A stretch of 64,000 nucleotides of DNA from Candidatus Acidiferrales bacterium (GTDB lineage: Bacteria; Bacteroidota; Ignavibacteria; Kryptoniales; JAKASW01): the NCBI GenBank assembly GCA_035515795.1, contig DATJAY010000035.1:284048-348047 (forward strand), given 5' to 3'. The notes under the pieces are model-generated. The model saw only the letters and a program-made list of their open reading frames with translations, searched no databases and was not told the origin of the DNA. Both the position numbers and the translations under genes were made by a program. Positions 1 through 64,000 of this stretch are shown piece by piece; position 1 is the first letter of the stretch, and the number at the start of each line of letters is the position of its first letter.

Positions 1-54
1 CGTTTCATCTATGAGTCCTCATTAGGTATATTTTTTCTCAAAAAAGGACCAACC

Positions 55-402
55 ATGTTTGAACACAGGAAGGAACCGCTTCTTCCAAGGCGCAAATATG
101 TGCACAGAGTGACGGTGCACGGCTTTTTTGCTCTGGCAGTAATTCTCCTCTCCCTGACCATTGGAATACTCGGATATCATATTCTTGAGGGATTACGATG
201 GATCGATGCGACAGTAAATGCTGCAATGATACTGGGAGGCATGGGACCGGTGAATGAGCTTCACACAAATGCAGGAAAACTATTCGCCTCAGCTTACGCT
301 CTTTTTTCGGGAATGGTTTTCTTGGCCGCAGCCGGCATTCTCTTCGCACCGACGTTCCACCGGTTTCTGCATAAGTTTCATTTGGATGACGGAAGCAAAT
401 AA
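55..402 (+). CDS. Small two-helix membrane protein, function unknown
   Basis: A 115-residue protein with a basic N-terminus and two hydrophobic helices, roughly residues 22-42 and 78-99. It ends in a His-rich cytoplasmic-looking tail (FHRFLHKFHLDD). Between the helices is a pore-loop-like stretch (WIDATVNAAMILGGMGPV). It sits where a two-TM potassium channel carries its selectivity filter, but the TVGYG motif is absent. Some similar proteins are, from memory, labelled ion-channel-like; I cannot confirm that and do not assign a transport role. The ATG at 55 follows an AAGGA ribosome-binding site at 45-49. It stands alone, in the same direction as ilvD but 170 bases upstream of it. The coding call is good because start, RBS, helices and conserved-looking ends agree; the function call is open. 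Confidence 0.75.
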   Translation: MFEHRKEPLLPRRKYVHRVTVHGFFALAVILLSLTIGILGYHILEGLRWIDATVNAAMILGGMGPVNELHTNAGKLFASAYALFSGMVFLAAAGILFAPTFHRFLHKFHLDDGSK

Positions 403-504
403 AAGAGCAAGAGTCGTCAGTTTATGCTCGTTGGGATGTTTGTGCGGGCTGCCCGGAATTTCTGAACTTCGCGAACATGAATTCGGGAGGTACTGAACTC
501 ACTT

Positions 505-534
505 TTGAATTTTGAATCCTCTATTGTTTATATT
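505..534 (+). promoter_or_regulatory. Candidate sigma70-type promoter of ilvD
   Basis: TTGAAT at 505-510 and TATATT at 529-534 are separated by 18 bases and lie about 40 bases upstream of the ilvD start. The region is AT-rich, so chance matches are likely. This is a motif match only. Confidence 0.3.
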
Positions 535-572
535 GAATTGAAAATCAACGAAACTAACCCTGGAGAATAACA

Positions 573-2255
573 ATGCAAAGTGGTTTGAATAAATATAGTT
601 CACGATTAACGCAACGACTTTCTCAGGCCGCATCTCAAGCCATGCTGTACGGCACCGGCTTGAAAGAAGAAGACATGAACAAGCCGCAGGTCGGAATTGC
701 CAGCATGGGTTGGGAGGGTAACACCTGCAATATGCATCTTAATGACCTGGCAAGAATTGTGAAGCAGGGTGTTGAGGATGCGGGGCTTGTCGGCCTGATT
801 TTTCACACAATCGGCGTCAGCGATGGAATCTCGATGGGAACCGAAGGAATGAAATCGTCGCTCCCTTCGAGAGAGATTATCGCAGACTCCATCGAAGCCG
901 TCATGCGTGCACAGTGGTACGATGCAAACGTTTCTATTCCTGGCTGCGACAAGAATATGCCGGGCTGCGTCATGGCAATGGCAAGACTCAACCGCCCAAG
1001 TCTGATGGTCTATGGTGGTACAATAAGGGCGGGCCATTGGAACGGAAGAAAACTAGATATTGTCTCCGTCTTTGAATCCTACGGCGAATATATCGCGGGA
1101 AACCTAAAAGAAAGCGAATTCAAAGAAGTGATCCAGCATGCATGCCCCGGTCCTGGGGCCTGCGGCGGAATGTATACAGCCAATACAATGGGGACGGCGA
1201 TCGAAACGCTCGGCATGACTTTGCCATACAGCTCATCTCTTCCTGCGGACAGCGAAGCAAAAAAGAAGGAGTGTCTCGCTGCCGGAAGGGCGGTATTAAA
1301 CTTGCTTGAAAAGGATCTCAAGCCCCGCGACATAATGACAAAGCGGTCGTTTATCAATGCAATCACCATGGTTACCGCGCTCGGCGGTTCGACGAATGCG
1401 GTGCTCCATCTTATCGCCATCGCGAAAAATGTTGGAGTGGGATTGACGATCAAAGATTTTCAGAAAGTCAGCGACCGTGTACCGTACATTGCCGAATTAA
1501 AGCCAAGCGGGAAGTTTGTGATGGAAGATGTGAACGATATAGGTGGAATTCCAGCTGTCCAGAAGATGCTTCTTAGGGAAGGACTCCTGGACGGGAATTG
1601 CATGACTGTCACCGGTAGAACATTAGGTGAAAACATAGAGAACGTCGCAGACCTGTCTGCAGGCCAGAAAATAATCCATACACTTTCAGACCCGATTAAG
1701 GAAAGCGGACACATCCAGATTCTCTACGGCAATCTCGCAGAGGAGGGCGCCGTCGCAAAAATTACGGGCAAGGAAGGGCTGAAATTCTCCGGACCCGCAA
1801 AAGTTTTCAATTCCGAAGAAGAAACCCTTGCGGCGCTCGAAAAGAAAAAAATCAAGCCTGGAGACGTGGTGGTCATCAGGTACGAAGGACCAAGGGGCGG
1901 GCCTGGAATGCGAGAGATGTTGACCGTTACTTCTGCCATCATGGGAGCCGGCCTCGGAAAAAGCGTCGCCTTGATAACCGACGGACGTTTCTCCGGCGGC
2001 ACACACGGCTTCGTTGTGGGACACGTTTCGCCAGAGGCGCAGATGGGTGGCGGTATCGCAATCGTTAAAAATGGAGACCGCATAACCATTGACGCGCAGA
2101 AGAATGCAATCACGCTCGAAATTTCCAAGAAAGAGTTTGCAGCGCGAATGAGGAAATGGAAAGCGCCGCCGATCAAATTCAAGAGCGGAATGCTTTACAA
2201 ATATATCAGGAGTGTTTCATCTGCATCGGAAGGATGTGTAACGGATCGCGACTGA
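573..2255 (+). CDS. ilvD: Dihydroxy-acid dehydratase
   Basis: This 560-residue protein has the full family length. It dehydrates 2,3-dihydroxy-isovalerate and 2,3-dihydroxy-3-methylvalerate to the 2-oxo acids, the third common step of branched-chain amino-acid synthesis, using an Fe-S cluster and Mg2+ in the cytoplasm. Candidate cluster cysteines are visible at Cys52 (NTCNMHL), Cys125 (CDKNMPGC) and Cys197 ([12 protein letters not shown]). The [10 protein letters not shown] motif and the C-terminal swivelling-domain motif [19 protein letters not shown] are present. In the usual GGPIAL segment the proline is replaced (GGGIAI). The ATG follows a GGAG sequence. No ilvB, ilvN, ilvC or leu gene lies beside it, so the rest of the pathway must be elsewhere. 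A terminator hairpin follows the gene. Confidence 0.97.
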
Positions 2256-2281
2256 GATAGGACGCAAGATCTAAACTATTT

Positions 2282-2312
2282 GCGGAGATTGTTAAGCCGG
2301 TCTCCGCTTTTT
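2282..2312 (+). terminator. Rho-independent terminator after ilvD
   Basis: A perfect 7-bp stem (GCGGAGA / TCTCCGC) with a 12-base loop is followed by TTTTT. It lies in the gap between the convergent ilvD and yidC genes and is oriented for ilvD; there is no T-run for the minus strand. Confidence 0.75.
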
Positions 2313-2337
2313 ATGTTCGGACGTTCATCACGCCCTC

Positions 2338-4173
2338 TCACATATTTCTTCTCATGAATCTATTCCCCATCGGGGGTCTGACGGGCCTCGTTCTCTTGGC
2401 AACCGCGGGCTTCAGCAACAGTTCCTCCTGTGGCTTTTTGTTCATCAGATATTGCTGCCCTATCGATAACAGGTTAAAAACGAAGTAATACAGGTTGAGT
2501 CCCGACGGAAAATTATTGAACAGAAGCCAGAACATCACAGGCATGAACCACACCATGAATTGCTGCCTCGGATCCTTCATGCTCATCTTCTGCTGAACGA
2601 ACATCGTGATTGCCATGAGCAGCGCGAGGCCACTTACCTGGCTTAGACCTACGAAGGGAATCGTGAAGGGAAGGTGCATTATCGTATCGGGAACAGATAA
2701 ATCCTTGATCCACCATACGAAGTGAGATTGCCTCAGTGCAATGTTGCTTCGGAAAATCGCCCAGAGTGCGTACAGAATCGGCATCTGAAGTATCATCGGA
2801 AGACATCCGCCCATTGGGTTTATCTTATATTCCTTATAAAGATTCATCACTGCCTGATTCATCTTTTGCGGATCTTCCTTGTACTTTTCTTTGATCTCAT
2901 TCATCATTGGTTGCAGCGCCTGCATCTTTCTCATCGACTTCATGCTGCTCGCGGTCAGCGGGTTCAAGAGGAGCTTCAATAGAATCGAGAAGATAATTAT
3001 AGCAACCCCGTAGTTGGGAATGAATAAATGTATGAATTGAAATGCGGGCAACATCACATACTCGCCGATCGGTCGAATAATCCAGCGCCAGCCAAGCCCG
3101 ACAGTCTCTTCAAGCCCGACATTATAGGATTTCAACAGTCGGTAGTCCAGCGGTCCGACGTAGACCATAAAGGAATCTGCCTGATAAGGTTGACCTTCAA
3201 ATCTCATTTGAAGAGCCGTATAATAGCTCCTGACAAGTCCGTTGTCCGGCGCCTTTGCTGCCGTCCCCTGCAGGTAAGCGCCGTCTGCAGACTTACCCAT
3301 TGGTACTATTGCGGCTGTGAAATACTTTGTCGTTTGAGAAACCCATCCCGTATTCCCGCTTAGCTCCTGTCTCGCGGTCTCATTCAGCTTCGACGCTTCC
3401 AGCGTCGATACGTCACCACCGATATAAGCATAAGACGTGGAGAAGCTCGACTCATCTACACTATTTGCCTCCGTATAATTCAGCCCGTGTTCCCATGTAA
3501 CCTGGTACTCGTAATTTGCAATGTAGCGATCCATGTTACGAAACACAAAATCGGAGCCGAAATCATACACTCCGCCTTTAAACGAAAACTCGCGGACAAT
3601 TTGTGCCGAGTCACCGACATTCGCACTGAACGAAATCCTGCACCGCTGGCTGTCAGAAAGCGTGACCACCTCTCCGTCACGGTGCGGAGAATCAAAATAA
3701 AGATCTTTTGTGTCAATGAGTTTGCCGTCCATCGTTTGGAATAGAAGGCTATAGTCACCATTATACAAATAATTAACCAGCTGGACCTGCTTCCCACGCC
3801 ACGTATTGAACTTCGTCAACGACCAGCTCTTTAACATTCCCCCTTCAGCTGTCAGAACGGCAGTATAAAGACTTGTCTTGATCGTGATCGTCTTCGTTAC
3901 CCCTTTCGTAAGGGGCGCAAATGTCTTTCCATAAACTCTCTGTGCGGCGGTGTCACTCGGCAAATTTGATTTCACTGTTGCGCCAGTTTCCTCAGATCGC
4001 TTTTCATACGAAGATCTTGGCGGCGATGCCGATTCTTTGTTGTTTCCTTGTGAGAGTTGAGTTTGGTCTGTCTGCTGCGCGGTCCGAGCCGGCTGCTTGG
4101 GTGTATTGAAATACATCCACACCAATAGTACTAATGTGATCAAAACGATACCGATAGTTTCTGTCTTGCCCAT
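2338..4173 (-). CDS. yidC: Membrane protein insertase YidC
   Basis: This 611-residue protein is the length of the Gram-negative YidC form. It inserts and folds inner-membrane proteins, alone or with Sec. An N-terminal signal-anchor helix (residues 5-23) is followed by a Ser/Gln-rich linker and a large periplasmic beta-domain to about residue 350. The conserved C-terminal insertase core has five helices in all. The core shows the cytoplasmic hairpin (PMMNEIKEKYKEDPQKMNQA), the NPMGGCLPMILQMPILYAL segment and a basic C-terminal tail (RTRPVRPPMGNRFMRRNM) of the kind that contacts ribosomes. AAGGAAA precedes the ATG. The gene follows yidD by 10 bases in the classical rpmH-rnpA-yidD-yidC order. 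Confidence 0.97.
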   Translation of the reverse strand: MGKTETIGIVLITLVLLVWMYFNTPKQPARTAQQTDQTQLSQGNNKESASPPRSSYEKRSEETGATVKSNLPSDTAAQRVYGKTFAPLTKGVTKTITIKTSLYTAVLTAEGGMLKSWSLTKFNTWRGKQVQLVNYLYNGDYSLLFQTMDGKLIDTKDLYFDSPHRDGEVVTLSDSQRCRISFSANVGDSAQIVREFSFKGGVYDFGSDFVFRNMDRYIANYEYQVTWEHGLNYTEANSVDESSFSTSYAYIGGDVSTLEASKLNETARQELSGNTGWVSQTTKYFTAAIVPMGKSADGAYLQGTAAKAPDNGLVRSYYTALQMRFEGQPYQADSFMVYVGPLDYRLLKSYNVGLEETVGLGWRWIIRPIGEYVMLPAFQFIHLFIPNYGVAIIIFSILLKLLLNPLTASSMKSMRKMQALQPMMNEIKEKYKEDPQKMNQAVMNLYKEYKINPMGGCLPMILQMPILYALWAIFRSNIALRQSHFVWWIKDLSVPDTIMHLPFTIPFVGLSQVSGLALLMAITMFVQQKMSMKDPRQQFMVWFMPVMFWLLFNNFPSGLNLYYFVFNLLSIGQQYLMNKKPQEELLLKPAVAKRTRPVRPPMGNRFMRRNM

Positions 4174-4183
4174 CTTGTTTCCT

Positions 4184-4444
4184 TTACTTCACCGGATCAA
4201 ATCCGCCCCTGCCGAATGGATTGCATCGTACCACTCTCCATAAACTGAGTAACATTCCCCTGACAAAACCATGTGCACGGAAAGCGTCGATCGAATATGA
4301 CGAGCAGCTCGGATAAAATCTACATGATGCCGGAAGGAGCGGTGAGACTAACTTCTTGTAGATTGAAATTCCACCGATCGCTGCCTTGCTAGGCAGACTG
4401 ATTACCAATTCTAAGAAGGAATTCCTCGAAATCTTTTTCAACAT
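4184..4444 (-). CDS. yidD: Membrane protein insertion efficiency factor YidD
   Basis: An 86-residue protein of the YidD family (formerly UPF0161/DUF37), a small inner-surface membrane protein that helps YidC-dependent insertion. The family signature is clear: SPLLPASCRFYPSCSSYSIDAF, then the GFVRG, RCNPFGRGGFDPV tail (split here for length). The ATG at 4444 lies inside rnpA, giving a 56-base overlap. A shorter product starting near the conserved LVISLPSK would need a rare start codon, so the ATG was kept. Co-translation with rnpA is likely. Confidence 0.93.
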   Translation of the reverse strand: MLKKISRNSFLELVISLPSKAAIGGISIYKKLVSPLLPASCRFYPSCSSYSIDAFRAHGFVRGMLLSLWRVVRCNPFGRGGFDPVK

Positions 4445-4799
4445 CTTTCAATATTATGGTTGGCGTTGTATAATTGCCATTAAGTACTATATCAAGACCT
4501 AATTTCTTCCCACAGATTAACTGTCTTAATTTATCATAGTTCTGTCTGAAGACCTCTCTCATAAGTCGCTTCATGCGGTTTCGATCAACTGCCCTTCTTA
4601 CCTTCTTCGATGTGGTGAAGGCAACTCTCACAAAATGCTTTTTGTGATTAAATATATATATGGCAGAAACATACTTCCCGGTTGAGCGCTTTCCGTTTTT
4701 AAGTATTTCTCCAATATCTCTCGATGACCGGATTATTATCTCCCCGCGAAGTGGTTTTTGCTTAAGTGTATCTACAATCGTTGCCTTATTTTTCGTCAC
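4389..4799 (-). CDS. rnpA: Ribonuclease P protein component
   Basis: RnpA is the protein subunit of RNase P, which with its catalytic RNA removes 5' leaders from pre-tRNAs. The signature [18 protein letters not shown] and the aromatic/basic beta-sheet face are clear. The start is ambiguous. A GTG at 4797-4799 gives 136 residues and overlaps the rpmH stop by 14 bases. An in-frame ATG at 4877, deep inside rpmH, would give 162 residues with an N-terminal extension made from the alternate reading frame of rpmH. No strong Shine-Dalgarno precedes either. The usual family length of about 110-135 favours GTG. The long form is known in Thermus, where rnpA overlaps rpmH, so it is not excluded. The 3' end overlaps yidD by 56 bases. 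Confidence 0.92.
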
Positions 4800-4932
4800 T
4801 GACAGTGAGACGCCATCTGCCCTTCGCCCGTCTCCGCGCCAAAACCTTTCGGCCTGTTTTGCTTCGCATCTTAGCACGAAATCCGTGGGTTCTTTTCTTA
4901 CGCGTGTTATGTGGTTGAAATGTCCTTTTCAT
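4786..4932 (-). CDS. rpmH: Large ribosomal subunit protein bL34
   Basis: A 48-residue highly basic protein beginning [18 protein letters not shown] and containing the conserved [18 protein letters not shown] block, the hallmark of L34. It lies buried in the 50S subunit near the exit tunnel. An upstream in-frame extension of 43 residues exists but does not resemble L34, so the ATG at 4932 is the start. It is the first gene of the minus-strand block leaving the origin, and its 3' end overlaps rnpA. Confidence 0.97.
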
Positions 4933-5468
4933 TAAAGAGCTCCATAAATTTGTCCATTTGCCGTTTAAGATAGTTCGGTAATCTGTAAAATTCAAGGTTT
5001 TAGGGCAACGAGGGAGAAGATCAGGGGTTTTCCACAAAATATTTCCACTTTTCCACAACACCCTTCAATTCACGCAATTTTGCTCTGTTTTACGTGTTTA
5101 ACCGTGATTCTGAAAACGCTGGCGACAAAATTGATCGTCCTCGTAATTCGCTGCTAATCAACACCTTACAGGAACAGCTAATCAGATGTGTCATCTTGTT
5201 TTTCCACATTCCCTTTATTATTATTGAGAGTAATATTCCTGCGTGGTTTGGTGTGGATAACATGTGGAGACCTTGAGTTTTTGCACTCTTTTTTAGCGTT
5301 GTTCATTAAGTCTTGAACTGAAAGGTTTTCCCCAGCCATGTTAAATAGATATTACTTGACGTGTAAGCGATTGACGAGTAAGGAGTTGAGAGATGTTTCC
5401 TATGTTGATAACGCTGTTAGTAATGTGGAAAATCTCAGAATTCTAACAAGAGGAGGGAGAGGTCTTTG
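4933..5468. other. Probable chromosomal replication origin (oriC), rpmH-dnaA intergenic region
   Basis: This 536-base non-coding stretch separates divergent rpmH and dnaA, the classical position of bacterial oriC. Sites resembling the DnaA box TTATCCACA are: TTTTCCACA at 5028-5036, 5049-5057 and 5200-5208 on the plus strand; a perfect box at 5252-5260 on the minus strand; and TTTTCCACA on the minus strand at 5424-5432. An AT-rich patch at about 5209-5240 could be an unwinding element. The dnaA ribosome-binding site (AGGAGGGAG, about 5450-5458) is at the right end. Origin identity is inferred from context and box clustering; GC-skew was not computed. Confidence 0.75.
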
Positions 5469-6866
5469 ATGGAGACGGCAACTGATGTTAGGGGGACGTG
5501 GGAAGAATGCATGAAGCTCATTCACGGACAAGTAAACAATCTGAGTTACAAGACGTGGTTCGAACCGGTGATCCCCGTGGCACTGAAGGAGAAGAATCTG
5601 ATTCTGCGGGTTCCGAGCCAGTTCTTTCACGATTGGCTTGAAGAGCATTACGCTAGAGTCGTTTCTGAATCCGTGAGGACGGTGATTGGAGAAACCGCGA
5701 GGGTTGAGTATACAATTTCCGATGAGGATACAAGCGAGTCTGAGCCACAGTTTTATCGGCCATCAATGCCGAATCGTACAACCTTGCACGCGGAAAAAAT
5801 CGGCCCCCAAAAGGTAAACATCCGTGCCGCATTTGAAAGCAATCTCAATGCGCGTTACACATTTGAGAATTTTATCAAAGGAGACAGCAACCAGTTCGCG
5901 CGCGCTGCAGCTTATGCGGTTGCGAACAACCCTGCTGGGACCTCCTTTAATCCACTGGTAGTTTACGGGGGTGTTGGGCTCGGCAAAACCCATCTCATTC
6001 AGGCAATTGGAAATTTCGCGCAGCAATCCGGCAAAGCAGAACGTGTTCTCTATGTTTCAAGCGAACGATTCACGGTTGACTTCGTTGACGCGATTCAGAA
6101 AGACAAGGCAAACGAATTTTCTAACTTCTACCGCAGCATGGATATCCTCATTGTTGACGACATTCAGTTCTTTGCGGGAAAAGAAAAGACACAAGACACA
6201 TTCTTTCACACTTTCAATGCTCTCCATCAATCAGGGAAGCAGATCGTGTTATCCTCGGACAGACCGCCAAAGGAATTAAAAGGCGTTGATGACAGACTCG
6301 TCAGTAGATTCACGTGGGGATTAACCGTTGATATTCAACCCCCGGATCTGGAAACCAGGATCGCGATCCTGAGAAAGAAAAGTGAAGACGATGGCATCCA
6401 GATACCGGATGATGTTATCGAGTACGTGGCCGCAAATGTTACTTCAAACATCCGTGAACTTGAAGGTTGCTTGATCAGTATTCTGGCTAAGGCAAGCCTG
6501 AACAACCGCGAGATAAACGTTGAGTTGGGGAAGGAGGTCATTCGCAATCTCGCGGTTACAAGGAAAACCGCTGTTACCGTTGAAGATATTCAGAAAGTTG
6601 TTGCCTCCTTTTTCGATGTCAATGAAGAATCGCTTCGTGGGAAAACCAGAAAACAGGAGGTCGTAATTGCCCGCCAAACCGCAATGCACTTAACAAAGGA
6701 ACTAACACAACTGCCGCTTAAGACAATAGGAAGTCACTTCGGTGGCAGGGATCATTCAACCGTAATTTATGCGTGCCAGGTTATCTCAGACTATCTCTCG
6801 AATGACAAAAAATTCAGGGAGAAGTACGATAGGATCAAGAAGAAAATTGAGATGATCGGAATGTGA
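5469..6866 (+). CDS. dnaA: Chromosomal replication initiator protein DnaA
   Basis: DnaA (465 residues) binds DnaA boxes at oriC as an ATP-bound oligomer, melts the origin and recruits the helicase. Domain I (about 1-85) contains LSYKTWFEPVIPV. A short linker leads to the AAA+ core with Walker A (GGVGLGKTH), Walker B (ILIVDDIQFF) and sensor motifs. Domain IV ends with the DnaA-box-binding signature GGRDHSTVIYA. An in-frame TTG lies one codon upstream, but ATG at 5469 is better placed after AGGAGGGAG. Box-like sites on both sides of the gene suggest autoregulation, as in many bacteria; that is inference. Confidence 0.98.
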   Translation: METATDVRGTWEECMKLIHGQVNNLSYKTWFEPVIPVALKEKNLILRVPSQFFHDWLEEHYARVVSESVRTVIGETARVEYTISDEDTSESEPQFYRPSMPNRTTLHAEKIGPQKVNIRAAFESNLNARYTFENFIKGDSNQFARAAAYAVANNPAGTSFNPLVVYGGVGLGKTHLIQAIGNFAQQSGKAERVLYVSSERFTVDFVDAIQKDKANEFSNFYRSMDILIVDDIQFFAGKEKTQDTFFHTFNALHQSGKQIVLSSDRPPKELKGVDDRLVSRFTWGLTVDIQPPDLETRIAILRKKSEDDGIQIPDDVIEYVAANVTSNIRELEGCLISILAKASLNNREINVELGKEVIRNLAVTRKTAVTVEDIQKVVASFFDVNEESLRGKTRKQEVVIARQTAMHLTKELTQLPLKTIGSHFGGRDHSTVIYACQVISDYLSNDKKFREKYDRIKKKIEMIGM

Positions 6867-7267
6867 ATAACTTGTTTACTTGTATGTGAAGAAGTGCTCG
6901 ACCGATGTCAATATCTAATTCTTTTCCACAATGAAAAATACAAATAATCCTCGATGTTGACTACTTCTCGTTAATCAACATTCTATACTCACATCTTCTT
7001 TAAAACATCTCTCATGCTGTGATCCGTTAAATGACCGTCTTAATTGTAATTATAGTAAACTAATTTTCTTTTCAACATCCTAACACTCTTTATTCTTATT
7101 ATTCTTTTATATACATATAGATATATATTTATATTAATTGGGACTTTTCAACTGTCAGGTTGGATGACAGCATAACGGGTAAATTGAATTTTAGGCTCAA
7201 AAAGTGTAAATTTAAATAGAATTCGCAAGTTGCAATTGTCAATATTCTGTAAATAATGGAGGTGGAA
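6867..7267. other. dnaA-dnaN intergenic region with a DnaA box and AT-rich tract
   Basis: There is no gene in these 401 bases. A TTTTCCACA site lies at 6922-6930. It is followed at about 7040-7140 by a very AT-rich segment with alternating TA runs (TATATACATATAGATATATA). This could be a duplex-unwinding element or the second half of a bipartite origin. The region ends in the dnaN ribosome-binding site GGAGGTGG at 7258-7265. Confidence 0.55.
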
Positions 7268-8398
7268 ATGAAGTTCAAAGTAAATAGTAGAGAACTCCGA
7301 GATGCAATAGGGAAGATCATAGGTGTTGTACCGATTAGAACCACCATCCCTGCGATTGAAAATTTGCTTCTCGACGCGACCAAGAAAAAGCTTTCCATTT
7401 CCGCGACAGACCTTGAAATTTCAATGACAACTCAACTCGACATCGTGGACGGTGTTGACGGAAAGGTGACTGTAAACGCGAAAGAATTTTTCGACATTAT
7501 CCGCAATCTTGATGAATCGGAGATAGAAGTTTCCCTCGATGAAAATCTGAAGTTGTCCTTGAAAACGAAGTCGGGCTCCTACAGGTTTGCGTGCACGCCT
7601 GCGGAGGAATATCCGACGCTCCCTACAATCAGCGAAGGAGCAGAGACATCTTCGATTGCTACAGATATGTTGAGGAGCGTGATAGAAAAAACGATTTTTG
7701 CGGTATCCAAGGATGAACATCGTCGTTCAATGAACGGAGTGCTGTTTCTATTTTCTGGTAGGGGGGCAAAGATATACTCGACGGACGGGCACAGATTAGT
7801 TCGGATTGAGGACAAGGCACTTGTGGACAAACCACTGAAGAAAGAAGCGAACATTCAGGAGAAAGCACTTTCGCTGGCGGCAAAATGCTTCAGAGGAGCG
7901 AGCGTCGAGGTGACGATAGCGGATGAACACATCAAGCTAAAAGCAGGTGAGACAGAGCTGGTATCAAGGCTAATCAAGGAGCCTCACCCTGACTACGAGG
8001 CGGTCATACCCGGCGATATCGATAACAACAAGATAATGTCTGTCAGCAGGGGAGAGCTTCTCGAGAAAGTTAGACGGGTTGCGATACTTTCCGATTCCGT
8101 AAATCACCTCGTTAAGTTCACAATAGACAAAGACAACCTGACAATTTCTACGGAAGATACGGACAGAGGAGAAATGGGAGAAGAGCGGCTTCTAGTGCAA
8201 TGGAATGGTGGCGAGCAGATGAACATCGGGTTCAATTCTACTTATGTGACAGATGCGATGAACAGCATCGATGCGCAGAAAGTGAAATTTGCGTTTTCGA
8301 CATCGACGCGTGCCGCTACGATTAAGCCGATCTTGGAGAACGGAAAGGCTGGAGCGCAAGAGATGCTGGTTCTCGTAATGCCGTTGAGGTTGTCGTGA
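7268..8398 (+). CDS. dnaN: DNA polymerase III beta subunit (sliding clamp)
   Basis: This 376-residue clamp forms the homodimeric ring that tethers DNA polymerase III and other enzymes to DNA. Three repeated clamp folds span the chain. Typical segments are MKFKVNSRELRDAIGKI at the N-terminus, SSGTRAAT-like FSTSTRAATIKP near the end, and the C-terminal hydrophobic pocket strand ending VMPLRLS. An in-frame ATG exists four codons upstream, but it lies inside the GGAGGT ribosome-binding site, so ATG at 7268 is the start. recF follows after 22 bases. Confidence 0.97.
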   Translation: MKFKVNSRELRDAIGKIIGVVPIRTTIPAIENLLLDATKKKLSISATDLEISMTTQLDIVDGVDGKVTVNAKEFFDIIRNLDESEIEVSLDENLKLSLKTKSGSYRFACTPAEEYPTLPTISEGAETSSIATDMLRSVIEKTIFAVSKDEHRRSMNGVLFLFSGRGAKIYSTDGHRLVRIEDKALVDKPLKKEANIQEKALSLAAKCFRGASVEVTIADEHIKLKAGETELVSRLIKEPHPDYEAVIPGDIDNNKIMSVSRGELLEKVRRVAILSDSVNHLVKFTIDKDNLTISTEDTDRGEMGEERLLVQWNGGEQMNIGFNSTYVTDAMNSIDAQKVKFAFSTSTRAATIKPILENGKAGAQEMLVLVMPLRLS

Positions 8399-8420
8399 GG
8401 CTACCCAGGGGAGCCGATTA

Positions 8421-9554
8421 ATGCGAGTAAAGAGAATTCAGCTTTCAAATTTTAGAAACCATGTCGACTCATCGCTTGAATTCAGCCCGGGAGTAAACTT
8501 TATAACAGGCGCAAACGCACAGGGGAAAACGAGTATCCTCGAGGCGCTTTCATATGTCTGTCTTACGAAGAGTTTTCTGCACCAGGCAGATGCAGCAATA
8601 GTAAAAATTGGCAGCGATTCATTCGCTGTGGATGCTATCCTGGAGAATGAAAAGGGGTTCGTCAACAATGCCCGCGTGGTCTACTCGATCGATGCGGGCA
8701 AGAGGATCTTCATCGACGGCAACGAGATCAAGAAAAGTGCGGACGTGATCGGGATGTTTCCCATCGTGGTGCTGTCGCCGGGGGACTTCGCGCTGACCAC
8801 GGGCGCACCGAGCGAGCGGAGGATGTTTATGGACATGGTGCTCTCGCAGATATCACGTTCGTATCTGGAAGAATTGATAGAATACAGACGGGCGTTGAAG
8901 CAAAGAAATAAAATTCTTTTGGATGGCAAGTCGACGGGGTCGCTTGATACTGAGGTTATGATGGCCTGGACAGATGCACTGGTGTCCCACGGATCAAAAG
9001 TGATGATGAAAAGAACTGAATTTGTTGGTGAGTTTCAAGCGACGTTTTCGTCTGCCTATTCCACCTTGGTTGAATATGGCGAGGCGCCGGCGCTTAGGTA
9101 TACGCCGTCGTTTGGGCTAAACGAACGTGGGACGAACGTCTCGGAGTCATTTTATGCATCACTCAGTCACTTGGCTAAGATGGAACGGATCCGTGGAGCA
9201 ACCCTTTCTGGACCCCACCGCGACGATATCGCCTTTGTGTTGAACAATATGCCGATCCGTGAATTTGCGTCACAGGGTCAGCATAAGACCTTTCTCGTTG
9301 CGCTGAAGATTGCGGAGTTTCATTACATCAAGACAAAGCTAGCTGAAACGCCGGTTATGCTGTTGGACGACGTAATGACCGAGCTTGATTATTCGCGTGC
9401 GACAAAAACAATACAGGCTGTTTCTACTCTGGGTCAGGCATTCATAACCGCGACGGATATGATGAGTTTCGACGAAAATCTGATCGACATGAGAGAGACA
9501 AAATTCCACTTTGTCCGCGAAGGGAATATGGCTTATGACAACGTCCGACTTTAG
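8421..9554 (+). CDS. recF: DNA replication and repair protein RecF
   Basis: RecF (377 residues) is an SMC-like ATPase. With RecO and RecR it loads RecA at single-strand gaps and helps restart replication. Walker A (GANAQGKTSILEALSY) lies near the N-terminus. The signature region (LSGPHRDDI, then FASQGQHKTF) and Walker B (VMLLDDVMTELD) are in the C-terminal third. The first residues MRVKRIQLSNFRNH are typical. GGGGAG precedes the ATG. The 3' end overlaps the DUF721 gene by 20 bases. Confidence 0.97.
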   Translation: MRVKRIQLSNFRNHVDSSLEFSPGVNFITGANAQGKTSILEALSYVCLTKSFLHQADAAIVKIGSDSFAVDAILENEKGFVNNARVVYSIDAGKRIFIDGNEIKKSADVIGMFPIVVLSPGDFALTTGAPSERRMFMDMVLSQISRSYLEELIEYRRALKQRNKILLDGKSTGSLDTEVMMAWTDALVSHGSKVMMKRTEFVGEFQATFSSAYSTLVEYGEAPALRYTPSFGLNERGTNVSESFYASLSHLAKMERIRGATLSGPHRDDIAFVLNNMPIREFASQGQHKTFLVALKIAEFHYIKTKLAETPVMLLDDVMTELDYSRATKTIQAVSTLGQAFITATDMMSFDENLIDMRETKFHFVREGNMAYDNVRL

Positions 9555-9858
9555 ACAAGATGCCCACCATGGCAGCCATGATGCGAGGCGGGTAGGAGAT
9601 TTGATAAAAGAGTTCACGAGTCAGGATGGTATATCGGAGAAACTGCGGGCTTTCGAAGTCGTTGGTAACTGGGAGAAAATTGTCGGCGATATGATCGGGA
9701 AAAACACGGAGATCGTCCGAATTGAAAACGGCACGCTATACGTGCAGGCAAAAAACAGTGCATGGCGAAACGAACTGATCTTTGCGAAGGCGACAATATT
9801 GAAAAAGATAAGAGAGAACTATCCCGATTCTGGAGTTGAAAATGTATTTTTTATTTAG
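9535..9858 (+). CDS. DUF721 (DciA-like) protein
   Basis: A 107-residue protein of the DUF721 family, which commonly lies between recF and gyrB. The characteristic core is visible: VVGNWEKIVGD, then RIENGTLYVQAKNSAWRNEL. DciA proteins of this superfamily load the replicative helicase in bacteria that lack DnaC or DnaI; whether this short form does so is inference from family and position. An upstream in-frame ATG at 9511 exists, but the start at 9535 is closer to the usual length and overlaps recF by only 20 bases. gyrB follows after 12 bases. Confidence 0.88.
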   Translation: MTTSDFRQDAHHGSHDARRVGDLIKEFTSQDGISEKLRAFEVVGNWEKIVGDMIGKNTEIVRIENGTLYVQAKNSAWRNELIFAKATILKKIRENYPDSGVENVFFI

Positions 9859-9870
9859 ACGAGGTTGTTC

Positions 9871-11931
9871 ATGCTAAAGAAGGATGCGGCGACCAAGGCG
9901 AGATCGAAAAAGCCGAAGAGCAAAGGTAAGCCGCCAAAAGATAAAGATAGAGCAGAAGAAAGAGTTCACACGGATATAGCGAACAGAAAACCGGAAAAAG
10001 ACTTGGTGAACAAAGCGGAAAACGGCAGAGAGTACACGGCAGAAAGCATAACGGTCCTGAAAGGACTCGAAGCCGTCCGGAAACGTCCCGCTATGTATAT
10101 CGGCGATATCGGGCAGAGGGGATTGCACCATTTGGTTTATGAGGTGGTTGACAACTCCATAGACGAAGCGCTCGCAGGGTACTGCAAGAACATTAGCGTA
10201 ACCGTCAACAAAGACGGAAGCGTAACGGTTGAAGACGACGGCCGCGGCATTCCCACCGGCATCCATCCACAGGAAAAAAAGTCTGCACTCGAAGTAGTGA
10301 TGACGATGCTGCACGCGGGCGGAAAATTCGACAAATCGACGTATAAGGTTTCCGGCGGTCTGCACGGAGTCGGCGTTTCGGTTGTCAATGCGCTCTCGGA
10401 GGTTATGGAGACTAAGGTGTACCGCGAAGGAAAAATCTTCTATCAAAAATATAAGCGTGGCGAGCCCGTCGAGCCAGTGAAAGTTATCGGGAAAGATTCG
10501 AGGACCGGCACAACTCAGACTTTTGTCCCCGACAGGGAGATTTTCAAGAATCGCAACTACAAGTTCGAGACTATTGCAGAAAGGATGCGAGAGCTCGCTT
10601 TCCTGAACCCGGAAATTAAAATAAAACTTGTGGACAAGCGTGATGGGAACGAAGAAGAGTTTCACTACGAAGGCGGTATTACTGAATTCGTCCGTTACAT
10701 TGATGGTACAAGGAAAACGCTTACGAAAGAGCCGATTTTTATTTCCGGCGAGCGAGAAGGGGTAAGTGTTGAAATCGCGCTCGAATATTGCGACGATTAT
10801 AGAGAGAATCTATTTTCGTATGTCAACGATATTAATACGGTTGAAGGCGGCACACACGTCAGCGGATTTAGGAGCGCCCTTACCAGGACATTGAAATCTT
10901 ATGCCGACAAAAATAATCTGGTTAAGTCTGATAAGATTAACCTGACCGGCGACGACTTTAGAGAAGGATTGACGGTCGTTATCAGCACGAAGGTGCCGGA
11001 GCCGCAGTTTGAAGGCCAGACAAAGACGAAACTCGGCAACGGGGAAGTTGAAAGCATCGTCCAGACTATCGTGAACGATAAGCTGGGCGAGTACCTTGAA
11101 GGTAATCCGGGATCTGCAAAAAAAATCATTGAGAGAGCGGTAAACTCAGCCGAGGCGCGCGAGGCGGCTCGCAAGGCGCGCGATATTGTCCGCCGGAAAA
11201 ATGCGCTTGAATCGTCGAACCTGCCGGGCAAACTTGCCGACTGCTCCATCAACGATCCGGAACATTGCGAGATATTCATCGTCGAAGGAGACTCCGCGGG
11301 TGGTTCGGCCAAGCAAGGAAGAGACCGTCAGTTCCAGGCGATACTTCCGTTGAAGGGAAAAATTCTGAATGTTGAAAAGGCCAGGATGAACAAGATTCTT
11401 GAAAACGATGAGATCCGTGCGATCGTGCAGGCAATCGGCGCTGGTATCGGCGATGGGGAGGAGTTTGATGCCTCGAAAGCCCGGTATGGAAAGATCATCC
11501 TGATGGCAGATGCCGACGTAGACGGAAGCCACATTAGAACTCTCCTTCTCACTTTTTTCTTCCGGTACATGAAGGAGCTTGTCGAGCTCGGAAAAGTTTA
11601 CATAGCACAGCCGCCGTTATATAAAGTCAAGAAGGGAAAAGCCGAGGAGTATGCGTACAGCGAGGATGAGAGAGACGACCTGATCAAGAAAATAAAAAAG
11701 GGGGATGAAGGCGAGGTCGTTGTCTCGAGATTCAAAGGTCTCGGCGAGATGAATCCGGAACAACTCTGGGACACCACGATGGATCCGGCGAAAAGAACGC
11801 TGCTTCAAGTCAGCATCGAAAATGCAGCGGAAGCGGACAGAACGTTTTCGATTTTGATGGGCGAAGAAGTCGAGCCGCGCAAGAACTTCATCGAGAAAAA
11901 TGCAAAGTATGTCCGGAACCTTGACGTTTAG
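9871..11931 (+). CDS. gyrB: DNA gyrase subunit B
   Basis: GyrB (686 residues) is the ATPase subunit of gyrase and drives negative supercoiling with GyrA. The GHKL ATPase domain shows VVDNSIDEAL, DDGRGIP and the GLHGVG motif. The transducer, TOPRIM domain (EGDSAGGSAKQG, later DADVDGSHIRTLLLTFFFR) and C-terminal tail (RFKGLGEMNPEQLWDTTMDP) follow. The start is ATG 9871, after GAGG at 9861-9864; a TTG two codons earlier is less likely. About 50 residues before the ATPase domain are highly basic and low-complexity (KSKGKPPKDKDRAEERV), longer than usual. The 3' end overlaps the next gene. Confidence 0.97.
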   Translation: MLKKDAATKARSKKPKSKGKPPKDKDRAEERVHTDIANRKPEKDLVNKAENGREYTAESITVLKGLEAVRKRPAMYIGDIGQRGLHHLVYEVVDNSIDEALAGYCKNISVTVNKDGSVTVEDDGRGIPTGIHPQEKKSALEVVMTMLHAGGKFDKSTYKVSGGLHGVGVSVVNALSEVMETKVYREGKIFYQKYKRGEPVEPVKVIGKDSRTGTTQTFVPDREIFKNRNYKFETIAERMRELAFLNPEIKIKLVDKRDGNEEEFHYEGGITEFVRYIDGTRKTLTKEPIFISGEREGVSVEIALEYCDDYRENLFSYVNDINTVEGGTHVSGFRSALTRTLKSYADKNNLVKSDKINLTGDDFREGLTVVISTKVPEPQFEGQTKTKLGNGEVESIVQTIVNDKLGEYLEGNPGSAKKIIERAVNSAEAREAARKARDIVRRKNALESSNLPGKLADCSINDPEHCEIFIVEGDSAGGSAKQGRDRQFQAILPLKGKILNVEKARMNKILENDEIRAIVQAIGAGIGDGEEFDASKARYGKIILMADADVDGSHIRTLLLTFFFRYMKELVELGKVYIAQPPLYKVKKGKAEEYAYSEDERDDLIKKIKKGDEGEVVVSRFKGLGEMNPEQLWDTTMDPAKRTLLQVSIENAAEADRTFSILMGEEVEPRKNFIEKNAKYVRNLDV

Positions 11932-12577
11932 AGATATTTCCACAGTTATCGTAAACTATCGTACGCCGGACCTTCTTGAAACTTCGGCGAGATCATTCAG
12001 GAAATTTTATCCGGATGTCGAATTGGTCATTGTGGACAACGGATCAAACGATCAGTCGGTTGAAGTAATTGAATCGTTTGTCAGATCTAATCCGTCAAGC
12101 ACAAAGTCGATCATGCTGGAACAAAATTATTTCCATGGTCCGGCGATGGATAGAGCAGCAAGATCAATTGAAAAGGAAATCGTTTTCTTCCTGGACACCG
12201 ATACGGAAACCAGGCGCGGCGGGTTCGTTGAGCTAATGTTGGACGAGTTCAATCAGAATGAAAAGGTGTATGGTGTGGGGAAGCTCGACAAGGTCAATAA
12301 AAGAGGCTTCGCCGCAGAAGATGGGACAATAACAGTTTTACTCTCACCATATATGATGTTGCGGCGAAAAGTGTATTTCGATCTTCCGCCTTTCAGGCAC
12401 CACGGCATGCCGACGCTCGAAAATTTTTCTGCGGCGGAATCCATGGGATACTTGCTTCGGAATTTCGATATTTCCGATTACATTGAGCACTACGGGAGAG
12501 GGACGGCGTCGAAGTTTGGTTACAGCCTCGGATTCCGCGGAAAACTGGATTTCCTGTTGAATAAGGTGGGACTTTGA
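11900..12577 (+). CDS. Family 2 glycosyltransferase, small
   Basis: A 225-residue GT-A fold glycosyltransferase. The N-terminal strand and donor-binding region read TVIVNYRTPDLLETS and VIVDNGSNDQS. The acidic metal-binding motif is in FFLDTDTETRRGGF. The protein lacks membrane helices and a long acceptor domain, so it is a compact cytosolic transferase whose sugar donor and acceptor cannot be told from sequence. The start is uncertain: ATG at 11900 or 11909, both inside the 3' end of gyrB and neither with a clear ribosome-binding site. This suggests translation coupled to gyrB. It may act on surface polysaccharide or a glycoprotein; no sugar-biosynthesis genes are adjacent. Confidence 0.85.
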   Translation: MQSMSGTLTFRDISTVIVNYRTPDLLETSARSFRKFYPDVELVIVDNGSNDQSVEVIESFVRSNPSSTKSIMLEQNYFHGPAMDRAARSIEKEIVFFLDTDTETRRGGFVELMLDEFNQNEKVYGVGKLDKVNKRGFAAEDGTITVLLSPYMMLRRKVYFDLPPFRHHGMPTLENFSAAESMGYLLRNFDISDYIEHYGRGTASKFGYSLGFRGKLDFLLNKVGL

Positions 12578-12626
12578 CGCCTATGGCTAGACCGATGGAA
12601 GTATCGATGCGTGGAGAGGCTTTTCA

Positions 12627-13565
12627 ATGGTGATCTTGTCATCCTCGCAGAATAGTCGGATACATTTGCTGTTGGTCCGAATGTCATTTTTCATTGCAGG
12701 GGTTAGCTCTCTCGCCATGGCACAGGAGAACCGATACCCGATTTTGGAGAACGGACGGTACGGATTCATCGATTCGGCCGGAAATATCATTGTACAACCG
12801 ACTCTTGAGAGAGTACCACAGTTTTCGGAGGGACTAGCTCTGACTGAAGAGGATGTATTTCTATTAGGACCAAGATGGGGTTTCATGGACACGTCGGGAC
12901 ACGAAGTGATCTCTCATGATTATCCGAAAGCCGGTGATTTCCATTGTGGTAGAGCATGGGTGCTCAAGCATTCCTTTTTCCTTCCGTTCCTCAGCTCCGA
13001 TAAGTATGGGTACATTGGCAGAGCTGGACATGTCGTCATAGATTTCAAGTACGACGTTGCAGGGGATTTTGCTGAGGGGCTTGCAAATGTTTCGCTGGAA
13101 GGAAGGTGCGGTTATCTGGACACGGCTGGCAATGTGGTTATTCCACTGCAATATGAGAGGGCAAGAGCTTTTTCCTGCGGCCTTGCGCCTGTAAAACAAA
13201 ATGGGAAGTGGGGTTATATAAATTCAAGGGGCGAAGAGAGAATACCAGAGCGATTCGATGATGCAAGAAGTTTTTTCGACGGACGGGCTCTGGTAAGGGA
13301 AGACAGCGTTTGGAGGTTTATTACCAAAGACGGTGCCAACGCGTTTCAATTAGAGTTTGAAAATGCCCTTTGGTACACGGAAGGATTAGTTGCGGTGAAG
13401 GTCGGTGAGTTTTGGGGCTATGCGGACACCGCAGGCACCATGGTCATCAAACCGAGATTTGCAAGTGCCGCTCCTTTTTTTAAAGGCCTTGCTGAGGTCA
13501 AAACTCTTTATGAACACGGGTACATCAACCATGATGGGAATTTTATCTGGCGAGAACAGAACTAA
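12627..13565 (+). CDS. Exported WG-repeat protein
   Basis: A 312-residue protein with an N-terminal signal peptide ending near SSLAMAQ and seven full WG (KWG) repeats plus a partial one. Examples are RYGFIDSAGNIIVQP, KYGYIGRAGHVVID, RCGYLDTAGNVVIP, KWGYINSRGEERIP and FWGYADTAGTMVIKP. Each unit is about 33-38 residues and ends in a GLA-type turn. WG repeats form beta-rich scaffolds; no enzymatic residues are seen and the role is unknown. It has no T9SS sorting domain, so it probably stays periplasmic. It lies between a glycosyltransferase and gyrA, interrupting a gyrB-gyrA pair. GAGAGG precedes the start. Confidence 0.9.
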   Translation: MVILSSSQNSRIHLLLVRMSFFIAGVSSLAMAQENRYPILENGRYGFIDSAGNIIVQPTLERVPQFSEGLALTEEDVFLLGPRWGFMDTSGHEVISHDYPKAGDFHCGRAWVLKHSFFLPFLSSDKYGYIGRAGHVVIDFKYDVAGDFAEGLANVSLEGRCGYLDTAGNVVIPLQYERARAFSCGLAPVKQNGKWGYINSRGEERIPERFDDARSFFDGRALVREDSVWRFITKDGANAFQLEFENALWYTEGLVAVKVGEFWGYADTAGTMVIKPRFASAAPFFKGLAEVKTLYEHGYINHDGNFIWREQN

Positions 13566-13597
13566 GTGCAGATTGCCTGAATAGTTAGGATTATAAA

Positions 13598-16081
13598 ATG
13601 TCATTAAATGAGAAATTAGTTCCAGTCGACATAGAGGACGAGATAAAGGGTTCGTACATAGACTACGCAATGTCGGTCATCGTGGCCCGTGCGCTACCCG
13701 ACGTACGCGATGGACTCAAACCGGCACACAGGAGAGTCCTTTTCGGAATGTCGGAGCTCGGTCTCGATTACAACAAGCCGTACAAAAAATGCGCGAGAAT
13801 AGTCGGCGAGGTTCTCGGTAAATATCATCCGCATGGAGATGTCGCGGTTTATGACACACTCGTCAGGATGGCGCAAGACTTTTCGATGCGCTACCCGCTC
13901 GTCGACGGACAGGGCAACTTCGGCTCGATAGACGGAGACTCGCCCGCGGCAATGCGTTATACCGAAGCGAGACTCTCGAGAATTGCAGGAGAAATGCTCC
14001 GCGATCTCGAGAAGAACACCGTCGACTTTGCACCTAACTTCGATGAATCACTCAAAGAGCCCCTTGTCCTTCCGTCGCTCCTTCCGAATCTTCTTCTCAA
14101 CGGCGCAAGCGGAATTGCGGTCGGTATGGCAACGAACATCCCGCCGCACAATCTCTCCGACACCGTCGATGCAATTATTGCTTTGATAAAGGATAAGGAC
14201 ATTGCCATTGATAAGCTGATCAAAATCATAAAGGCGCCTGATTTTCCGACCGGCGGAATAATTTTCGGCTACGAGGGAGTCAAGGAAGCATACAAGACCG
14301 GACGCGGCAGAATCATCCTGCGTGCAAAAGCAAACATCGAGACCCAGAAAAGCGGAAGAGTAAACATCGTCATAACGGAAGTTCCTTATCAAGTCAACAA
14401 AGCGAATCTTATCGAGAAGATCGCTGACCTCGTGAGAGAGAAGAAAATTGAAGATATCTCTGATATCAGAGATGAATCGGACAGGGACGGAATTAGGGTA
14501 GTGATCGAGCTAAAACGCGACTCGGAGCCGCAAGTTGTTCTCAACAATCTCTACAAGCATACGCAGATGCAGACGACCTTCGGCGTGATAATGCTTTCCC
14601 TTGTCGCCGGCGTGCCGAAGGTACTTGATCTGAAGCAGATGATGGAATACTTCGTCGAGCACAGGCATGAGGTCGTTGTCCGTAGAACGAAGTTCGATCT
14701 GGATGCAGCAGAGAAGCGCGCGCATATTCTCGAGGGTTATAAAATAGCTCTCGATAACATTGACGAGGTGGTACAGCTTATAAAGAAATCGAAGGACCCA
14801 GAATCAGCGAAGACGGCTTTGATGAAGAGATTCAAACTCAGCGAAATTCAGGCAAAAGCTATTCTTGCTCTGACGCTGCAGAGGCTCACAGGACTGGAAA
14901 GAAAGAAGATCGAAGATGAATACCGCGAGACGATAAAGCTTATCGAAAAACTGAAGGCAATACTCGCCAGCAAAGCAATGCGGATGGAAATAATTCGCGA
15001 TGAATTGATCGATCTCAAAAAGAATTATGGCGACGAGCGCCGGACGGAGATTATTGAAAAGGCATCTGAATTCAGCATCGAAGATATGATAGCTGAGGAG
15101 GATGTCGTCATTACGATCACGCACAATGGTTTCATCAAGCGGTATCCCGTCAGCGGTTACAGGCGCCAAAGCCGCGGCGGAAAAGGAGTCACGGCGCAGT
15201 CGACGCGCGAAGACGATTTCGTCGAACACATGTTTATTGCTTCTACACACCAGTACATACTTTTCTTCACAGATAAGGGGAGAGCTTACTGGCTGAAGGT
15301 GCATGAAGTTCCCGAGGGCGGTCGAGCATCGCGCGGAAGGTCCATCATCAACCTGATCGGGAAAATGCCGGATGAGCAAATCACGGCGTTCCTTCCGGTC
15401 AAAGACTTTGAAGAAGATATGTTTGTCACCATGGTGACAAAGCGCGGAACAGTAAAGAGAGTCGCGCTGAAGGAATTCTCGAATCCGCGGAAAGTCGGCA
15501 TCATCGCGATCGGCCTTGATAGAGGCGACAGGCTTATTGATGCGTGGCTCACGGATGGAAAGCAAGACGTAATCATCGGAAGCAAGAATGGGCTTGCTTT
15601 AAGATTTAACGAGAGGGATGTCCGCGAGATGGGACGTAATGCACGCGGCGTCAGAGGCATGAAGATTGCAAAAGGCGACGAAGTAATCGGCATGATTGTA
15701 ATCAGCAGGCCCGGAGCAAGCGTGCTCGTTGTTACCGACAGAGGTTTTGGAAAACGGAGCGAGGTTGGAGAATACTCTCCGCGCCGCCGTGGAGGTAAAG
15801 GACTCATCACCGTTAAGACCGGCGACAAGAATGGCAAACTGCTTTCGATAAAGGAAGTGATCGACAACGATGACATAATGATCGTGACGTCGAAAGGTTT
15901 CTTGATTCGTCAGCATGTGAAAGAGATCAAGCTCGCTGGAAGAAACACGATGGGCGTTCGCCTTATAAAGATCCAGCCGAGCGACAGTATTGCCGCTGTT
16001 GCAAGAGTTCTTGCTGAAGAAGGCGAAGAGGAAAGCGGTAACGGTAGGAACGGTAAAGAGCAAGCGGATTTGTTCGAGTAG
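13598..16081 (+). CDS. gyrA: DNA gyrase subunit A
   Basis: GyrA (827 residues) is the DNA-breaking and wrapping subunit of gyrase. The N-terminal breakage-reunion domain starts [20 protein letters not shown] and contains the catalytic tyrosine in [11 protein letters not shown]. The C-terminal beta-pinwheel carries a GyrA-box-like element (QSRGGKG) and a second RRRGGKG, which favours GyrA over ParC. In the quinolone-determining region the sequence is [15 protein letters not shown]: valine (residue 82) replaces the serine at E. coli position 83, while the Asp87 equivalent is retained. A strong terminator follows. Confidence 0.97.
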
Positions 16082-16154
16082 AGAAGGCAGACCACACCAA
16101 CACCTGTTGCCGATTGCAAACGGCGCAGTAAACAGAATAGGGTGTAAATCGCAG

Positions 16155-16189
16155 GAGGCGGCATGGCAGCATGCTGCCTCTTTCGTTTT
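16155..16189 (+). terminator. Strong Rho-independent terminator after gyrA
   Basis: An 11-bp stem (16155-16165 with 16170-16180, one G-U pair) and a GCAG loop are followed by TTTCGTTTT. It lies 74 bases after the gyrA stop and closes the origin gene block before the accessory region. Confidence 0.85.
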
Positions 16190-16356
16190 AAGACGAAGGT
16201 GAAAAGCCTGGTTGTGGTGTTGACTTTCAATTTTACCCAGACTACCTTCTTGCGTATGCAGCATCATTACGTGGTTTGAATTTTGTTGCAAGGTGAATAG
16301 AGCCCTGCTCCAAAGTGGCAGAGACTCCTTTTGGAAAAATAAAAAAGGAGGGCAAA

Positions 16357-16845
16357 ATGAAAACGCTGTTTCTTCATGGATTGTTGATATTGTCTGGTAT
16401 TTGTGTAGGAATCGCGATTGCCGGCTGCAATTCACTCGGGAGCAAAGGGCACAACTCGATTCCTGAGTCAGCAACTTACGAGTATTGGATCACGGGCGGG
16501 GCTGCGGGGACGAGCCAGCACACCACCATCGACTCAACCGGGTCTGCTGAACTTGATTACAAATTTGTCAATGGATCAAATCAATCCAGCTACATGTACC
16601 AGCTGACCTCGAGCGAATTCGACACTTTCAAAGCTGCATTTCGATCCCTCAATCTTTTTTCACTTGCTGACGCTTATCCTGCCTCGCAACAGATCGCAAA
16701 CGGCTATTCCTACAAGATAACCTGTAGGTTCGACGGCACCTCAAAGACTGTTACAACAGAGGACAACGCCTCTATACCTAGACCGCTCAGTCTATTTCTG
16801 CCGGTGATGTCACGGACTAACTCGATGATTAAGTTTAAGCAATAG
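16357..16845 (+). CDS. Small lipoprotein, possibly emfourin-like
   Basis: A 162-residue exported protein. The start at 16357 follows AAGGAGG; an upstream in-frame ATG at 16315 would bury the signal peptide. The leader runs to a lipobox (IAIAGC), so it is a probable lipoprotein. The mature part has a Gly-rich strand (WITGGAAGTSQHTTID), a LTSSEFDTFKAAFRSLNLFSL helix and a C-terminal strand pair (KITCRFDGTSKTVTT). This layout recalls the emfourin/protealysin-inhibitor type of small domain; the resemblance is by eye only. It is followed after 13 bases by a T9SS cargo gene and may be co-transcribed with it. Confidence 0.82.
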   Translation: MKTLFLHGLLILSGICVGIAIAGCNSLGSKGHNSIPESATYEYWITGGAAGTSQHTTIDSTGSAELDYKFVNGSNQSSYMYQLTSSEFDTFKAAFRSLNLFSLADAYPASQQIANGYSYKITCRFDGTSKTVTTEDNASIPRPLSLFLPVMSRTNSMIKFKQ

Positions 16846-16858
16846 GGGGAGGGGGAAA

Positions 16859-18160
16859 GTGAAGACACGGTTTGTTCTCAAGTTGGTTTTATCATCCATC
16901 TTAATGCTTTGTGCCGGTGAAGCATTCGCGCAATGGTCTGCAATCTCGGAGTTGCAGTATGTGCGCATATCCGGCATTCTCGTTATAAACGACAGTACTA
17001 TCTTTATAGGTGGGTTCAACGGCGCATTTCTTCGATCAACAGACCGCGGGAACACCTGGTCGCGCGTCATACCGACCGGAATGGGAACCGATTCAATCTT
17101 TTCTCTAAACAAGTGCGGTGGATATCTTTTTGCCGGTACGAACGCTCCGGTCAGCCTTTATCGATCTTCTGACAACGGGAATTCATGGAGCGCAGCCGGG
17201 CAAGGATTACCCCCAAATACAAATGTCAACGGCATGACATATTTGAACGGGGTGACTTATGCAGCGACAACCAATGGTGTCCTGGGCTCTACGGACAATG
17301 GCACGTCGTGGACCGCCGACACCTTGGGATTAAACTTGGGACCGCCGCCGTTTCCTCCCGAGTATATGAACTACGGTACTGTCGGAATTACCTCTGCCGG
17401 ATCGAATCTTTACGTTATCGAGGCCCTCAATGGGAAAGGTGCATATCGGACTTCGGCGGACAGTATATCCTGGACGCCGATCGGATTAGACTCGGTTTCA
17501 GAATCCGCGATAACATCCCTGGATACTAACGTCTTTGTGGCCACGACACGTGGAATATTCCTTTATAGTGGAGGTACCGCGTGGCTGGACAGAAGTGTTG
17601 GGCTTCCCTTTTCCGATTCAGCGAGCATTACGCTGTGTAGTTTCGCCACATCAGACACTCTATTATTTGCTTATATCGAAGTAAGTTCATCGACCTTTTA
17701 CGGCCATGAGATTTACGTGACGCATGATTTAGGCAAAACATGGATCGATGTCAACGACAGTGCCTTTGCGGGAAGTTCCGTTACCGCCATGGTTGCAACC
17801 CCAAAGTACCTTTTTGTCGGCACGCAAAGTGGTGCATGGCAGATACCAATCTCAGATGTGATCACCTCTGTGAATGAAAACCTTCCTCCGGTGCCTTCCA
17901 AATATGTTTTATATCAAAACTATCCCAATCCATTCAACCCATCGACGGTCATCGGTTATCGCTTGCCAGCAGCCAGCCATGTCACGTTGAAAGTCTATGA
18001 CGTGATGGGTCGCGAAGTAAAGACATTGGTGAATGAGCGGCAGTCCGCGGGTAGTCACTCTGCCAGATTTGATGCTGGCAGTCTGCCGAGTGGTCTGTAC
18101 TTCTACAGAATTCAAGCGGGCAATTATTCTTCGACAAAGAAGGCACTGTTGGTGAAATAA
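16859..18160 (+). CDS. Secreted beta-propeller protein with T9SS sorting domain
   Basis: A 433-residue protein starting at GTG 16859 just after a GGGGAGGGGG ribosome-binding site. A signal peptide (to about GEAFAQ) precedes repeated BNR/Ycf48-like propeller blades marked by FLRSTDRGNTWSRV, LYRSSDNGNSWSA and VLGSTDNGTSWTAD. The last 85 residues are a type A Por sorting domain: QNYPNPFNPSTVIGYRLP, KVYDVMGREVKTLVNE, then GLYFYRIQAGNYSSTKKALL. Such proteins cross the outer membrane by the type IX system and are processed at the surface. No catalytic Asp/Arg set of a true sialidase is evident, so binding or structure is more likely than hydrolysis. It ends 227 bases from the convergent RiPP cluster. 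Confidence 0.92.
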   Translation: MKTRFVLKLVLSSILMLCAGEAFAQWSAISELQYVRISGILVINDSTIFIGGFNGAFLRSTDRGNTWSRVIPTGMGTDSIFSLNKCGGYLFAGTNAPVSLYRSSDNGNSWSAAGQGLPPNTNVNGMTYLNGVTYAATTNGVLGSTDNGTSWTADTLGLNLGPPPFPPEYMNYGTVGITSAGSNLYVIEALNGKGAYRTSADSISWTPIGLDSVSESAITSLDTNVFVATTRGIFLYSGGTAWLDRSVGLPFSDSASITLCSFATSDTLLFAYIEVSSSTFYGHEIYVTHDLGKTWIDVNDSAFAGSSVTAMVATPKYLFVGTQSGAWQIPISDVITSVNENLPPVPSKYVLYQNYPNPFNPSTVIGYRLPAASHVTLKVYDVMGREVKTLVNERQSAGSHSARFDAGSLPSGLYFYRIQAGNYSSTKKALLVK

Positions 18161-18387
18161 AGGGGACACAGCAAACCATGTCAGAGTTGAAGATGGACGA
18201 TGACAGTGTTATCAAAATCCTTATGATTGTTTCGTTCTAGGCGTTGGCAAGTTTGATTTCATTCTGCTTAAGAACCGGATGCATGCAGGGATTATCTTGG
18301 GAGGATGGGTGCGGTGATAATAGAAATTTCTATTTAATATTCTCGATTGCTATCTAACTTTTGTTAAATCATTGCCGTGATGGTGGA

Positions 18388-19920
18388 TCATTCTTTCTCG
18401 AGATAAATCTCGCAAGATTCAAAGTTGATTTCCCATCTGTATCCAGGGCGGTTCTCCCACGAATAGTTTTTGCGCATGCCGTCCCACCAATTCTGGTAAC
18501 GGACCGAAACGTCTCCCATGTCAGCTACTATTCGTTCGTATAACGAACTTTCATCAAGTGCAGTTTTGCTAAGGTTGCTAAGTGATTTGAATAATTCGGT
18601 GAGGCCGTTTTTTCGTTCGAAAAGTGCTCGTATCTCATCTCGTTCGGCGGGAGTCACTTTTCCAACTATTTTTTTCGTCGGCGTACCGGTAGAGTTCGGC
18701 TCAGGTTCGAGATTCGAATTTCCGTTATTTTTATTCGTGACCATTAATGGTTCGGCTCCTTTCTTCAATATTCCCAAAATCTCTTTCTGCGTATCAAGTA
18801 CCATCTTTAAGACTTCTAGAACCGACATTTCGGCAAACCCTGTTTTCATAGGGGTAAATGTTCGGTCTGTCTCCTCGATTACAACGAATTCAGATTGTAG
18901 ACCTTCGTTCATTTTGATGGGTATCGGATTTGGATAAATAGTCCCCGCGTGTGGCTCCTTAAAGCGATGCAGAACGGCTAAGGGATCCTCGTAATCTATC
19001 GACGATACATCGTTCACGGTTGCAAAAGCCGGGATGTCTCTTAGAATGCCGAGAAGCTTTCCGGTTGCCGTTCGCTCTTTGTGAGAAGCGACGCACTGTT
19101 GATTCGAAGGGGTGTTGACCTCGTACGTCAGTTTCTTGTTGAGATATATACAACGCAGGCATTGATATGCATCGCATTGTTTGCAAATCGGCGCGTGATC
19201 AAGGCGAAGAAGTTCAGAATTTGGAATATGTATTCCCTTTCCAAGGCTGCCCACAGAATCCTCGGGATTGTCATAGAGAAATCCAGCACAGAGATACAAC
19301 CGGCCATCTGAGCCCACGGTGAGATGCTCGATACCAGCTTCGCAGTTCTTCATCTTGTTCAGAATCAGTCTGTCTGAAAGGAAGTTTAACTCAAAAATTT
19401 TTCCGTGACGATAATAATCTGACACCCTGTCTGCAATATTCAATAATTGTTGATCATAGAGGTTCAGATCAGCTTCGGTAGTTCTCTCCATCCCTACAAT
19501 GCGTAAATTTAGTCGCTGGAAGACCCCCGATAAGCCGAATAAAATATCCTCTAATCGCGCAATCGATTCTATTGGCAAACGAACTATCACATTTCGTCCG
19601 GCATCAAGTCCGAAATCTGCGGCATGATCTATTTCGTCGGATTCAATGACTACGATGCCTTCGGGATATTTCTTGGCAAGCGCCAGAGGGACGATCTTTA
19701 CATGATTCACGCTTTCAATGATGGATCTGTGTTGAGGCGGGGGGGCTGACTTTCCGTAGACAAACTGGACCGTCAAACCGTTGCTGCGGGCGAAATCTAT
19801 CGTGGTCTGCACAGTTGCTTTAGGAATCGGCTCAGGGCTTGATGAGAGGTTTGGGTTGGTATAAAAGCAAAATGAAATGGATGATTTGTCGACTGGGAGA
19901 ATTAGGAATCTCACTGTCAA
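18388..19920 (-). CDS. CXXX-repeat peptide maturase fused to CXXX modification-system protein
   Basis: A 510-residue protein I read as two families joined. Residues 1-350 resemble the CXXX repeat peptide maturase: a TIM-barrel-like region without the radical SAM CX3CX2C, then a SPASM-like cysteine set (Cys193, 211, 246, 249, 254, 257, 276). Residues about 395-417 are a Asn/Pro/Thr-rich linker. Residues 418-510 (VGKVTPAERDEIRALFERKN to WEINFESCEIYL) match my memory of the small CXXX repeat peptide modification system protein, usually a separate gene. The start is TTG 19920, overlapping the radical SAM gene's stop by four bases (TTGA). It probably binds an auxiliary Fe-S cluster and assists peptide modification. 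Family assignment is from motif recognition, not a search. Confidence 0.82.
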   Translation of the reverse strand: MTVRFLILPVDKSSISFCFYTNPNLSSSPEPIPKATVQTTIDFARSNGLTVQFVYGKSAPPPQHRSIIESVNHVKIVPLALAKKYPEGIVVIESDEIDHAADFGLDAGRNVIVRLPIESIARLEDILFGLSGVFQRLNLRIVGMERTTEADLNLYDQQLLNIADRVSDYYRHGKIFELNFLSDRLILNKMKNCEAGIEHLTVGSDGRLYLCAGFLYDNPEDSVGSLGKGIHIPNSELLRLDHAPICKQCDAYQCLRCIYLNKKLTYEVNTPSNQQCVASHKERTATGKLLGILRDIPAFATVNDVSSIDYEDPLAVLHRFKEPHAGTIYPNPIPIKMNEGLQSEFVVIEETDRTFTPMKTGFAEMSVLEVLKMVLDTQKEILGILKKGAEPLMVTNKNNGNSNLEPEPNSTGTPTKKIVGKVTPAERDEIRALFERKNGLTELFKSLSNLSKTALDESSLYERIVADMGDVSVRYQNWWDGMRKNYSWENRPGYRWEINFESCEIYLEKE

Positions 19921-21116
19921 CGCAAATCAATTTGTTTGATATTTGCGGAGCGATCTTGTCCACCCGAAATTTTTCTGAATCGTTCCCAGTAATAATTATT
20001 TGCACGCACTCTCGCCTTGTGCATCTTACAAATGAACACTGCCCGCTGATAGATCGTATCTGAATCCGCTTCATCGTAGTTTAGCCCTTGACACCACGCA
20101 CAACCCCTTGCAACCTCGCACTTGATGCATTCCTCCGAGCTCTGGCTCACCCTGTCAAGAGCAAGAAAGGGGCGAAGCTTATTTTGATCAATGCCTTCGA
20201 AACAATTTCCAATGCAGCGAGGCTTTTGTTTGGCCATGGAATACGGAGCAAACCTGATGCAGGGGTAGAAATCTCCTTTATAATCCACTGCGAGCATTTT
20301 GCCTGCCCCGCACCAATTCTGGTTGTCGCGTACACAATCTAATGGCTGACCGATCGAATCCGAAAAGAAAGTTGCGTTGGCTTTCGTGAAGAGTCTTTGC
20401 AAGAGCACATAGTCCGCGAGCTTGACTAATTGTTCTTCCAAGATCATGTCATCTCCTTCCTGCCAAACATTTTCGAATACGACATTGATGTATACGCTCT
20501 TGATCCCAAGGTCCCAAAGATGAAGAACGCTCTCGAAAATAAACGGCAGGTCGGCGTGGGAGACGGTGACTTTACTGCCCGATCCCGGAAACTGGGAGAG
20601 CCAAAGAGGAACGTTCCGTACCACGTCGGCGTATGAACCCCTCCCGTTCGGATACACTCTTTGCATATCGTGTTTGGGTTGGGAACCATCGATTGTAATC
20701 CCGATACTGAGATGCGTTTTATTCTTCTCAATATACTTTTGGACCTTCGGGTGGTCGTACAGTATGCCGTTGGTGGAGAAACTGAATCGATAACTGTTGA
20801 ACCAGGGGTGAGATTCCTCATACATGCGGCGCTTGATATAGTCGCTGACCTGATCGATTAACTCAATTTCGAGGAAGGGTTCTCCGCCGATGAAATCCCA
20901 GATCACGGATTGTTCGGTGAATATTTGCCGCTCGCGAAGAAGATACTCAACGGTCTGACGGGCGATATCGAAACTCATCCTGTTTTGGTGATTCTTTCCG
21001 TGGAGATAACAGTAACGGCATCTGAGCTGGCAGTCTTCGGTCACAATAAGCGTGACGTTCTTGGCCACCGCTTCGCCCCACGTCTTCGGATTCTTGCCAA
21101 AAATGTAATCCATCAT
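19917..21116 (-). CDS. Radical SAM/SPASM peptide maturase, CXXX-repeat type
   Basis: A 399-residue radical SAM enzyme. Cys29, Cys33 and Cys36 (CQLRCRYCYLHG) would hold the [4Fe-4S] cluster that cleaves S-adenosylmethionine. FIGGEPFLE is the glycine-rich SAM-binding motif, and FSFSTNG and IGITIDGS mark later barrel strands. The C-terminal third is a SPASM domain with about ten cysteines (CVRDNQNWCGAGK, FYPCIRFAP, CIKCEVARGCAWC), as in enzymes that cross-link Cys residues of peptides. It lies 73 bases downstream of the CXXX precursor and overlaps the second maturase, so its substrate is almost certainly that precursor. The chemistry, perhaps thioether formation, is inference. Confidence 0.93.
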   Translation of the reverse strand: MMDYIFGKNPKTWGEAVAKNVTLIVTEDCQLRCRYCYLHGKNHQNRMSFDIARQTVEYLLRERQIFTEQSVIWDFIGGEPFLEIELIDQVSDYIKRRMYEESHPWFNSYRFSFSTNGILYDHPKVQKYIEKNKTHLSIGITIDGSQPKHDMQRVYPNGRGSYADVVRNVPLWLSQFPGSGSKVTVSHADLPFIFESVLHLWDLGIKSVYINVVFENVWQEGDDMILEEQLVKLADYVLLQRLFTKANATFFSDSIGQPLDCVRDNQNWCGAGKMLAVDYKGDFYPCIRFAPYSMAKQKPRCIGNCFEGIDQNKLRPFLALDRVSQSSEECIKCEVARGCAWCQGLNYDEADSDTIYQRAVFICKMHKARVRANNYYWERFRKISGGQDRSANIKQIDLR

Positions 21117-21189
21117 AAATCGAATTCTTCAACGACGACCCGATCAAAAATGGTCTGAAAAAAAACGAATACAAGCGACGTTAGCACAT

Positions 21190-21882
21190 TCAATAACTTG
21201 CAAGCACGCAGCCGGCTGTGCATGTGTATGTGCAGTCAGACGCGCCGCAGCCACCCGAGCAGCCGCTTCCGCAAGACATACTACATGCATTCTTACAACC
21301 ACCCGAGCAAGTGCTGCTGCACCCGACCGCACAACCTCTGCTGCACGTAGACCCGCAAGCGTACGCACAACCCGATACGCACCCACCCTCGCAAGTATCA
21401 TAGCAACCTGTTGTACAATATTGGGAACAACTGCCGGTACAGCTGCCAGTACAGGTACTTCTACAACTGCCAGTACAGTTGCCAGTACAGGTGGTGGAAC
21501 ACGTGCCCGTACAACCGCCAGTACAAGTAGTGGAACAACCACCAGTACAGGTGGTGGAACAACCACCAGTACAGGTATTGTTACAACTGCCGGTACAGGT
21601 CCCGGTACAGGTAGTGGAACAACTGCCCGTGCACGTATTTTTGCATGCCCCAGTACAATCATTCGCACAAGTTGCCTTGCATGCCCCCGTGCAGGTTGTG
21701 GAGCATCCGGTTGTACATGAAGAGGCGCAATCGGCACAAGTGCTTACCGGATTATTTTTTTTGCATGAATCAACTAGAAAGGAAAGACCGAGCACAGCAA
21801 TGCCTGGAAGCACGGTGCCGACAGTGGTGATAAATCGGCGTCGGTCGAGAGTTGAAGATTCGGTACTTTCTTCTGAAGACAT
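21190..21882 (-). CDS. CXXX-repeat RiPP precursor with Tat-like leader
   Basis: A 230-residue protein. ATG 21882 follows AAAAGGAGG with a 9-base spacer; an upstream ATG at 21918 has no such site. Residues 1-40 form a Tat-like export leader: acidic Ser/Glu-rich start, DRRRFITTVG twin-arginine motif and a hydrophobic stretch ending FLVDSC, which could be a lipobox. After a KKNNPVST spacer the rest is Cys at every fourth residue: 41 consecutive cysteines (residues 52-212) without one slip, then one CX4C and two more CX3C steps, ending VLASY. Intervening triplets are mostly TGG, STT, TGS and NNT. With the adjacent radical SAM and maturase genes this is the substrate of a RiPP pathway rather than a metallothionein. 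Confidence 0.92.
   Translation of the reverse strand: MSSEESTESSTLDRRRFITTVGTVLPGIAVLGLSFLVDSCKKNNPVSTCADCASSCTTGCSTTCTGACKATCANDCTGACKNTCTGSCSTTCTGTCTGSCNNTCTGGCSTTCTGGCSTTCTGGCTGTCSTTCTGNCTGSCRSTCTGSCTGSCSQYCTTGCYDTCEGGCVSGCAYACGSTCSRGCAVGCSSTCSGGCKNACSMSCGSGCSGGCGASDCTYTCTAGCVLASY
21247..21729 (-). repeat. Coding minisatellite (12/24-base periods) of the CXXX tract
   Basis: The 41-cysteine tract is built on a 12-base codon period. It is most regular at about 21430-21640, where 24-base units containing CCAGTACAGGTGGTGGAACA recur nearly unchanged. The GGTGGT...ACCACC arms within units are inverted repeats able to fold back. Toward both ends the triplets diverge while the cysteine codons stay, so selection holds the Cys spacing. 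Confidence 0.85.
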
Positions 21883-22164
21883 AGGGGCATACCTCCTTTT
21901 GTCAGAATCAATTACCACATCAACAGGGAAAAGCCAGCGTAATTAATATAGGTAGTTCATAGTGCGTTGTCAAGTTAGATCTACATAGTCTGGTGAGGTT
22001 TCCCTGCCGATGACTCATCAGGGTAATTATCGTCAGAGGCGGAATGAAATCTGCACTTTCGTCTAATCATTCGACTTTAGATAGCACTTGTCAATTCTAT
22101 CCGCGAGCGGTAAATTGTGCTGGAGGAACGAAGCACCATTTAATAACAGAGAGGAGATGCAGAG
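21883..22164. promoter_or_regulatory. Intergenic region between divergent precursor and sugar-dehydrogenase-like genes
   Basis: These 282 bases must hold the promoters of both the minus-strand RiPP operon and the plus-strand T9SS gene. The precursor ribosome-binding site (AGGAGG in minus sense, about 21892-21897) and a GAGAGGAG site before 22165 are visible. I see no clear operator, riboswitch or -35/-10 pair. Confidence 0.4.
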
Positions 22165-23844
22165 ATGTTCCATTTTACGGGGAAAACTATGTACCTGGTT
22201 TTTTTTCTGACGATGTTCATATGCATACCTTGCGTGAATGCACAGCTCAAAGCAAGATATGCCGGTGTTACTTTCAGATTGTTGGGAACGGTGGGCTATA
22301 ACACGGTCCGGATCAAGAGGGACCCCACCTCCGGGAATTTATATGTCCTTCAAAATAACGGCATCATCCAGCGTGTCAACTTCAATTCAGACACCACCGC
22401 AGCAACCCTTACCACGGTTTATCAAACATCGAATCATCATCTCAACGCACCGCTGGGAATGACATTTGGAAGCGACGGGACGATGTATCTGGTTGGAAAC
22501 GACTCGACTACCGTTCTCGGAACGGCGAGCATAGTGAAAGGTATTCCGGTTTCGCCCGGTAGCGAGAATCGGACCTGGAGCATGATTGCGACAACCGTGC
22601 CGTACCCCTACGGCAATGTCTATAACCACAGGATGAGCGGAATTGTTTTGAATCCGACCGGAGATTCCATTTATGTTAATAGTGGAGCGGCCACGGATCA
22701 TGGTGAAGTCGAGAACGGAGGTTACCGCGAATCGGGGTTGACTTCGATAGTATTGAGGCTTCCTATCGACGGAGACAATATCGTACTTCAGAACGACAGA
22801 GACTGGCTCCGATCCAACGGATATCTCTTGTGTGAGGGAATCAGAAATACCTTCGACCTTGCGTATGCAGGCAACGGCGATCTGTTTGGCGTTGAGAATT
22901 CCGGCGACCGCGACGATCCCGAAGAGTTGAACTGGATCAGAGCAGGACATCATTACGGATTTCCCTGGCGGATAAGTACCGACCTTACTCCACAGCAGTT
23001 TACACCTTATGATCCGCACACCGATCCACTGTTAAGTCCCAATGCGTGGGGAGGTGGAAATCTATATAAGACTTTTAGCAACGATACGGCTTATCCGCAA
23101 GCCCCCGACAGTATTACTTTCACCTATCCGATTCCGAGCTACGGGCCCGATGCGGATCACTTTCGCGATACGACGACAGGACAGGTGGAGGATGCGAGCC
23201 AGCTTGGCAAGAAGATATATACATTTACCCCTCATCGGTCGCCGGACGGTATCGTTTTCGATAGAGACTCGTTGCTCGCAGGGAATCTGCAAGGAGGCGG
23301 CTTGGTGATATGTCTTGAGAACTCTGCTCTCATCACAGCACTCGGAGACACGAGTCAGGATTTGCTTCTCGTCGAATTGACAAAAGACAGCGGCAACTAT
23401 TCCGCACACGTGATAAGGCTGGTATCAGGCTTCCTCTCACCTCTTGGTGAGGAACTTGTCGGGAACAAATTGTTTGTCGTCGAAACAGGTTTGAACTACA
23501 ACAACAATTCCCCTAGACTATGGGAAATAACTTTACCTCTGGCGAGTACGACGGCGGTTCGCAAGACCCACAATGCGCAAGAATCTTTTGAGCTGGATCA
23601 GAATTATCCGAATCCATTCAATCCTTCAACCGTGATAAAGTATCAGCTTCCACAAACCAGTTATGTTAGTCTTAAAGTCTACGATGTGCTTGGGAGAGAG
23701 AGGGAGACGTTGGTTAATGCTCGAGAAACCGCAGGAACACATTCGGTCGCATTCAACGCGGCCACCCTGCCGAGTGGAGTTTATTTCTACAAGTTGCAGG
23801 CTGGAGATTACTCATCCGTAAAGAAAGCGATATTGATGAAATAG
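22165..23844 (+). CDS. Secreted sugar-dehydrogenase-like beta-propeller with T9SS sorting domain
   Basis: A 559-residue protein with a signal peptide ending near PCVNAQ. A six-bladed propeller of the soluble PQQ glucose/sorbosone dehydrogenase type runs to about residue 465. Its diagnostic stretch is GIRNTFDLAYAGNGDLFGVE, then DDPEELNWIRAGHHYGFPW. A His in NHRMSG and several Asp/Arg residues are compatible with PQQ binding but were not mapped on a structure. The last 85 residues are a type A sorting domain (QNYPNPFNPSTVIKYQLP, KVYDVLGRERETLVNA, GVYFYKLQAGDYSSVKKAIL). It is divergent from the CXXX cluster. PQQ-dependent oxidation at the cell surface is possible; a structural role is not excluded. 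Confidence 0.9.
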   Translation: MFHFTGKTMYLVFFLTMFICIPCVNAQLKARYAGVTFRLLGTVGYNTVRIKRDPTSGNLYVLQNNGIIQRVNFNSDTTAATLTTVYQTSNHHLNAPLGMTFGSDGTMYLVGNDSTTVLGTASIVKGIPVSPGSENRTWSMIATTVPYPYGNVYNHRMSGIVLNPTGDSIYVNSGAATDHGEVENGGYRESGLTSIVLRLPIDGDNIVLQNDRDWLRSNGYLLCEGIRNTFDLAYAGNGDLFGVENSGDRDDPEELNWIRAGHHYGFPWRISTDLTPQQFTPYDPHTDPLLSPNAWGGGNLYKTFSNDTAYPQAPDSITFTYPIPSYGPDADHFRDTTTGQVEDASQLGKKIYTFTPHRSPDGIVFDRDSLLAGNLQGGGLVICLENSALITALGDTSQDLLLVELTKDSGNYSAHVIRLVSGFLSPLGEELVGNKLFVVETGLNYNNNSPRLWEITLPLASTTAVRKTHNAQESFELDQNYPNPFNPSTVIKYQLPQTSYVSLKVYDVLGRERETLVNARETAGTHSVAFNAATLPSGVYFYKLQAGDYSSVKKAILMK

Positions 23845-23869
23845 AAACTGGAGTTTGGAGGCGTTCACT

Positions 23870-26800
23870 CTACCTCCTCTTCAACAAACATTCTCTCTTT
23901 AATTCTCCTGCGAAATATTCGCACTCGGAGCAGTGAGGCGTTGATGTCGGGAGACTGCCGTCATCAGCCGAAGGATAAGATCCATCGGCTGATTCGATTG
24001 CTTTAATTTTGCGAATCGTGTCTGCGATTTCATTTTCAAAAACTTCGATCTCTTTTCTGGAATATTTTCTTGTTAAGTATTTTCCGGCGCCGCGAGTAAA
24101 AATGATCGTCACGTCAAAGACGTTTTGCTCCGGTTTCAGTTTGCTGCAAAGCGACGCATAAAACCTCATCTGGATTTCGTATTCGGAGTAGATTCTGTCT
24201 AATCCCCTATCCAAACGGTTTGTCTTATAGTCGAAAATATGAAGGCCGTCTTCGTCCTCCGTCACCACGTCAAGCGTTCCCGTAAGATGGTCGTTTCCGA
24301 ATCTTTCAGTTATCGTTTCCTCGAGGTAGAGTTTGCCGGGCCTTAGTATGTTCATTATAGTGTCAAGTCCATTTTTAGAATTCTCGACTATCTGAGCCAA
24401 AAAGTTTTGGGCTTCATCCTTGCGCAATGAACTACCCAGATGCCGGTTTATCGCCTGCTGAGAAACTCTGGTCAACTCGGTATCGTCATGATTATCTTTT
24501 GCCAGAAGGTCGCGCAGGACCGCATGAACCATCTCGCCCTTTACTGTCGAGAGGATCGAATCGTCGTGCTCATCAAGCTGGTTTCCAATCTCGTGCCTCC
24601 GCCCTTTCGTCTCCGGTGTCGGCATCCCGAGACGATATTTGAGAAAATATTTAGTCGGGCAGAGATTGAAGGTCTGCAAGACGGTGGCTGAATATATTTC
24701 GCTGTCGATATCAGCAGGAATAGAGGCAAGAAAAATTTCAACCGGTTTCGTAGTACTTAGAATTCCTCCGGCGCGGGTTTTTTTCATCACTGAAGAATTT
24801 ATTTCCATGGGAAATTCCTGAGAGTGAACACGCACCTTACCGTTTGGGAATCCATAATAGCCGGACGGAGGCAAAGAGGAAACATCAAAGGATTTAGAGA
24901 TTATCTCGGTAAATGAATATACGCCCTTTGAGTTTGGCTTCTTAGGAGCCGTAGTTAGAATGAGCCTGTCCATCGCGCGCGTGCAAGCGACGTAAAACAG
25001 CCGGGCGATTTCCGCCTGCTCATTTTGCCGCTCGAATCGCTGGTAAAGCGACATCTCAGGAGGAACTTCATTAGAAATGAACGGTAGCACACCTATCTGA
25101 TCATTAGCGATAAGGCTCTGCCTTCGTGTGGTTGTCGCTTCACAAAACGGCACAATGACCACGGGAAATTCGAGCCCTTTCGCAGCGTGAACAGTCATTA
25201 TTTTTACGACGTCCGCCGTCTCTTCAACGATAGCCTGTCCTTCGCGCACGGTTTCCTTCAGGTACTTCAACCTCTCGACAAAATCATAAAGGTTATTGAA
25301 ACCTCTTCCCTCAAACTCACGTGCGACGCCAAGCAACTTTTTCATATTCGCAATTCGCTGCTCACCGGTCGCCGAAAGCCGGTAAGCCCCGAGCCATCCC
25401 GTCCGTTCGAGAATTCGATTGATTAACTGCGGAATAGTAAGACGGTGTGCAAGCTGGATCTCGTCGACCAGCACAGATGAGGCATATCTCACTTCATCGG
25501 AGGCACCTTCCGTTCGAGCAAATGATTCAAACCTCTCAAACAGCGTTTCCCCGTCGACCAAAGAAACCTTAAACAGTTCGTCATCCGATACCCCGAAGAA
25601 GGGTGAGCGGAGAACCGTCAACAGGCCGATATCCGAGTTGTTATCCAGGAGAAAAGTCAGGTAGTTCGTAAGATCGAAAATTTCCTGGGCGGAATAAAAT
25701 CCGATTCCCGAGGTCACCGAATACGGTACGTTCTTTTTGTTAAGGGCCTCTTCGAGAATCTCGAGCCGCGAGCGGCTCCTCAGAAGTATGGCGATGTCTC
25801 CGTATTTGATTTTCCTGGTTTCTTCGTTCAGCTTGACATCTCTCACGGTTTCGTTTCTAACAATCATCTCATTAATTCGCGAGGCGACAAACAATGCCTG
25901 TTGCTCACTTGTGCTAAATTCAGAGGAGGAATCGACATTTGAGTCATCCTCGGACATTTCGTCCTTCTTGTTTTCACGTGCCAGGAAAATCTCAACGGCA
26001 GGTTCCGCTCCGTTCGGCCGTCCCGCAATTAGCGGTTTGTATTCCGTTTGAAAAGGCGAAGGCAATCCGATTGTACCGAGGACTCGATCTTGCGTTATGG
26101 CTTTTCCGGAAGGGATCCATTCGGACGAAAAGATTTTGTTCACGAAGGATGCAAGCTCGGTGTTCATGCGAAAACTCTCGAGAAGAGGAATCGCAGCACC
26201 TTTTTTTAGGCCAGAAATTTGTGTTTCCGCCCGGATCGAGACTTCGACCTGGGCATTGCGGAAGCGATAGATCGACTGTTTCGGATCGCCGACGACAAAG
26301 AGTTTCGTTTCGCCCGAGAAGTTGTCGATGAGATTCAGAAAAATATCGTACTGCAGAAAATTTGTGTCCTGGAATTCATCGACCATGATGTGTTTGAATC
26401 GCGATGTAAGTGTGGTGCGGACACTTTGATTCTCGCGCAGCAGGTGCATCGTCTTGATTTGCAGGTCGTCGAAGTCGAGAGCGCTTATGGCAAACTTCTT
26501 TCTGTCGTAATGCTCAACACTCTTCTCAAATAAGTCCAATAATGTCTGCAGAAGTTGAAAATAATCCTTGATTGTTTTTCGGTCTAAAGAGAATTGAGAG
26601 AGAGATTCTTGGGCGACTTTAAGAATCAAAATGGCGACATCCGATGAATAGGTCGGACCATCGACTATTGTTGCTTCTCGTTTTCGTGGATTGCCTTCTT
26701 TCGTCAGAATTTTCCGAAGGAGAACCGTGAGCGGGTTTAAAACATCTCCATCATCCCCGAAAGATCCCTCCATCTCTTTTATTTCAGCCGTGAGGTTGCC

Positions 26801-27478
26801 TTTTTTTAGCTTCACATTTTCTCTTGCGATCCTGGTGACTGCGTCAGACAGATTTCGCCAATGCTCACGGACGACGGCCTCGGTCATCAAGAGTTGGTGT
26901 CCCGTTATTTTTATATGCTCGATTTTTTCGCGACTGTTGAGCAAGTCGAATAAAAGTTTGAGTGTCCTTTTGTAACCGAGTCTCACGAGGATTTTATATG
27001 CATTTCCGTGGATCGTCCTTTCTTCAGCCAGTGCTTCCCTCACCGCTCGAGTGCATGATTCTTCTTTTAAGGTTGCCGAATCAAAATCCTCCAGCACTTT
27101 GAAGTTCGCATCTACACCGGCTTCCACCGGAAACTCTCTGAGCACCTGAGAACAGAACGAGTGAATTGTGCTGATGTTTGCCTCAAGCATTTTGCTTTTG
27201 GCATTTCTGAACTTGTTAGGATAGTTGCTATGTCCCCCCGAAATTTTCTCCCCTGCGATCTCTGAATTTATTCTTGCCCCGATTCTTTCCTTGAGTTCGA
27301 GGGCTGCTTTGTCGGTGAACGTAAGACAGAGAATCTGTTCAACGTCGGTGCCGTTCCTGACCGCCTCGACATACCGCTCTGTTAGGACGCGTGTCTTTCC
27401 CGAACCTGCATTCGCCGTAACAGAAATGTGGTCTTCTAAATTGAGAGCCTTATGCTGCTGTTCTGTCAGCCCTGCCAT
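23870..27478 (-). CDS. AddA/RecB-like UvrD-family helicase-nuclease with probable Fe-S cluster
   Basis: A 1202-residue superfamily 1A helicase of the UvrD/RecB/AddA type that would process double-strand ends. Walker A is TANAGSGKTRVLTERY; LCLTFTDKAALELKERI, DFDDLQ, VDEFQDTN, VVGDPKQSIYRFR, MTVHAAKGLEFPVVIVP and FYVACTRAMDRL are the other helicase motifs. The C-terminus is a PD-(D/E)XK nuclease (GTLDVVTEDEDGLHIFDYKTNR). One cysteine (FNLCPTKYF) lies before the nuclease core and three after it (CSECEYFAGELKREC), the arrangement of an AddB/Cas4-type Fe-S cluster. No AddB partner is adjacent. An alternative ATG lies nine codons upstream. The start overlaps the exonuclease gene by 13 bases. Confidence 0.93.
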   Translation of the reverse strand: MAGLTEQQHKALNLEDHISVTANAGSGKTRVLTERYVEAVRNGTDVEQILCLTFTDKAALELKERIGARINSEIAGEKISGGHSNYPNKFRNAKSKMLEANISTIHSFCSQVLREFPVEAGVDANFKVLEDFDSATLKEESCTRAVREALAEERTIHGNAYKILVRLGYKRTLKLLFDLLNSREKIEHIKITGHQLLMTEAVVREHWRNLSDAVTRIARENVKLKKGNLTAEIKEMEGSFGDDGDVLNPLTVLLRKILTKEGNPRKREATIVDGPTYSSDVAILILKVAQESLSQFSLDRKTIKDYFQLLQTLLDLFEKSVEHYDRKKFAISALDFDDLQIKTMHLLRENQSVRTTLTSRFKHIMVDEFQDTNFLQYDIFLNLIDNFSGETKLFVVGDPKQSIYRFRNAQVEVSIRAETQISGLKKGAAIPLLESFRMNTELASFVNKIFSSEWIPSGKAITQDRVLGTIGLPSPFQTEYKPLIAGRPNGAEPAVEIFLARENKKDEMSEDDSNVDSSSEFSTSEQQALFVASRINEMIVRNETVRDVKLNEETRKIKYGDIAILLRSRSRLEILEEALNKKNVPYSVTSGIGFYSAQEIFDLTNYLTFLLDNNSDIGLLTVLRSPFFGVSDDELFKVSLVDGETLFERFESFARTEGASDEVRYASSVLVDEIQLAHRLTIPQLINRILERTGWLGAYRLSATGEQRIANMKKLLGVAREFEGRGFNNLYDFVERLKYLKETVREGQAIVEETADVVKIMTVHAAKGLEFPVVIVPFCEATTTRRQSLIANDQIGVLPFISNEVPPEMSLYQRFERQNEQAEIARLFYVACTRAMDRLILTTAPKKPNSKGVYSFTEIISKSFDVSSLPPSGYYGFPNGKVRVHSQEFPMEINSSVMKKTRAGGILSTTKPVEIFLASIPADIDSEIYSATVLQTFNLCPTKYFLKYRLGMPTPETKGRRHEIGNQLDEHDDSILSTVKGEMVHAVLRDLLAKDNHDDTELTRVSQQAINRHLGSSLRKDEAQNFLAQIVENSKNGLDTIMNILRPGKLYLEETITERFGNDHLTGTLDVVTEDEDGLHIFDYKTNRLDRGLDRIYSEYEIQMRFYASLCSKLKPEQNVFDVTIIFTRGAGKYLTRKYSRKEIEVFENEIADTIRKIKAIESADGSYPSADDGSLPTSTPHCSECEYFAGELKRECLLKRR

Positions 27479-28200
27479 TTTGTCCCGGCGAGGAGTTCCT
27501 TCCATTTTACATATAATTGGGCGGTTGCTTTTACATCACCGAGGCAGTACTCTGCAATTTCGCAATATTTTTTTGCTCTGAAATAGTCGTTGATGTCATA
27601 TCCGGTTATGCCATGCGACTTCGGGCTTTCTATGCCGAACGACTTACAGTAGAAATCGAGATTGAATTTTCTGGTCGTGCCATGGTATGTAAGCTCTTCC
27701 AGCAGATCAATATGGTGCGGCATCTGGTAGCGGGTCCCCACCATCAGATCACGGGTCGGTTTGATACCGAGGATCGCCGACCTTAGCATCAGGAAAGGAC
27801 AGTCGAAGTTTCTACCGTTGAATGTGATGAAGTCGTCGAAGCGTGTTATGTATTCCCAGAATTTTGTCAGGATCTTTCTTTCGTCTCCGCTGACGTAAGT
27901 GAAAGACTTCTCCACGCCGCTTTGTGCAGGATCCGGAATCTTCTTTTCGGTCTCCGATTCTTCTTCGGCCACGTAAAGTGAAATTCCGTTTCCCGATTCG
28001 ACGTTCAAGAGTGCGATTGCCACTACCCTTGCAGTCAGCGGCCATAGGTTCCACTGTTTTATCAGATCATCTTTCACTTGCTGCCGCTTCTCTTCGTTTT
28101 CTTCCTTATCTGCTCCCTTCATCAGGTATTCAACCTGTGCACTGTCAAACTCTTCAGGCGTGAAACCCGACGTCTCAATATCAAACACTACCGCTGCCAT
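27466..28200 (-). CDS. Predicted 3'-5' exonuclease, PolB-like RNase H fold
   Basis: A 244-residue DEDD-type exonuclease. Motif I is VVFDIETSGF, motif II is FITFNGRNFDCPFL and motif III is YCLGDVKATAQLY; the YCKSFGIESPKSHG segment is typical of the PolB-like exonuclease family. Residues about 14-50 and 70-105 contain charged insertions (KGADKEENEEKRQQVKDD). AGGAGG precedes the ATG. It overlaps the helicase-nuclease start, so the two form a probable operon in DNA end processing or repair; that functional link is inference from overlap. Confidence 0.88.
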   Translation of the reverse strand: MAAVVFDIETSGFTPEEFDSAQVEYLMKGADKEENEEKRQQVKDDLIKQWNLWPLTARVVAIALLNVESGNGISLYVAEEESETEKKIPDPAQSGVEKSFTYVSGDERKILTKFWEYITRFDDFITFNGRNFDCPFLMLRSAILGIKPTRDLMVGTRYQMPHHIDLLEELTYHGTTRKFNLDFYCKSFGIESPKSHGITGYDINDYFRAKKYCEIAEYCLGDVKATAQLYVKWKELLAGTKWQG

Positions 28201-28302
28201 AATGCCTCCTAAATTATAGATTCTTTATTGTAAAAACCTATAGCGAACAAACAACAATTATACTTTATGCCATTGACACATATACTTTGCGATACTTCAC
28301 GG

Positions 28303-28791
28303 CTATTCTTCTGCGCCTATTTCCAGCTGAATAATTTCGTAGCCCTTTCTTGATTCCAAAACTCCGAATACGACTCCGACAAAAACCATTATCATTCCGA
28401 TCAAGAATGCTGCGGTTGAGATGTAATGGATTTCAACGAAACCCTGAAACAGAGCAAGTCCGATCAGCAGCGAACTTATCACGAAGAAAGCGGCGGCGAT
28501 CGTGTAACTCATTACGCAATTCCGAACTAGTTTCGCACGCATATTCAAATGACTCAACTGCCTCGCTGTACTTTCAAGGCGCAGGCTTTCTTCAGGAGTA
28601 AAGTCACGATTGCCCGCCTTTGAGACAAGGCGCCTCTTCTCATCGTTGATCAGCCGTATCCGGTTTACAACGCTTGAATATTTGTTGTTCGCACCGAGCA
28701 GCAAAAGTCCGCATGCGCTGATCATCACCGCCGGCGAAATCATAAGCTGGATGATTCTGGAAGCGTCTACAGATTGATCTGCAAGGAACAT
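28303..28791 (-). CDS. DUF2721 family membrane protein
   Basis: A 162-residue protein with one hydrophobic helix near residues 15-33 and two in the last third (about 92-112 and 122-146). The signature is the conserved turn after the first helix (GANNKYSSVVNRIRLINDEKR) followed by a charged helical stretch. This pattern matches DUF2721, whose role is unknown. It stands alone, with 102 bases to the exonuclease and 70 to the peptidase gene. Confidence 0.85.
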   Translation of the reverse strand: MFLADQSVDASRIIQLMISPAVMISACGLLLLGANNKYSSVVNRIRLINDEKRRLVSKAGNRDFTPEESLRLESTARQLSHLNMRAKLVRNCVMSYTIAAAFFVISSLLIGLALFQGFVEIHYISTAAFLIGMIMVFVGVVFGVLESRKGYEIIQLEIGAEE

Positions 28792-28861
28792 GTTAAGTTT
28801 ACGTTATCTTAGTCGGTGATTGGTTCGACGCTGCAATATAATACAAAACCTCGATAACACA

Positions 28862-30904
28862 TTAGTTCCCGATATACTTACCGATCCAGGTGAGAACCGT
28901 ATTGTACCACAGACGCGAATCCTGCGGCTTCGTGACAAAGTGATACTCGTTCGGGAAATACAACATCTCCGACGGTACGCCCTGCATTTGAAGTGCGGTG
29001 AATAATTGAAATCCCTGGCTTACGTCGAGGCGAAAATCGTTTTGACTGTGAATTACGAGCATCGGTGTTTTGAAATCGTTTACGTAACTGCTCGGAGACC
29101 ATTTCTTGTAAAGATCAGGATTGGACCATGGTGTCCCTTTGAATTCCCAGATCGGAAACCATAACTCTTCCGTCGAGCCGAATGCGCTTGCTGCATCGTA
29201 TAAACCATCATGGCTCACGAAACATTTGAATGTCCCCATGTCATTATGGCCTTCCATCCAGTTCATCATATAGCCGCCGTAGGAAGCACCGGCAGCTGCA
29301 ATTTTGTTTTTGTCTATGAAAGAATAATGACTTGTGACGTATTCGACGCCGTCCATCAAATCCACGAAAACTTTTCCTCCCCAGTCGCCGCTGATCTCAT
29401 CGGTGAACTTTTGTCCGTAGCCTGTCGAGCCGCGCGGGTTGATCATGACCGCGACGTAGCTTGGTGAAGCAAACAATTCAGCATTCCATCTGTAGTGAAA
29501 TTCGTCCATCCACTGGCCCTGGGGACCACCGTGAACGAGAAAAACCATTGGATATTTCTTGTGCGGGTCAAAATTCGGCGGCTTGATCAGGAAACCTTCA
29601 ACCTTTGTCTCGCCGGCGCCGTTGAACCAAAAAGATTCCCACGGATTCATGTCGAGTTGTGCAAGGAGCGAATCGTTGATATGGGTAAGCTGGGTTGCTT
29701 CGCGAGTTTCGAGATTCATCCTGTAAATCTCGTTCGGATGCGTCACCGATTGGCGAAGAAATATGAGGTACTTCGCGTCAGGGGTAATCGTAAGTTCGGT
29801 GTTTGTGGAGTTCTCGGTCATCTTCTGTATTTTGCCGTTTGCTGCATCGACTTCATAGATATTATGATAGCCTTCGTCATCGGAGTTGAAGTAAAGTCTC
29901 TTGCTGTCAGGCGACCAGACGACCTCATCAACAGAACGATCAAATTTTTCCGTGAGGTTTATTAATGTACTGTCTTTGCGGTCATAGAGCATCAACTGTG
30001 ACCTATCTGACTCGAATCCCGGCACCAGCTGAGCCCTGTACGCGATGTAGCGTCCATCTGGGGAATAAAGCGGCTGGTTGTCGTTCGATTTGTTAGTGGT
30101 GATCCTCTTCGACTCCCCGCCATAAATGCTGACGGTAAACAAATCGTTATTCGTACTTACGGCGATCATCCTCGCCGTATTCTTTACGTAGCAGAGTTCT
30201 TTGGAGTCAGGTGAAAATGCGTAGTCCATTCTTCCGCCGAGGTCAATTGGCGGTGTATCGTAATCGCCCGGAGTCAAATCTCTTGTCGAGCCGCTGTCCA
30301 CATTGACGAGGAATAAATGACTTCGTTTCCCGTCCTTCCAGTAATTCCAAATCCTGTAAGGAAGAGTCGTGAAGAATTTTGCCTTCACCTTTCCGTTTTC
30401 AAGTTCTGTCCCCCGCGCCTTGTTTGCTGAGTCGCTCTTCGAATCGGGAAAGACATCGGAGGCAAACGCTATGTGTTTTCCGTCCGGTGACCATAGGAGC
30501 CCGCTTGCACCGAGTGCGATGCTGGTTATCTTCTTGGCTGTTTCTCCCGTCGTGTCCTCAACGTAAACTTGAGAGACACCGTTCGTATCGTCGGCTACAA
30601 ATGCAATTCTCTTCCCGTCCGGCGACCAGACCGGATCGCTGCTTGACTTCATTCCGGTATTGAACTCATGTCTTTCTTTTCCATCGATCGACACGAAAAA
30701 AATACTGCTTGCACCTTTGTTTTCATCCATGCTGTACCTGGTTATAACGCACACTATTGTCTTCCCGTCCGGAGAGACCTGCGGGTCGGAGACTCTTCCG
30801 ACTTTCCACATATCTTCGACGGTGATGGGACGCTTCTGTTGCGCCACAGCTGCAGGCGCAAGAATTAGTGCCATGGTCAGGAAATAGTTGAGCATCTTTT
30901 GCAT
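28862..30904 (-). CDS. Secreted S9 family peptidase (prolyl oligopeptidase type)
   Basis: A 680-residue protein with a signal peptide (MQKMLNYFLTMALILAPAAVAQQ) and a strong AAGGAGG ribosome-binding site. The first two thirds are a WD40-like propeller with repeated PDGK-type turns (VSPDGKTIVCV, WSPDGKRIAFV, YSPDGRYIAYR, WSPDSKRLYF). The C-terminal alpha/beta hydrolase has the nucleophile motif GASYGGYMMNW, an Asp in QNDFRLDV and His in NEYHFVT, so the triad is complete. It belongs to the dipeptidyl/acylaminoacyl peptidase group and probably trims peptides in the periplasm. No T9SS domain is present. Confidence 0.95.
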   Translation of the reverse strand: MQKMLNYFLTMALILAPAAVAQQKRPITVEDMWKVGRVSDPQVSPDGKTIVCVITRYSMDENKGASSIFFVSIDGKERHEFNTGMKSSSDPVWSPDGKRIAFVADDTNGVSQVYVEDTTGETAKKITSIALGASGLLWSPDGKHIAFASDVFPDSKSDSANKARGTELENGKVKAKFFTTLPYRIWNYWKDGKRSHLFLVNVDSGSTRDLTPGDYDTPPIDLGGRMDYAFSPDSKELCYVKNTARMIAVSTNNDLFTVSIYGGESKRITTNKSNDNQPLYSPDGRYIAYRAQLVPGFESDRSQLMLYDRKDSTLINLTEKFDRSVDEVVWSPDSKRLYFNSDDEGYHNIYEVDAANGKIQKMTENSTNTELTITPDAKYLIFLRQSVTHPNEIYRMNLETREATQLTHINDSLLAQLDMNPWESFWFNGAGETKVEGFLIKPPNFDPHKKYPMVFLVHGGPQGQWMDEFHYRWNAELFASPSYVAVMINPRGSTGYGQKFTDEISGDWGGKVFVDLMDGVEYVTSHYSFIDKNKIAAAGASYGGYMMNWMEGHNDMGTFKCFVSHDGLYDAASAFGSTEELWFPIWEFKGTPWSNPDLYKKWSPSSYVNDFKTPMLVIHSQNDFRLDVSQGFQLFTALQMQGVPSEMLYFPNEYHFVTKPQDSRLWYNTVLTWIGKYIGN

Positions 30905-31051
30905 TAGGGACTCCTCCTTCGGTTCACGAGCTTAGTTGCAAAAATTAACGACACAATTTAATCGAGTACCTTGAAAATTTCCTCTTTCAGAAGTGAAAGG
31001 GCCTAAAATTTTTCTGCGGCCTTTTTTTCGTCGCGCGGTGCCGTTTCATTT

Positions 31052-33415
31052 CTATTTGGACTCACGTTTCACAATTCTGACGTCATATATGCCGCCGGCG
31101 GCACCTGTCTGAGGGCATTGGAACTTGACTGTGACGTCGGCCTTCCCTTTTACGAGCGAATCCGCCAGCGGGTATTCTATGCTGAAAAATCTTCCGAGTT
31201 TGATCATGGACGGCGTTTTCGTAGCCACCTTCTCCGCATCGACCATGATGTCGAACTTTCCTCTCAGCGGTTCACTCCCCCAATATGTCACGAGAAGATC
31301 ATTTAATGTACCGGGGTTCACTTTCAATTTGAATGAAAACCATCCGCTCCAGGTTGCATCTACCCACGGTTTGCCCGCTGATTCTCCAGTTTCTGTGATA
31401 TAGCCTGCAAATCCATGATTGTGCTCGTCCAGAGTGTCGCCAATCTTCACGGCGTCGATTGTTCTGGCATCGACGTTTTTCTTTTCCTCCAACTCTTTCT
31501 GTTCCTCAACTTGCTCCGCCTCCCAGTTTTTATTGGTGTAGAGATCCCAATAAACGGAATATCTCCGATCGTGGATCTGGTAAAAAGGAACCATCTGCAC
31601 ATCGCTGGGCTCCCCGATATTCTTCGTTCTGAATGTCAATGATTTGCCCTTCACAGGTTCAAGCCACTCCGATACGGGTTTCATGTTTGTTACAAGCGCT
31701 GGTATTCGAGAAGTGTCTCCAACGGGACCGAGATCGCCAGCGAGGAGGACTGGCCCGTAGAACACAGCAATTCGGTTTGGATTGTCGGGCATCGATTCCG
31801 TACGGAGCGACATTTTCCAATCTACCAGAACCGTGTCACCGGTTTTCCATACTCTGCTAAGAGAGACGTATGACTCTCGCATACTCTTAGGGTCTACCGG
31901 TCGACCGTTGACATCGATGAGGGAACCTCCATTCGCCCAGAATGGATGGCGAATCTTAAATGTCAGCATCACGGGTCTTTCACAAGTAAAAATATATTTC
32001 ACTATCCCCGATTCTGGAAAATCCGTCTCCTGCCGAACGCGAACACTCTTTGACGACCAATTCAGTTCGGAGGCTATGAAAAGATTAACGTATATCGAGG
32101 AGCTGTCGTGAAAATAAATATTGTCGTTATACCTCGCATGGTTTTCCATTCCGGTCCCAGTGCAGCACCAAAAATCATTGAAAGGCGTATTATACGTTTT
32201 GTGACCTCCTGGCTCCAGCGGAATGTAGTAACACATCATACCATCTTCGGGATTTTGCGACCCGAGTATGTGATTCAATACTGCCCGCTCATAATAGTCC
32301 GCATATTTGGGTTGAGGATCGTGGCAAAACAGATATCGAGTCAACTTCAGCATATTGTAAGTGTTGCATGATTCGGTCGTGTTATAGTTGAGGTAGTCGT
32401 TAAGAGTGTCCGGCGGCCCGAATGTTTCTCCATCGCTGTTTCCGCCGGTGACATATGAATGATGGTACACGACGGTTTGCCAGAAAAATTTCGCCGTCGC
32501 GTCCAGCTCCGTGTCTCCGGTTAGTTCGTAGATTCTTTCGATGCCGATGATTTTTGGAAACTGCGTATTTGCATGAAAGCCGTTCAAATCGTCATGCCGT
32601 TTGGAAAGTGGTCCCAGCACGCGGTTGTCATAGAATTTTCTCGCTGCTTCAAGATATTTCTTATCACCCGTTATTGCGTAGGCATCCGCCATCACTTCGT
32701 TTATTCCACCGTATTCAACATTGAGCATTATTTGCCACTGATCATAGCTAAGATTCTTAGTCGTTTCGCAAACCCAGTCGGCGAGGCGTACCATGACCGT
32801 CTTCGCCTCTTCATTTCCACAATATAAATAACTGTCACGCAAACCGGCCATCAGCTTGTGTATGGTGTACCATGGTGCCCATCCGTCCATGCCGTGTGTT
32901 GAATCTATTTCGGCACGTGAAATTCCTCCAAAAATATTCTTACCGTCAGGTATCGCGGCGACATACCCGTTGCCGTTTGCTCTCTGGCATGAATCCAGCT
33001 GATTCACTATGTAATTCACGCGCTCAAGGAAATCTTTGTCATCTGTGTCGAGATACATTATCGAGCAAGCCGAGAGATAATGTCCGAGAGTATGACCAGC
33101 TAAACCTAACGATTCCCAGCCACCGTACACTGGAGCTTTCGGCAGCAGGCCCGCCTCTTTCCGGAACCAGCTGAGCAGCCGATCCGGGTCAAGACTGAGC
33201 ATATATGCCGAATCCATTTCCATCGCATGTCTGAACGGCCCATCCAACAACTTCACCTCGTCAGGTAAGAATGGTTTAACTTTCGGAGGAACAACGGGAT
33301 TCACTTTGTATGTTGTCTTGAGATTTTCTCCCGCTAAACCAAACGATACGATCGACAACAGGGCACCGATAACTATTGCCGCAGTCTCTGCGGAATAAGA
33401 TCTCAATTTTTTCAT
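31052..33415 (-). CDS. Exported GH127 glycosidase (beta-L-arabinofuranosidase type)
   Basis: A 787-residue protein of the DUF1680/GH127 family with a signal peptide ending near SFGLAGE. The (alpha/alpha)6 barrel shows LLDGPFRHAMEMDSAYML and GHTLGHYLSACS at the N-terminus. The zinc site and catalytic cysteines known in HypBA1 are kept: Glu and Cys in TTESCNTYNML, and the Cys pair in FWCCTGTGMENH. Beta-sandwich domains follow, and the last 150 residues look like an added carbohydrate-binding or accessory domain. Characterised relatives release L-arabinofuranose from plant glycans. The substrate here is unknown, and no other arabinan gene lies nearby. Confidence 0.93.
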   Translation of the reverse strand: MKKLRSYSAETAAIVIGALLSIVSFGLAGENLKTTYKVNPVVPPKVKPFLPDEVKLLDGPFRHAMEMDSAYMLSLDPDRLLSWFRKEAGLLPKAPVYGGWESLGLAGHTLGHYLSACSIMYLDTDDKDFLERVNYIVNQLDSCQRANGNGYVAAIPDGKNIFGGISRAEIDSTHGMDGWAPWYTIHKLMAGLRDSYLYCGNEEAKTVMVRLADWVCETTKNLSYDQWQIMLNVEYGGINEVMADAYAITGDKKYLEAARKFYDNRVLGPLSKRHDDLNGFHANTQFPKIIGIERIYELTGDTELDATAKFFWQTVVYHHSYVTGGNSDGETFGPPDTLNDYLNYNTTESCNTYNMLKLTRYLFCHDPQPKYADYYERAVLNHILGSQNPEDGMMCYYIPLEPGGHKTYNTPFNDFWCCTGTGMENHARYNDNIYFHDSSSIYVNLFIASELNWSSKSVRVRQETDFPESGIVKYIFTCERPVMLTFKIRHPFWANGGSLIDVNGRPVDPKSMRESYVSLSRVWKTGDTVLVDWKMSLRTESMPDNPNRIAVFYGPVLLAGDLGPVGDTSRIPALVTNMKPVSEWLEPVKGKSLTFRTKNIGEPSDVQMVPFYQIHDRRYSVYWDLYTNKNWEAEQVEEQKELEEKKNVDARTIDAVKIGDTLDEHNHGFAGYITETGESAGKPWVDATWSGWFSFKLKVNPGTLNDLLVTYWGSEPLRGKFDIMVDAEKVATKTPSMIKLGRFFSIEYPLADSLVKGKADVTVKFQCPQTGAAGGIYDVRIVKRESK

Positions 33416-33603
33416 GATTGTCTCTCTTAACTTTTTCGAATTTCTGATCCGAGTCTCATTATGCCGCCGCCGCTCAGTTGCTAAGTGTCGACACCGTCTA
33501 TCTTACAACTCAAAAACTGGAAATTCAACTGGGCTTGGCCTTGGAAGAACGCAAAACACGTCCGAAAAGCCGAAAATCAATTGTTTTAATAAGTTTTTCA
33601 ATC

Positions 33604-33632
33604 TTGACTTTAAAATCCAGATTAGTTAAAAT
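33604..33632 (+). promoter_or_regulatory. Candidate sigma70 promoter of the suf operon
   Basis: TTGACT at 33604-33609 and TAAAAT at 33627-33632 are exactly 17 bases apart, about 50 bases before the sufB start. This is the best -35/-10 pair seen in the window. It lies in the 266-base divergent gap with the GH127 gene; no Rrf2 operator could be recognised. Confidence 0.45.
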
Positions 33633-33681
33633 ATAAATACAATGATCATGAAACGAGTTCAAATCTAGAGACTGCCACAAA

Positions 33682-35121
33682 ATGAGTAATGATATAGTCG
33701 AGAAGCTAGCAAACACCGAGTACAAATACGGTTTCGTCTCGGATGTCGAGGAAGAAAAAATTCCGAAGGGTCTGAATGAAAATGTCATCAGACTGATTTC
33801 GGAGAAGAAACATGAGCCAGACTGGATGCTTGAGTGGCGGTTGAAAGCATATCGCCATTGGCTGACCATGAAGGAGCCGCACTGGTCGAACGTGAAATAC
33901 GGCCCGATCGATTATCAGGACATTGTTTATTATGCTGCTCCCAAGAAGAAACCAAAACTCGGCAGCCTCAGCGATGCCGATCCAACTCTCCTGCAGGCGT
34001 TCGAGAAATTGGGAATTCCTCTTGAAGAACAGAAGCAGCTCGCCGGAGTTGCAGTCGATGCGGTGTTCGACAGCGTCTCGGTCGCAACCACGTTCAAGGA
34101 AAAGTTGAGCGAGCTCGGAGTAATTTTCTGCTCGATGTCGGAAGCACTTCAAAATCATTCCGATCTTGTTAGGAAATACTTAGGTACGGTCGTTCCATAC
34201 ACCGATAACTTTTTCGCTTCCTTAAATTCGGCGGTCTTCAGTGACGGCTCGTTTGCCTTTGTTCCGAAAGGTGTTCGCTGCCCGATGGAGCTCTCGACTT
34301 ACTTTCGGATCAACGCATCTGAGACCGGACAATTCGAGAGAACGCTCATCGTTGCAGAAGAAGGGAGTTACGTCAGTTACCTCGAGGGTTGCACCGCTCC
34401 GATTCGCGACACGAACCAGCTTCACGCTGCAGTCGTCGAGCTTGTCGCTCTCGATCGCGCCGAGATAAAATACTCGACAGTGCAGAACTGGTATCCGGGC
34501 GACAAAGACGGCAAAGGTGGAATCTATAATTTCGTGACAAAGCGCGGCGCTTGTCGCGGTGTGAATTCCAAAATATCCTGGACGCAGGTCGAGACCGGCT
34601 CCGCAATCACGTGGAAATATCCGAGCTGCATTCTACAGGGAGATAATTCCATCGGCGAGTTTTACTCCGTCGCGATGACAAATAACCTGCAGCAGGCGGA
34701 TACAGGCACGAAGATGATCCATATCGGAAAAAACACAAAGAGCACGATTATCTCGAAAGGAATTTCTGCCGGCAGAAGTAACAACAGCTATCGTGGTCAA
34801 GTCAGAATCACAAAAAAGGCCGAGAACGCTCGAAACTATTCGCAGTGCGATTCTCTTCTTATCGGCGATAAATGCGGCGCGCATACGTTCCCGTACCTCG
34901 AAACAAACAACCCAACTGCGCAGGTAGAACACGAAGCTACCACGTCAAAGATCGGTGCGGATCAGATTTTTTACTTGAACCAAAGGGGAATATCGACCGA
35001 AGACGCGGTTCGATTGATCGTCAACGGTTATTGTAAGCAAGTATTCCAGCAGCTTCCCATGGAGTTTGCAGTGGAGGCGACACGGCTGCTCGGTATGAGC
35101 CTCGAGGGAAGTGTGGGATGA
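33682..35121 (+). CDS. sufB: Fe-S cluster assembly scaffold SufB
   Basis: SufB (479 residues) is the scaffold of the SufBCD complex on which Fe-S clusters are built. The N-terminal helical part ([16 protein letters not shown]) leads to the right-handed beta-helix core with [20 protein letters not shown] and [11 protein letters not shown]. Toward the end are [13 protein letters not shown] and [22 protein letters not shown], both strongly conserved in SufB. No ribosome-binding site is evident. It is the first gene of the operon and is followed by sufC after 48 bases. Confidence 0.97.
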
Positions 35122-35169
35122 TTGCTACAATCGGCTATTTGCTGTTGGCAATTATCATAGAGGAACTCA

Positions 35170-35934
35170 ATGTTAGTAATTAAAAATCTGTTCGTATCTA
35201 TCGAAGAAAAAGAAATTTTAAGAGGGATCGATCTAGAAGTAAACGCAGGCGAAGTCCATGCAATCATGGGACCTAACGGCTCAGGCAAAAGCACGCTTGC
35301 CAACGTTCTTGCGGGCCGCCCGGAATATCAGGTGACAAGAGGCGAGGTGATCTATGAAGGAAAAGATCTTTTAGCCATGTCGCCGGAAGTCAGGGCGCGA
35401 GAAGGAGTCTTTCTGGCGTTCCAGTATCCGGTCGAACTCCCGGGAGTCAACAACACAACTTTTCTTCGTGCCGCGTTGAATGAGGGTCGCAAGTACAGAA
35501 ACCAACCCGAAATCGGTGCAGGACAATTCCTCTCGCTGCTTAAAAAGAAGATGCAGCTCGTCGAGATGACGGACACTTTATTGAGCCGCTCCGTTAACGA
35601 AGGATTCTCCGGTGGTGAAAAGAAACGCAACGAAATTCTGCAGATGGCGGTGCTCGAGCCGAAATTGTCGATACTTGACGAGACCGATTCCGGTCTCGAT
35701 ATCGACGCGCTTCGAATTGTCGCAAATGGTGTCAATAAACTTCGCTCGAAAGACAATGCGATTATTCTTGTGACACATTACCAGCGTCTTCTCAATTACA
35801 TCGTGCCCGACTTCGTGCATGTCCTTTATAACGGCAAGATTGTAAAATCCGGCGGCAAAGGTCTGGCGCTCGAGCTCGAAGAAAAAGGCTACGATTGGTT
35901 GAAGGAAAAAGACGCAACGGTTGCCGCAGAATAA
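35170..35934 (+). CDS. sufC: Fe-S cluster assembly ATPase SufC
   Basis: SufC (254 residues) is the ABC-type ATPase that drives conformational change in SufBCD. Walker A (GPNGSGKSTLANVL), the signature loop (FSGGEKKRNEILQMAVLEP) and Walker B (LSILDETDSGLDIDAL) are intact. The DETDSGLD form of Walker B is typical of SufC rather than transporter ATPases. GAGGAA precedes the ATG. sufD starts 15 bases downstream. Confidence 0.97.
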   Translation: MLVIKNLFVSIEEKEILRGIDLEVNAGEVHAIMGPNGSGKSTLANVLAGRPEYQVTRGEVIYEGKDLLAMSPEVRAREGVFLAFQYPVELPGVNNTTFLRAALNEGRKYRNQPEIGAGQFLSLLKKKMQLVEMTDTLLSRSVNEGFSGGEKKRNEILQMAVLEPKLSILDETDSGLDIDALRIVANGVNKLRSKDNAIILVTHYQRLLNYIVPDFVHVLYNGKIVKSGGKGLALELEEKGYDWLKEKDATVAAE

Positions 35935-35949
35935 TAATTTGATCGGACA

Positions 35950-37281
35950 ATGGCTGACAGTAGTCAAATAAAAAACTGGTATATATCGCTCTTCAAGGAT
36001 TTTGAAAACCATTTGAATGGAGAGAAGTCTTCCCGGTTTCACAAACTTCGCAAGGAAGCGATTACAAAGTTCGCTGAGCTTGATTTTCCCGATTTACACC
36101 AGGAAGATTGGCGGTTTACGGATGTGAGCCCGATCCTGAAATACAATTTCAACTATTCGACCAAAGGAATCCTTCCGTCGAAAGACGAATTCTTGAAATA
36201 CACATTTGAAGGAATGGAAGCTCATATCGTTGTATTTGTAAACGGTTTTTATTCGCCTGAGCTTTCGATTCTTCATCCGCCGCCGGCTGGGACAATAATG
36301 GGAAGCCTTGCGGCGGCGATGAAGCAGGGCGATGAGAGAATTCAAGATTGCATTTTGAAACGTACTGCTTCAGATATAAATACCTTTACAGCCCTCAACA
36401 CGGCGTTCGCAGTAGATGGTGCGTTCGTTTACATCCCGGAAAACACAGTGGTAGAAAAGCCCATCCATCTCATGTTCTTTTCGCACCTGGCAGACAAAAC
36501 GATTTCGCAACCGAGAAATCTTATTGTCGCCGGTAAGAATTCTCAAGCGAGAATTATCGAGCATTACATCGGCACGGGCAAAGACGTTTATTTCACAAAT
36601 ACCGTGACTGAACTCTATCTGGGTGAGGGCTCAAACGTTGAAACTGTCAAGGTCCAGGTGGAAGGCATGAACGCTTACCACATTGCGACAACAGAAGCAG
36701 TATTGGAATCGAACAGCAATTATGAATCGCAGGCGGTATCTCTTGGTGCGAATATTTACAGGCACAATTTGAATGTTATTTTGAAGGGGGAAGGCGGAAA
36801 TGCCGCGCTCGAAGGATTGTACCTCACTTCCGGCAGCCAGCTTTCCGATACCCACTCGCTGATCGATCACGCGGCTCCCCACTGCACGAGCCATGAAAAT
36901 TACAAAGGCATCCTGGATGACAGCTCCCGCGGTGTCTTCAACGGAAAAATAATGGTACGGAAAGGTGCACAGCAGACAAATTCGTACCAGGAAAATAGGA
37001 ACATAATTTTATCTAATGATGCAAAAGTAGACACCAAACCGCAGCTTGAAATTTTTGCCGATGATGTGAAGTGCTCGCATGGTGCGACCGTCGGTCAGCT
37101 CAACAAAGAATCGATTTTCTATCTGAGGTCGCGCGGAATTGGAGAAGAAGAGGCAAAATTGATTTTGATCTACGCATTTGCTAACGATGTGCTAAAAAAT
37201 GTTAAGATTGAAGAAATCCGGAACTCGCTCGAAACGGTTTTGTCGAACAGGTTTTTGAAAGTCCAGCAGGCTAACAGGTGA
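35950..37281 (+). CDS. sufD: Fe-S cluster assembly protein SufD
   Basis: SufD (443 residues) pairs with SufB in the SufBC2D complex and is needed for iron acquisition. The N-terminal helices contain FPDLHQEDWRFTDVSP. The beta-helix core follows, with SDTHSLIDHAAPHCTSHENYK and DDSSRGVFNGKIMVR. The C-terminal motif is KPQLEIFADDVKCSHGATVG with YLRSRGIGEEEAKLILIYAF, all diagnostic of SufD. The DUF59 gene starts 10 bases downstream. Confidence 0.96.
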   Translation: MADSSQIKNWYISLFKDFENHLNGEKSSRFHKLRKEAITKFAELDFPDLHQEDWRFTDVSPILKYNFNYSTKGILPSKDEFLKYTFEGMEAHIVVFVNGFYSPELSILHPPPAGTIMGSLAAAMKQGDERIQDCILKRTASDINTFTALNTAFAVDGAFVYIPENTVVEKPIHLMFFSHLADKTISQPRNLIVAGKNSQARIIEHYIGTGKDVYFTNTVTELYLGEGSNVETVKVQVEGMNAYHIATTEAVLESNSNYESQAVSLGANIYRHNLNVILKGEGGNAALEGLYLTSGSQLSDTHSLIDHAAPHCTSHENYKGILDDSSRGVFNGKIMVRKGAQQTNSYQENRNIILSNDAKVDTKPQLEIFADDVKCSHGATVGQLNKESIFYLRSRGIGEEEAKLILIYAFANDVLKNVKIEEIRNSLETVLSNRFLKVQQANR

Positions 37282-37291
37282 AGAGGTAAAA

Positions 37292-37630
37292 ATGTCTGAA
37301 GAGCCAAGCACGAAAGTCATAGATAAAAAAGGAATTGAAGATAAAGTCGTCGACGCCATAAAGGAGTGCTACGATCCTGAAATTCCCGTCAACATCTGGG
37401 AATTAGGGTTGGTATACGAGATAATTGTCAGCGACGATTTCGTCGTCCATGTAAAGATGACGCTTACTGCTCCCGGCTGTCCTGCGGCGCGGTCGCTGCC
37501 GATCGAGGTACACGAAAGGGTCGCACAGATACCTGAAGTCAAGGATGTCAATGTCGAGATTGTCTGGGAGCCGCCATGGACGCCTGAGATGATGTCACAG
37601 GAAGCGAAACTGGAATTAGGATTCATGTAA
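37292..37630 (+). CDS. DUF59 (MIP18/PaaD-like) SUF-associated Fe-S assembly protein
   Basis: A 112-residue protein. The conserved core DPEIPVNIWELGLVYEI and MTLTAPGCPAARSLP is that of SUF-linked DUF59 proteins (SufT-like). These take part in maturation of Fe-S proteins, probably at the transfer step; the cysteine in TAPGC is the reactive conserved residue. The C-terminal WEPPWTPEMMSQEAKLELGF tail is also typical. AGAGGT lies before the ATG. It belongs to the suf operon. Confidence 0.94.
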   Translation: MSEEPSTKVIDKKGIEDKVVDAIKECYDPEIPVNIWELGLVYEIIVSDDFVVHVKMTLTAPGCPAARSLPIEVHERVAQIPEVKDVNVEIVWEPPWTPEMMSQEAKLELGFM

Positions 37631-37671
37631 ACGGAACGCTGTTCACTGAACGGCAATGAGGTTGAAGGATT

Positions 37672-38148
37672 ATGAAAGTTAGTGCACAAGAAGAATATGG
37701 TTTGCGCTGTTTGCTGCGCATCGGGAGTGCGGATCAATCGGATGGTCTGACGATCCCGGAGATAAGCAGGATGGAAGGGTTGACTCCGGCAAACGTCGCA
37801 AAACTTCTCCGGATACTGCGTCTTGGCGGATTCATAGAGAGTGCACGCGGACGATCGGGTGGATACAAGCTGGCCCGGTCGGCAGATCGAATCATCGTCG
37901 GAGACGTTTTGACGCTGCTGGGCGGGAAGATTTACGAAGAAACGTTTTGCGGTTCACACACCGGCGCAATCGACGTGTGCAATCATATCATCGACTGCTC
38001 GATGCGCTCCCTCTGGCGATCTGTGCAAAGCGCGGTCAATGTCGTCCTGAAGAAAATAACGCTGAGAGATATGCTCGGGAACGAAAGAGTGGTGACGGAA
38101 TTAGTTACGGCATTGAATAAGGAAATTGCAGAAAGTCAGACGGCTTAG
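37672..38148 (+). CDS. Rrf2 family transcriptional regulator of the suf operon
   Basis: A 158-residue winged-helix regulator of the Rrf2 family. The DNA-binding part shows YGLRCLLRIG, LTIPEISRMEGLTPANVAKL and the wing GRSGGYKLAR. Three cysteines (Cys93, Cys103, Cys109) lie where IscR/SufR-type proteins bind a [2Fe-2S] or [4Fe-4S] cluster. This suggests Fe-S sensing and feedback on suf expression. In many relatives the regulator is the first gene; here it is last, 41 bases after the DUF59 gene. GAAGGA precedes the ATG. No operator site could be identified. Confidence 0.9.
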   Translation: MKVSAQEEYGLRCLLRIGSADQSDGLTIPEISRMEGLTPANVAKLLRILRLGGFIESARGRSGGYKLARSADRIIVGDVLTLLGGKIYEETFCGSHTGAIDVCNHIIDCSMRSLWRSVQSAVNVVLKKITLRDMLGNERVVTELVTALNKEIAESQTA

Positions 38149-38159
38149 CAAAAAGTCAT

Positions 38160-39086
38160 TCAGGCGATTCGTTTCTTAAACAGCTCAACGATCGCCGGCG
38201 TGATGTCAACGATAGATTCTAATTTTCCCTTAAAAAAATCAACGTGCTCGCCTGCTACTGCGGTGAGCGATGAATTGAGTGTGTGAGTTCTCACGGAGAG
38301 GTCCTCTACGTTCCCGTGATCGCTCGATATCAGGATTGTCAGATTTCTCAGCCCGTCTTCCACGATTCCCCCGAGAAATTCGTCGAACGTTCTCAACACT
38401 TTTTCTGCCATCGCCTTGTTCTGATCGTGCCCCGCCTTGTCCGTCAGGAAGAATTCGAACATTGTAAAATCATGTTTGTCCGCAATCCGTCTAAGGATTT
38501 TTCCCGAATCGAAAGGCATCATCGGTTTGATGTCTGAATAGCCGAGATTTGAATCCCACCTTTCAGCAGTTATGTCGGCGGAAATTCCATCGCCGCTCCG
38601 AAGCGAGTCGGCCGTGCAAAGCGGAACGCCGCTCATAATGCATGAGAGCGTCGTAGCGCTAAGCCTTCGCTGGCCCGACTCGACATATTCGAAAAACTGT
38701 CTAGGGAATGCATTCGCAAAGTGAACCTCTGCGCCCAGACTCTTCAGTGACTTAAAAATATTCTTGTCTTCGAGAATCGGCCGAATCTGCGAATGCGGAT
38801 AGGGGCCGAAGTGCATCCCGATAGCCTGGGCAGCGTTGACTCCCGTGAATAGCGTTACCTGTCCCGTGCCGCTTTGGGGCAATCCTTCAACGCCAAGGAG
38901 CGCATCACATGGCTGGATGAAAGTTGTGCCGTTCTGCATCGAAGGATTTCCCTTCGACGGGATGCCGCCAAAGATCTTTTTTATATGTTTGAGGTCAACG
39001 GAGAAGAATGGATTTGTTTCAGGATCGTCATCGCCGATTCCGACACCATCTAGAAAGAGAAAGAGGAAATGCGGTGCGCCGGTCAC
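38160..39086 (-). CDS. Phosphoglycerate-mutase-like metalloenzyme
   Basis: A 308-residue protein of the alkaline-phosphatase/iPGM metalloenzyme superfamily, read from GTG 39086. The metal-site motifs are visible: FLFLDGVGIGDDD near the N-terminus, GLPQSGTGQVTLFTG with the likely nucleophile Ser/Thr, and TDKAGHDQNK and SSDHGNVED in the C-terminal half. It lacks the inserted domain of true iPGM, so the substrate is unknown; a phosphomonoesterase or phosphotransferase is likely. Its stop faces the Rrf2 stop across 11 bases. Confidence 0.85.
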   Translation of the reverse strand: MTGAPHFLFLFLDGVGIGDDDPETNPFFSVDLKHIKKIFGGIPSKGNPSMQNGTTFIQPCDALLGVEGLPQSGTGQVTLFTGVNAAQAIGMHFGPYPHSQIRPILEDKNIFKSLKSLGAEVHFANAFPRQFFEYVESGQRRLSATTLSCIMSGVPLCTADSLRSGDGISADITAERWDSNLGYSDIKPMMPFDSGKILRRIADKHDFTMFEFFLTDKAGHDQNKAMAEKVLRTFDEFLGGIVEDGLRNLTILISSDHGNVEDLSVRTHTLNSSLTAVAGEHVDFFKGKLESIVDITPAIVELFKKRIA

Positions 39087-39125
39087 ATACGCCTCAAGAG
39101 AAAGCAGTCCGCGCTTGCCTCACCG

Positions 39126-39593
39126 TCATTTGCCGTCAAGATCATTTTCTACAGTATCAATTATTATTGTCACCGGTCCGTCATTAACCAACTCAACATC
39201 CATCATCTCGCGAAAAATTCCTGTCGCGACTTTTTCTTTACCGAGAGATTTTTGGAGGCATCCGACAAAATAATTATATAATCGTTCCGCAGGCTCCGGT
39301 CTTGCCGCTCTCATGAAGTTCGGGCGATTTCCCCTCCTTGTTTCTCCGTAAAGAGTGAACTGGGATACAACCATCGCTGAGCCGCGGGTGTCCTTGACCG
39401 AAAGATTCATTTTTCCCGCAGAGTCCTCAAAAATCCGGAGCGCGGCAGACTTATCGGCAAGACTGCGCGCATCGGTTTCAGAATCTTCTTCATGCACGCC
39501 GAGGAAAATCAGAATGCCCGGACCTATTTCACTTTCAATTGCCCCATTTATTCTCACCGCGCATTTCCTGACCCGCTGGATAACGGCCTTCAT
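39126..39593 (-). CDS. dtd: D-aminoacyl-tRNA deacylase
   Basis: Dtd (155 residues) hydrolyses D-amino acids, and mischarged glycine, from tRNA and so protects chirality of translation. MKAVIQRVRKCAVRI, VSQFTLYGETRRGNRPNF and the cross-subunit cis-Pro loop LVNDGPVTI are diagnostic. It starts one base downstream of the prmC stop, a tightly packed pair. Confidence 0.96.
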   Translation of the reverse strand: MKAVIQRVRKCAVRINGAIESEIGPGILIFLGVHEEDSETDARSLADKSAALRIFEDSAGKMNLSVKDTRGSAMVVSQFTLYGETRRGNRPNFMRAARPEPAERLYNYFVGCLQKSLGKEKVATGIFREMMDVELVNDGPVTIIIDTVENDLDGK

Positions 39594-40475
39594 TTAAAAC
39601 CTTGCACTCACAACCCGATCAATATTGGAAAGATCTTTCCTGGTTTGAACTTCCTGACCGCCGGCTTCGATGAAAATTTTCTTGACATCTTTCGTCTGAT
39701 CGAACGATGTCTCTACGAAAACCCATCCTTCCTGATTCAGAAAAACCCGAGACATTTGCGAGATTTTTTTGAAGAACGTCAAGCCATCGGCACCGTCACT
39801 CAGCGCATCAAGGGGTTCAAACTCTTTTATATCGGCGTCGAGGGTCTTAAATGCTGATTCGCAAACATACGGAGGATTTGAAACGATAATGTCAAATCGT
39901 CTATTGAAAACATTTTCTGTGATCGTCAAAAAATCCACCTCGACGAACTCGATCCGTTCTTCCGTCCCGGTCAGCTTCGCATTCTCGTGTGCCAAGCCTA
40001 GAGCATCTTTGCTCTTATCGAGCGAGGTGATTCGGGAGTTTGTCAAGAATTTTGCGAGTGCAACATCGATGCAGCCCGACCCCGTTCCGATGTCGAGAAT
40101 ATTCAGATTATCCTTCTGTGAAAGGCGAGTCCTGCAATGTTCGATGACGGTTTCGACGAGCGTTTCTGTCTCCGGCCGCGGGATGAGTGCACGGCGGTCG
40201 GTTTTCATCTCGATGGAATAGAAATTAGTCTTGCCGAGGATGTACTGTACCGGTTCATGAGCGAGCCTTCTCTTCAGCAGAGCTTTGAATCTTTCAAGTT
40301 CGTCTTTCTTCAAAGGCTGGTCATGCTTGACGTAAAGATCGAATCTTTTCATTCCGAGCGTTGTGGAGAGAAGGAGTTCGATGTTCAGTCGCGCTTCATC
40401 AAAACCTTTTTCGGTGAGATAGTCCGTCCCCCACTTGATCATTTCCAGAACTGTCCAGATTTTTTTCCCGCTCAT
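39594..40475 (-). CDS. prmC: Peptide chain release factor N(5)-glutamine methyltransferase
   Basis: PrmC (293 residues) methylates the GGQ glutamine of release factors RF1 and RF2, which speeds termination. The N-terminal helical domain contains ARLNIELLLSTTLGMKR. The Rossmann domain has the SAM motif ILDIGTGSGCIDVALAKF and the catalytic SNPPYV. An upstream TTG would add 12 residues, but ATG 40475 starts at the usual position for the family. dtd follows directly. Confidence 0.95.
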   Translation of the reverse strand: MSGKKIWTVLEMIKWGTDYLTEKGFDEARLNIELLLSTTLGMKRFDLYVKHDQPLKKDELERFKALLKRRLAHEPVQYILGKTNFYSIEMKTDRRALIPRPETETLVETVIEHCRTRLSQKDNLNILDIGTGSGCIDVALAKFLTNSRITSLDKSKDALGLAHENAKLTGTEERIEFVEVDFLTITENVFNRRFDIIVSNPPYVCESAFKTLDADIKEFEPLDALSDGADGLTFFKKISQMSRVFLNQEGWVFVETSFDQTKDVKKIFIEAGGQEVQTRKDLSNIDRVVSARF

Positions 40476-40580
40476 CGAGTTTAAAATAATAGGATATGCG
40501 GGACGCCGCAAGGCGGCACTTGAACGGCCAATGCTACTCTCTAATCATAAGTTTTTACAGTAGATTCTTTTCGACCGGAT

Positions 40581-41471
40581 TTATATCGTAGTCTGGACGA
40601 CGTCAACCGAATGAGTTTCTGATAAACTCTCTACACCCGCTATTGAATTTAGTCCACGGGTATATCTGTAATAATCAAAGTACTTCGAGATGTCATCGGA
40701 ATTTCTCTTTTCTCTGAGTCGTCTGCGAATCAGTTTTACGTTTTCAGGGTCAATGTCAATGCCTATCGAATTTCTTTTCAATTGCTGAGCAACGATGAGT
40801 GTCGTTCCAGTGCCGGCAAACGGGTCAAACACCGTGTCGCCGACCTTGCTTGACGACATGATTATCCTTAAAAGCAAAGCAATTGGAGATTGCTGCTTAT
40901 GCCACCTCTTGCCATTTTCCATCCTTATGGCCTCATCGCCGGCAAAATAACCTGAAGTCAATTCACGAATATCGTCCCAGATGTCGGTAAGAAAAATTCC
41001 TGAGTCCCTATCGCGCCTATATTCAGGAGGAAGAGGAGGCGATATTCTAAGCCGGTTGAAGACTCTCGGCTTTTCACCTTTGACAGCGTAAGCGATTACC
41101 TGAAATTGCTTTCCATATCTATTCGTACCCGGAACCGCAGATGTTTTCTTTTTCCATATTATTAAGTTCTGGAATGACCATCCAGTTTTTCTCAGAGTAC
41201 TAAGGACGAATTCGGTATTTTTCTCGCGCTGCATGAAATAGACAGCTCCGCCATTTACGGTGCGATTGAAGATTTCCCGCGAAGTTTTTTCCATCCACTC
41301 CCAATAATCTTCTTGCGGCAATCTATCATCGAAAAACTTGTATTCTTTTCCCTGATTGAACGGCGGATCCAAAAATGACAAGTGAAATTCTTTAGACGGA
41401 TTTTGACTGAACCAATCAATTACGTCGGCATTCGATAACTCATAGCTGATGGTTGCTCGCCGATGGCTCAT
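40581..41471 (-). CDS. Orphan DNA methyltransferase (beta-type N6-adenine or N4-cytosine)
   Basis: A 296-residue site-specific DNA methyltransferase. Catalytic motif IV (LSFLDPPFNQG) comes early and the SAM motif I (FDPFAGTGTTLIV) late, the beta order. The stretch between (about residues 95-215) is the target-recognition region. The adjacent FDDRLPQEDYWEWME segment is common in this group. DPPF fits N6-adenine better than N4-cytosine (SPP), but both occur. No restriction enzyme lies beside it, so it is an orphan or the methylation arm of a dispersed system. Confidence 0.9.
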   Translation of the reverse strand: MSHRRATISYELSNADVIDWFSQNPSKEFHLSFLDPPFNQGKEYKFFDDRLPQEDYWEWMEKTSREIFNRTVNGGAVYFMQREKNTEFVLSTLRKTGWSFQNLIIWKKKTSAVPGTNRYGKQFQVIAYAVKGEKPRVFNRLRISPPLPPEYRRDRDSGIFLTDIWDDIRELTSGYFAGDEAIRMENGKRWHKQQSPIALLLRIIMSSSKVGDTVFDPFAGTGTTLIVAQQLKRNSIGIDIDPENVKLIRRRLREKRNSDDISKYFDYYRYTRGLNSIAGVESLSETHSVDVVQTTI

Positions 41472-41498
41472 TCGTGATAATATACTTTACAGCCGAGT

Positions 41499-42008
41499 CT
41501 AATGCATTTCTTCCGTAGATTTGCTCTCGAGTATCTCCACAATGTTGTCGCCGATGTCTCCTTTGGGTTCCTCGACAATTCTGCCTATCTCTTTCCCATC
41601 ATGATAGAAAATAAATGTCGGGACTTTTTCAATGTTGAGCCCGGCCGTCAGCTGGTCACGCCAGCCCTTGGAACGCGGCACCGTTATGAATCCGATTTTG
41701 CGTGCCAGTGCGGTACTGTCCATGATGCTGAGGAACATCGGAACCCACATGTGGCTGTCGGAGCACCACGAGCCTAAGACGATCAGCACTGAATCGCCTG
41801 CCTCAAGGGAGTCTATCTGATGAATCAACTTCACTTGCGGCTTGTATACAGAATAGTTTTCCCTGTACCATGATGAATCCTGAAATGCCGATCTTTCGAC
41901 AGGACCGATCAGGATCCTCTCCTGAGAAATAGAATCCGTAGCAACGGTCTGAGCATCGGTCACATTGGAAAGCGCCGACGCAATCGCGATTGCCATGATT
42001 ATTTTCAT
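41499..42008 (-). CDS. Exported thioredoxin-fold protein with a single active-site Cys
   Basis: A 169-residue protein with a signal peptide (cleavage near TDAQ) and GGGGAAG ribosome-binding site. The thioredoxin fold is shown by VLIVLGSWCSDSHMWVP and the cis-proline loop IEKVPTFIFYHDGKEIGRI. In place of CXXC it has WCSDS, so only the N-terminal cysteine remains. This variant recurs in Bacteroidota. Possible roles are thiol reduction, bacillithiol-type or peroxiredoxin-like chemistry; none can be decided. It lies between the methyltransferase and nadK. Confidence 0.87.
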   Translation of the reverse strand: MKIIMAIAIASALSNVTDAQTVATDSISQERILIGPVERSAFQDSSWYRENYSVYKPQVKLIHQIDSLEAGDSVLIVLGSWCSDSHMWVPMFLSIMDSTALARKIGFITVPRSKGWRDQLTAGLNIEKVPTFIFYHDGKEIGRIVEEPKGDIGDNIVEILESKSTEEMH

Positions 42009-42064
42009 GTTCTTCCCCGGTCACCAAATGGAAAATTCGGGAAGGCAAGCATTGCGGAGGATTC

Positions 42065-42994
42065 TCATTGATCGGCTCTTATATCCACACCCCACATCAA
42101 TTTTGTCCGCAGCAGGTTGAAGAAGCCGTTCTTACTCTTCCTGAGAAGTTTTATTCTGTATGGCGCAAGGGAGACTTTGAGTTCCGCAGGCTGTGTGAGG
42201 ACTTGTGACGTCTGTCCGTCGGCGCTCACCATGATTTGTTTCTCCCCCATAGGCTGAGAGGCCGATCGTACCACGATGCGGATTTCGGAATCGTCGGGAA
42301 CAATTACAGGACGCGCGGTGAGTGTGTGCGGCGATATCGGGCTTATCGCGATGACGCGGCTTTCCGGCGAGATTATCGGACCGCCCGTGGACAGCGAATA
42401 ACCGGTCGAGCCGGTCGGCGTACTGATGACTATGCCGTCGGCACGATACGTAATCAGATATTCCGAATCGACATAGGTCTCCAAATCTATCATTCGCGAG
42501 GAGCCGGCTTTGTCGATGACGATATCGTTCAACGCAAATATCGTCGAAGACTTGCCATCTTTTTCAAACGAAGCCTGCAGGGTTGCCCGTTCCTCGAGAT
42601 TGAACTTTCCCTTGAAGAGCTCATCGATGCTGTTTCTCAATTCATCGAAATTCAGCTCTGCCAAAAAACCCAGTTTGCCGAGATTAATTCCGAGGATCGG
42701 CTTGCCGCTCCCTCCGACGAGTTTTGCGGTTCGCAGGATTGTACCATCTCCGCCGAGGGAAACGATGATGTCCGAGCAGCTGGCGATCTCGGAATACTGC
42801 ATACTGGATTTGCCTGCGTCGTAGTTGCACTTTGTCTTCATTTGTGCGGCGATTTCATGCTGAACCGTGAATTTTATCTTCCGTTCCTCGAGGATCCCGA
42901 TCAACGCGCAGGCAGTTTCGCACGTCGAGGGTTTCGCAATGTTGCCCACGATTCCTATCAAAAGGTTTTTCGGCGGGACAAATTTACTTTTCAT
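42065..42994 (-). CDS. nadK: NAD kinase
   Basis: NadK (309 residues) phosphorylates NAD to NADP with ATP or polyphosphate. The catalytic GGDG motif is in VSLGGDGTILRTAKLV, followed by LGINLGKLGFLAEL. The second diagnostic site is STPTGSTGYSLSTGGPII, then SPHTLTARPVIVPD. The C-terminal tail has about 30 extra residues after the last beta-strand. ATG 42994 is in the usual place. Confidence 0.96.
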   Translation of the reverse strand: MKSKFVPPKNLLIGIVGNIAKPSTCETACALIGILEERKIKFTVQHEIAAQMKTKCNYDAGKSSMQYSEIASCSDIIVSLGGDGTILRTAKLVGGSGKPILGINLGKLGFLAELNFDELRNSIDELFKGKFNLEERATLQASFEKDGKSSTIFALNDIVIDKAGSSRMIDLETYVDSEYLITYRADGIVISTPTGSTGYSLSTGGPIISPESRVIAISPISPHTLTARPVIVPDDSEIRIVVRSASQPMGEKQIMVSADGQTSQVLTQPAELKVSLAPYRIKLLRKSKNGFFNLLRTKLMWGVDIRADQ

Positions 42995-43051
42995 CTCCGG
43001 TCTGTGAGTTCAATCCTTGTTCATTTTATGTTAAACCCGATAAAATTTCAA

Positions 43052-43552
43052 TTACTTAAGAAGCTTCAACCCGGCCTGCCAGATTGTTTTCTCGCGCGCT
43101 GCATCAGGGCCGTTTATTGTCGCCTTGCGAAATTGCTTCAAAATGTCTTCGACTTTGGGATTGTCGATCTTGGCGTTCTCCAGCCGTACCACTAAGATCG
43201 CGTCGATGATCGGAACCTGAATATTCTTCTCATCGACGTAGAATGAATCCAGCCGATCACGAATCTGACCGACGTCCATGCCGATAAAAACCCGGTTGAA
43301 ATCGATCGCGTCAGCTTTCAGATCGGCGTGCTGCGACCAGAAGGAAGACATATTATCCAGTCCGTCGACGTAAAATGTTTTGCGGGACAGAGTCTCGGTG
43401 GGTGTGCCGATAACGAGGTTTTTCCATGTTATACCGTTCTGCGCACCGATCATCGGCTCCTGTGCTCGCGCAGTACAGATACCGCCGAGAAATGTCATCA
43501 ACGCCAGCAGCAACGAGTTTCTTCTCATATTTTTCTTTTCAAGAATCCTCAT
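43052..43552 (-). CDS. Exported protein of unknown function
   Basis: A 166-residue protein I do not recognise. GAGAGGT lies six bases before ATG 43552, which supports this start. The signal peptide ends near TARAQ. The mature part is alpha/beta mixed without cysteines: a strand-rich start (NGITWKNLVIGTPTETL), a conserved-looking FIGMDVGQIRDRLDSFYVD and a C-terminal helical part (KVEDILKQFRKATING). It probably acts in the periplasm. It is in the same direction as nadK and the Gfo/Idh gene. Confidence 0.75.
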   Translation of the reverse strand: MRILEKKNMRRNSLLLALMTFLGGICTARAQEPMIGAQNGITWKNLVIGTPTETLSRKTFYVDGLDNMSSFWSQHADLKADAIDFNRVFIGMDVGQIRDRLDSFYVDEKNIQVPIIDAILVVRLENAKIDNPKVEDILKQFRKATINGPDAAREKTIWQAGLKLLK

Positions 43553-43611
43553 TTGATACCTCTCATGAAATTACGGCGTCCTAATACTCTATACTCTCCA
43601 ATTCTACCATT

Positions 43612-44598
43612 CTACAGCCGTAGCTTCTTCCATTTCTTCGCCGATTCGATTGCTGAAACTATCGTCTGGAAATCCATGTATGCTTTTTGGAATGTACTTA
43701 GGGGTTCCTTTCCATTGACAATGCAGTCGTAAAAATCTTCAAGCTGATGCTGGTATCCTCTCTCGGTCTCAATTCTTTCCTCGATTTCCTCCATGTGCTG
43801 ACGTTTCAACGTGACAACATTTCCCTCCATTACAATCGTTCCTTTGTCGCCCAAGATCATAAGTCTGCTCTCGTTAACGCCCTGGGCACTGAAATACATA
43901 TTGAATATTCCGTTTACTCCATTTTCAAAGACAAACTGGAACGACATGGAATCCATTCTTCCTATCGCCGGATTCACGCTTCGATTGAAGGCGATTCCGG
44001 ATTTGATATCACCGAAGAGATCGCGAAGCACCGCGATGTTGTGAATTCCCGCATCCGTCACGAAACCGCCCGGGTATTTGTGGTCAATGCGCCACTTCGT
44101 CTTTGCGTATTTGTTGTCGGTGTCGGTCACTGTGAACTGATCCCAGAACACCGAGTAAGGCCCGCCGATCTTTCCATCATGGATCATTTGCTCTATTCGT
44201 TTGAATACGGGGTTATACCTGTAGTTCTCTGCGACCATCATGACCTGTTTGTATTTTCCGACAAGCTTGGTCATCATCCTGGCATCGTGAAGACTTGAAG
44301 CAATCGGCTTTTCGACAATCACGTGCTTTCCCGCTTCGAGAGAATCTTTTGTCGCGACAAAATTAAGTTCAACTGGAAGGATGATATCAACCGCTTCAAC
44401 TTTCGGATTTCTCAACATCTCATGATAATCAAGGACGTACGGCACGCCGCCGACGAGTTGAGAGAATTCTTTCGCCTTTCCCTCGCTGTGATTGCACACC
44501 ATAACGATCTCGAATTTATCCTTCAAATTTTGAAGAGCGGGAAGATGCAGGTCCTTCGCTGCGATTCCGGTGCCGATAATTCCGAGCTTAACTTTCAC
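43612..44598 (-). CDS. Gfo/Idh/MocA family oxidoreductase
   Basis: A 328-residue NAD(P)-dependent dehydrogenase starting at GTG 44598 after AGGAG. The Rossmann motif is LGIIGTGIAAKDLHLPAL; the nicotinamide-side motif is GKHVIVEKPIASS. The C-terminal beta-sheet domain contains DAGIHNIAVLRDLFGD, with the His typical of the catalytic site. It acts on a sugar or cyclitol derivative that cannot be named. The MFS transporter upstream on the same strand may deliver a related substrate; that is inference. Confidence 0.92.
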   Translation of the reverse strand: MKVKLGIIGTGIAAKDLHLPALQNLKDKFEIVMVCNHSEGKAKEFSQLVGGVPYVLDYHEMLRNPKVEAVDIILPVELNFVATKDSLEAGKHVIVEKPIASSLHDARMMTKLVGKYKQVMMVAENYRYNPVFKRIEQMIHDGKIGGPYSVFWDQFTVTDTDNKYAKTKWRIDHKYPGGFVTDAGIHNIAVLRDLFGDIKSGIAFNRSVNPAIGRMDSMSFQFVFENGVNGIFNMYFSAQGVNESRLMILGDKGTIVMEGNVVTLKRQHMEEIEERIETERGYQHQLEDFYDCIVNGKEPLSTFQKAYMDFQTIVSAIESAKKWKKLRL

Positions 44599-44663
44599 CA
44601 GCCAACTCCTTTTGTCTCTTACTAAATTTAGTTATGCGTGATAGCTTTTAAAAATTTTTCCTG

Positions 44664-45962
44664 TTATGGCTCGATTGACAACAGTCCAATCTTTTTCCCT
44701 CTGGTTTCGGGAAAGGTCCATATCCAAATTCCTGTCAACACCGCAAATAGCGCAGCAATGGAAATTCCTCCCGAAAGCCCGTAGGTTTTTGACGCGACGG
44801 CGATCGCAATCGGCGTGAAGAATTGGATGCCGCGGGCGAGATTGAAGGACGTTCCCATCGCGGTGTTCCTTATGCTTGTCGGAAATAGTTCGGTGCATAG
44901 CGGTCCAAAACCGCTGAACACACCTGTGCCGAATCCCACGAGGAACATGAACCCCAAAATGAAAACCGGATACGCGACGGCCATATTCCACAAAACTGTA
45001 ATCATTAGCAATCCGACTGCCCAAAGAATTGAATAAATTGTGAATGCTGGACGGCGTCCTATCATGTCCGCAGTGAACCCAAAAGAAAAGTATCCCAGAA
45101 CTCCGCCTCCCTGCGTCACGATCATCCACAAGGCCGATCGGGTCATCGTGAAATGTCGCTGCTCATGAAGGTATCCTGGCAGCCATGAATAAGTGAACCA
45201 GTATGCCGACATCAAGAAAACAGCGAGCAGCAGTGATCGCAGGAAAATCTTGAGGTAATCCTTCGATAGGAGGAGACGGAATTTTGCTCCGCGTTCACGC
45301 TCGAGATTCAATAAATCTCCCGAAGGGATCCATTCAGGCAACTTCCCGTCCGCGACGATTCGTCTATGCGCGAGCCAGATGTCCGACTCCGGGAGATGCT
45401 TTCGCACGAACACTACGAGAACGGCGGGAACTACCGAAACAAAGAAACATATCCTCCATCCGATTGCAGGTTCCAAGAATCCTCCGACGACCGATGCAAA
45501 TATGATCCCTATCGGAGCCCCGGTCTGCATTATCGCACTGAAACGGCCGCGAATATTCGGTGGAAATGTTTCTCCTATTAGAGTTTGTCCGGTTGCCCAC
45601 TCGCCTCCTACTCCAAGACCGGTGACGATGCGAAATACGAGTAGCGTTTCTATATCCGAGGCAAATCCGCTCAGAAACGTACCAACGCTGTACGTAACGA
45701 TTGTCCACTGAAGGACACTTTTCCTGCCGAATTTGTCGGAGAGGAATCCGAAGATTATGCCGCCGAGCGCAGTTGCCGCTAGAGATGCCCCCATGATTAA
45801 GGAGACCGAGACATTTGAAAGCGCCAACTCTTTTCCTATGGGGATCAGCAGGAAGGTAAACAGGATCAGATCGTAAAAATCGAATACCCAGCCCGCCCAG
45901 CTGAGAGCGAGTATCCGGAAATGTTCTTTGGTCGGAGATTCCGATTCGTTAAGAAACTTCAT
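44664..45962 (-). CDS. MFS transporter, sialate/lactate (SHS)-like
   Basis: A 432-residue transporter with twelve predicted helices. The N-terminal SWAGWVFDFYDLILF and the cytoplasmic loop GFLSDKFGRKSVLQW are typical of SHS-family carboxylate and sialate carriers. RIVTGLGVGGEWATGQTLIGE is the helix 4-5 motif, and the C-terminal half has the matching loop FTADMIGRRPAF. The substrate is probably an organic acid taken up with protons, but the sequence alone cannot fix it. It precedes the Gfo/Idh dehydrogenase by 65 bases. Confidence 0.91.
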   Translation of the reverse strand: MKFLNESESPTKEHFRILALSWAGWVFDFYDLILFTFLLIPIGKELALSNVSVSLIMGASLAATALGGIIFGFLSDKFGRKSVLQWTIVTYSVGTFLSGFASDIETLLVFRIVTGLGVGGEWATGQTLIGETFPPNIRGRFSAIMQTGAPIGIIFASVVGGFLEPAIGWRICFFVSVVPAVLVVFVRKHLPESDIWLAHRRIVADGKLPEWIPSGDLLNLERERGAKFRLLLSKDYLKIFLRSLLLAVFLMSAYWFTYSWLPGYLHEQRHFTMTRSALWMIVTQGGGVLGYFSFGFTADMIGRRPAFTIYSILWAVGLLMITVLWNMAVAYPVFILGFMFLVGFGTGVFSGFGPLCTELFPTSIRNTAMGTSFNLARGIQFFTPIAIAVASKTYGLSGGISIAALFAVLTGIWIWTFPETRGKKIGLLSIEP

Positions 45963-45999
45963 CGGAATTCTCCATCGCTAACCTTTCTCGCATTCGCCA

Positions 46000-47034
46000 T
46001 TATTCTAACAGGTAGTATAAGGTGTCACCGAACACCGAATAAAAATGTCCGAAGGTCAATGAGGTGTCATGAATTGCCACTCCAAACGAATCTGCAAACG
46101 CAGGGTCGCAGTAATAGCCAGTGTAATTTTGTTGGATATCGGATGCCAGTCCGTGCATATAATAGTGGCAGTTCCCTTTGTGCACATCTCCGGCATAGTA
46201 ACCGCTCCAGTACCAGCCCAATGAGTCATTTGAACCCGAGTTAAGTCGCTTCATATAAAATGTGGATCCGAAAATAGTTTCGACGATGTCAAAAATATTG
46301 CTGCTGTAAAAAGTTGAATCGTAGGAGAATCCGTAACCACCGGCATAAACCTGCTGTTGAAAATTTTGGATCGTTGCCGGAGTCGTAGTCATTTTAATCA
46401 GAAGCGAATCGTAAAAACCATTGGATGACAAACCATAACGCCCCTGGCTTCTCACGGTAAACGCTATCTCTGTTGTGCTTATGGAGAGTAAAGGCGTGGT
46501 TCCGTTAAAAGTTAAGCTGCCTTGGATCAAGTTGAACAGCGGTCCATTTTCATAGGCTATGCCGTTAACGCCGACCGATATGTTTTTCAAGTAGGAATCT
46601 ATGGAGAATAAATTGTACGGGATTGTATCTCCTGCATGAAAGCCCTCGAAATTTTGAGCAAAGTAAAACACCAGGTCAATCGAGTGACCGGAACCCCTGT
46701 AGGAATATACACCATCGTTGAAGCTGAGATTCCTGCTGGAGAGCGCGTTGAAATCTAGCCCGGTCTCTGCCATCCCTAAGATTAAGCCGCAAACGAGACG
46801 CTTTAATGTTGTACCATCTTCACAGTATCTTGCAACAACTACCATGTCCCCGTCAATGACATATGCAAGGCCATCTTTGGAAATAGTTGAGTTGCAGACC
46901 CTGATCGAATCCTTTTTCTGCGAGTTATTACCTCGTCCGTTATTATTGTCTGCAGGATTGGTACAGACGATGAGAGAGAGAGACAAACCAATCAATATCG
47001 GCAGCACCGTAGATTTCTTTGTAGATAGTTTCAT
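46000..47034 (-). CDS. Probable lipoprotein of unknown function
   Basis: A 344-residue protein. GAAGGAG precedes the ATG. The leader ends LSLSLIVCTNPADNNNG, a possible lipobox with an unusual Val at -1, followed by the Asn/Gly-rich tether common in outer-membrane lipoproteins. The rest is beta-strand-rich with many Tyr, Ser and Gly (GVYSYRGSGHSIDLVFYF, HYYMHGLASDIQQNYTGYY). I recognise no family. The fold may be a beta-sandwich or lipocalin-like; this is a guess from composition. Confidence 0.75.
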   Translation of the reverse strand: MKLSTKKSTVLPILIGLSLSLIVCTNPADNNNGRGNNSQKKDSIRVCNSTISKDGLAYVIDGDMVVVARYCEDGTTLKRLVCGLILGMAETGLDFNALSSRNLSFNDGVYSYRGSGHSIDLVFYFAQNFEGFHAGDTIPYNLFSIDSYLKNISVGVNGIAYENGPLFNLIQGSLTFNGTTPLLSISTTEIAFTVRSQGRYGLSSNGFYDSLLIKMTTTPATIQNFQQQVYAGGYGFSYDSTFYSSNIFDIVETIFGSTFYMKRLNSGSNDSLGWYWSGYYAGDVHKGNCHYYMHGLASDIQQNYTGYYCDPAFADSFGVAIHDTSLTFGHFYSVFGDTLYYLLE

Positions 47035-47120
47035 GCCCTGCTCCTTCGATTTAGTTTACAGGAAACTCATTCAAGGTAAATGACGGTCCGCAGTTTTCCA
47101 AGATTCCGAATAAAAGGGTC

Positions 47121-47798
47121 TTAGCTGTTTGATTTTCGAACAGCTGCAAGCTCAGAAATATCCCCACTTTCCAAAATTTTTCCGGAATAACCCTTAGCAG
47201 ATGCTGTTATCATTGAGATACCAACTTCCTCCAATGTGCAAATGTAATTTGGCAAAATCATTTTCAAAAAGGGATACAGTACTCCTACCGCTTTCGAAAT
47301 AGTATAAGCATTTCTTAATCCTCTGATAGGTTTTATAAAGCCCGGCCTGAACATATATGTAGCTTTAAATGGAAGCTTCATGAGATCGTTTTCAGTTTTC
47401 CCTTTTACTCTTGCCCACATCAGCCTGCCTTTCTCCGTGCTATCCGTCCCCGCTCCTGAAACGTAGCAGAACGTCATATAAGGATTGAGTTTCGATAGTG
47501 CAGTTGCCGCCCGCATCGTGAGATCGTACGTGATGCGGGTATAATCCTTCTCATTCATTCCCACTGAAGAAATTCCGAGGCAGAAAAAGCAAGCGTTGTA
47601 ACCGCTGAGACTTGCTTCGATTGATGTGTAATTGAAGAAATCATTATGGATGATCTCTTTCAGTTTTACATGCTCCACGTTGCACGACCTTCTGCCGATA
47701 ACCAATACAGATTCGACATCGGGATGTTTCAGACTCTCATGGAGCGCTCCTTCTCCGACCATGCCTGTGGCGCCGAAAATTATGACTTTGAGTTTCAT
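47121..47798 (-). CDS. NAD(P)-binding protein, HTATIP2/atypical SDR-like
   Basis: A 225-residue atypical short-chain dehydrogenase. The nucleotide-binding motif IIFGATGMVGEGALHE is at the N-terminus; CFFCLGISSVGMNEKDY, FCYVSGAGTDSTEKG and ARVKGKTENDLMKLPF are typical of the NmrA/HTATIP2-like group. It lacks the YXXXK pair of classical SDRs, although the K of VKGKTE may replace it. The substrate is unknown and a regulatory NADP sensor is possible. The gene stands alone, with a 166-base gap before it. Confidence 0.85.
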   Translation of the reverse strand: MKLKVIIFGATGMVGEGALHESLKHPDVESVLVIGRRSCNVEHVKLKEIIHNDFFNYTSIEASLSGYNACFFCLGISSVGMNEKDYTRITYDLTMRAATALSKLNPYMTFCYVSGAGTDSTEKGRLMWARVKGKTENDLMKLPFKATYMFRPGFIKPIRGLRNAYTISKAVGVLYPFLKMILPNYICTLEEVGISMITASAKGYSGKILESGDISELAAVRKSNS

Positions 47799-47964
47799 TT
47801 CGTGGCCCTATTCTTCGTGGACATGATTGAATCTCCTGATAAGCAAGTGTTGACCTCTTCTAATAATATGGAACGTCGGAGCACTGCCGTGTTTTCGTTC
47901 CGCTCACTCAGATATTAATGTGCCATGGCGATAAATAAAATGCCGCCGGCAGCCTTCTTTAAAT

Positions 47965-48435
47965 CTAAAACATCGGGTGGCTGTTCGCAGCCTTTTCTGG
48001 AACGGCCTGGCCAACATCCCAGTGTTCCACAATCTTGCCGTTCTCTATTCGGAAAATATCGATTACTGAAAAAATCTTTGCGCCTTCGTGACTTCTTGTG
48101 TGAATGAAAACCAAGTTCCCATCCGCAGCGAGGTGCTGGATATCTATTTTCTCTTTGGGTGCATCCTTGAACCACTGTTTGCACGCATCGATCAAAGCTT
48201 GCTTTCCGTCGGCGACATAGGGATTATGCTGAATATAAACGTCGCCCATGTATTTATTAATCGATTCGATGTTTTTGTCGCCGAATAATTCCTGGTAAAA
48301 ATCGGCAACCATCTTTTTGTTGTTTTCAAGCGCAAGTTTTTCTTTCTCGCAATCGGAAAGTTGTTGTCGCGGCACCAGGTAGCCTCCGTAAAACATTGCT
48401 GATGTCAGCACCAGAACGATGAAAGACATCTTCAT
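47965..48435 (-). CDS. Exported SnoaL-like (NTF2-fold) protein
   Basis: A 156-residue protein with an N-terminal signal segment (MKMSFIVLVLTSAMFYGGYLV) and an AAGGAGGAG ribosome-binding site. The mature part is a SnoaL-like NTF2 fold: MVADFYQELFGD, YMGDVYIQHNPYVADGKQAL and FRIENGKIVEHWDVGQAVPE. Such proteins include polyketide cyclases and many environmental enzymes of unknown activity. An Asp and His of the QHNP and HWD motifs line the usual pocket. Confidence 0.88.
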   Translation of the reverse strand: MKMSFIVLVLTSAMFYGGYLVPRQQLSDCEKEKLALENNKKMVADFYQELFGDKNIESINKYMGDVYIQHNPYVADGKQALIDACKQWFKDAPKEKIDIQHLAADGNLVFIHTRSHEGAKIFSVIDIFRIENGKIVEHWDVGQAVPEKAANSHPMF

Positions 48436-48578
48436 TTTTCACTCCTCCTTTTGTTGTTCGACCAATCGATGAAAGACCTTGCTCGGAAAACTAAACGGCC
48501 CGCAACAAATTTTCAAGTTTTCGTAATAAACACCTTACAATTATTTGATTTTCAGGTCTCTCTTATCTAATTTATCAA

Positions 48579-49751
48579 GTGCACGGCAGAACTATTCTCA
48601 GGGATAAGTTTTTTTTCTACCTCGCACCGCCGCTGTCTTTAAACGAATCGCAATCTCCCGATATCTACCTCAAAACGAGAATCACATTCTCACTCGCCGG
48701 CATTTTTCTGACACTTGCATTTGTGACTCTTCTGACTTTCACGGGCCTGCGCACGTTCTTTGTGCATCTGTCTTCAATCAGCCCAAATGTTTACGTGCAA
48801 TTCCTCCTTTTCGTTTTCGCGATTGAGATTCTCTTCTCAGTCATCAGGTTTCCCCTTGACTATTATTCGGATTTCTTAACAGAGCATCGCTTTGAACTTT
48901 CCAACCAGACATTTTCGAAATGGCTTTTCAGAAAATTGAAGGGTGCACTGGTAGGCAGCATCCTCGGCGTGATCCTGCTTTTTGCTTTCTATTATCTTTT
49001 GATTCATTTTCCGAGTGCGTGGTGGCTCCTTTTCGCCGCGTTCTTTTTCGTATTCCAGATCTTTGTAGCGCAGTTATTTCCGACGGTAATACTTCCGTTG
49101 TTTTATAAACTCAAACCCTTATCGAATGAAATATTGTGCGACAAGTTGAGCAGGCTTGTTGAAAAATTCGGGTATAGAATGAGCGGCGTTTTTTCTTTCG
49201 ACCTGAGCCGTGAAACACGGAAGGCGAACGCCGCGCTCACCGGGCTCGGGAGATCGAGAAAGATCATCATAAGCGACACGTTGCTAGAAAATTTCTCCGA
49301 GGATGAAATTGAAGTTGTGCTTGCTCACGAACTCGGCCATTTGGTGAAGCACCATATGATGAAAGGAATAATCGTCAGCGCGGTCGTGAGCCTGATCGGA
49401 TTTTATATCGTTGCACAAGTGTATTTTTCTTATACTGCCGCACTTCATGTCCCGTCTTACGATCTGATGGCAATTCCCTTTCTCGCACTCGCGTTGACTG
49501 TCTTAGGGATCATAGCGATGCCGCTCGGAAATTTCTTTTCTCGGAGAATAGAACACGAAGCGGACCTCTTTGCTCTGGATAACACCGGAATGCGAAAAGA
49601 ATTTGCCGAATCGATGAGGAAACTCGGCAGGTTGAACCTCGTTCCTGAAAATCCTCCCGCATGGATCGAAAAGATTTTCTTCAGCCACCCGTCAATCGGT
49701 GCGCGAATAAAGGCCGCGGTTCCGGAAAGCCTGACGAGGGTGACGCAGTGA
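48579..49751 (+). CDS. M48 family zinc metalloprotease (Ste24/CAAX protease type)
   Basis: A 390-residue membrane protease from GTG 48579. The catalytic zinc motif HELGH is at residues 250-254 (VVLAHELGHLVKHHM), with the third ligand in EHEADLFALDN. Several hydrophobic helices before and after the site and the N-terminal region with RFPLDYYSDFLTEHRF match Ste24/CAAX protease 1 rather than HtpX. In bacteria such enzymes probably degrade membrane proteins. Its stop overlaps the plsC GTG start (GTGA), so the two are coupled. Confidence 0.93.
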   Translation: MHGRTILRDKFFFYLAPPLSLNESQSPDIYLKTRITFSLAGIFLTLAFVTLLTFTGLRTFFVHLSSISPNVYVQFLLFVFAIEILFSVIRFPLDYYSDFLTEHRFELSNQTFSKWLFRKLKGALVGSILGVILLFAFYYLLIHFPSAWWLLFAAFFFVFQIFVAQLFPTVILPLFYKLKPLSNEILCDKLSRLVEKFGYRMSGVFSFDLSRETRKANAALTGLGRSRKIIISDTLLENFSEDEIEVVLAHELGHLVKHHMMKGIIVSAVVSLIGFYIVAQVYFSYTAALHVPSYDLMAIPFLALALTVLGIIAMPLGNFFSRRIEHEADLFALDNTGMRKEFAESMRKLGRLNLVPENPPAWIEKIFFSHPSIGARIKAAVPESLTRVTQ

Positions 49752-50464
49752 GATTCTTATTGGGAGCAATCACGGCCGGAATTTTGACGATAATTTTCTC
49801 CGCATTCTACCTCCTGACCATTCCGTTCGACAAAAAAAACCGAACATTCTCCTTCTTTGCTTATCATTGGTCAAATACGGTGCTTAAGGTTTCGGGAATT
49901 AAAGTCAGAGTCGTCGGTTTGGAAAAAATTGATTTATCCAAACCATATATCTATGTGTCAAACCATGCGAGCATGTTCGACATAACAGCAGTGGTGGTGG
50001 GTGTAAACAGGTACGTTCGGTTTCTCGTGAAGAGGGAGATCGGCAGGATCCCGATTTTCGGATGGGCGACTGCGAGAGCGCACATCATGGTCGATAGGAA
50101 AAGCGGGACAGACGCGGCGAGAGGTCTTGGAAGGGCCGCGCAGAGAATCGCGCTCGGAGAAAGCATGATCCTTTTCGCCGAAGGAACACGGACAAGAGAC
50201 GGCAAAATGCAGCCTTTCAAGCGAGGCGCTTTCGCTCTCGCTATCGAGGCAGGAGTCCCGATCGTCCCGCTGACTATCCTAGGAAGTTTTGCGATCATGA
50301 AGAAAGGAAGCATCGGATTGCGCAAAGGCGAGATCACGATCATCGTTGACGCACCGGTCGACATTTCGGAGTATCACGACAAACGCGGGTCGATAGAATT
50401 GATGAATAAAGTTCATGGCATTATTGAGAGAAATTATTACGGAGAAAAAGGTATTAACAGTTAG
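49748..50464 (+). CDS. plsC: 1-acyl-sn-glycerol-3-phosphate acyltransferase
   Basis: PlsC (238 residues) makes phosphatidic acid, the second acylation in phospholipid synthesis, at the inner membrane. GTG 49748 overlaps the M48 stop; an in-frame ATG at 49661 lies inside that gene and adds a non-homologous 29 residues. A membrane helix leads to the catalytic HX4D motif (SNHASMFDITAV), then FAEGTRTRDGKMQPFKRG and VPIVPLTILGS. These are the four acyltransferase blocks. gatC follows after 34 bases. Confidence 0.94.
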   Translation: MRFLLGAITAGILTIIFSAFYLLTIPFDKKNRTFSFFAYHWSNTVLKVSGIKVRVVGLEKIDLSKPYIYVSNHASMFDITAVVVGVNRYVRFLVKREIGRIPIFGWATARAHIMVDRKSGTDAARGLGRAAQRIALGESMILFAEGTRTRDGKMQPFKRGAFALAIEAGVPIVPLTILGSFAIMKKGSIGLRKGEITIIVDAPVDISEYHDKRGSIELMNKVHGIIERNYYGEKGINS

Positions 50465-50498
50465 CTGCTGGTTGCCGGCGGCTGAAAGGGAGTAGCAC

Positions 50499-50786
50499 AT
50501 GGCAGTAACGATAAAAGATGTTGAACATATCGCAAAACTTGCGAAGCTGGAATTCGATGAAGATGAAAAGGTGAAGTTCACGGAGCAATTCAACGAGATA
50601 CTTGCATTCATGGAGAAGCTGAATGAACTGGATACCTCGAATGTCGAGCCGCTGTCTCATGTAATCGAGCTCCAAAATGTTTTCCGCGAAGATGAGGTTA
50701 AACCGTCCACTTCAACTGAAGAGGCGCTGAAAAATGCTCCGTCCAGGACGGACAGGTTCTTTAAGGTACCAAAAGTGATTGGATAA
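50499..50786 (+). CDS. gatC: Asp/Glu-tRNA amidotransferase subunit C
   Basis: GatC (95 residues) stabilises the GatCAB complex that converts Glu-tRNA(Gln) to Gln-tRNA(Gln) and Asp-tRNA(Asn) to Asn-tRNA(Asn). The N-terminal DVEHIAKLAKLEFDEDE, middle ILAFMEKLNELDTSNVEP and end REDEVKPSTSTEEALKNAP are diagnostic. GGGAG precedes the ATG. gatA and gatB are not in this window. Confidence 0.96.
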   Translation: MAVTIKDVEHIAKLAKLEFDEDEKVKFTEQFNEILAFMEKLNELDTSNVEPLSHVIELQNVFREDEVKPSTSTEEALKNAPSRTDRFFKVPKVIG

Positions 50787-50792
50787 AATCTG

Positions 50793-51566
50793 ATGGCCAA
50801 GAATTTAAAAACCGTCGCGATCATTCCCGCACGTTACGCATCGACCCGGTTTCCGGGTAAGCCTCTCACGCATATCGCAGGTACGCCGATGATCCAGCAT
50901 GTGTACGAAAGGGTGAGCGCCGCGAAGAAAGTCGACGATGTTTTCGTTGCAACCGACGACAAACGGATTGCGGAATCGGTAAGCAATTTCGGCGGAAAGT
51001 TTGTCATGACTCCATCCGCACTGAAAAGTGGAACCGACCGATGTGCAGCAGCGGCAAAGAAAATCAAAGCAGACGTTGTAGTAAATGTCCAGGGAGATGA
51101 ACCGGTCATATCGCCAAAGACGATCGATGCGGTAATCTCCGTTCTTCTTAAGTCGCGCGAAAACGTCGTGTCGACGGCCGCGGTGCCGATCCATAATAAC
51201 GATGCGATTTTCTCCGAAAACACGGTTAAAGTTGTTGTTGATAGAAACGGAGATGCGCTGTACTTCAGCAGGAGCGCGATACCTTTTTTGCGGGGAGTGC
51301 ATCAAGGAAATTATTCAAAGGGCTACAGATTCTTGAAGCATCTTGGCATATATGTTTATAGGAACAGTTTTCTCCAGAAGTTAACCGGACTTAAAGAAAC
51401 GCCTCTTGAAACCGCGGAAAAATTGGAGCAGCTTCGTGTTTTAGAAAATGGTTATAAGATAAAAGTAGCCATTGTAGATGAGGACACGATTTCGGTCGAT
51501 GTACCGTCCGATATAATTGCCGTGGAAGATTTTTTATCAAGTCAATCTCAAGACAGGGACATTTAA
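50793..51566 (+). CDS. kdsB: 3-deoxy-manno-octulosonate cytidylyltransferase
   Basis: KdsB (257 residues) activates Kdo as CMP-Kdo for the LPS inner core, so the cell makes lipopolysaccharide. The nucleotidyl-transferase motif [16 protein letters not shown], then [22 protein letters not shown] and [12 protein letters not shown] are typical. It is the immediate upstream neighbour of pyrG, whose CTP product is its substrate. The 3' end is one base short of the pyrG start. Confidence 0.96.
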
Positions 51567-51567
51567 A

Positions 51568-53184
51568 TTGGCTAAGCGGAACATAAAATATATTTTTGTC
51601 ACGGGCGGCGTCGTTTCGTCGCTCGGAAAAGGAATCGCAGCCGCCTCGCTTGGCTTGCTTCTCAAGTCGAGAGGACTCAGCGTCGCAATGCAGAAGTTTG
51701 ATCCGTACATAAACGTCGATGCCGGCACGATGAACCCGTTTCAGCACGGCGAAGTTTATGTTACTGACGACGGTGCCGAAACAGATTTGGACCTCGGTCA
51801 CTATGAGCGTTTCCTGGACATAACTACAACGCGGGCGAACAACACCACAACGGGGCAAATCTATTATGAGGTGATCTCGAAAGAAAGGCGCGGCGATTAT
51901 CTCGGAGCCTGCGTCCAGGTCGTTCCGCATGTCACGGACGAAATAGCGAGGCGTTTTTCCCAGCCGTATGAAAACGGGAATTTTGATGTAGTCATTACGG
52001 AGATAGGCGGCACGGTCGGCGACATCGAAGGGCTTCCGTTTCTCGAGGCGATGCGGCAATTCATGCTGAGAGTCGGGAGAAGAAATGCGATCAACATTCA
52101 CGTTACTCTCGTTCCGTTCATCGAAGCCGCGGGCGAGATCAAAACGAAGCCGACGCAGCACAGCGTAAAAAATCTGCTGGAGATCGGGGTACAGCCGGAG
52201 ATTTTGATCTGCAGAACGTCGAAGAAGATTACGCGGGAAGTGAAGGAAAAAATAGCGATGTTCACGAACATCGAAGCCGATTCGGTCATCGAAGGGAGAG
52301 ATGTGGAGACGATTTACGAAATGCCTCTCATATTCAGAAAGCAGCATCTCGATCAAATAGTTCTCGACAAGTTTAACCTTAATGCCAGAGAGCCGAATTT
52401 GTCCGAATGGGAGGAGATGGTTGGCCGAATAAAAAATCCCAAATACAATGTTAAGATCGGAATCTGCGGAAAATATACCGATCTTCGCGATTCGTACAAG
52501 AGTATACTCGAAGCTTTCATTCACGCCGGGTCCGAGAACGATGCTAAGGTGGAACTGAAATGGGTTGCCGCGGAAGATATTGAGCGGGATGGCACCGAAG
52601 CTCATTTGTCTGACATCGACGGACTTCTTGTGCCCGGCGGATTCGGCGAGCGCGGAATCGAGGGGATGATTATCGCCATCAAGCACGCGCGTGAGAAGAA
52701 ACTTCCCTATTTTGGAATTTGCCTGGGGATGCAGACGGCGATCATTGAGTTCGCGCGCAACGTCCTCGGATGGAAAGACGCGAACTCGTCTGAGTTCAAA
52801 AGGACGGCACACAACGTTATCGATATCATGCCTGGCCAGAAAACCGTGAAAGAAAAGGGAGGCACAATGCGTTTGGGTGCGTACATCTGCATGTTGCAGA
52901 AAGGCTCGAAGGCTTATCAGGCATATGGGACGGAAGTAATAAGCGAGCGTCATCGGCACCGGTTCGAAGTGAACAACAAATTCAGGAAGAGAATCACGGA
53001 TGCCGGAATGCGATTCAGCGGTGTGTCACCGGACAACCAGCTCGTCGAGATGGCTGAACTGCCCGATCATCCGTGGTTCGTCGGCTGTCAATTCCATCCG
53101 GAACTGAAATCGCGTGCCACGAAAGCGCATCCGCTGTTCAGAGAATTTGTCAGAGCCGCGCTGGAAGAAAAGATCAAAGACTGA
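51568..53184 (+). CDS. pyrG: CTP synthase
   Basis: PyrG (538 residues) aminates UTP to CTP using glutamine and ATP. The synthetase domain begins [20 protein letters not shown], with [20 protein letters not shown]. The C-terminal class I glutaminase has [11 protein letters not shown], the nucleophile in [10 protein letters not shown], and [11 protein letters not shown]. The start is TTG 51568, two bases after the kdsB stop and giving the normal family length. An in-frame ATG at 51517 inside kdsB would add 17 non-homologous residues. No terminator is obvious after it. Confidence 0.96.
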
Positions 53185-53470
53185 TTCCGCCGAGAAATCA
53201 AGTAGCAGCACAACGGACACTTCTCAAATAGCAGGTGGATTCGACTAAGGCAATTTGGGCACCAACGGGCAGCTCAGGGCAAGATCTTGCACGTGCTGGT
53301 CAAGTTTCTCCTCCGGTAAACCTGCGTGTGACGGATTTCCTTTCAACTTTCACGCTTGTTTATTAATTTTTATTAAGACAATTGGCACAGAGCGAAGTAC
53401 ATTTACAGTAATTTTTTTGATAGTTTCGTTGTTTTACTATTAAACGAATGTTTTTGGGAGGTAATATAAA
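53185..53470. other. pyrG-transaldolase intergenic region
   Basis: There is no gene in these 286 bases. A possible weak promoter, TTGGCA at 53382-53387 and TACAGT at 53404-53409 with a 16-base spacer, precedes the transaldolase. A strong GGGAGGT ribosome-binding site lies at 53457-53463. No tRNA-like cloverleaf or riboswitch was recognised. Confidence 0.4.
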
Positions 53471-54145
53471 ATGAAATTTTTCATAGACACTGCAAATCTC
53501 GATGAGATAAAAGAAGCCGCCGAACTTGGCGTCCTCGACGGAGTGACGACAAACCCGAGCTTGGTTGCAAAAGAGAAATATGACATCAACTTTAGAGAAT
53601 TGATCGGCGAAATCTGCAAGATAGTCCCGGGTCCCGTGAGCGCAGAAGTTGTCTCGACGGATTTCCAGGGTATGATGAACGAAGCGCACGAACTCAGCAA
53701 GATTGCTGACAATGTTGTAATAAAAATTCCGCTTCTGAAAGAAGGGCTCAAGGCAGTCAAGCGCCTGAAAGCGGAAGAAATCAAAACGAACGTCACGCTC
53801 TGCTTTTCGCCGAACCAGGCTCTTCTTGCCGCCAAGGCTGGTGCATCATTTATCAGCCCGTTCATCGGAAGGCTCGACGACATCAGTCAGGAAGGAATGG
53901 AGCTTATCGAGCAGATACTAACCATATACAGGAATTACGACTTCAAAACCGAAGTTCTCGTTGCCAGTGTCAGGCATCCGATGCATGTCGCTCAGGCTGC
54001 GATGCTGGGCGCAGATATAGTTACCATGCCGTTCAAGGTCATCGATCAGCTTATAAAACATCCGCTGACCGATATCGGGCTTCAGAAGTTTTTATCGGAC
54101 TGGAAAAAAGTCGGCGCGTCTCAGACGGCTGCAGTTTCGAAATGA
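53471..54145 (+). CDS. Transaldolase, small TalC/Fsa type
   Basis: A 224-residue class I aldolase of the short transaldolase family. [20 protein letters not shown] and [11 protein letters not shown] open the barrel. [15 protein letters not shown] holds the Schiff-base lysine and [19 protein letters not shown] the next strand. It transfers dihydroxyacetone units in the non-oxidative pentose phosphate pathway or acts as fructose-6-phosphate aldolase; length and motifs do not separate the two. The next gene overlaps its stop by four bases (ATGA). Confidence 0.94.
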
Positions 54146-55329
54146 AGAGGACCCCGTTCAACGAGATTCATAAGAAATTGGGTGCGAAGATGGTGGAGTT
54201 CGCCGGGTTCGAAATGCCGGTGCAGTATTCGAGCATCATGGCCGAGCACAAGTGCGTCCGGCAGAGTGTCGGTGTATTTGATGTTTCACACATGGGAGAG
54301 TTTCTCGTTCGAGGAAGGGATTCCGAAGCGTTTCTTCAGCGGAATACTTTAAACGATGTGACCAAGCTTGCTCCGGGACAAGCCCAGTATACTGCACTGG
54401 TAAATGAAAATGGTTTTCTTCTCGACGATCTCATCGTTTACAGGTTTAGCGGTACGTCCCTTCCGGTGGCTGAAGCCTCGCCGGCGTATATGATTGTTGC
54501 AAATGCTGCTAACATCGAAAAAGACTATAAGACGTTTTCTTCCCGACTTTTCCCGCAAACGGGATCTTCGACTGGCGACGTGAGACTCGAAGATGTGAGC
54601 GACCGTACGGCACTTCTGTCCGTGCAAGGGCCGAAATCTATTGCGACTCTGCAAAAGCTAACCGGAATAGAATTGAGCTCAATCCAATATTACCATTTTG
54701 TCGAAGGCAAGATTGACGGGACCGATGCGATAATCTCGAGGACAGGTTATACGGGCGAGTTAGGATTTGAAATTTTCTTCACGGTAAACGGAACGAACCA
54801 CGAAGAATTGTGGAATGAAATTTTTGAATCGGGGAGAGAGTTCAATATCATGCCGATCGGGCTCGGTGCGAGGGATACACTGAGACTTGAAATGGGTTAC
54901 TGTCTTTACGGGAACGATATTGACGAAACTACAAATCCCATAGAGGCAGGATTGGGTTGGATAACAAAAATAGATAAAGGAGATTTTGTAGGCAAACAGG
55001 CAATCATAAAGGCGAGACAGAATATTGCTCGGAAGCTAGTGGGGTTCGAGATGGAAGAGAGCGCCATACCACGCCACGGCTACGAGATTCACTCGGAGAG
55101 CGGGAAAACTCAATTCGCGGAACGAGTCGGCTGCGTCACGAGCGGAACTTTCTCGCCATCGCTCGAAACGGGAATCGGCATGGGTTATGTCGAAGCATCG
55201 AGGGCGGTGGAGAACAGCGACATTTTCATCGATGTTCGCGGAAAGAAAGCGCGGGCACGGGTCGTCAAACTTCCGTTTGTCGATAATCATTCGCGAGCTG
55301 GGATTCAACTGTCGCAAACGAAAAACTGA
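54142..55329 (+). CDS. gcvT: Glycine cleavage system aminomethyltransferase (T protein)
   Basis: GcvT (395 residues) takes the aminomethyl group from H protein and gives methylene-tetrahydrofolate and ammonia. [42 protein letters not shown] and [19 protein letters not shown] are the folate-binding and active-site blocks. It is about 30 residues longer than usual, mainly from an insert near residues 110-150 containing [11 protein letters not shown] and QTGSSTGDV. The start overlaps the transaldolase. The other gcv genes are not here. Confidence 0.95.
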
Positions 55330-55337
55330 GGATAGCA

Positions 55338-56078
55338 ATGAAAATCGAGGTTTTCTTTTCACCCGCCGGTGTGGATGAACTCGGTATGCGCGGCAAAAAT
55401 GTCGTCATCATTGACGTGCTCCGGGCATCTACCACGATTTGTACAGCTCTAAGAAACGGAGCCCGCGAAGTTATTCCCGCTCCGGATATCGAAAGCGCAA
55501 CGAAAATTTCAACAAACCTCAGCGGCGATTCGCATCTCCTCGGCGGAGAAAGGCAGGGTAAAAAAATCGACGGCTTCGATCTCGGTAATTCTCCGTTCGA
55601 ATATACTCCGGAGAAAGTCGGCGGTAAGACGATAATTTTTACGACCACCAACGGTGCGGGAGCAATGTATAAATGCCGTTATGCATCCATGGCTCTGGTC
55701 GGGGGTTTCGTCAACGCCTCTGCGGTAGCTCAGACGGTTGTCGACATCGGCGGAACGTGGACAGTTCTTTGCTCTGGCAGACAGGGTGGCTTTTCAATTG
55801 AAGATGCAACATGCGCAGGAATGATAATAGCGAAAGTCAATGCTGTCGTTAAAGTGGAGACGGACGATGCCGGATTGACATCGGTTATTTTATATAATAA
55901 GTTCAAGAAGGGCATCCTCGGAATGATGAAGCAGTCTGCGCACGGAAAATATCTGGTGTCGATTGGCTTCGAGGAGGATCTGAAATTTTGTGCCGAGGTC
56001 GATAACGTTCCAGTAATACCCGTAATTGAAGGAACTGGAATCAAGCTCAAGCAAAATAAGCTGGTGGTAAACGGCTAA
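55338..56078 (+). CDS. comB: 2-phosphosulfolactate phosphatase
   Basis: A 246-residue protein of the ComB family, which in methanogens makes sulfolactate in coenzyme M synthesis and in bacteria is found without that pathway. The signature is VVIIDVLRASTTICTALRNG, GGERQGKKIDGFDLGNSPFEY and IIFTTTNGAGAM. GAGGA lies before the ATG, eight bases after the gcvT stop. A sulfonate-metabolism role is inference. No comA or comC homologue is adjacent. Confidence 0.92.
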   Translation: MKIEVFFSPAGVDELGMRGKNVVIIDVLRASTTICTALRNGAREVIPAPDIESATKISTNLSGDSHLLGGERQGKKIDGFDLGNSPFEYTPEKVGGKTIIFTTTNGAGAMYKCRYASMALVGGFVNASAVAQTVVDIGGTWTVLCSGRQGGFSIEDATCAGMIIAKVNAVVKVETDDAGLTSVILYNKFKKGILGMMKQSAHGKYLVSIGFEEDLKFCAEVDNVPVIPVIEGTGIKLKQNKLVVNG

Positions 56079-56133
56079 TCTGAGATTGAAAAGCGAATCG
56101 CGAATCGCCAATTACTAATTGCAGTCGTGACAT

Positions 56134-58656
56134 ATGCCTGAACCAAGAGAGAGACTCGAGAAAAATTTGAATCATAAGGACGGCGAGGCCCGGCAGGTCG
56201 AAATCGCTTCGGGGCGGGAAAGAAAGCCGGTCAAAGATCAGGTTCGCGGGAAAAGATCACTCAGGTCGGAGGTCATGAATTTCTCGCTAATTATAATTTC
56301 AATCCTTGCCGGCTTAAGCATAGTTTCGTATTCGCCTGCCGACGATGCAAACTCCGAGATAGGTTTCTTCGACATGTTCAGGCTGTTCCTGGGCGACGAG
56401 GCATTGCGTGCAAAGGCAGACGCGATTCATAACTGGCTCGGAATTTTCGGAGCGTACATCGCCAACTTCTTCGTTAATTCAACTCTCGGATATTTTGCGA
56501 TCGCGTTTCCGGTCATTCTCCTTATCTTCAGTTGGACTGCACTTCAAAAGAGAGATTATGTTAAAGCCGCCCGGATCAGTACCATGGTGCTGATATACGG
56601 CATCGTCATCGCTGTCCTTTCGGGATACCTGAAGGCGCTTTACGGCACGGATAAATTCGGAAAAGAATGGTATGGACTCATCGGGGAGTTTTCTGCACTC
56701 GCCTTGATCCGCGCACTCGGAGCGGTCGGCGGTGCAGCAGTAATTTTTCTCGTCCTATTCTCTTTGGTTGTTTTCACTTTGAAGATTTCGCCTCAAGAGC
56801 TGGTAAATGCATTCATATGGTTGTTCTCCTTAATTTTTAAATCGATCGGTTCGCTGTTCGCTTTCATTTTCTCACGAAGAAAACCCAAGGGGGAAGTTGT
56901 AATTTCAAGGGACGATGAGAAAAGGGTTTTTCCCGTAGAACCTGTCAAAATTGTGCGCGAAGACGCCAGGACCAAGCATGATGCGAATTTGATCGAGGAG
57001 GCGAAAGAATTGGTCAAGCGGTCGTTTACCAGAGCGGAGGAAGCCGAAGAGGAAATCTCTGATGAGGAGCCAGAAGAGGGTCGAGAGAAATTGCTCATCA
57101 CGAGAAAAGTAATTCCGCCGCCCCGGTTTACTGACAGCGAAACAGCGGAGTCGGTAAATCAGGATGAAGAGATCGAGTATACGCCGCCGCCTCTGGACCT
57201 CCTCGATGTTCCGGTTCAGGTGGATAAGATTTCCGACGACGAGCTTCGCGCAAATGCGGAGCTGCTTCGTTCGAAGCTGCAAGTCTTCGACATTGAAATA
57301 GAAAATGTCAGCGTGATACCGGGCCCGGTAGTGACTTTGTACGAGCTCGTTCCGGCGAGCGGCGTGAAGATCAGTCGGATCACGAGTCTTGAAGACGATC
57401 TTGCGCTAGCACTTCAGGCGCGGGGGATAAGAATAATCGCCCCGATACCTGGCAAGGGAGCGGTCGGCGTTGAAATTCCAAACCACAAGCCGCAGATCGT
57501 CAACTTCCGCAGCGTCGTCTCGTCTGCTAAGTTTCAGGACCTGCGGTTCAATCTTCCTATCGCAATGGGAAAAACTATTACCGGCGAGATTTTTGTTGAC
57601 GATCTTTCGAGGATGCCGCACCTTTTGATCGCCGGTGCGACGGGGTCAGGCAAGAGCGTCGGCATTAACACGATCATGATGAGCATGATCTACAAACTCA
57701 AACCGTGGGAGATAAAATTTGTAATCATCGATCCGAAGAAAATTGAGCTTTCGCTATATAAGAAGTTGAGCAAGCATTTCCTTGCAGTGTCGCCCGATGT
57801 CGATGAAGAAATAATAACGGACGCAGGCAATGCAGTTCTCGCCCTCAAATCTGTCGAATCCGAGATGGACGACCGGTATTCCCTTCTTGCGAAGGCCGGG
57901 GTGAGAAATATTCAGGATTATAACAAGAAACTCGCAGAAGGCAAACTAAAGGAGAATGAAGAAACGAAATTCGTCAGGCTTCCGTACATCGTCATCTTCA
58001 TCGACGAACTTGCCGATCTGATGCTGACTGCCGCTCACGAGGTAGAAGATCCGATCACGCGATTGGCTCAGCTCGCGCGTGCTGTAGGAATCCATCTTGT
58101 GCTTGCGACGCAGCGCCCATCGGTCGATGTCATAACCGGGCTTATCAAGGCAAACTTCCCCGCGAGAATTGCTTACCAGGTTGCATCACGCATCGACTCA
58201 CGTACGATACTTGACCAGAACGGTGCCGAACAGCTTCTCGGCAACGGCGACATGCTGTACTTGGCGGCCGGCAGTTCTAAGCCCGAAAGGATGCAGAACT
58301 CGTTCCTCTCCACCGAGGAAATCGAAAAGGTCGTTGACTTCATCTCGGCGCAGAAAGGTTATTCTCGGCCGTACCAGCTTCCATCTGTTCTTGTAAAAAA
58401 AGGTAATGGAGGTGCGGCAGTCGGAGAATATGACGAAATGTTCGAAGAGGCAGCACGCCTTGTTGTACGACACCAACAGGCATCGACCTCGTTTTTGCAG
58501 AGGAGGTTGAAGCTGGGCTATGGAAGAGCGGCGCGTGTGATCGACGAACTTGAAAATGCCGGAATCGTCGGACCTTTCGAGGGAAGCAAGGGGCGCGAAG
58601 TTCTTCTCGAGAGCGAAGCGGAACTGGATACCAGGCTGACTGAATTGGGAATGTGA
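56134..58656 (+). CDS. ftsK: DNA translocase FtsK/SpoIIIE
   Basis: An 840-residue DNA pump that clears and resolves chromosomes at the division septum. After a basic start, four membrane helices (about residues 48-240) anchor it. An acidic linker (EEAEEEISDEEPEEGREK) leads to the motor: Walker A in LLIAGATGSGKSVGINT, VIFIDELADLM as Walker B, and the ATQRPSVDVITGLIKANFPA block. The C-terminal gamma winged helix (STSFLQRRLKLGYGRAARVI) would read KOPS-type orienting sequences. Its stop overlaps the lolA start by one base. Confidence 0.96.
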   Translation: MPEPRERLEKNLNHKDGEARQVEIASGRERKPVKDQVRGKRSLRSEVMNFSLIIISILAGLSIVSYSPADDANSEIGFFDMFRLFLGDEALRAKADAIHNWLGIFGAYIANFFVNSTLGYFAIAFPVILLIFSWTALQKRDYVKAARISTMVLIYGIVIAVLSGYLKALYGTDKFGKEWYGLIGEFSALALIRALGAVGGAAVIFLVLFSLVVFTLKISPQELVNAFIWLFSLIFKSIGSLFAFIFSRRKPKGEVVISRDDEKRVFPVEPVKIVREDARTKHDANLIEEAKELVKRSFTRAEEAEEEISDEEPEEGREKLLITRKVIPPPRFTDSETAESVNQDEEIEYTPPPLDLLDVPVQVDKISDDELRANAELLRSKLQVFDIEIENVSVIPGPVVTLYELVPASGVKISRITSLEDDLALALQARGIRIIAPIPGKGAVGVEIPNHKPQIVNFRSVVSSAKFQDLRFNLPIAMGKTITGEIFVDDLSRMPHLLIAGATGSGKSVGINTIMMSMIYKLKPWEIKFVIIDPKKIELSLYKKLSKHFLAVSPDVDEEIITDAGNAVLALKSVESEMDDRYSLLAKAGVRNIQDYNKKLAEGKLKENEETKFVRLPYIVIFIDELADLMLTAAHEVEDPITRLAQLARAVGIHLVLATQRPSVDVITGLIKANFPARIAYQVASRIDSRTILDQNGAEQLLGNGDMLYLAAGSSKPERMQNSFLSTEEIEKVVDFISAQKGYSRPYQLPSVLVKKGNGGAAVGEYDEMFEEAARLVVRHQQASTSFLQRRLKLGYGRAARVIDELENAGIVGPFEGSKGREVLLESEAELDTRLTELGM

Positions 58657-59324
58657 TGAGGATCGAAAACTTAGGATTCAAGGTTCACAATTACGCGCTT
58701 ATCTGCGTCCTGCTTCTGGTGTCTTCCTTCGCTTTCGCGGGCGATACGCCGACTGCCGCTGAGATTGTCAAAAATATTCGGGAAAATTTCAATCAAACGC
58801 ATGATGTGATTATTCATTTCACCCAAACAGTCGTCATGCCGCTATCGAAAATGTCGAAGGTGACTGATGGGACCCTTTATTTGAAGAAGGGAAACAAATA
58901 CCGGATCGAGACGGAAGATAATGTTTTAGTGACCGATGGAAAAACATCGTGGACGTACGCGCCATCTTCCAAGCGGATTGTTGTCGATAATTATAAAGAA
59001 GACAAAAATACGATTTCACCCGACAAATTTCTTCTAAACGTTCCTTCGGATTTTTACGTCGTTCTCCTGTCGTCGAATTTCTCCGACGCCGATACGACTT
59101 ACACGCTTCGGCTGACGCCGAAGAACGACAATTCGTTCATTCGTTCCATAAAGCTGGTTGTCTCCCGCAATTGGACCGTTCGCAGCGCGGAAATATCCGA
59201 CATGAATGATACCCGGTATACATACACAGTGAAGGATTTAAAAATTAATTCCGGTCTTCCGGATTCTGAATTTGAATTCGATCCGCCGAAAGACGCGCAG
59301 ATCGTTGATCTGCGCCAGCACTGA
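58656..59324 (+). CDS. lolA: Outer membrane lipoprotein carrier protein LolA
   Basis: A 222-residue periplasmic chaperone that carries lipoproteins from LolCDE to the outer membrane. ATG 58656 overlaps the ftsK stop; a GTG one codon earlier is possible. The signal peptide ends near SSFAFAG. The half-barrel motifs FTQTVVMPL, SKVTDGTLYLKKGNKYRIET and NVLVTDGKTSWTYAPSSKRI are typical. It fits an organism rich in lipoproteins, several of which are encoded in this window. Confidence 0.93.
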   Translation: MRIENLGFKVHNYALICVLLLVSSFAFAGDTPTAAEIVKNIRENFNQTHDVIIHFTQTVVMPLSKMSKVTDGTLYLKKGNKYRIETEDNVLVTDGKTSWTYAPSSKRIVVDNYKEDKNTISPDKFLLNVPSDFYVVLLSSNFSDADTTYTLRLTPKNDNSFIRSIKLVVSRNWTVRSAEISDMNDTRYTYTVKDLKINSGLPDSEFEFDPPKDAQIVDLRQH

Positions 59325-59357
59325 AGCGGCATTGTCCTGAATCTTTAGAGACTCCTT

Positions 59358-60389
59358 TTGAAATCCCACCAACAGCTTCTGCGCACGCTCATCGGCCTCC
59401 TGATCGCTGCTTTATTTGTCTTCCTCGCATTCAGAGGAATTTCTTTCGAGTCACTCCTGCATGACGCTCTCCACGCAAACTTTTTCATTCTTGCCGCGGC
59501 AACGATCGTGGGTCTGTTGAGCCTTTTCGTCCGCGGGCTTCGGTGGCGCGTTATTCTCCAGGAAATAAAACCCGAAATCTCCGTTGTCGAAACATACGGG
59601 AGCTTAATGGTCGGATATCTGATGAACAATTTCGTTCCGCGGCTCGGTGAGATCGTCCGTGCTTATGTGACCGGAAGATCAGAGGCCACAAGGGTCAGCG
59701 GCGTATTGGGAACAATCGTTCTCGAAAGACTTTTCGACATGCTTTCCTCGGGCATACTTTTCGGAATTGTCCTGGCGACCTATGGCGGAGGAATAGTTGC
59801 AGAATTTCCGTTTCTTCGTCTCGCCGGTATTATTTTGATCGTCGGTTCCGTCGCGATCGGTGCTGTCTTTTATATCTCATCAACGGTCAAGAAGGCTAAC
59901 GATTTGCTGATGAGGTTCGTCCGGTTCGTCGTCCCGGGGAAATTTTCCGGGAGAGTCGAAGAAATCATCGGTTCATTTCTCTCTTCATTCTCGATTCTTC
60001 GTTCGCCGGAAAGCCTTCTTCGAGTTACAGTTTACACTGCACTGATTTGGATCGTCTACATTTTTCAAATCTATATTCCCTTCTTTGCATTCAAATCTAC
60101 TTCCGTGCTTACCTTTTACGATTCGTTTGTCCTCGGTATGATAACCACCATGGCATGGGTGATACCGAGTCCGGGTGCTCTCGGCGTTTACCATCTTTTC
60201 GTTTCGCAGACTCTCGCCAGGCTGTTCGGAGTTTTGCCGGATGAAGCGCTGGCTTATGCCACGCTCACGCATCTCTTTGGATATATTGCAATCACGATTG
60301 TTGGAATAATTTTCGCCTTCATTTTTACACAGCGATTGAAAATCCGCTCGGTGGGAAAGCTGCTCGAAGTTGAAGAAAGAGAAACTTAG
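59358..60389 (+). CDS. Flippase-like integral membrane protein (UPF0104/LPG synthase-like)
   Basis: A 343-residue protein from TTG 59358 with about eight membrane helices. It belongs to the lysylphosphatidylglycerol synthase/UPF0104 superfamily membrane domain. FVRGLRWRVIL, VGYLMNNFVPRLGEIVRAYV and VLGTIVLERLFDMLSSG are the conserved loops, and WVIPSPGALGVYHLFV is the late motif. No soluble aminoacyl-transferase domain is attached, so lipid flipping or a glycolipid role is more likely than lysyl transfer. Confidence 0.88.
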   Translation: MKSHQQLLRTLIGLLIAALFVFLAFRGISFESLLHDALHANFFILAAATIVGLLSLFVRGLRWRVILQEIKPEISVVETYGSLMVGYLMNNFVPRLGEIVRAYVTGRSEATRVSGVLGTIVLERLFDMLSSGILFGIVLATYGGGIVAEFPFLRLAGIILIVGSVAIGAVFYISSTVKKANDLLMRFVRFVVPGKFSGRVEEIIGSFLSSFSILRSPESLLRVTVYTALIWIVYIFQIYIPFFAFKSTSVLTFYDSFVLGMITTMAWVIPSPGALGVYHLFVSQTLARLFGVLPDEALAYATLTHLFGYIAITIVGIIFAFIFTQRLKIRSVGKLLEVEERET

Positions 60390-60702
60390 GGAACTCTTCC
60401 GGACCTTCTTTTTCGTGAAATCACCGACCGCATAGAAGTGAATTGCCGTTGTTGAACAGTGAGCCCAGTCAATATTAACGAAAACTTCATTATATCTCGC
60501 TTGACATTTTGCCGGCGAGTACCCAAATTATACCCGATGATTCACAGAGTGGTGGTGAGTTTAATAATCCAATCGTCACAAAAGTTTCTTCAAAGCGTCA
60601 GATGGAGGGTTCGCTGAGCAAGCGGCCTGCTACTGATTAGCGGATCGTGCTGACAAAACTCTCGCCATAATTTTCAAACAAAAAAATTGGAAGGGTGAAG
60701 TT
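60390..60702. other. Intergenic region upstream of the giant T9SS gene
   Basis: There is no gene in these 313 bases. TTGACA occurs at about 60501-60506, but no -10 box sits at a suitable distance (TTATAC is 21 bases away). I see no riboswitch I can name; a GC-rich stretch at 60595-60650 may fold. A GGAAGGG ribosome-binding site lies just before the next start. Confidence 0.35.
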
Positions 60703-63700
60703 ATGAAGATTTCTTCGACACTTCTCTTTGTCGCACTTCTTACAATGAGTGCGCAAGCACAAAAATTATGGACAGGCAGCGGCGGTGATGGTTTGTGGAC
60801 CACTGCAACAAACTGGAGCGGCGGAACAGTCCCCACAAGTGCAGATAGCGTTGTTCTGGATAACACAAATATTGCAGGAAGTTACACCGTCACAATACCT
60901 TTAGCCGGCACAGCTGTGGTAAAGGAGCTGCAGATCGGCTATCCGGGGAATACGAATATAATTACCCTTTATTTTGCCAGCAACGCGGCAACAGCCGGAT
61001 TTAAGTTTGGGGACGGTGCAGCAGGCAATCTGGATTTCGACATCGACCAAGGCGGAGTTTTCATCAATGCTTCCAACGCGGCGAGTGGTTCAACGTATTT
61101 TCAGCGCGTAAACACCGGCGATTCACTTAGGGTAAAAAGCGGAGGAAAATTTGTTCAGGTAACCACGTTGTCATTCTCAACACCGTTTCCGGCCGCAACC
61201 ACGAAATTCGATGAAGGAAGTACGTTCGAACTAAATGTCAGAGGTACGGGGCTGGCAACTCCGACCGTATCTGGCCGTACTTACGGAAATTATACTTTAG
61301 CCGCCGACTCTGCTGGTGGCACAAGGACTTATCAATCGACAAGCGGTGGTGGTGCTTTCAAAGTACTCGACACGTGGACAATAGAATCAGGAGTAACTCT
61401 TCTTCCCTGGGGTGGCACAGGGGTGGACAGCATAAATAATATTTCTAACAGCGGGGTGATGAGTTTTGCTCCAGCATCGGGTTCACTTTACATCTATGGC
61501 AGTCTCACGGTTAATGATTCCTTTATTGTATCAAGTGCAACCTTACCTTGCACATTCAGTGGTAGTTCGTATCAACTGATTAGTGGAACAGGGCTTATTG
61601 AATTCAAGGATTCAGTCATAATCGCAAACTCGGGATCAATAGTTGCACTGGGTGGGAATGTTGTTGATTCTGGTTCCGTTACTGTCACCGGAAATCTATC
61701 AGCGGGAATGAGCTCAATTACCGGTTCAGGTAGCTTTAGACTTTACCCGAACGCGACGCTGTTTCTTGGCGGAGCGAATGGCGTCAATGACTTGGTTAAA
61801 CCAACTGGAATTATTTCTTTAAGCAAGAGTGCCAACTACTATTTTAACGGTGGCGGACCGCAGTACACAGGCACATTAATGCCGGACACAGTCCGAGAAC
61901 TCAGAACGTATACCTCAACAGGTGTGACTTTAAGCAGAACTACAGTTGCAAATTTTGTTACCATGACCGGAGTAGGCAATATTACAACCACCGGAGATAC
62001 TCTCATAGCGCCTAATGGAGTTTCCGGTTCATATGGTGGTGGAGCATACATTGACGGCAATCTTTCGTATAACGTCACCGCAACGGGAGCATGGATTTTC
62101 CCAGTCGGATCGGGATTAATCAGTTACTTACCGGTCGAAATTGATTTCTCAACGTTAACTGGAAGCGGCGCTGTGGTTGTTGGAGCAGTAGACAGCACGG
62201 TGACGGCTCCGACACTTTCCCTCGGTGACACCATCAAAATGCTGCGGCACTACTTCGTAATCGGAAATGCCGCCGGAATTACCGCGTTTACCGACAGCCT
62301 TATACTGACTTATACAGCCTCGGATCTGGCTAGACTGGGAATCACGAAGGACTCGTCGCTTCATGTCTACCAGAGCAGCGGCCCACATTGGATCGATCTT
62401 CCCATAACGGCAAGAGACGTCACGAACAAAACGATCAAGACCTCCAAAGTCTCATCATTCGGAACCTTTATTCTCGGAGTTCCCGTCTTCGGACCGAAGG
62501 AGGTAACTATCGCTCAAGCAAAAAAAGACGACAACCACGATTTCGTGCCGGACTACTCGGTCACCGGTGATACATTGATCGTGTACGGAGTAGTTACCTC
62601 TCCTAACGTGGGCTCCACTTACACTTCTTACTACATTCAAGATTCGACGGCTGGCATTGATGTCTACAAAGGTGGGACGATAATGCCCTTTAGCATTGGC
62701 GATTCTGTGTTTGTAATCGGAAAAATACTCCAGAACAAAGGGGTGGAGGAGATTAGCCCGCTGGCGGCGGATTCGGTTCATTTCGGCATTCTGAAACATA
62801 ATGCAACAGTTCCCCAACCAAAACTTCTAACGCTCCATGGATATGTCTCAAATTCTGAAGATGTCGAGGGATCACTTATCGAGATAGATAGCCTATATAA
62901 AGTTTCTGGAACTTGGGCTGGAAACCAAAACATATACGTGACGAATGCAGCGCACACCGACACGACAATACTCTACATTAACCAGAATACAAATGTGGGG
63001 AGTCATGCGGAACCGATGTATCCAATAAACTTGGTTGGCATAGCCAGTCAATTCACTTCAAGTGTTCCGCCTAACAACGGCTATGAAATCATCCCTCGTG
63101 ATACGAATGATGTGAAAAGCGTCGCAACTATACCGCCTGCAGCACCGACCATTCTGCTTCCAGCAAATGGCTCTGCATATCAGCGAGCAGATACTCTTGA
63201 CTTCAAGTGGAACTCTAGTCCTACTGCAACGAAGTATCTGTTCCAGCTCTCCACGAATCGGCTGTTTTCTTCGTTTGTGGTGGCGGATTCCAATGTCGCC
63301 GACACCACAAGAAGGGTCACCGCACTTGCAAACTCGACGAAATATTTCTGGCGAGTCGGCGCATACAATGTGGGCGGTTTCGGTCCGTTCTCGGTAGTAG
63401 ATTCTTTCACAACTATCATCGCGATCCCGGCTGTGCCAACTATCGTTTCGCCGAACGGATCAACCGGTGAACCGAGAAGGACGACCTTCAAGTGGAATTC
63501 AACGGCAAATGCCACGAGCTATCATCTACAGGTCGGGACTGACAACTCGTTCTCGTCCGTTGTCAGAGATGTAACAACGCCGGATACATCACTTCAAATA
63601 TCTGATACATTGACGGCGAGCACGACGTACTACTGGCATGTGAGTGCAATCGACACGGGCGGTGCGAGTGCATACACGGCTGCCACAAGTTTCAAAACCG

Positions 63701-64000
63701 GCACGGGAGTCTTAGCCGTCGATGGACGTAGCGGAACTCCAAAGGAGTTCGCGCTGTATCAGAATTATCCGAACCCGTTCAACCCGTCAACCATGATCAA
63801 CTATGATTTGCCGAAAAACTCATACGTGAAAGTCACGATTTACGACTTGCTCGGCAGAGTTGTAGCGGATTTAGTGGACGGGATGCAAAATGCAGATCGA
63901 TACAGCATCGAATGGAATCCTTCAGGCTTAAGCAGCGGAATTTATTTCTGCCGGATCCAAGCTCAAAGTCAGGACGGAACAGCCAAATTTACATCGGTGA
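60703..64000 (+). CDS. Giant secreted T9SS cargo protein, cut by the window edge
   Basis: An open frame of 1099 codons from ATG 60703, after GGAAGGG, with no stop before the window ends. A signal peptide (to about SAQAQ) leads to a long Ser/Thr/Gly/Asn-rich beta-helix-like region opening WTGSGGDGLWTTATNWSGG, the start seen in many adhesin-like surface proteins. At about 600-800 is an OB-fold-like domain (GDTLIVYGVVTSPN, YYIQDSTAGIDVYKG). Two fibronectin type III domains follow at about 812-905 and 908-1005 (LDFKWNSSPTATKYLFQLST, STTYYWHVSAIDTGG). The type A sorting domain starts near 1017 (QNYPNPFNPSTMINYDLP). Only a few C-terminal residues should be missing. It is probably a surface adhesin or matrix protein. 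Confidence 0.92.
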   Translation, partial: MKISSTLLFVALLTMSAQAQKLWTGSGGDGLWTTATNWSGGTVPTSADSVVLDNTNIAGSYTVTIPLAGTAVVKELQIGYPGNTNIITLYFASNAATAGFKFGDGAAGNLDFDIDQGGVFINASNAASGSTYFQRVNTGDSLRVKSGGKFVQVTTLSFSTPFPAATTKFDEGSTFELNVRGTGLATPTVSGRTYGNYTLAADSAGGTRTYQSTSGGGAFKVLDTWTIESGVTLLPWGGTGVDSINNISNSGVMSFAPASGSLYIYGSLTVNDSFIVSSATLPCTFSGSSYQLISGTGLIEFKDSVIIANSGSIVALGGNVVDSGSVTVTGNLSAGMSSITGSGSFRLYPNATLFLGGANGVNDLVKPTGIISLSKSANYYFNGGGPQYTGTLMPDTVRELRTYTSTGVTLSRTTVANFVTMTGVGNITTTGDTLIAPNGVSGSYGGGAYIDGNLSYNVTATGAWIFPVGSGLISYLPVEIDFSTLTGSGAVVVGAVDSTVTAPTLSLGDTIKMLRHYFVIGNAAGITAFTDSLILTYTASDLARLGITKDSSLHVYQSSGPHWIDLPITARDVTNKTIKTSKVSSFGTFILGVPVFGPKEVTIAQAKKDDNHDFVPDYSVTGDTLIVYGVVTSPNVGSTYTSYYIQDSTAGIDVYKGGTIMPFSIGDSVFVIGKILQNKGVEEISPLAADSVHFGILKHNATVPQPKLLTLHGYVSNSEDVEGSLIEIDSLYKVSGTWAGNQNIYVTNAAHTDTTILYINQNTNVGSHAEPMYPINLVGIASQFTSSVPPNNGYEIIPRDTNDVKSVATIPPAAPTILLPANGSAYQRADTLDFKWNSSPTATKYLFQLSTNRLFSSFVVADSNVADTTRRVTALANSTKYFWRVGAYNVGGFGPFSVVDSFTTIIAIPAVPTIVSPNGSTGEPRRTTFKWNSTANATSYHLQVGTDNSFSSVVRDVTTPDTSLQISDTLTASTTYYWHVSAIDTGGASAYTAATSFKTGTGVLAVDGRSGTPKEFALYQNYPNPFNPSTMINYDLPKNSYVKVTIYDLLGRVVADLVDGMQNADRYSIEWNPSGLSSGIYFCRIQAQSQDGTAKFTSV

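Follow-up and report, generated by a model that had tools for sequence, protein, structure and literature searches.

The CXXX-repeat radical SAM system is known from curated NCBIfam models for its target (TIGR04114 and TIGR04117), its radical SAM enzyme (TIGR04115), its maturase (TIGR04119) and a modification protein (TIGR04116); in the open literature searched, we found nothing relevant on the biochemistry of TIGR04114-04119 or of CXXX-repeat peptides, and no product data for enzymes acting on a CXXX protein. The SCIFF maturase CteB (5wgg/5why) is the nearest solved structure of the radical SAM enzyme described here and the best fold match of its predicted pseudo-radical-SAM partner, but its system consists of a single enzyme and a short precursor. 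Among the enzymes with known products, PapB, the ranthipeptide maturase of the freyrasin system, is also a SPASM radical SAM enzyme; it forms thioethers and binds the thiolate at an auxiliary cluster (PMC10470005), and its substrate PapA is made of Cys-rich repeated CX3 units, in that case CX3D/E (PMC9413430). In the QhpD/QhpC system, thioethers are installed in the cytoplasm ahead of export (PMC7876137), as in the scheme proposed below, although the links run from Cys to Asp/Glu, only one radical SAM enzyme is involved, a leader protease is used and export depends on the ABC transporter QhpF. The bufferins and DAG-RiPPs are RiPP precursors that contain Cys and a signal peptide, the latter a possible recognition element, and RiPP-lipoprotein hybrids are on record (PMC12452194, PMC12636315); these use a Sec or lipoprotein signal and MNIO chemistry instead of radical SAM chemistry, and Tat signals are mentioned in neither paper. 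Signal-peptide RiPP precursors are unusual, a Tat-exported one is described in no paper we found, and the literature searched for pseudo-radical-SAM partners and Tat-exported RiPPs held nothing relevant.

The locus considered here lies in a stretch of 64,000 nucleotides, the whole of which is called the window. Its features are as follows.

21190..21882, minus strand: CXXX-repeat target (precursor) of 230 aa, from TIGR04117 and TIGR04114 matches and 41 in-register Cys
21763..21882, minus strand: predicted Tat signal peptide/leader, target residues 1-40, with RRRFI, LPGIAV and a lipobox-like LVDSC containing Cys40
21247..21729, minus strand: uninterrupted CXXX array from Cys52 to Cys212, 41 Cys, read from the sequence
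19917..21116, minus strand: radical SAM/SPASM enzyme of 399 aa, from TIGR04115, alignment and likeness to CteB 5wgg
18388..19914, minus strand: 'CXXX maturase' of 508 aa (gene 3), a predicted pseudo-radical-SAM/SPASM protein plus TIGR04116 domain, from TIGR04119, TIGR04116, homology to the radical SAM enzyme and fold
18400..18666, minus strand: TIGR04116-like domain at the C-terminus of gene 3 (residues 419-507, counted in the 510-aa frame), from a profile match
16859-18160, plus strand: neighbour gene with a T9SS type A sorting domain, from a profile match
22165-23844, plus strand: neighbour gene with a T9SS type A sorting domain, from a profile match

The coordinates and reading frames of the adjacent minus-strand trio, as given in a preliminary description of this DNA, were right on re-checking. 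The four-base overlap that it reported for the last two genes holds only if gene 3 starts at TTG 19920 (510 aa, 18388-19920); from the likely GTG at 19914, which gives 508 aa and in place of which the sister genome has ATG, the genes are separated by a 2-base gap. The ATG of the target gene at 21882 is preceded by a strong Shine-Dalgarno sequence (aaaggaggt), and a search downstream of the target gene for a terminator or attenuator gave no convincing site. The system does sit between two T9SS cargo genes, as had been noticed, since sorting domains were found in both flanking genes; however, the sister locus (L033) has none of them, and we therefore judge the T9SS linkage to be incidental. In other genomes of the genus, T9SS genes are plentiful in the DNA that follows gyrA. 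As to the Ignavibacteria-like label of the preliminary description, the host genome belongs to the same phylum as Chlorobiaceae genomes.

The locus is a genuine member of the already catalogued CXXX-repeat radical SAM kind, since all its parts exceed the curated NCBIfam cut-offs and are adjacent. The target scores 64.4 bits with TIGR04117 (cut-off 50) and 21.5 bits with TIGR04114 (cut-off 20), the radical SAM enzyme 596.7 bits with TIGR04115 over the full model length (cut-off 350), and gene 3 224.3 bits with TIGR04119 (cut-off 150), its C-terminal domain reaching 86.8 bits with TIGR04116 (cut-off 50). The family assignment proposed in the preliminary description is thereby borne out, and the outcome that it had named as fatal, enzymes matching no peptide-maturase family, did not occur; the co-occurrence that it had expected in relatives was also found, the parts standing together in 36 loci that span about ten phyla. 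The window differs from the catalogued system by the fusion of TIGR04119 with TIGR04116, by the uninterrupted run of 41 Cys and by an RR signal bearing a lipobox-like site. What is new here, as read from the sequences, is a maturase that appears to be a degenerate radical SAM paralogue and a target with a predicted twin-arginine signal and lipobox-like site. The TIGR04116 fusion, the pseudo-radical-SAM character of gene 3, the twin-arginine/lipoprotein N-terminus and the patchy distribution go beyond the preliminary description.

The target contains 46 Cys in 230 residues. Residue positions and shuffles both confirmed the reported Cys at every fourth position: residues 52-212 hold 41 consecutive Cys at an exact spacing of 4, and the core has 41 CxxxC pairs as compared with 10.1 +/- 2.4 in 20,000 shuffles (shuffle maximum 20). 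The array DNA has a weak periodicity of 12/24/36 bp; the likeness between copies is only about 70% and, of the 42 twelve-base units, 39 are distinct, such that a simple DNA tandem repeat is out as the source of the pattern. In all 42 units the Cys codon has the same first two bases, while its third position is C in 17 and T in 25, and because of this mixed third base and the distinct units we consider that the pattern is kept at the protein level. Array length differs between the window and its sister (46 vs 36 Cys) with the pattern retained, and the longest uninterrupted run, 41 in the window, is at most 24 in the other sampled loci. Cys is the sole conserved core residue; X2 is Gly in 45%, X1 and X3 show a mixture of S/T/G/E/K, and Anaerococcus-type cores have quite different X residues. 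Over 580 CXXX units no X position holds a conserved acceptor, and a fixed acceptor residue was rejected. A pattern search of the host genome for further CXXX targets returned, apart from the array itself, only a single chance match and a CxC peptide that is unrelated.

The radical SAM enzyme carries the cluster motif C29x3C33x2C36 and seven SPASM Cys (269, 286, 330, 333, 339, 342 and 363), all ten of which are invariant in 38 aligned sequences. CteB 5wgg is its nearest solved structure (E 2.5e-28). PapB is its next-best family, at 200.4 bits and below the NF047865 cut-off of 340, and the nearest characterised maturase families also include the SCIFF maturase (122 bits) and the quinohemoprotein amine dehydrogenase maturase (112 bits); the window system differs further from PapB/PapA in having no fixed Asp/Glu acceptor, and in its additional pseudo-radical-SAM partner and signal-peptide target.

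Gene 3 is, on alignment and modelling, a degenerate paralogue of this enzyme, predicted to keep the radical SAM/SPASM fold without the SAM-cluster Cys. Profile comparison of the two (hhalign) gave E 1.5e-8 over 239 columns, with FC16xY of the maturase aligned to the third Cys (YC36Y) of the enzyme's CX3CX2C. This SAM-cluster motif, which CteB keeps, is absent throughout an alignment of 31 maturases, whereas the seven SPASM Cys are invariant in 31/31. A predicted model of gene 3 from a 54-row alignment (pLDDT 75.8; a 5-sequence alignment gave a poor model, pLDDT 46.6) matched CteB 5why/5wgg with Z 16.5 and rmsd 3.8 over 254 residues, and next PqqE, TigE, anSME and SuiB. Its pLDDT is >90 over most of residues 1-180; MAFFT misplaced the other maturases after about residue 270, and model residues 269-361 and 386-409 are unreliable. 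Rows covering residues 416-493 of the TIGR04116 domain gave Z of about 6 and are uninformative on its fold. The radical SAM enzyme and maturase are fused in 16/38 loci, with such fusions in Planctomycetes, where the fused proteins have about 730 aa, and in Clostridia; enzyme and maturase therefore probably work together in a single complex. Among sampled loci, the maturase is fused to TIGR04116 only in the window and one sister genome, TIGR04116 being a separate gene of about 90 aa in 30 others; between them, the fusions link all three.

The N-terminus of the target, DRRRFITT...LPGIAVLGLSFLVDSC, has a twin-arginine motif ahead of a hydrophobic region, and the host genome encodes TatC (218.6 bits), such that the target is predicted from its sequence to be a Tat substrate. 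An RRxF(L/I/M)-type signal with the motif (I/L/V)Px(I/L/F)(A/G)(V/F) occurs in 27 of 32 related targets, and the leader motif is kept in 5/5 signal-less Chlorobi/Delta precursors, both counts being made on the sequences on which the motif was defined. Against the lipobox consensus [LVI][ASTVI][GAS]C, the window reads V-D-S-C40 (imperfect, with Asp at -2), the sister I-D-S-C and the Fibrobacteres locus L046 V-T-G-C; among related RR targets only these three clearly have a lipobox-type site where the hydrophobic region ends, and most have no predicted lipidation. The window target is probably Tat-exported and lipid-anchored. Across 34 relatives, 19 loci have twin-arginine targets without an operonic ABC exporter and 15 have the exporter without twin-arginine (19/0 vs 0/15, no exceptions). 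On the tree, this mutual exclusion involves two switches or more, which are few, in lineages that are not independent. The distribution of TatC fits this split: it was found in 18/19 genomes with RR targets, the one without detectable TatC being a MAG, L057, and it is absent or below cut-off in 9/10 Bacillota genomes with ABC-type targets.

We propose, with a probability of about 0.66, that Cys of the target are cross-linked in the cytoplasm and that the product is then exported by Tat and probably lipid-anchored. The three adjacent same-strand genes, presumably an operon, would yield target, enzyme and pseudo-radical-SAM maturase, and in the reducing cytoplasm the complex suggested by gene fusions elsewhere would recognise the leader via the conserved (I/V/L)Px(I/L/F)(A/G)(V/F) segment within the Tat signal. 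The radical SAM enzyme would generate the 5'-deoxyadenosyl radical, core Cys thiolates being held by auxiliary clusters in either or both of the SPASM domains, and Cys-centred bonds would be set along the array, most likely intramolecular thioethers as with the related PapB, CteB and QhpD. Tat accepts folded substrates; the modified protein would leave by this route, be cleaved at the lipobox and be anchored through a putatively lipidated Cys40. If this is right, the chemistry of the CXXX families becomes testable, the degenerate paralogue should provide its partner with two auxiliary Fe-S clusters, and modification of the substrate precedes its export, by Tat or alternatively by an ABC exporter. 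Only tentatively do we go further, to an active enzyme and SAM-cluster-less partner that processively knot the 41-Cys array into a rigid polythioether, a lipid-anchored envelope rod (a RiPP-lipoprotein hybrid) that would use Tat because, once knotted, it could not go through Sec. The preliminary description had likewise suggested a very long chain of cross-links and possibly a rigid rod. For processive radical cross-linking, a substrate of 41 repeats would be unusually long.

The bond type is the part of the proposal most exposed to another interpretation. A sactionine (Cys to C-alpha), a Cys-to-Cys link or a Cys change other than a cross-link would leave export and complex as proposed, and would suit a core in which Cys alone is invariant and the X residues differ greatly from one lineage to another, the more so as the SPASM fold of the nearest matches is common to enzymes with many different products; the presence of thioether formers among the nearest characterised families (PapB, SCIFF and quinohemoprotein amine dehydrogenase maturases) makes it rather unlikely. 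The Cys content of the target could also be that of an exported metallothionein-like metal binder, with the enzymes inserting or maturing a metal or Fe-S site and forming no covalent links. Metal-loaded proteins are also exported by Tat. Bufferins, Cys-rich RiPPs with a signal peptide, bind copper (PMC12452194). Nevertheless, an enzyme that keeps ten invariant cluster Cys and belongs to peptide-maturase families, in neighbourhoods without a recurring metal-transport or metal-sensing gene, argues against this idea, which we regard as clearly unlikely. A modified CXXX product could still bind metal.

Release from the cell, after leader removal, of an ordinary bioactive RiPP, either a bacteriocin or a signalling peptide, is the apparent layout of the Bacillota and Chlorobi/Delta relatives, which pair short precursors of 56-128 aa with an ABC exporter; for the window it is improbable, with a long, RR-type target bearing a lipobox-like site and no ABC exporter within 7.5 kb of the system. 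The cassette is patchy, being carried by 2/13 genomes of the genus and missing from the DNA behind gyrA in eight others, as would suit a decayed or inactive cassette in a variable region after gyrA; yet the catalytic Cys are all intact, the sister enzymes are 82-85% and 64% identical to those of the window, and the Cys pattern has been kept through the change in array length, such that decay is scarcely credible.

The three adjacent genes described in the preliminary description as a CXXX-repeat radical SAM system are a genuine and complete member of a catalogued, apparently uncharacterised family. The ORF check in the window returned the same positions, and all parts of the set exceed the curated NCBIfam cut-offs:

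21190-21882, minus strand: CXXX-repeat target (gene 1), TIGR04117 and TIGR04114, above cut-offs
19917-21116, minus strand: rSAM enzyme (gene 2), TIGR04115, 596.7 bits, cut-off 350
18388-19914, minus strand: maturase (gene 3), TIGR04119 (residues 111-317) and TIGR04116 (residues 419-507 of the 510-aa frame from TTG 19920), each above cut-off

The TIGR04116 domain had been overlooked in that description. The set has a variant architecture: a maturase-TIGR04116 fusion, an array that is the longest among the sampled loci, and a lipobox-bearing Tat-type signal. With Pfam, gene 2 matched just Radical_SAM and Fer4_12, and genes 1 and 3 had no domain hits. After TIGR04115, the rSAM enzyme scores best in NCBIfam against families of thioether or RiPP maturases, namely the PapB family (200 bits, under the 340 cut-off), CcpM, the SCIFF maturase and the quinohemoprotein amine dehydrogenase maturase; its nearest solved sequence is CteB.

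The target has 230 aa and 46 Cys, 41 of which (Cys52 to Cys212) follow one another at a spacing of exactly 4, and its core holds 41 CxxxC pairs vs 10.1 +/- 2.4 in shuffles. The Cys codons are a mixture of TGT and TGC with positions 1 and 2 invariant, and 39 of the 42 twelve-base units are distinct, which means that the Cys pattern is selected at the protein level. A genome pattern search revealed a single CXXX array in this genome. At five other loci (L044, L045, L050, L056 and L075, from Acidobacteria, Alphaproteobacteria and Flavobacteriia), one enzyme set is flanked by two to four differing CXXX targets whose cores contain 7 to 24 Cys.

Of all the results, the pseudo-rSAM identity of the maturase and the dichotomy between Tat and ABC export are the most useful. 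Gene 3 is a pseudo-radical-SAM protein: a profile of 31 maturases matched a profile built from 38 rSAM enzymes (E 1.5e-8, 239 columns) over the N-terminal half and the SPASM region. The 31 aligned maturases lack the CX3CX2C motif, the last residues of which pair with a nearly invariant FC16xY, and all keep the SPASM cysteines C191, C209, C244, C247, C252, C255 and C274. An AlphaFold2 model of gene 3 built from 54 rows, in which most of the C-terminal domain and most of residues 1-180 have pLDDT above 90, matched CteB (Z 16.5, rmsd 3.8, 254 residues), PqqE (13.4), TigE (12.8), anSME and SuiB. As the homology and fold of rSAM enzymes persist with the SAM motif gone and the SPASM cysteines kept, the protein should not cleave SAM, and two auxiliary [4Fe-4S] clusters can be expected in it. 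PapB uses an auxiliary cluster to bind the thiolate of the substrate Cys, and electrons go back via the auxiliary clusters (PMC10470005); by analogy, the pseudo-rSAM partner may act likewise.

Gene fusions tie the three parts together. The rSAM enzyme and maturase form a single chain of ~730 aa in 16 of 38 loci (Planctomycetes and a Clostridia-Peptoniphilaceae group), and elsewhere their genes adjoin or sit close by. TIGR04116 is fused to the maturase only in the window and in its sister locus from the same genus, and is a stand-alone gene of ~90 aa in 30 loci. Whole-genome searches did not find it in the Chlorobi/Delta group (5/5 genomes), thus the system can do without it.

The target N-terminus, MSSEESTESSTLDRRRFITTVGTVLPGIAVLGLSFLVDSC40KKNNP, has a twin-arginine motif, then a hydrophobic stretch and a lipobox-like site. 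None of the 19 loci with RRxF(L/I/M)-type (RR-type) targets has an operonic ABC exporter, whereas all 15 with signal-less, mostly short precursors (ABC-type) have one downstream in the same direction (PF00664 and PF00005 seen in six tested loci). This exclusivity gave a Fisher p of 5e-10, with relatedness ignored and with the distant or opposite-strand ABC genes of L053 and L064 scored as unrelated; well-supported tree branches impose at least two changes between the types. Of the 19 genomes with RR-type targets, 18 have TatC, the exception being the Chlorobiota MAG of locus L057; the genome of L061 has just a fragment of it, at the end of a contig. It is missing or below cut-off in 9/10 Bacillota genomes with ABC-type targets, and the Chlorobi/Delta genomes with such targets possess it. 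Tat is known to export folded proteins, also according to PMC10924467, and this fits a target that would be cross-linked ahead of export. QhpC is a parallel for this order: its cross-linking is cytoplasmic and export follows, there through an ABC transporter (PMC7876137).

A (I/L/V)Px(I/L/F)(A/G)(V/F) segment, defined on the same sequences in which it was counted, lies within the hydrophobic part of 27/32 RR-type signals and in 5/5 signal-less Chlorobi/Delta leaders, and is not kept in the Bacillota leaders of that set. We interpret it as a leader element, recognised by the enzymes, that also forms a portion of the Tat signal. The same idea, a signal peptide for enzyme recognition, was raised for MNIO-modified precursors with Sec signals (PMC12452194). 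Hybrids of RiPP and lipoprotein have a precedent in one preprint of 2025 (PMC12636315).

The 475 CXXX units from RR-type targets have Gly at X2 in 45% of cases, mainly small or polar residues at X1 and X3, and no fixed X residue; the composition differs again in 72 units of ABC-type targets. With Cys as the sole constant residue and no fixed acceptor, this argues against a strict rule like the Cys-X3-Asp of PapB. Possible bonds are thioethers from Cys to a neighbouring carbon with a relaxed acceptor, sactionines or Cys-Cys links.

When one genome per species was scanned, 36 true loci emerged, in Spirochaetota, Bacillota, Pseudomonadota, Acidobacteriota, Fibrobacterota, Planctomycetota, Thermodesulfobacteriota, Chlorobiota, Bacteroidota and Myxococcota. 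The rSAM tree is discordant with the phyla, the window sequence, for instance, clustering with a Spirochaetales MAG (support 98/98), and horizontal transfer is therefore likely. The enzyme is over cut-off in 5/395 genomes of the phylum, TIGR04116 occurs in 2/13 genomes of the genus, and this genome (4.08 Mb, 39 contigs, 100% complete) has one TIGR04115 locus above cut-off. The cassette lies downstream of gyrA in both cassette-bearing genomes of the genus and is absent there from eight others. This region varies in the genus (loci L113-L120), with differing T9SS-sorted proteins in several genomes, and the cassette is one of its inserts; T9SS genes of the window lie at 16859-18160 and 22165-23844. 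By eye, 2338-16081 in the left part of the window resembles an origin region in its gene order (yidC, rnpA, dnaA, dnaN, recF, gyrB, gyrA), which would place the cassette ~12-15 kb away from dnaA.

Outside the window, the same genome has a second possible RiPP locus (L097:5723-7394, minus strand; G000:C3:189722-191393). Its 73-aa peptide ends in HACQCNCTCTCTCTCPCMCTCTCLNTR, with Cys at every second position, its rSAM/SPASM enzyme best matches TIGR03962 in NCBIfam (195 bits, under the cut-off of 265), and its neighbours are a small PqqD-like protein and an adjoining LanL/Ser-Thr-kinase-like gene.
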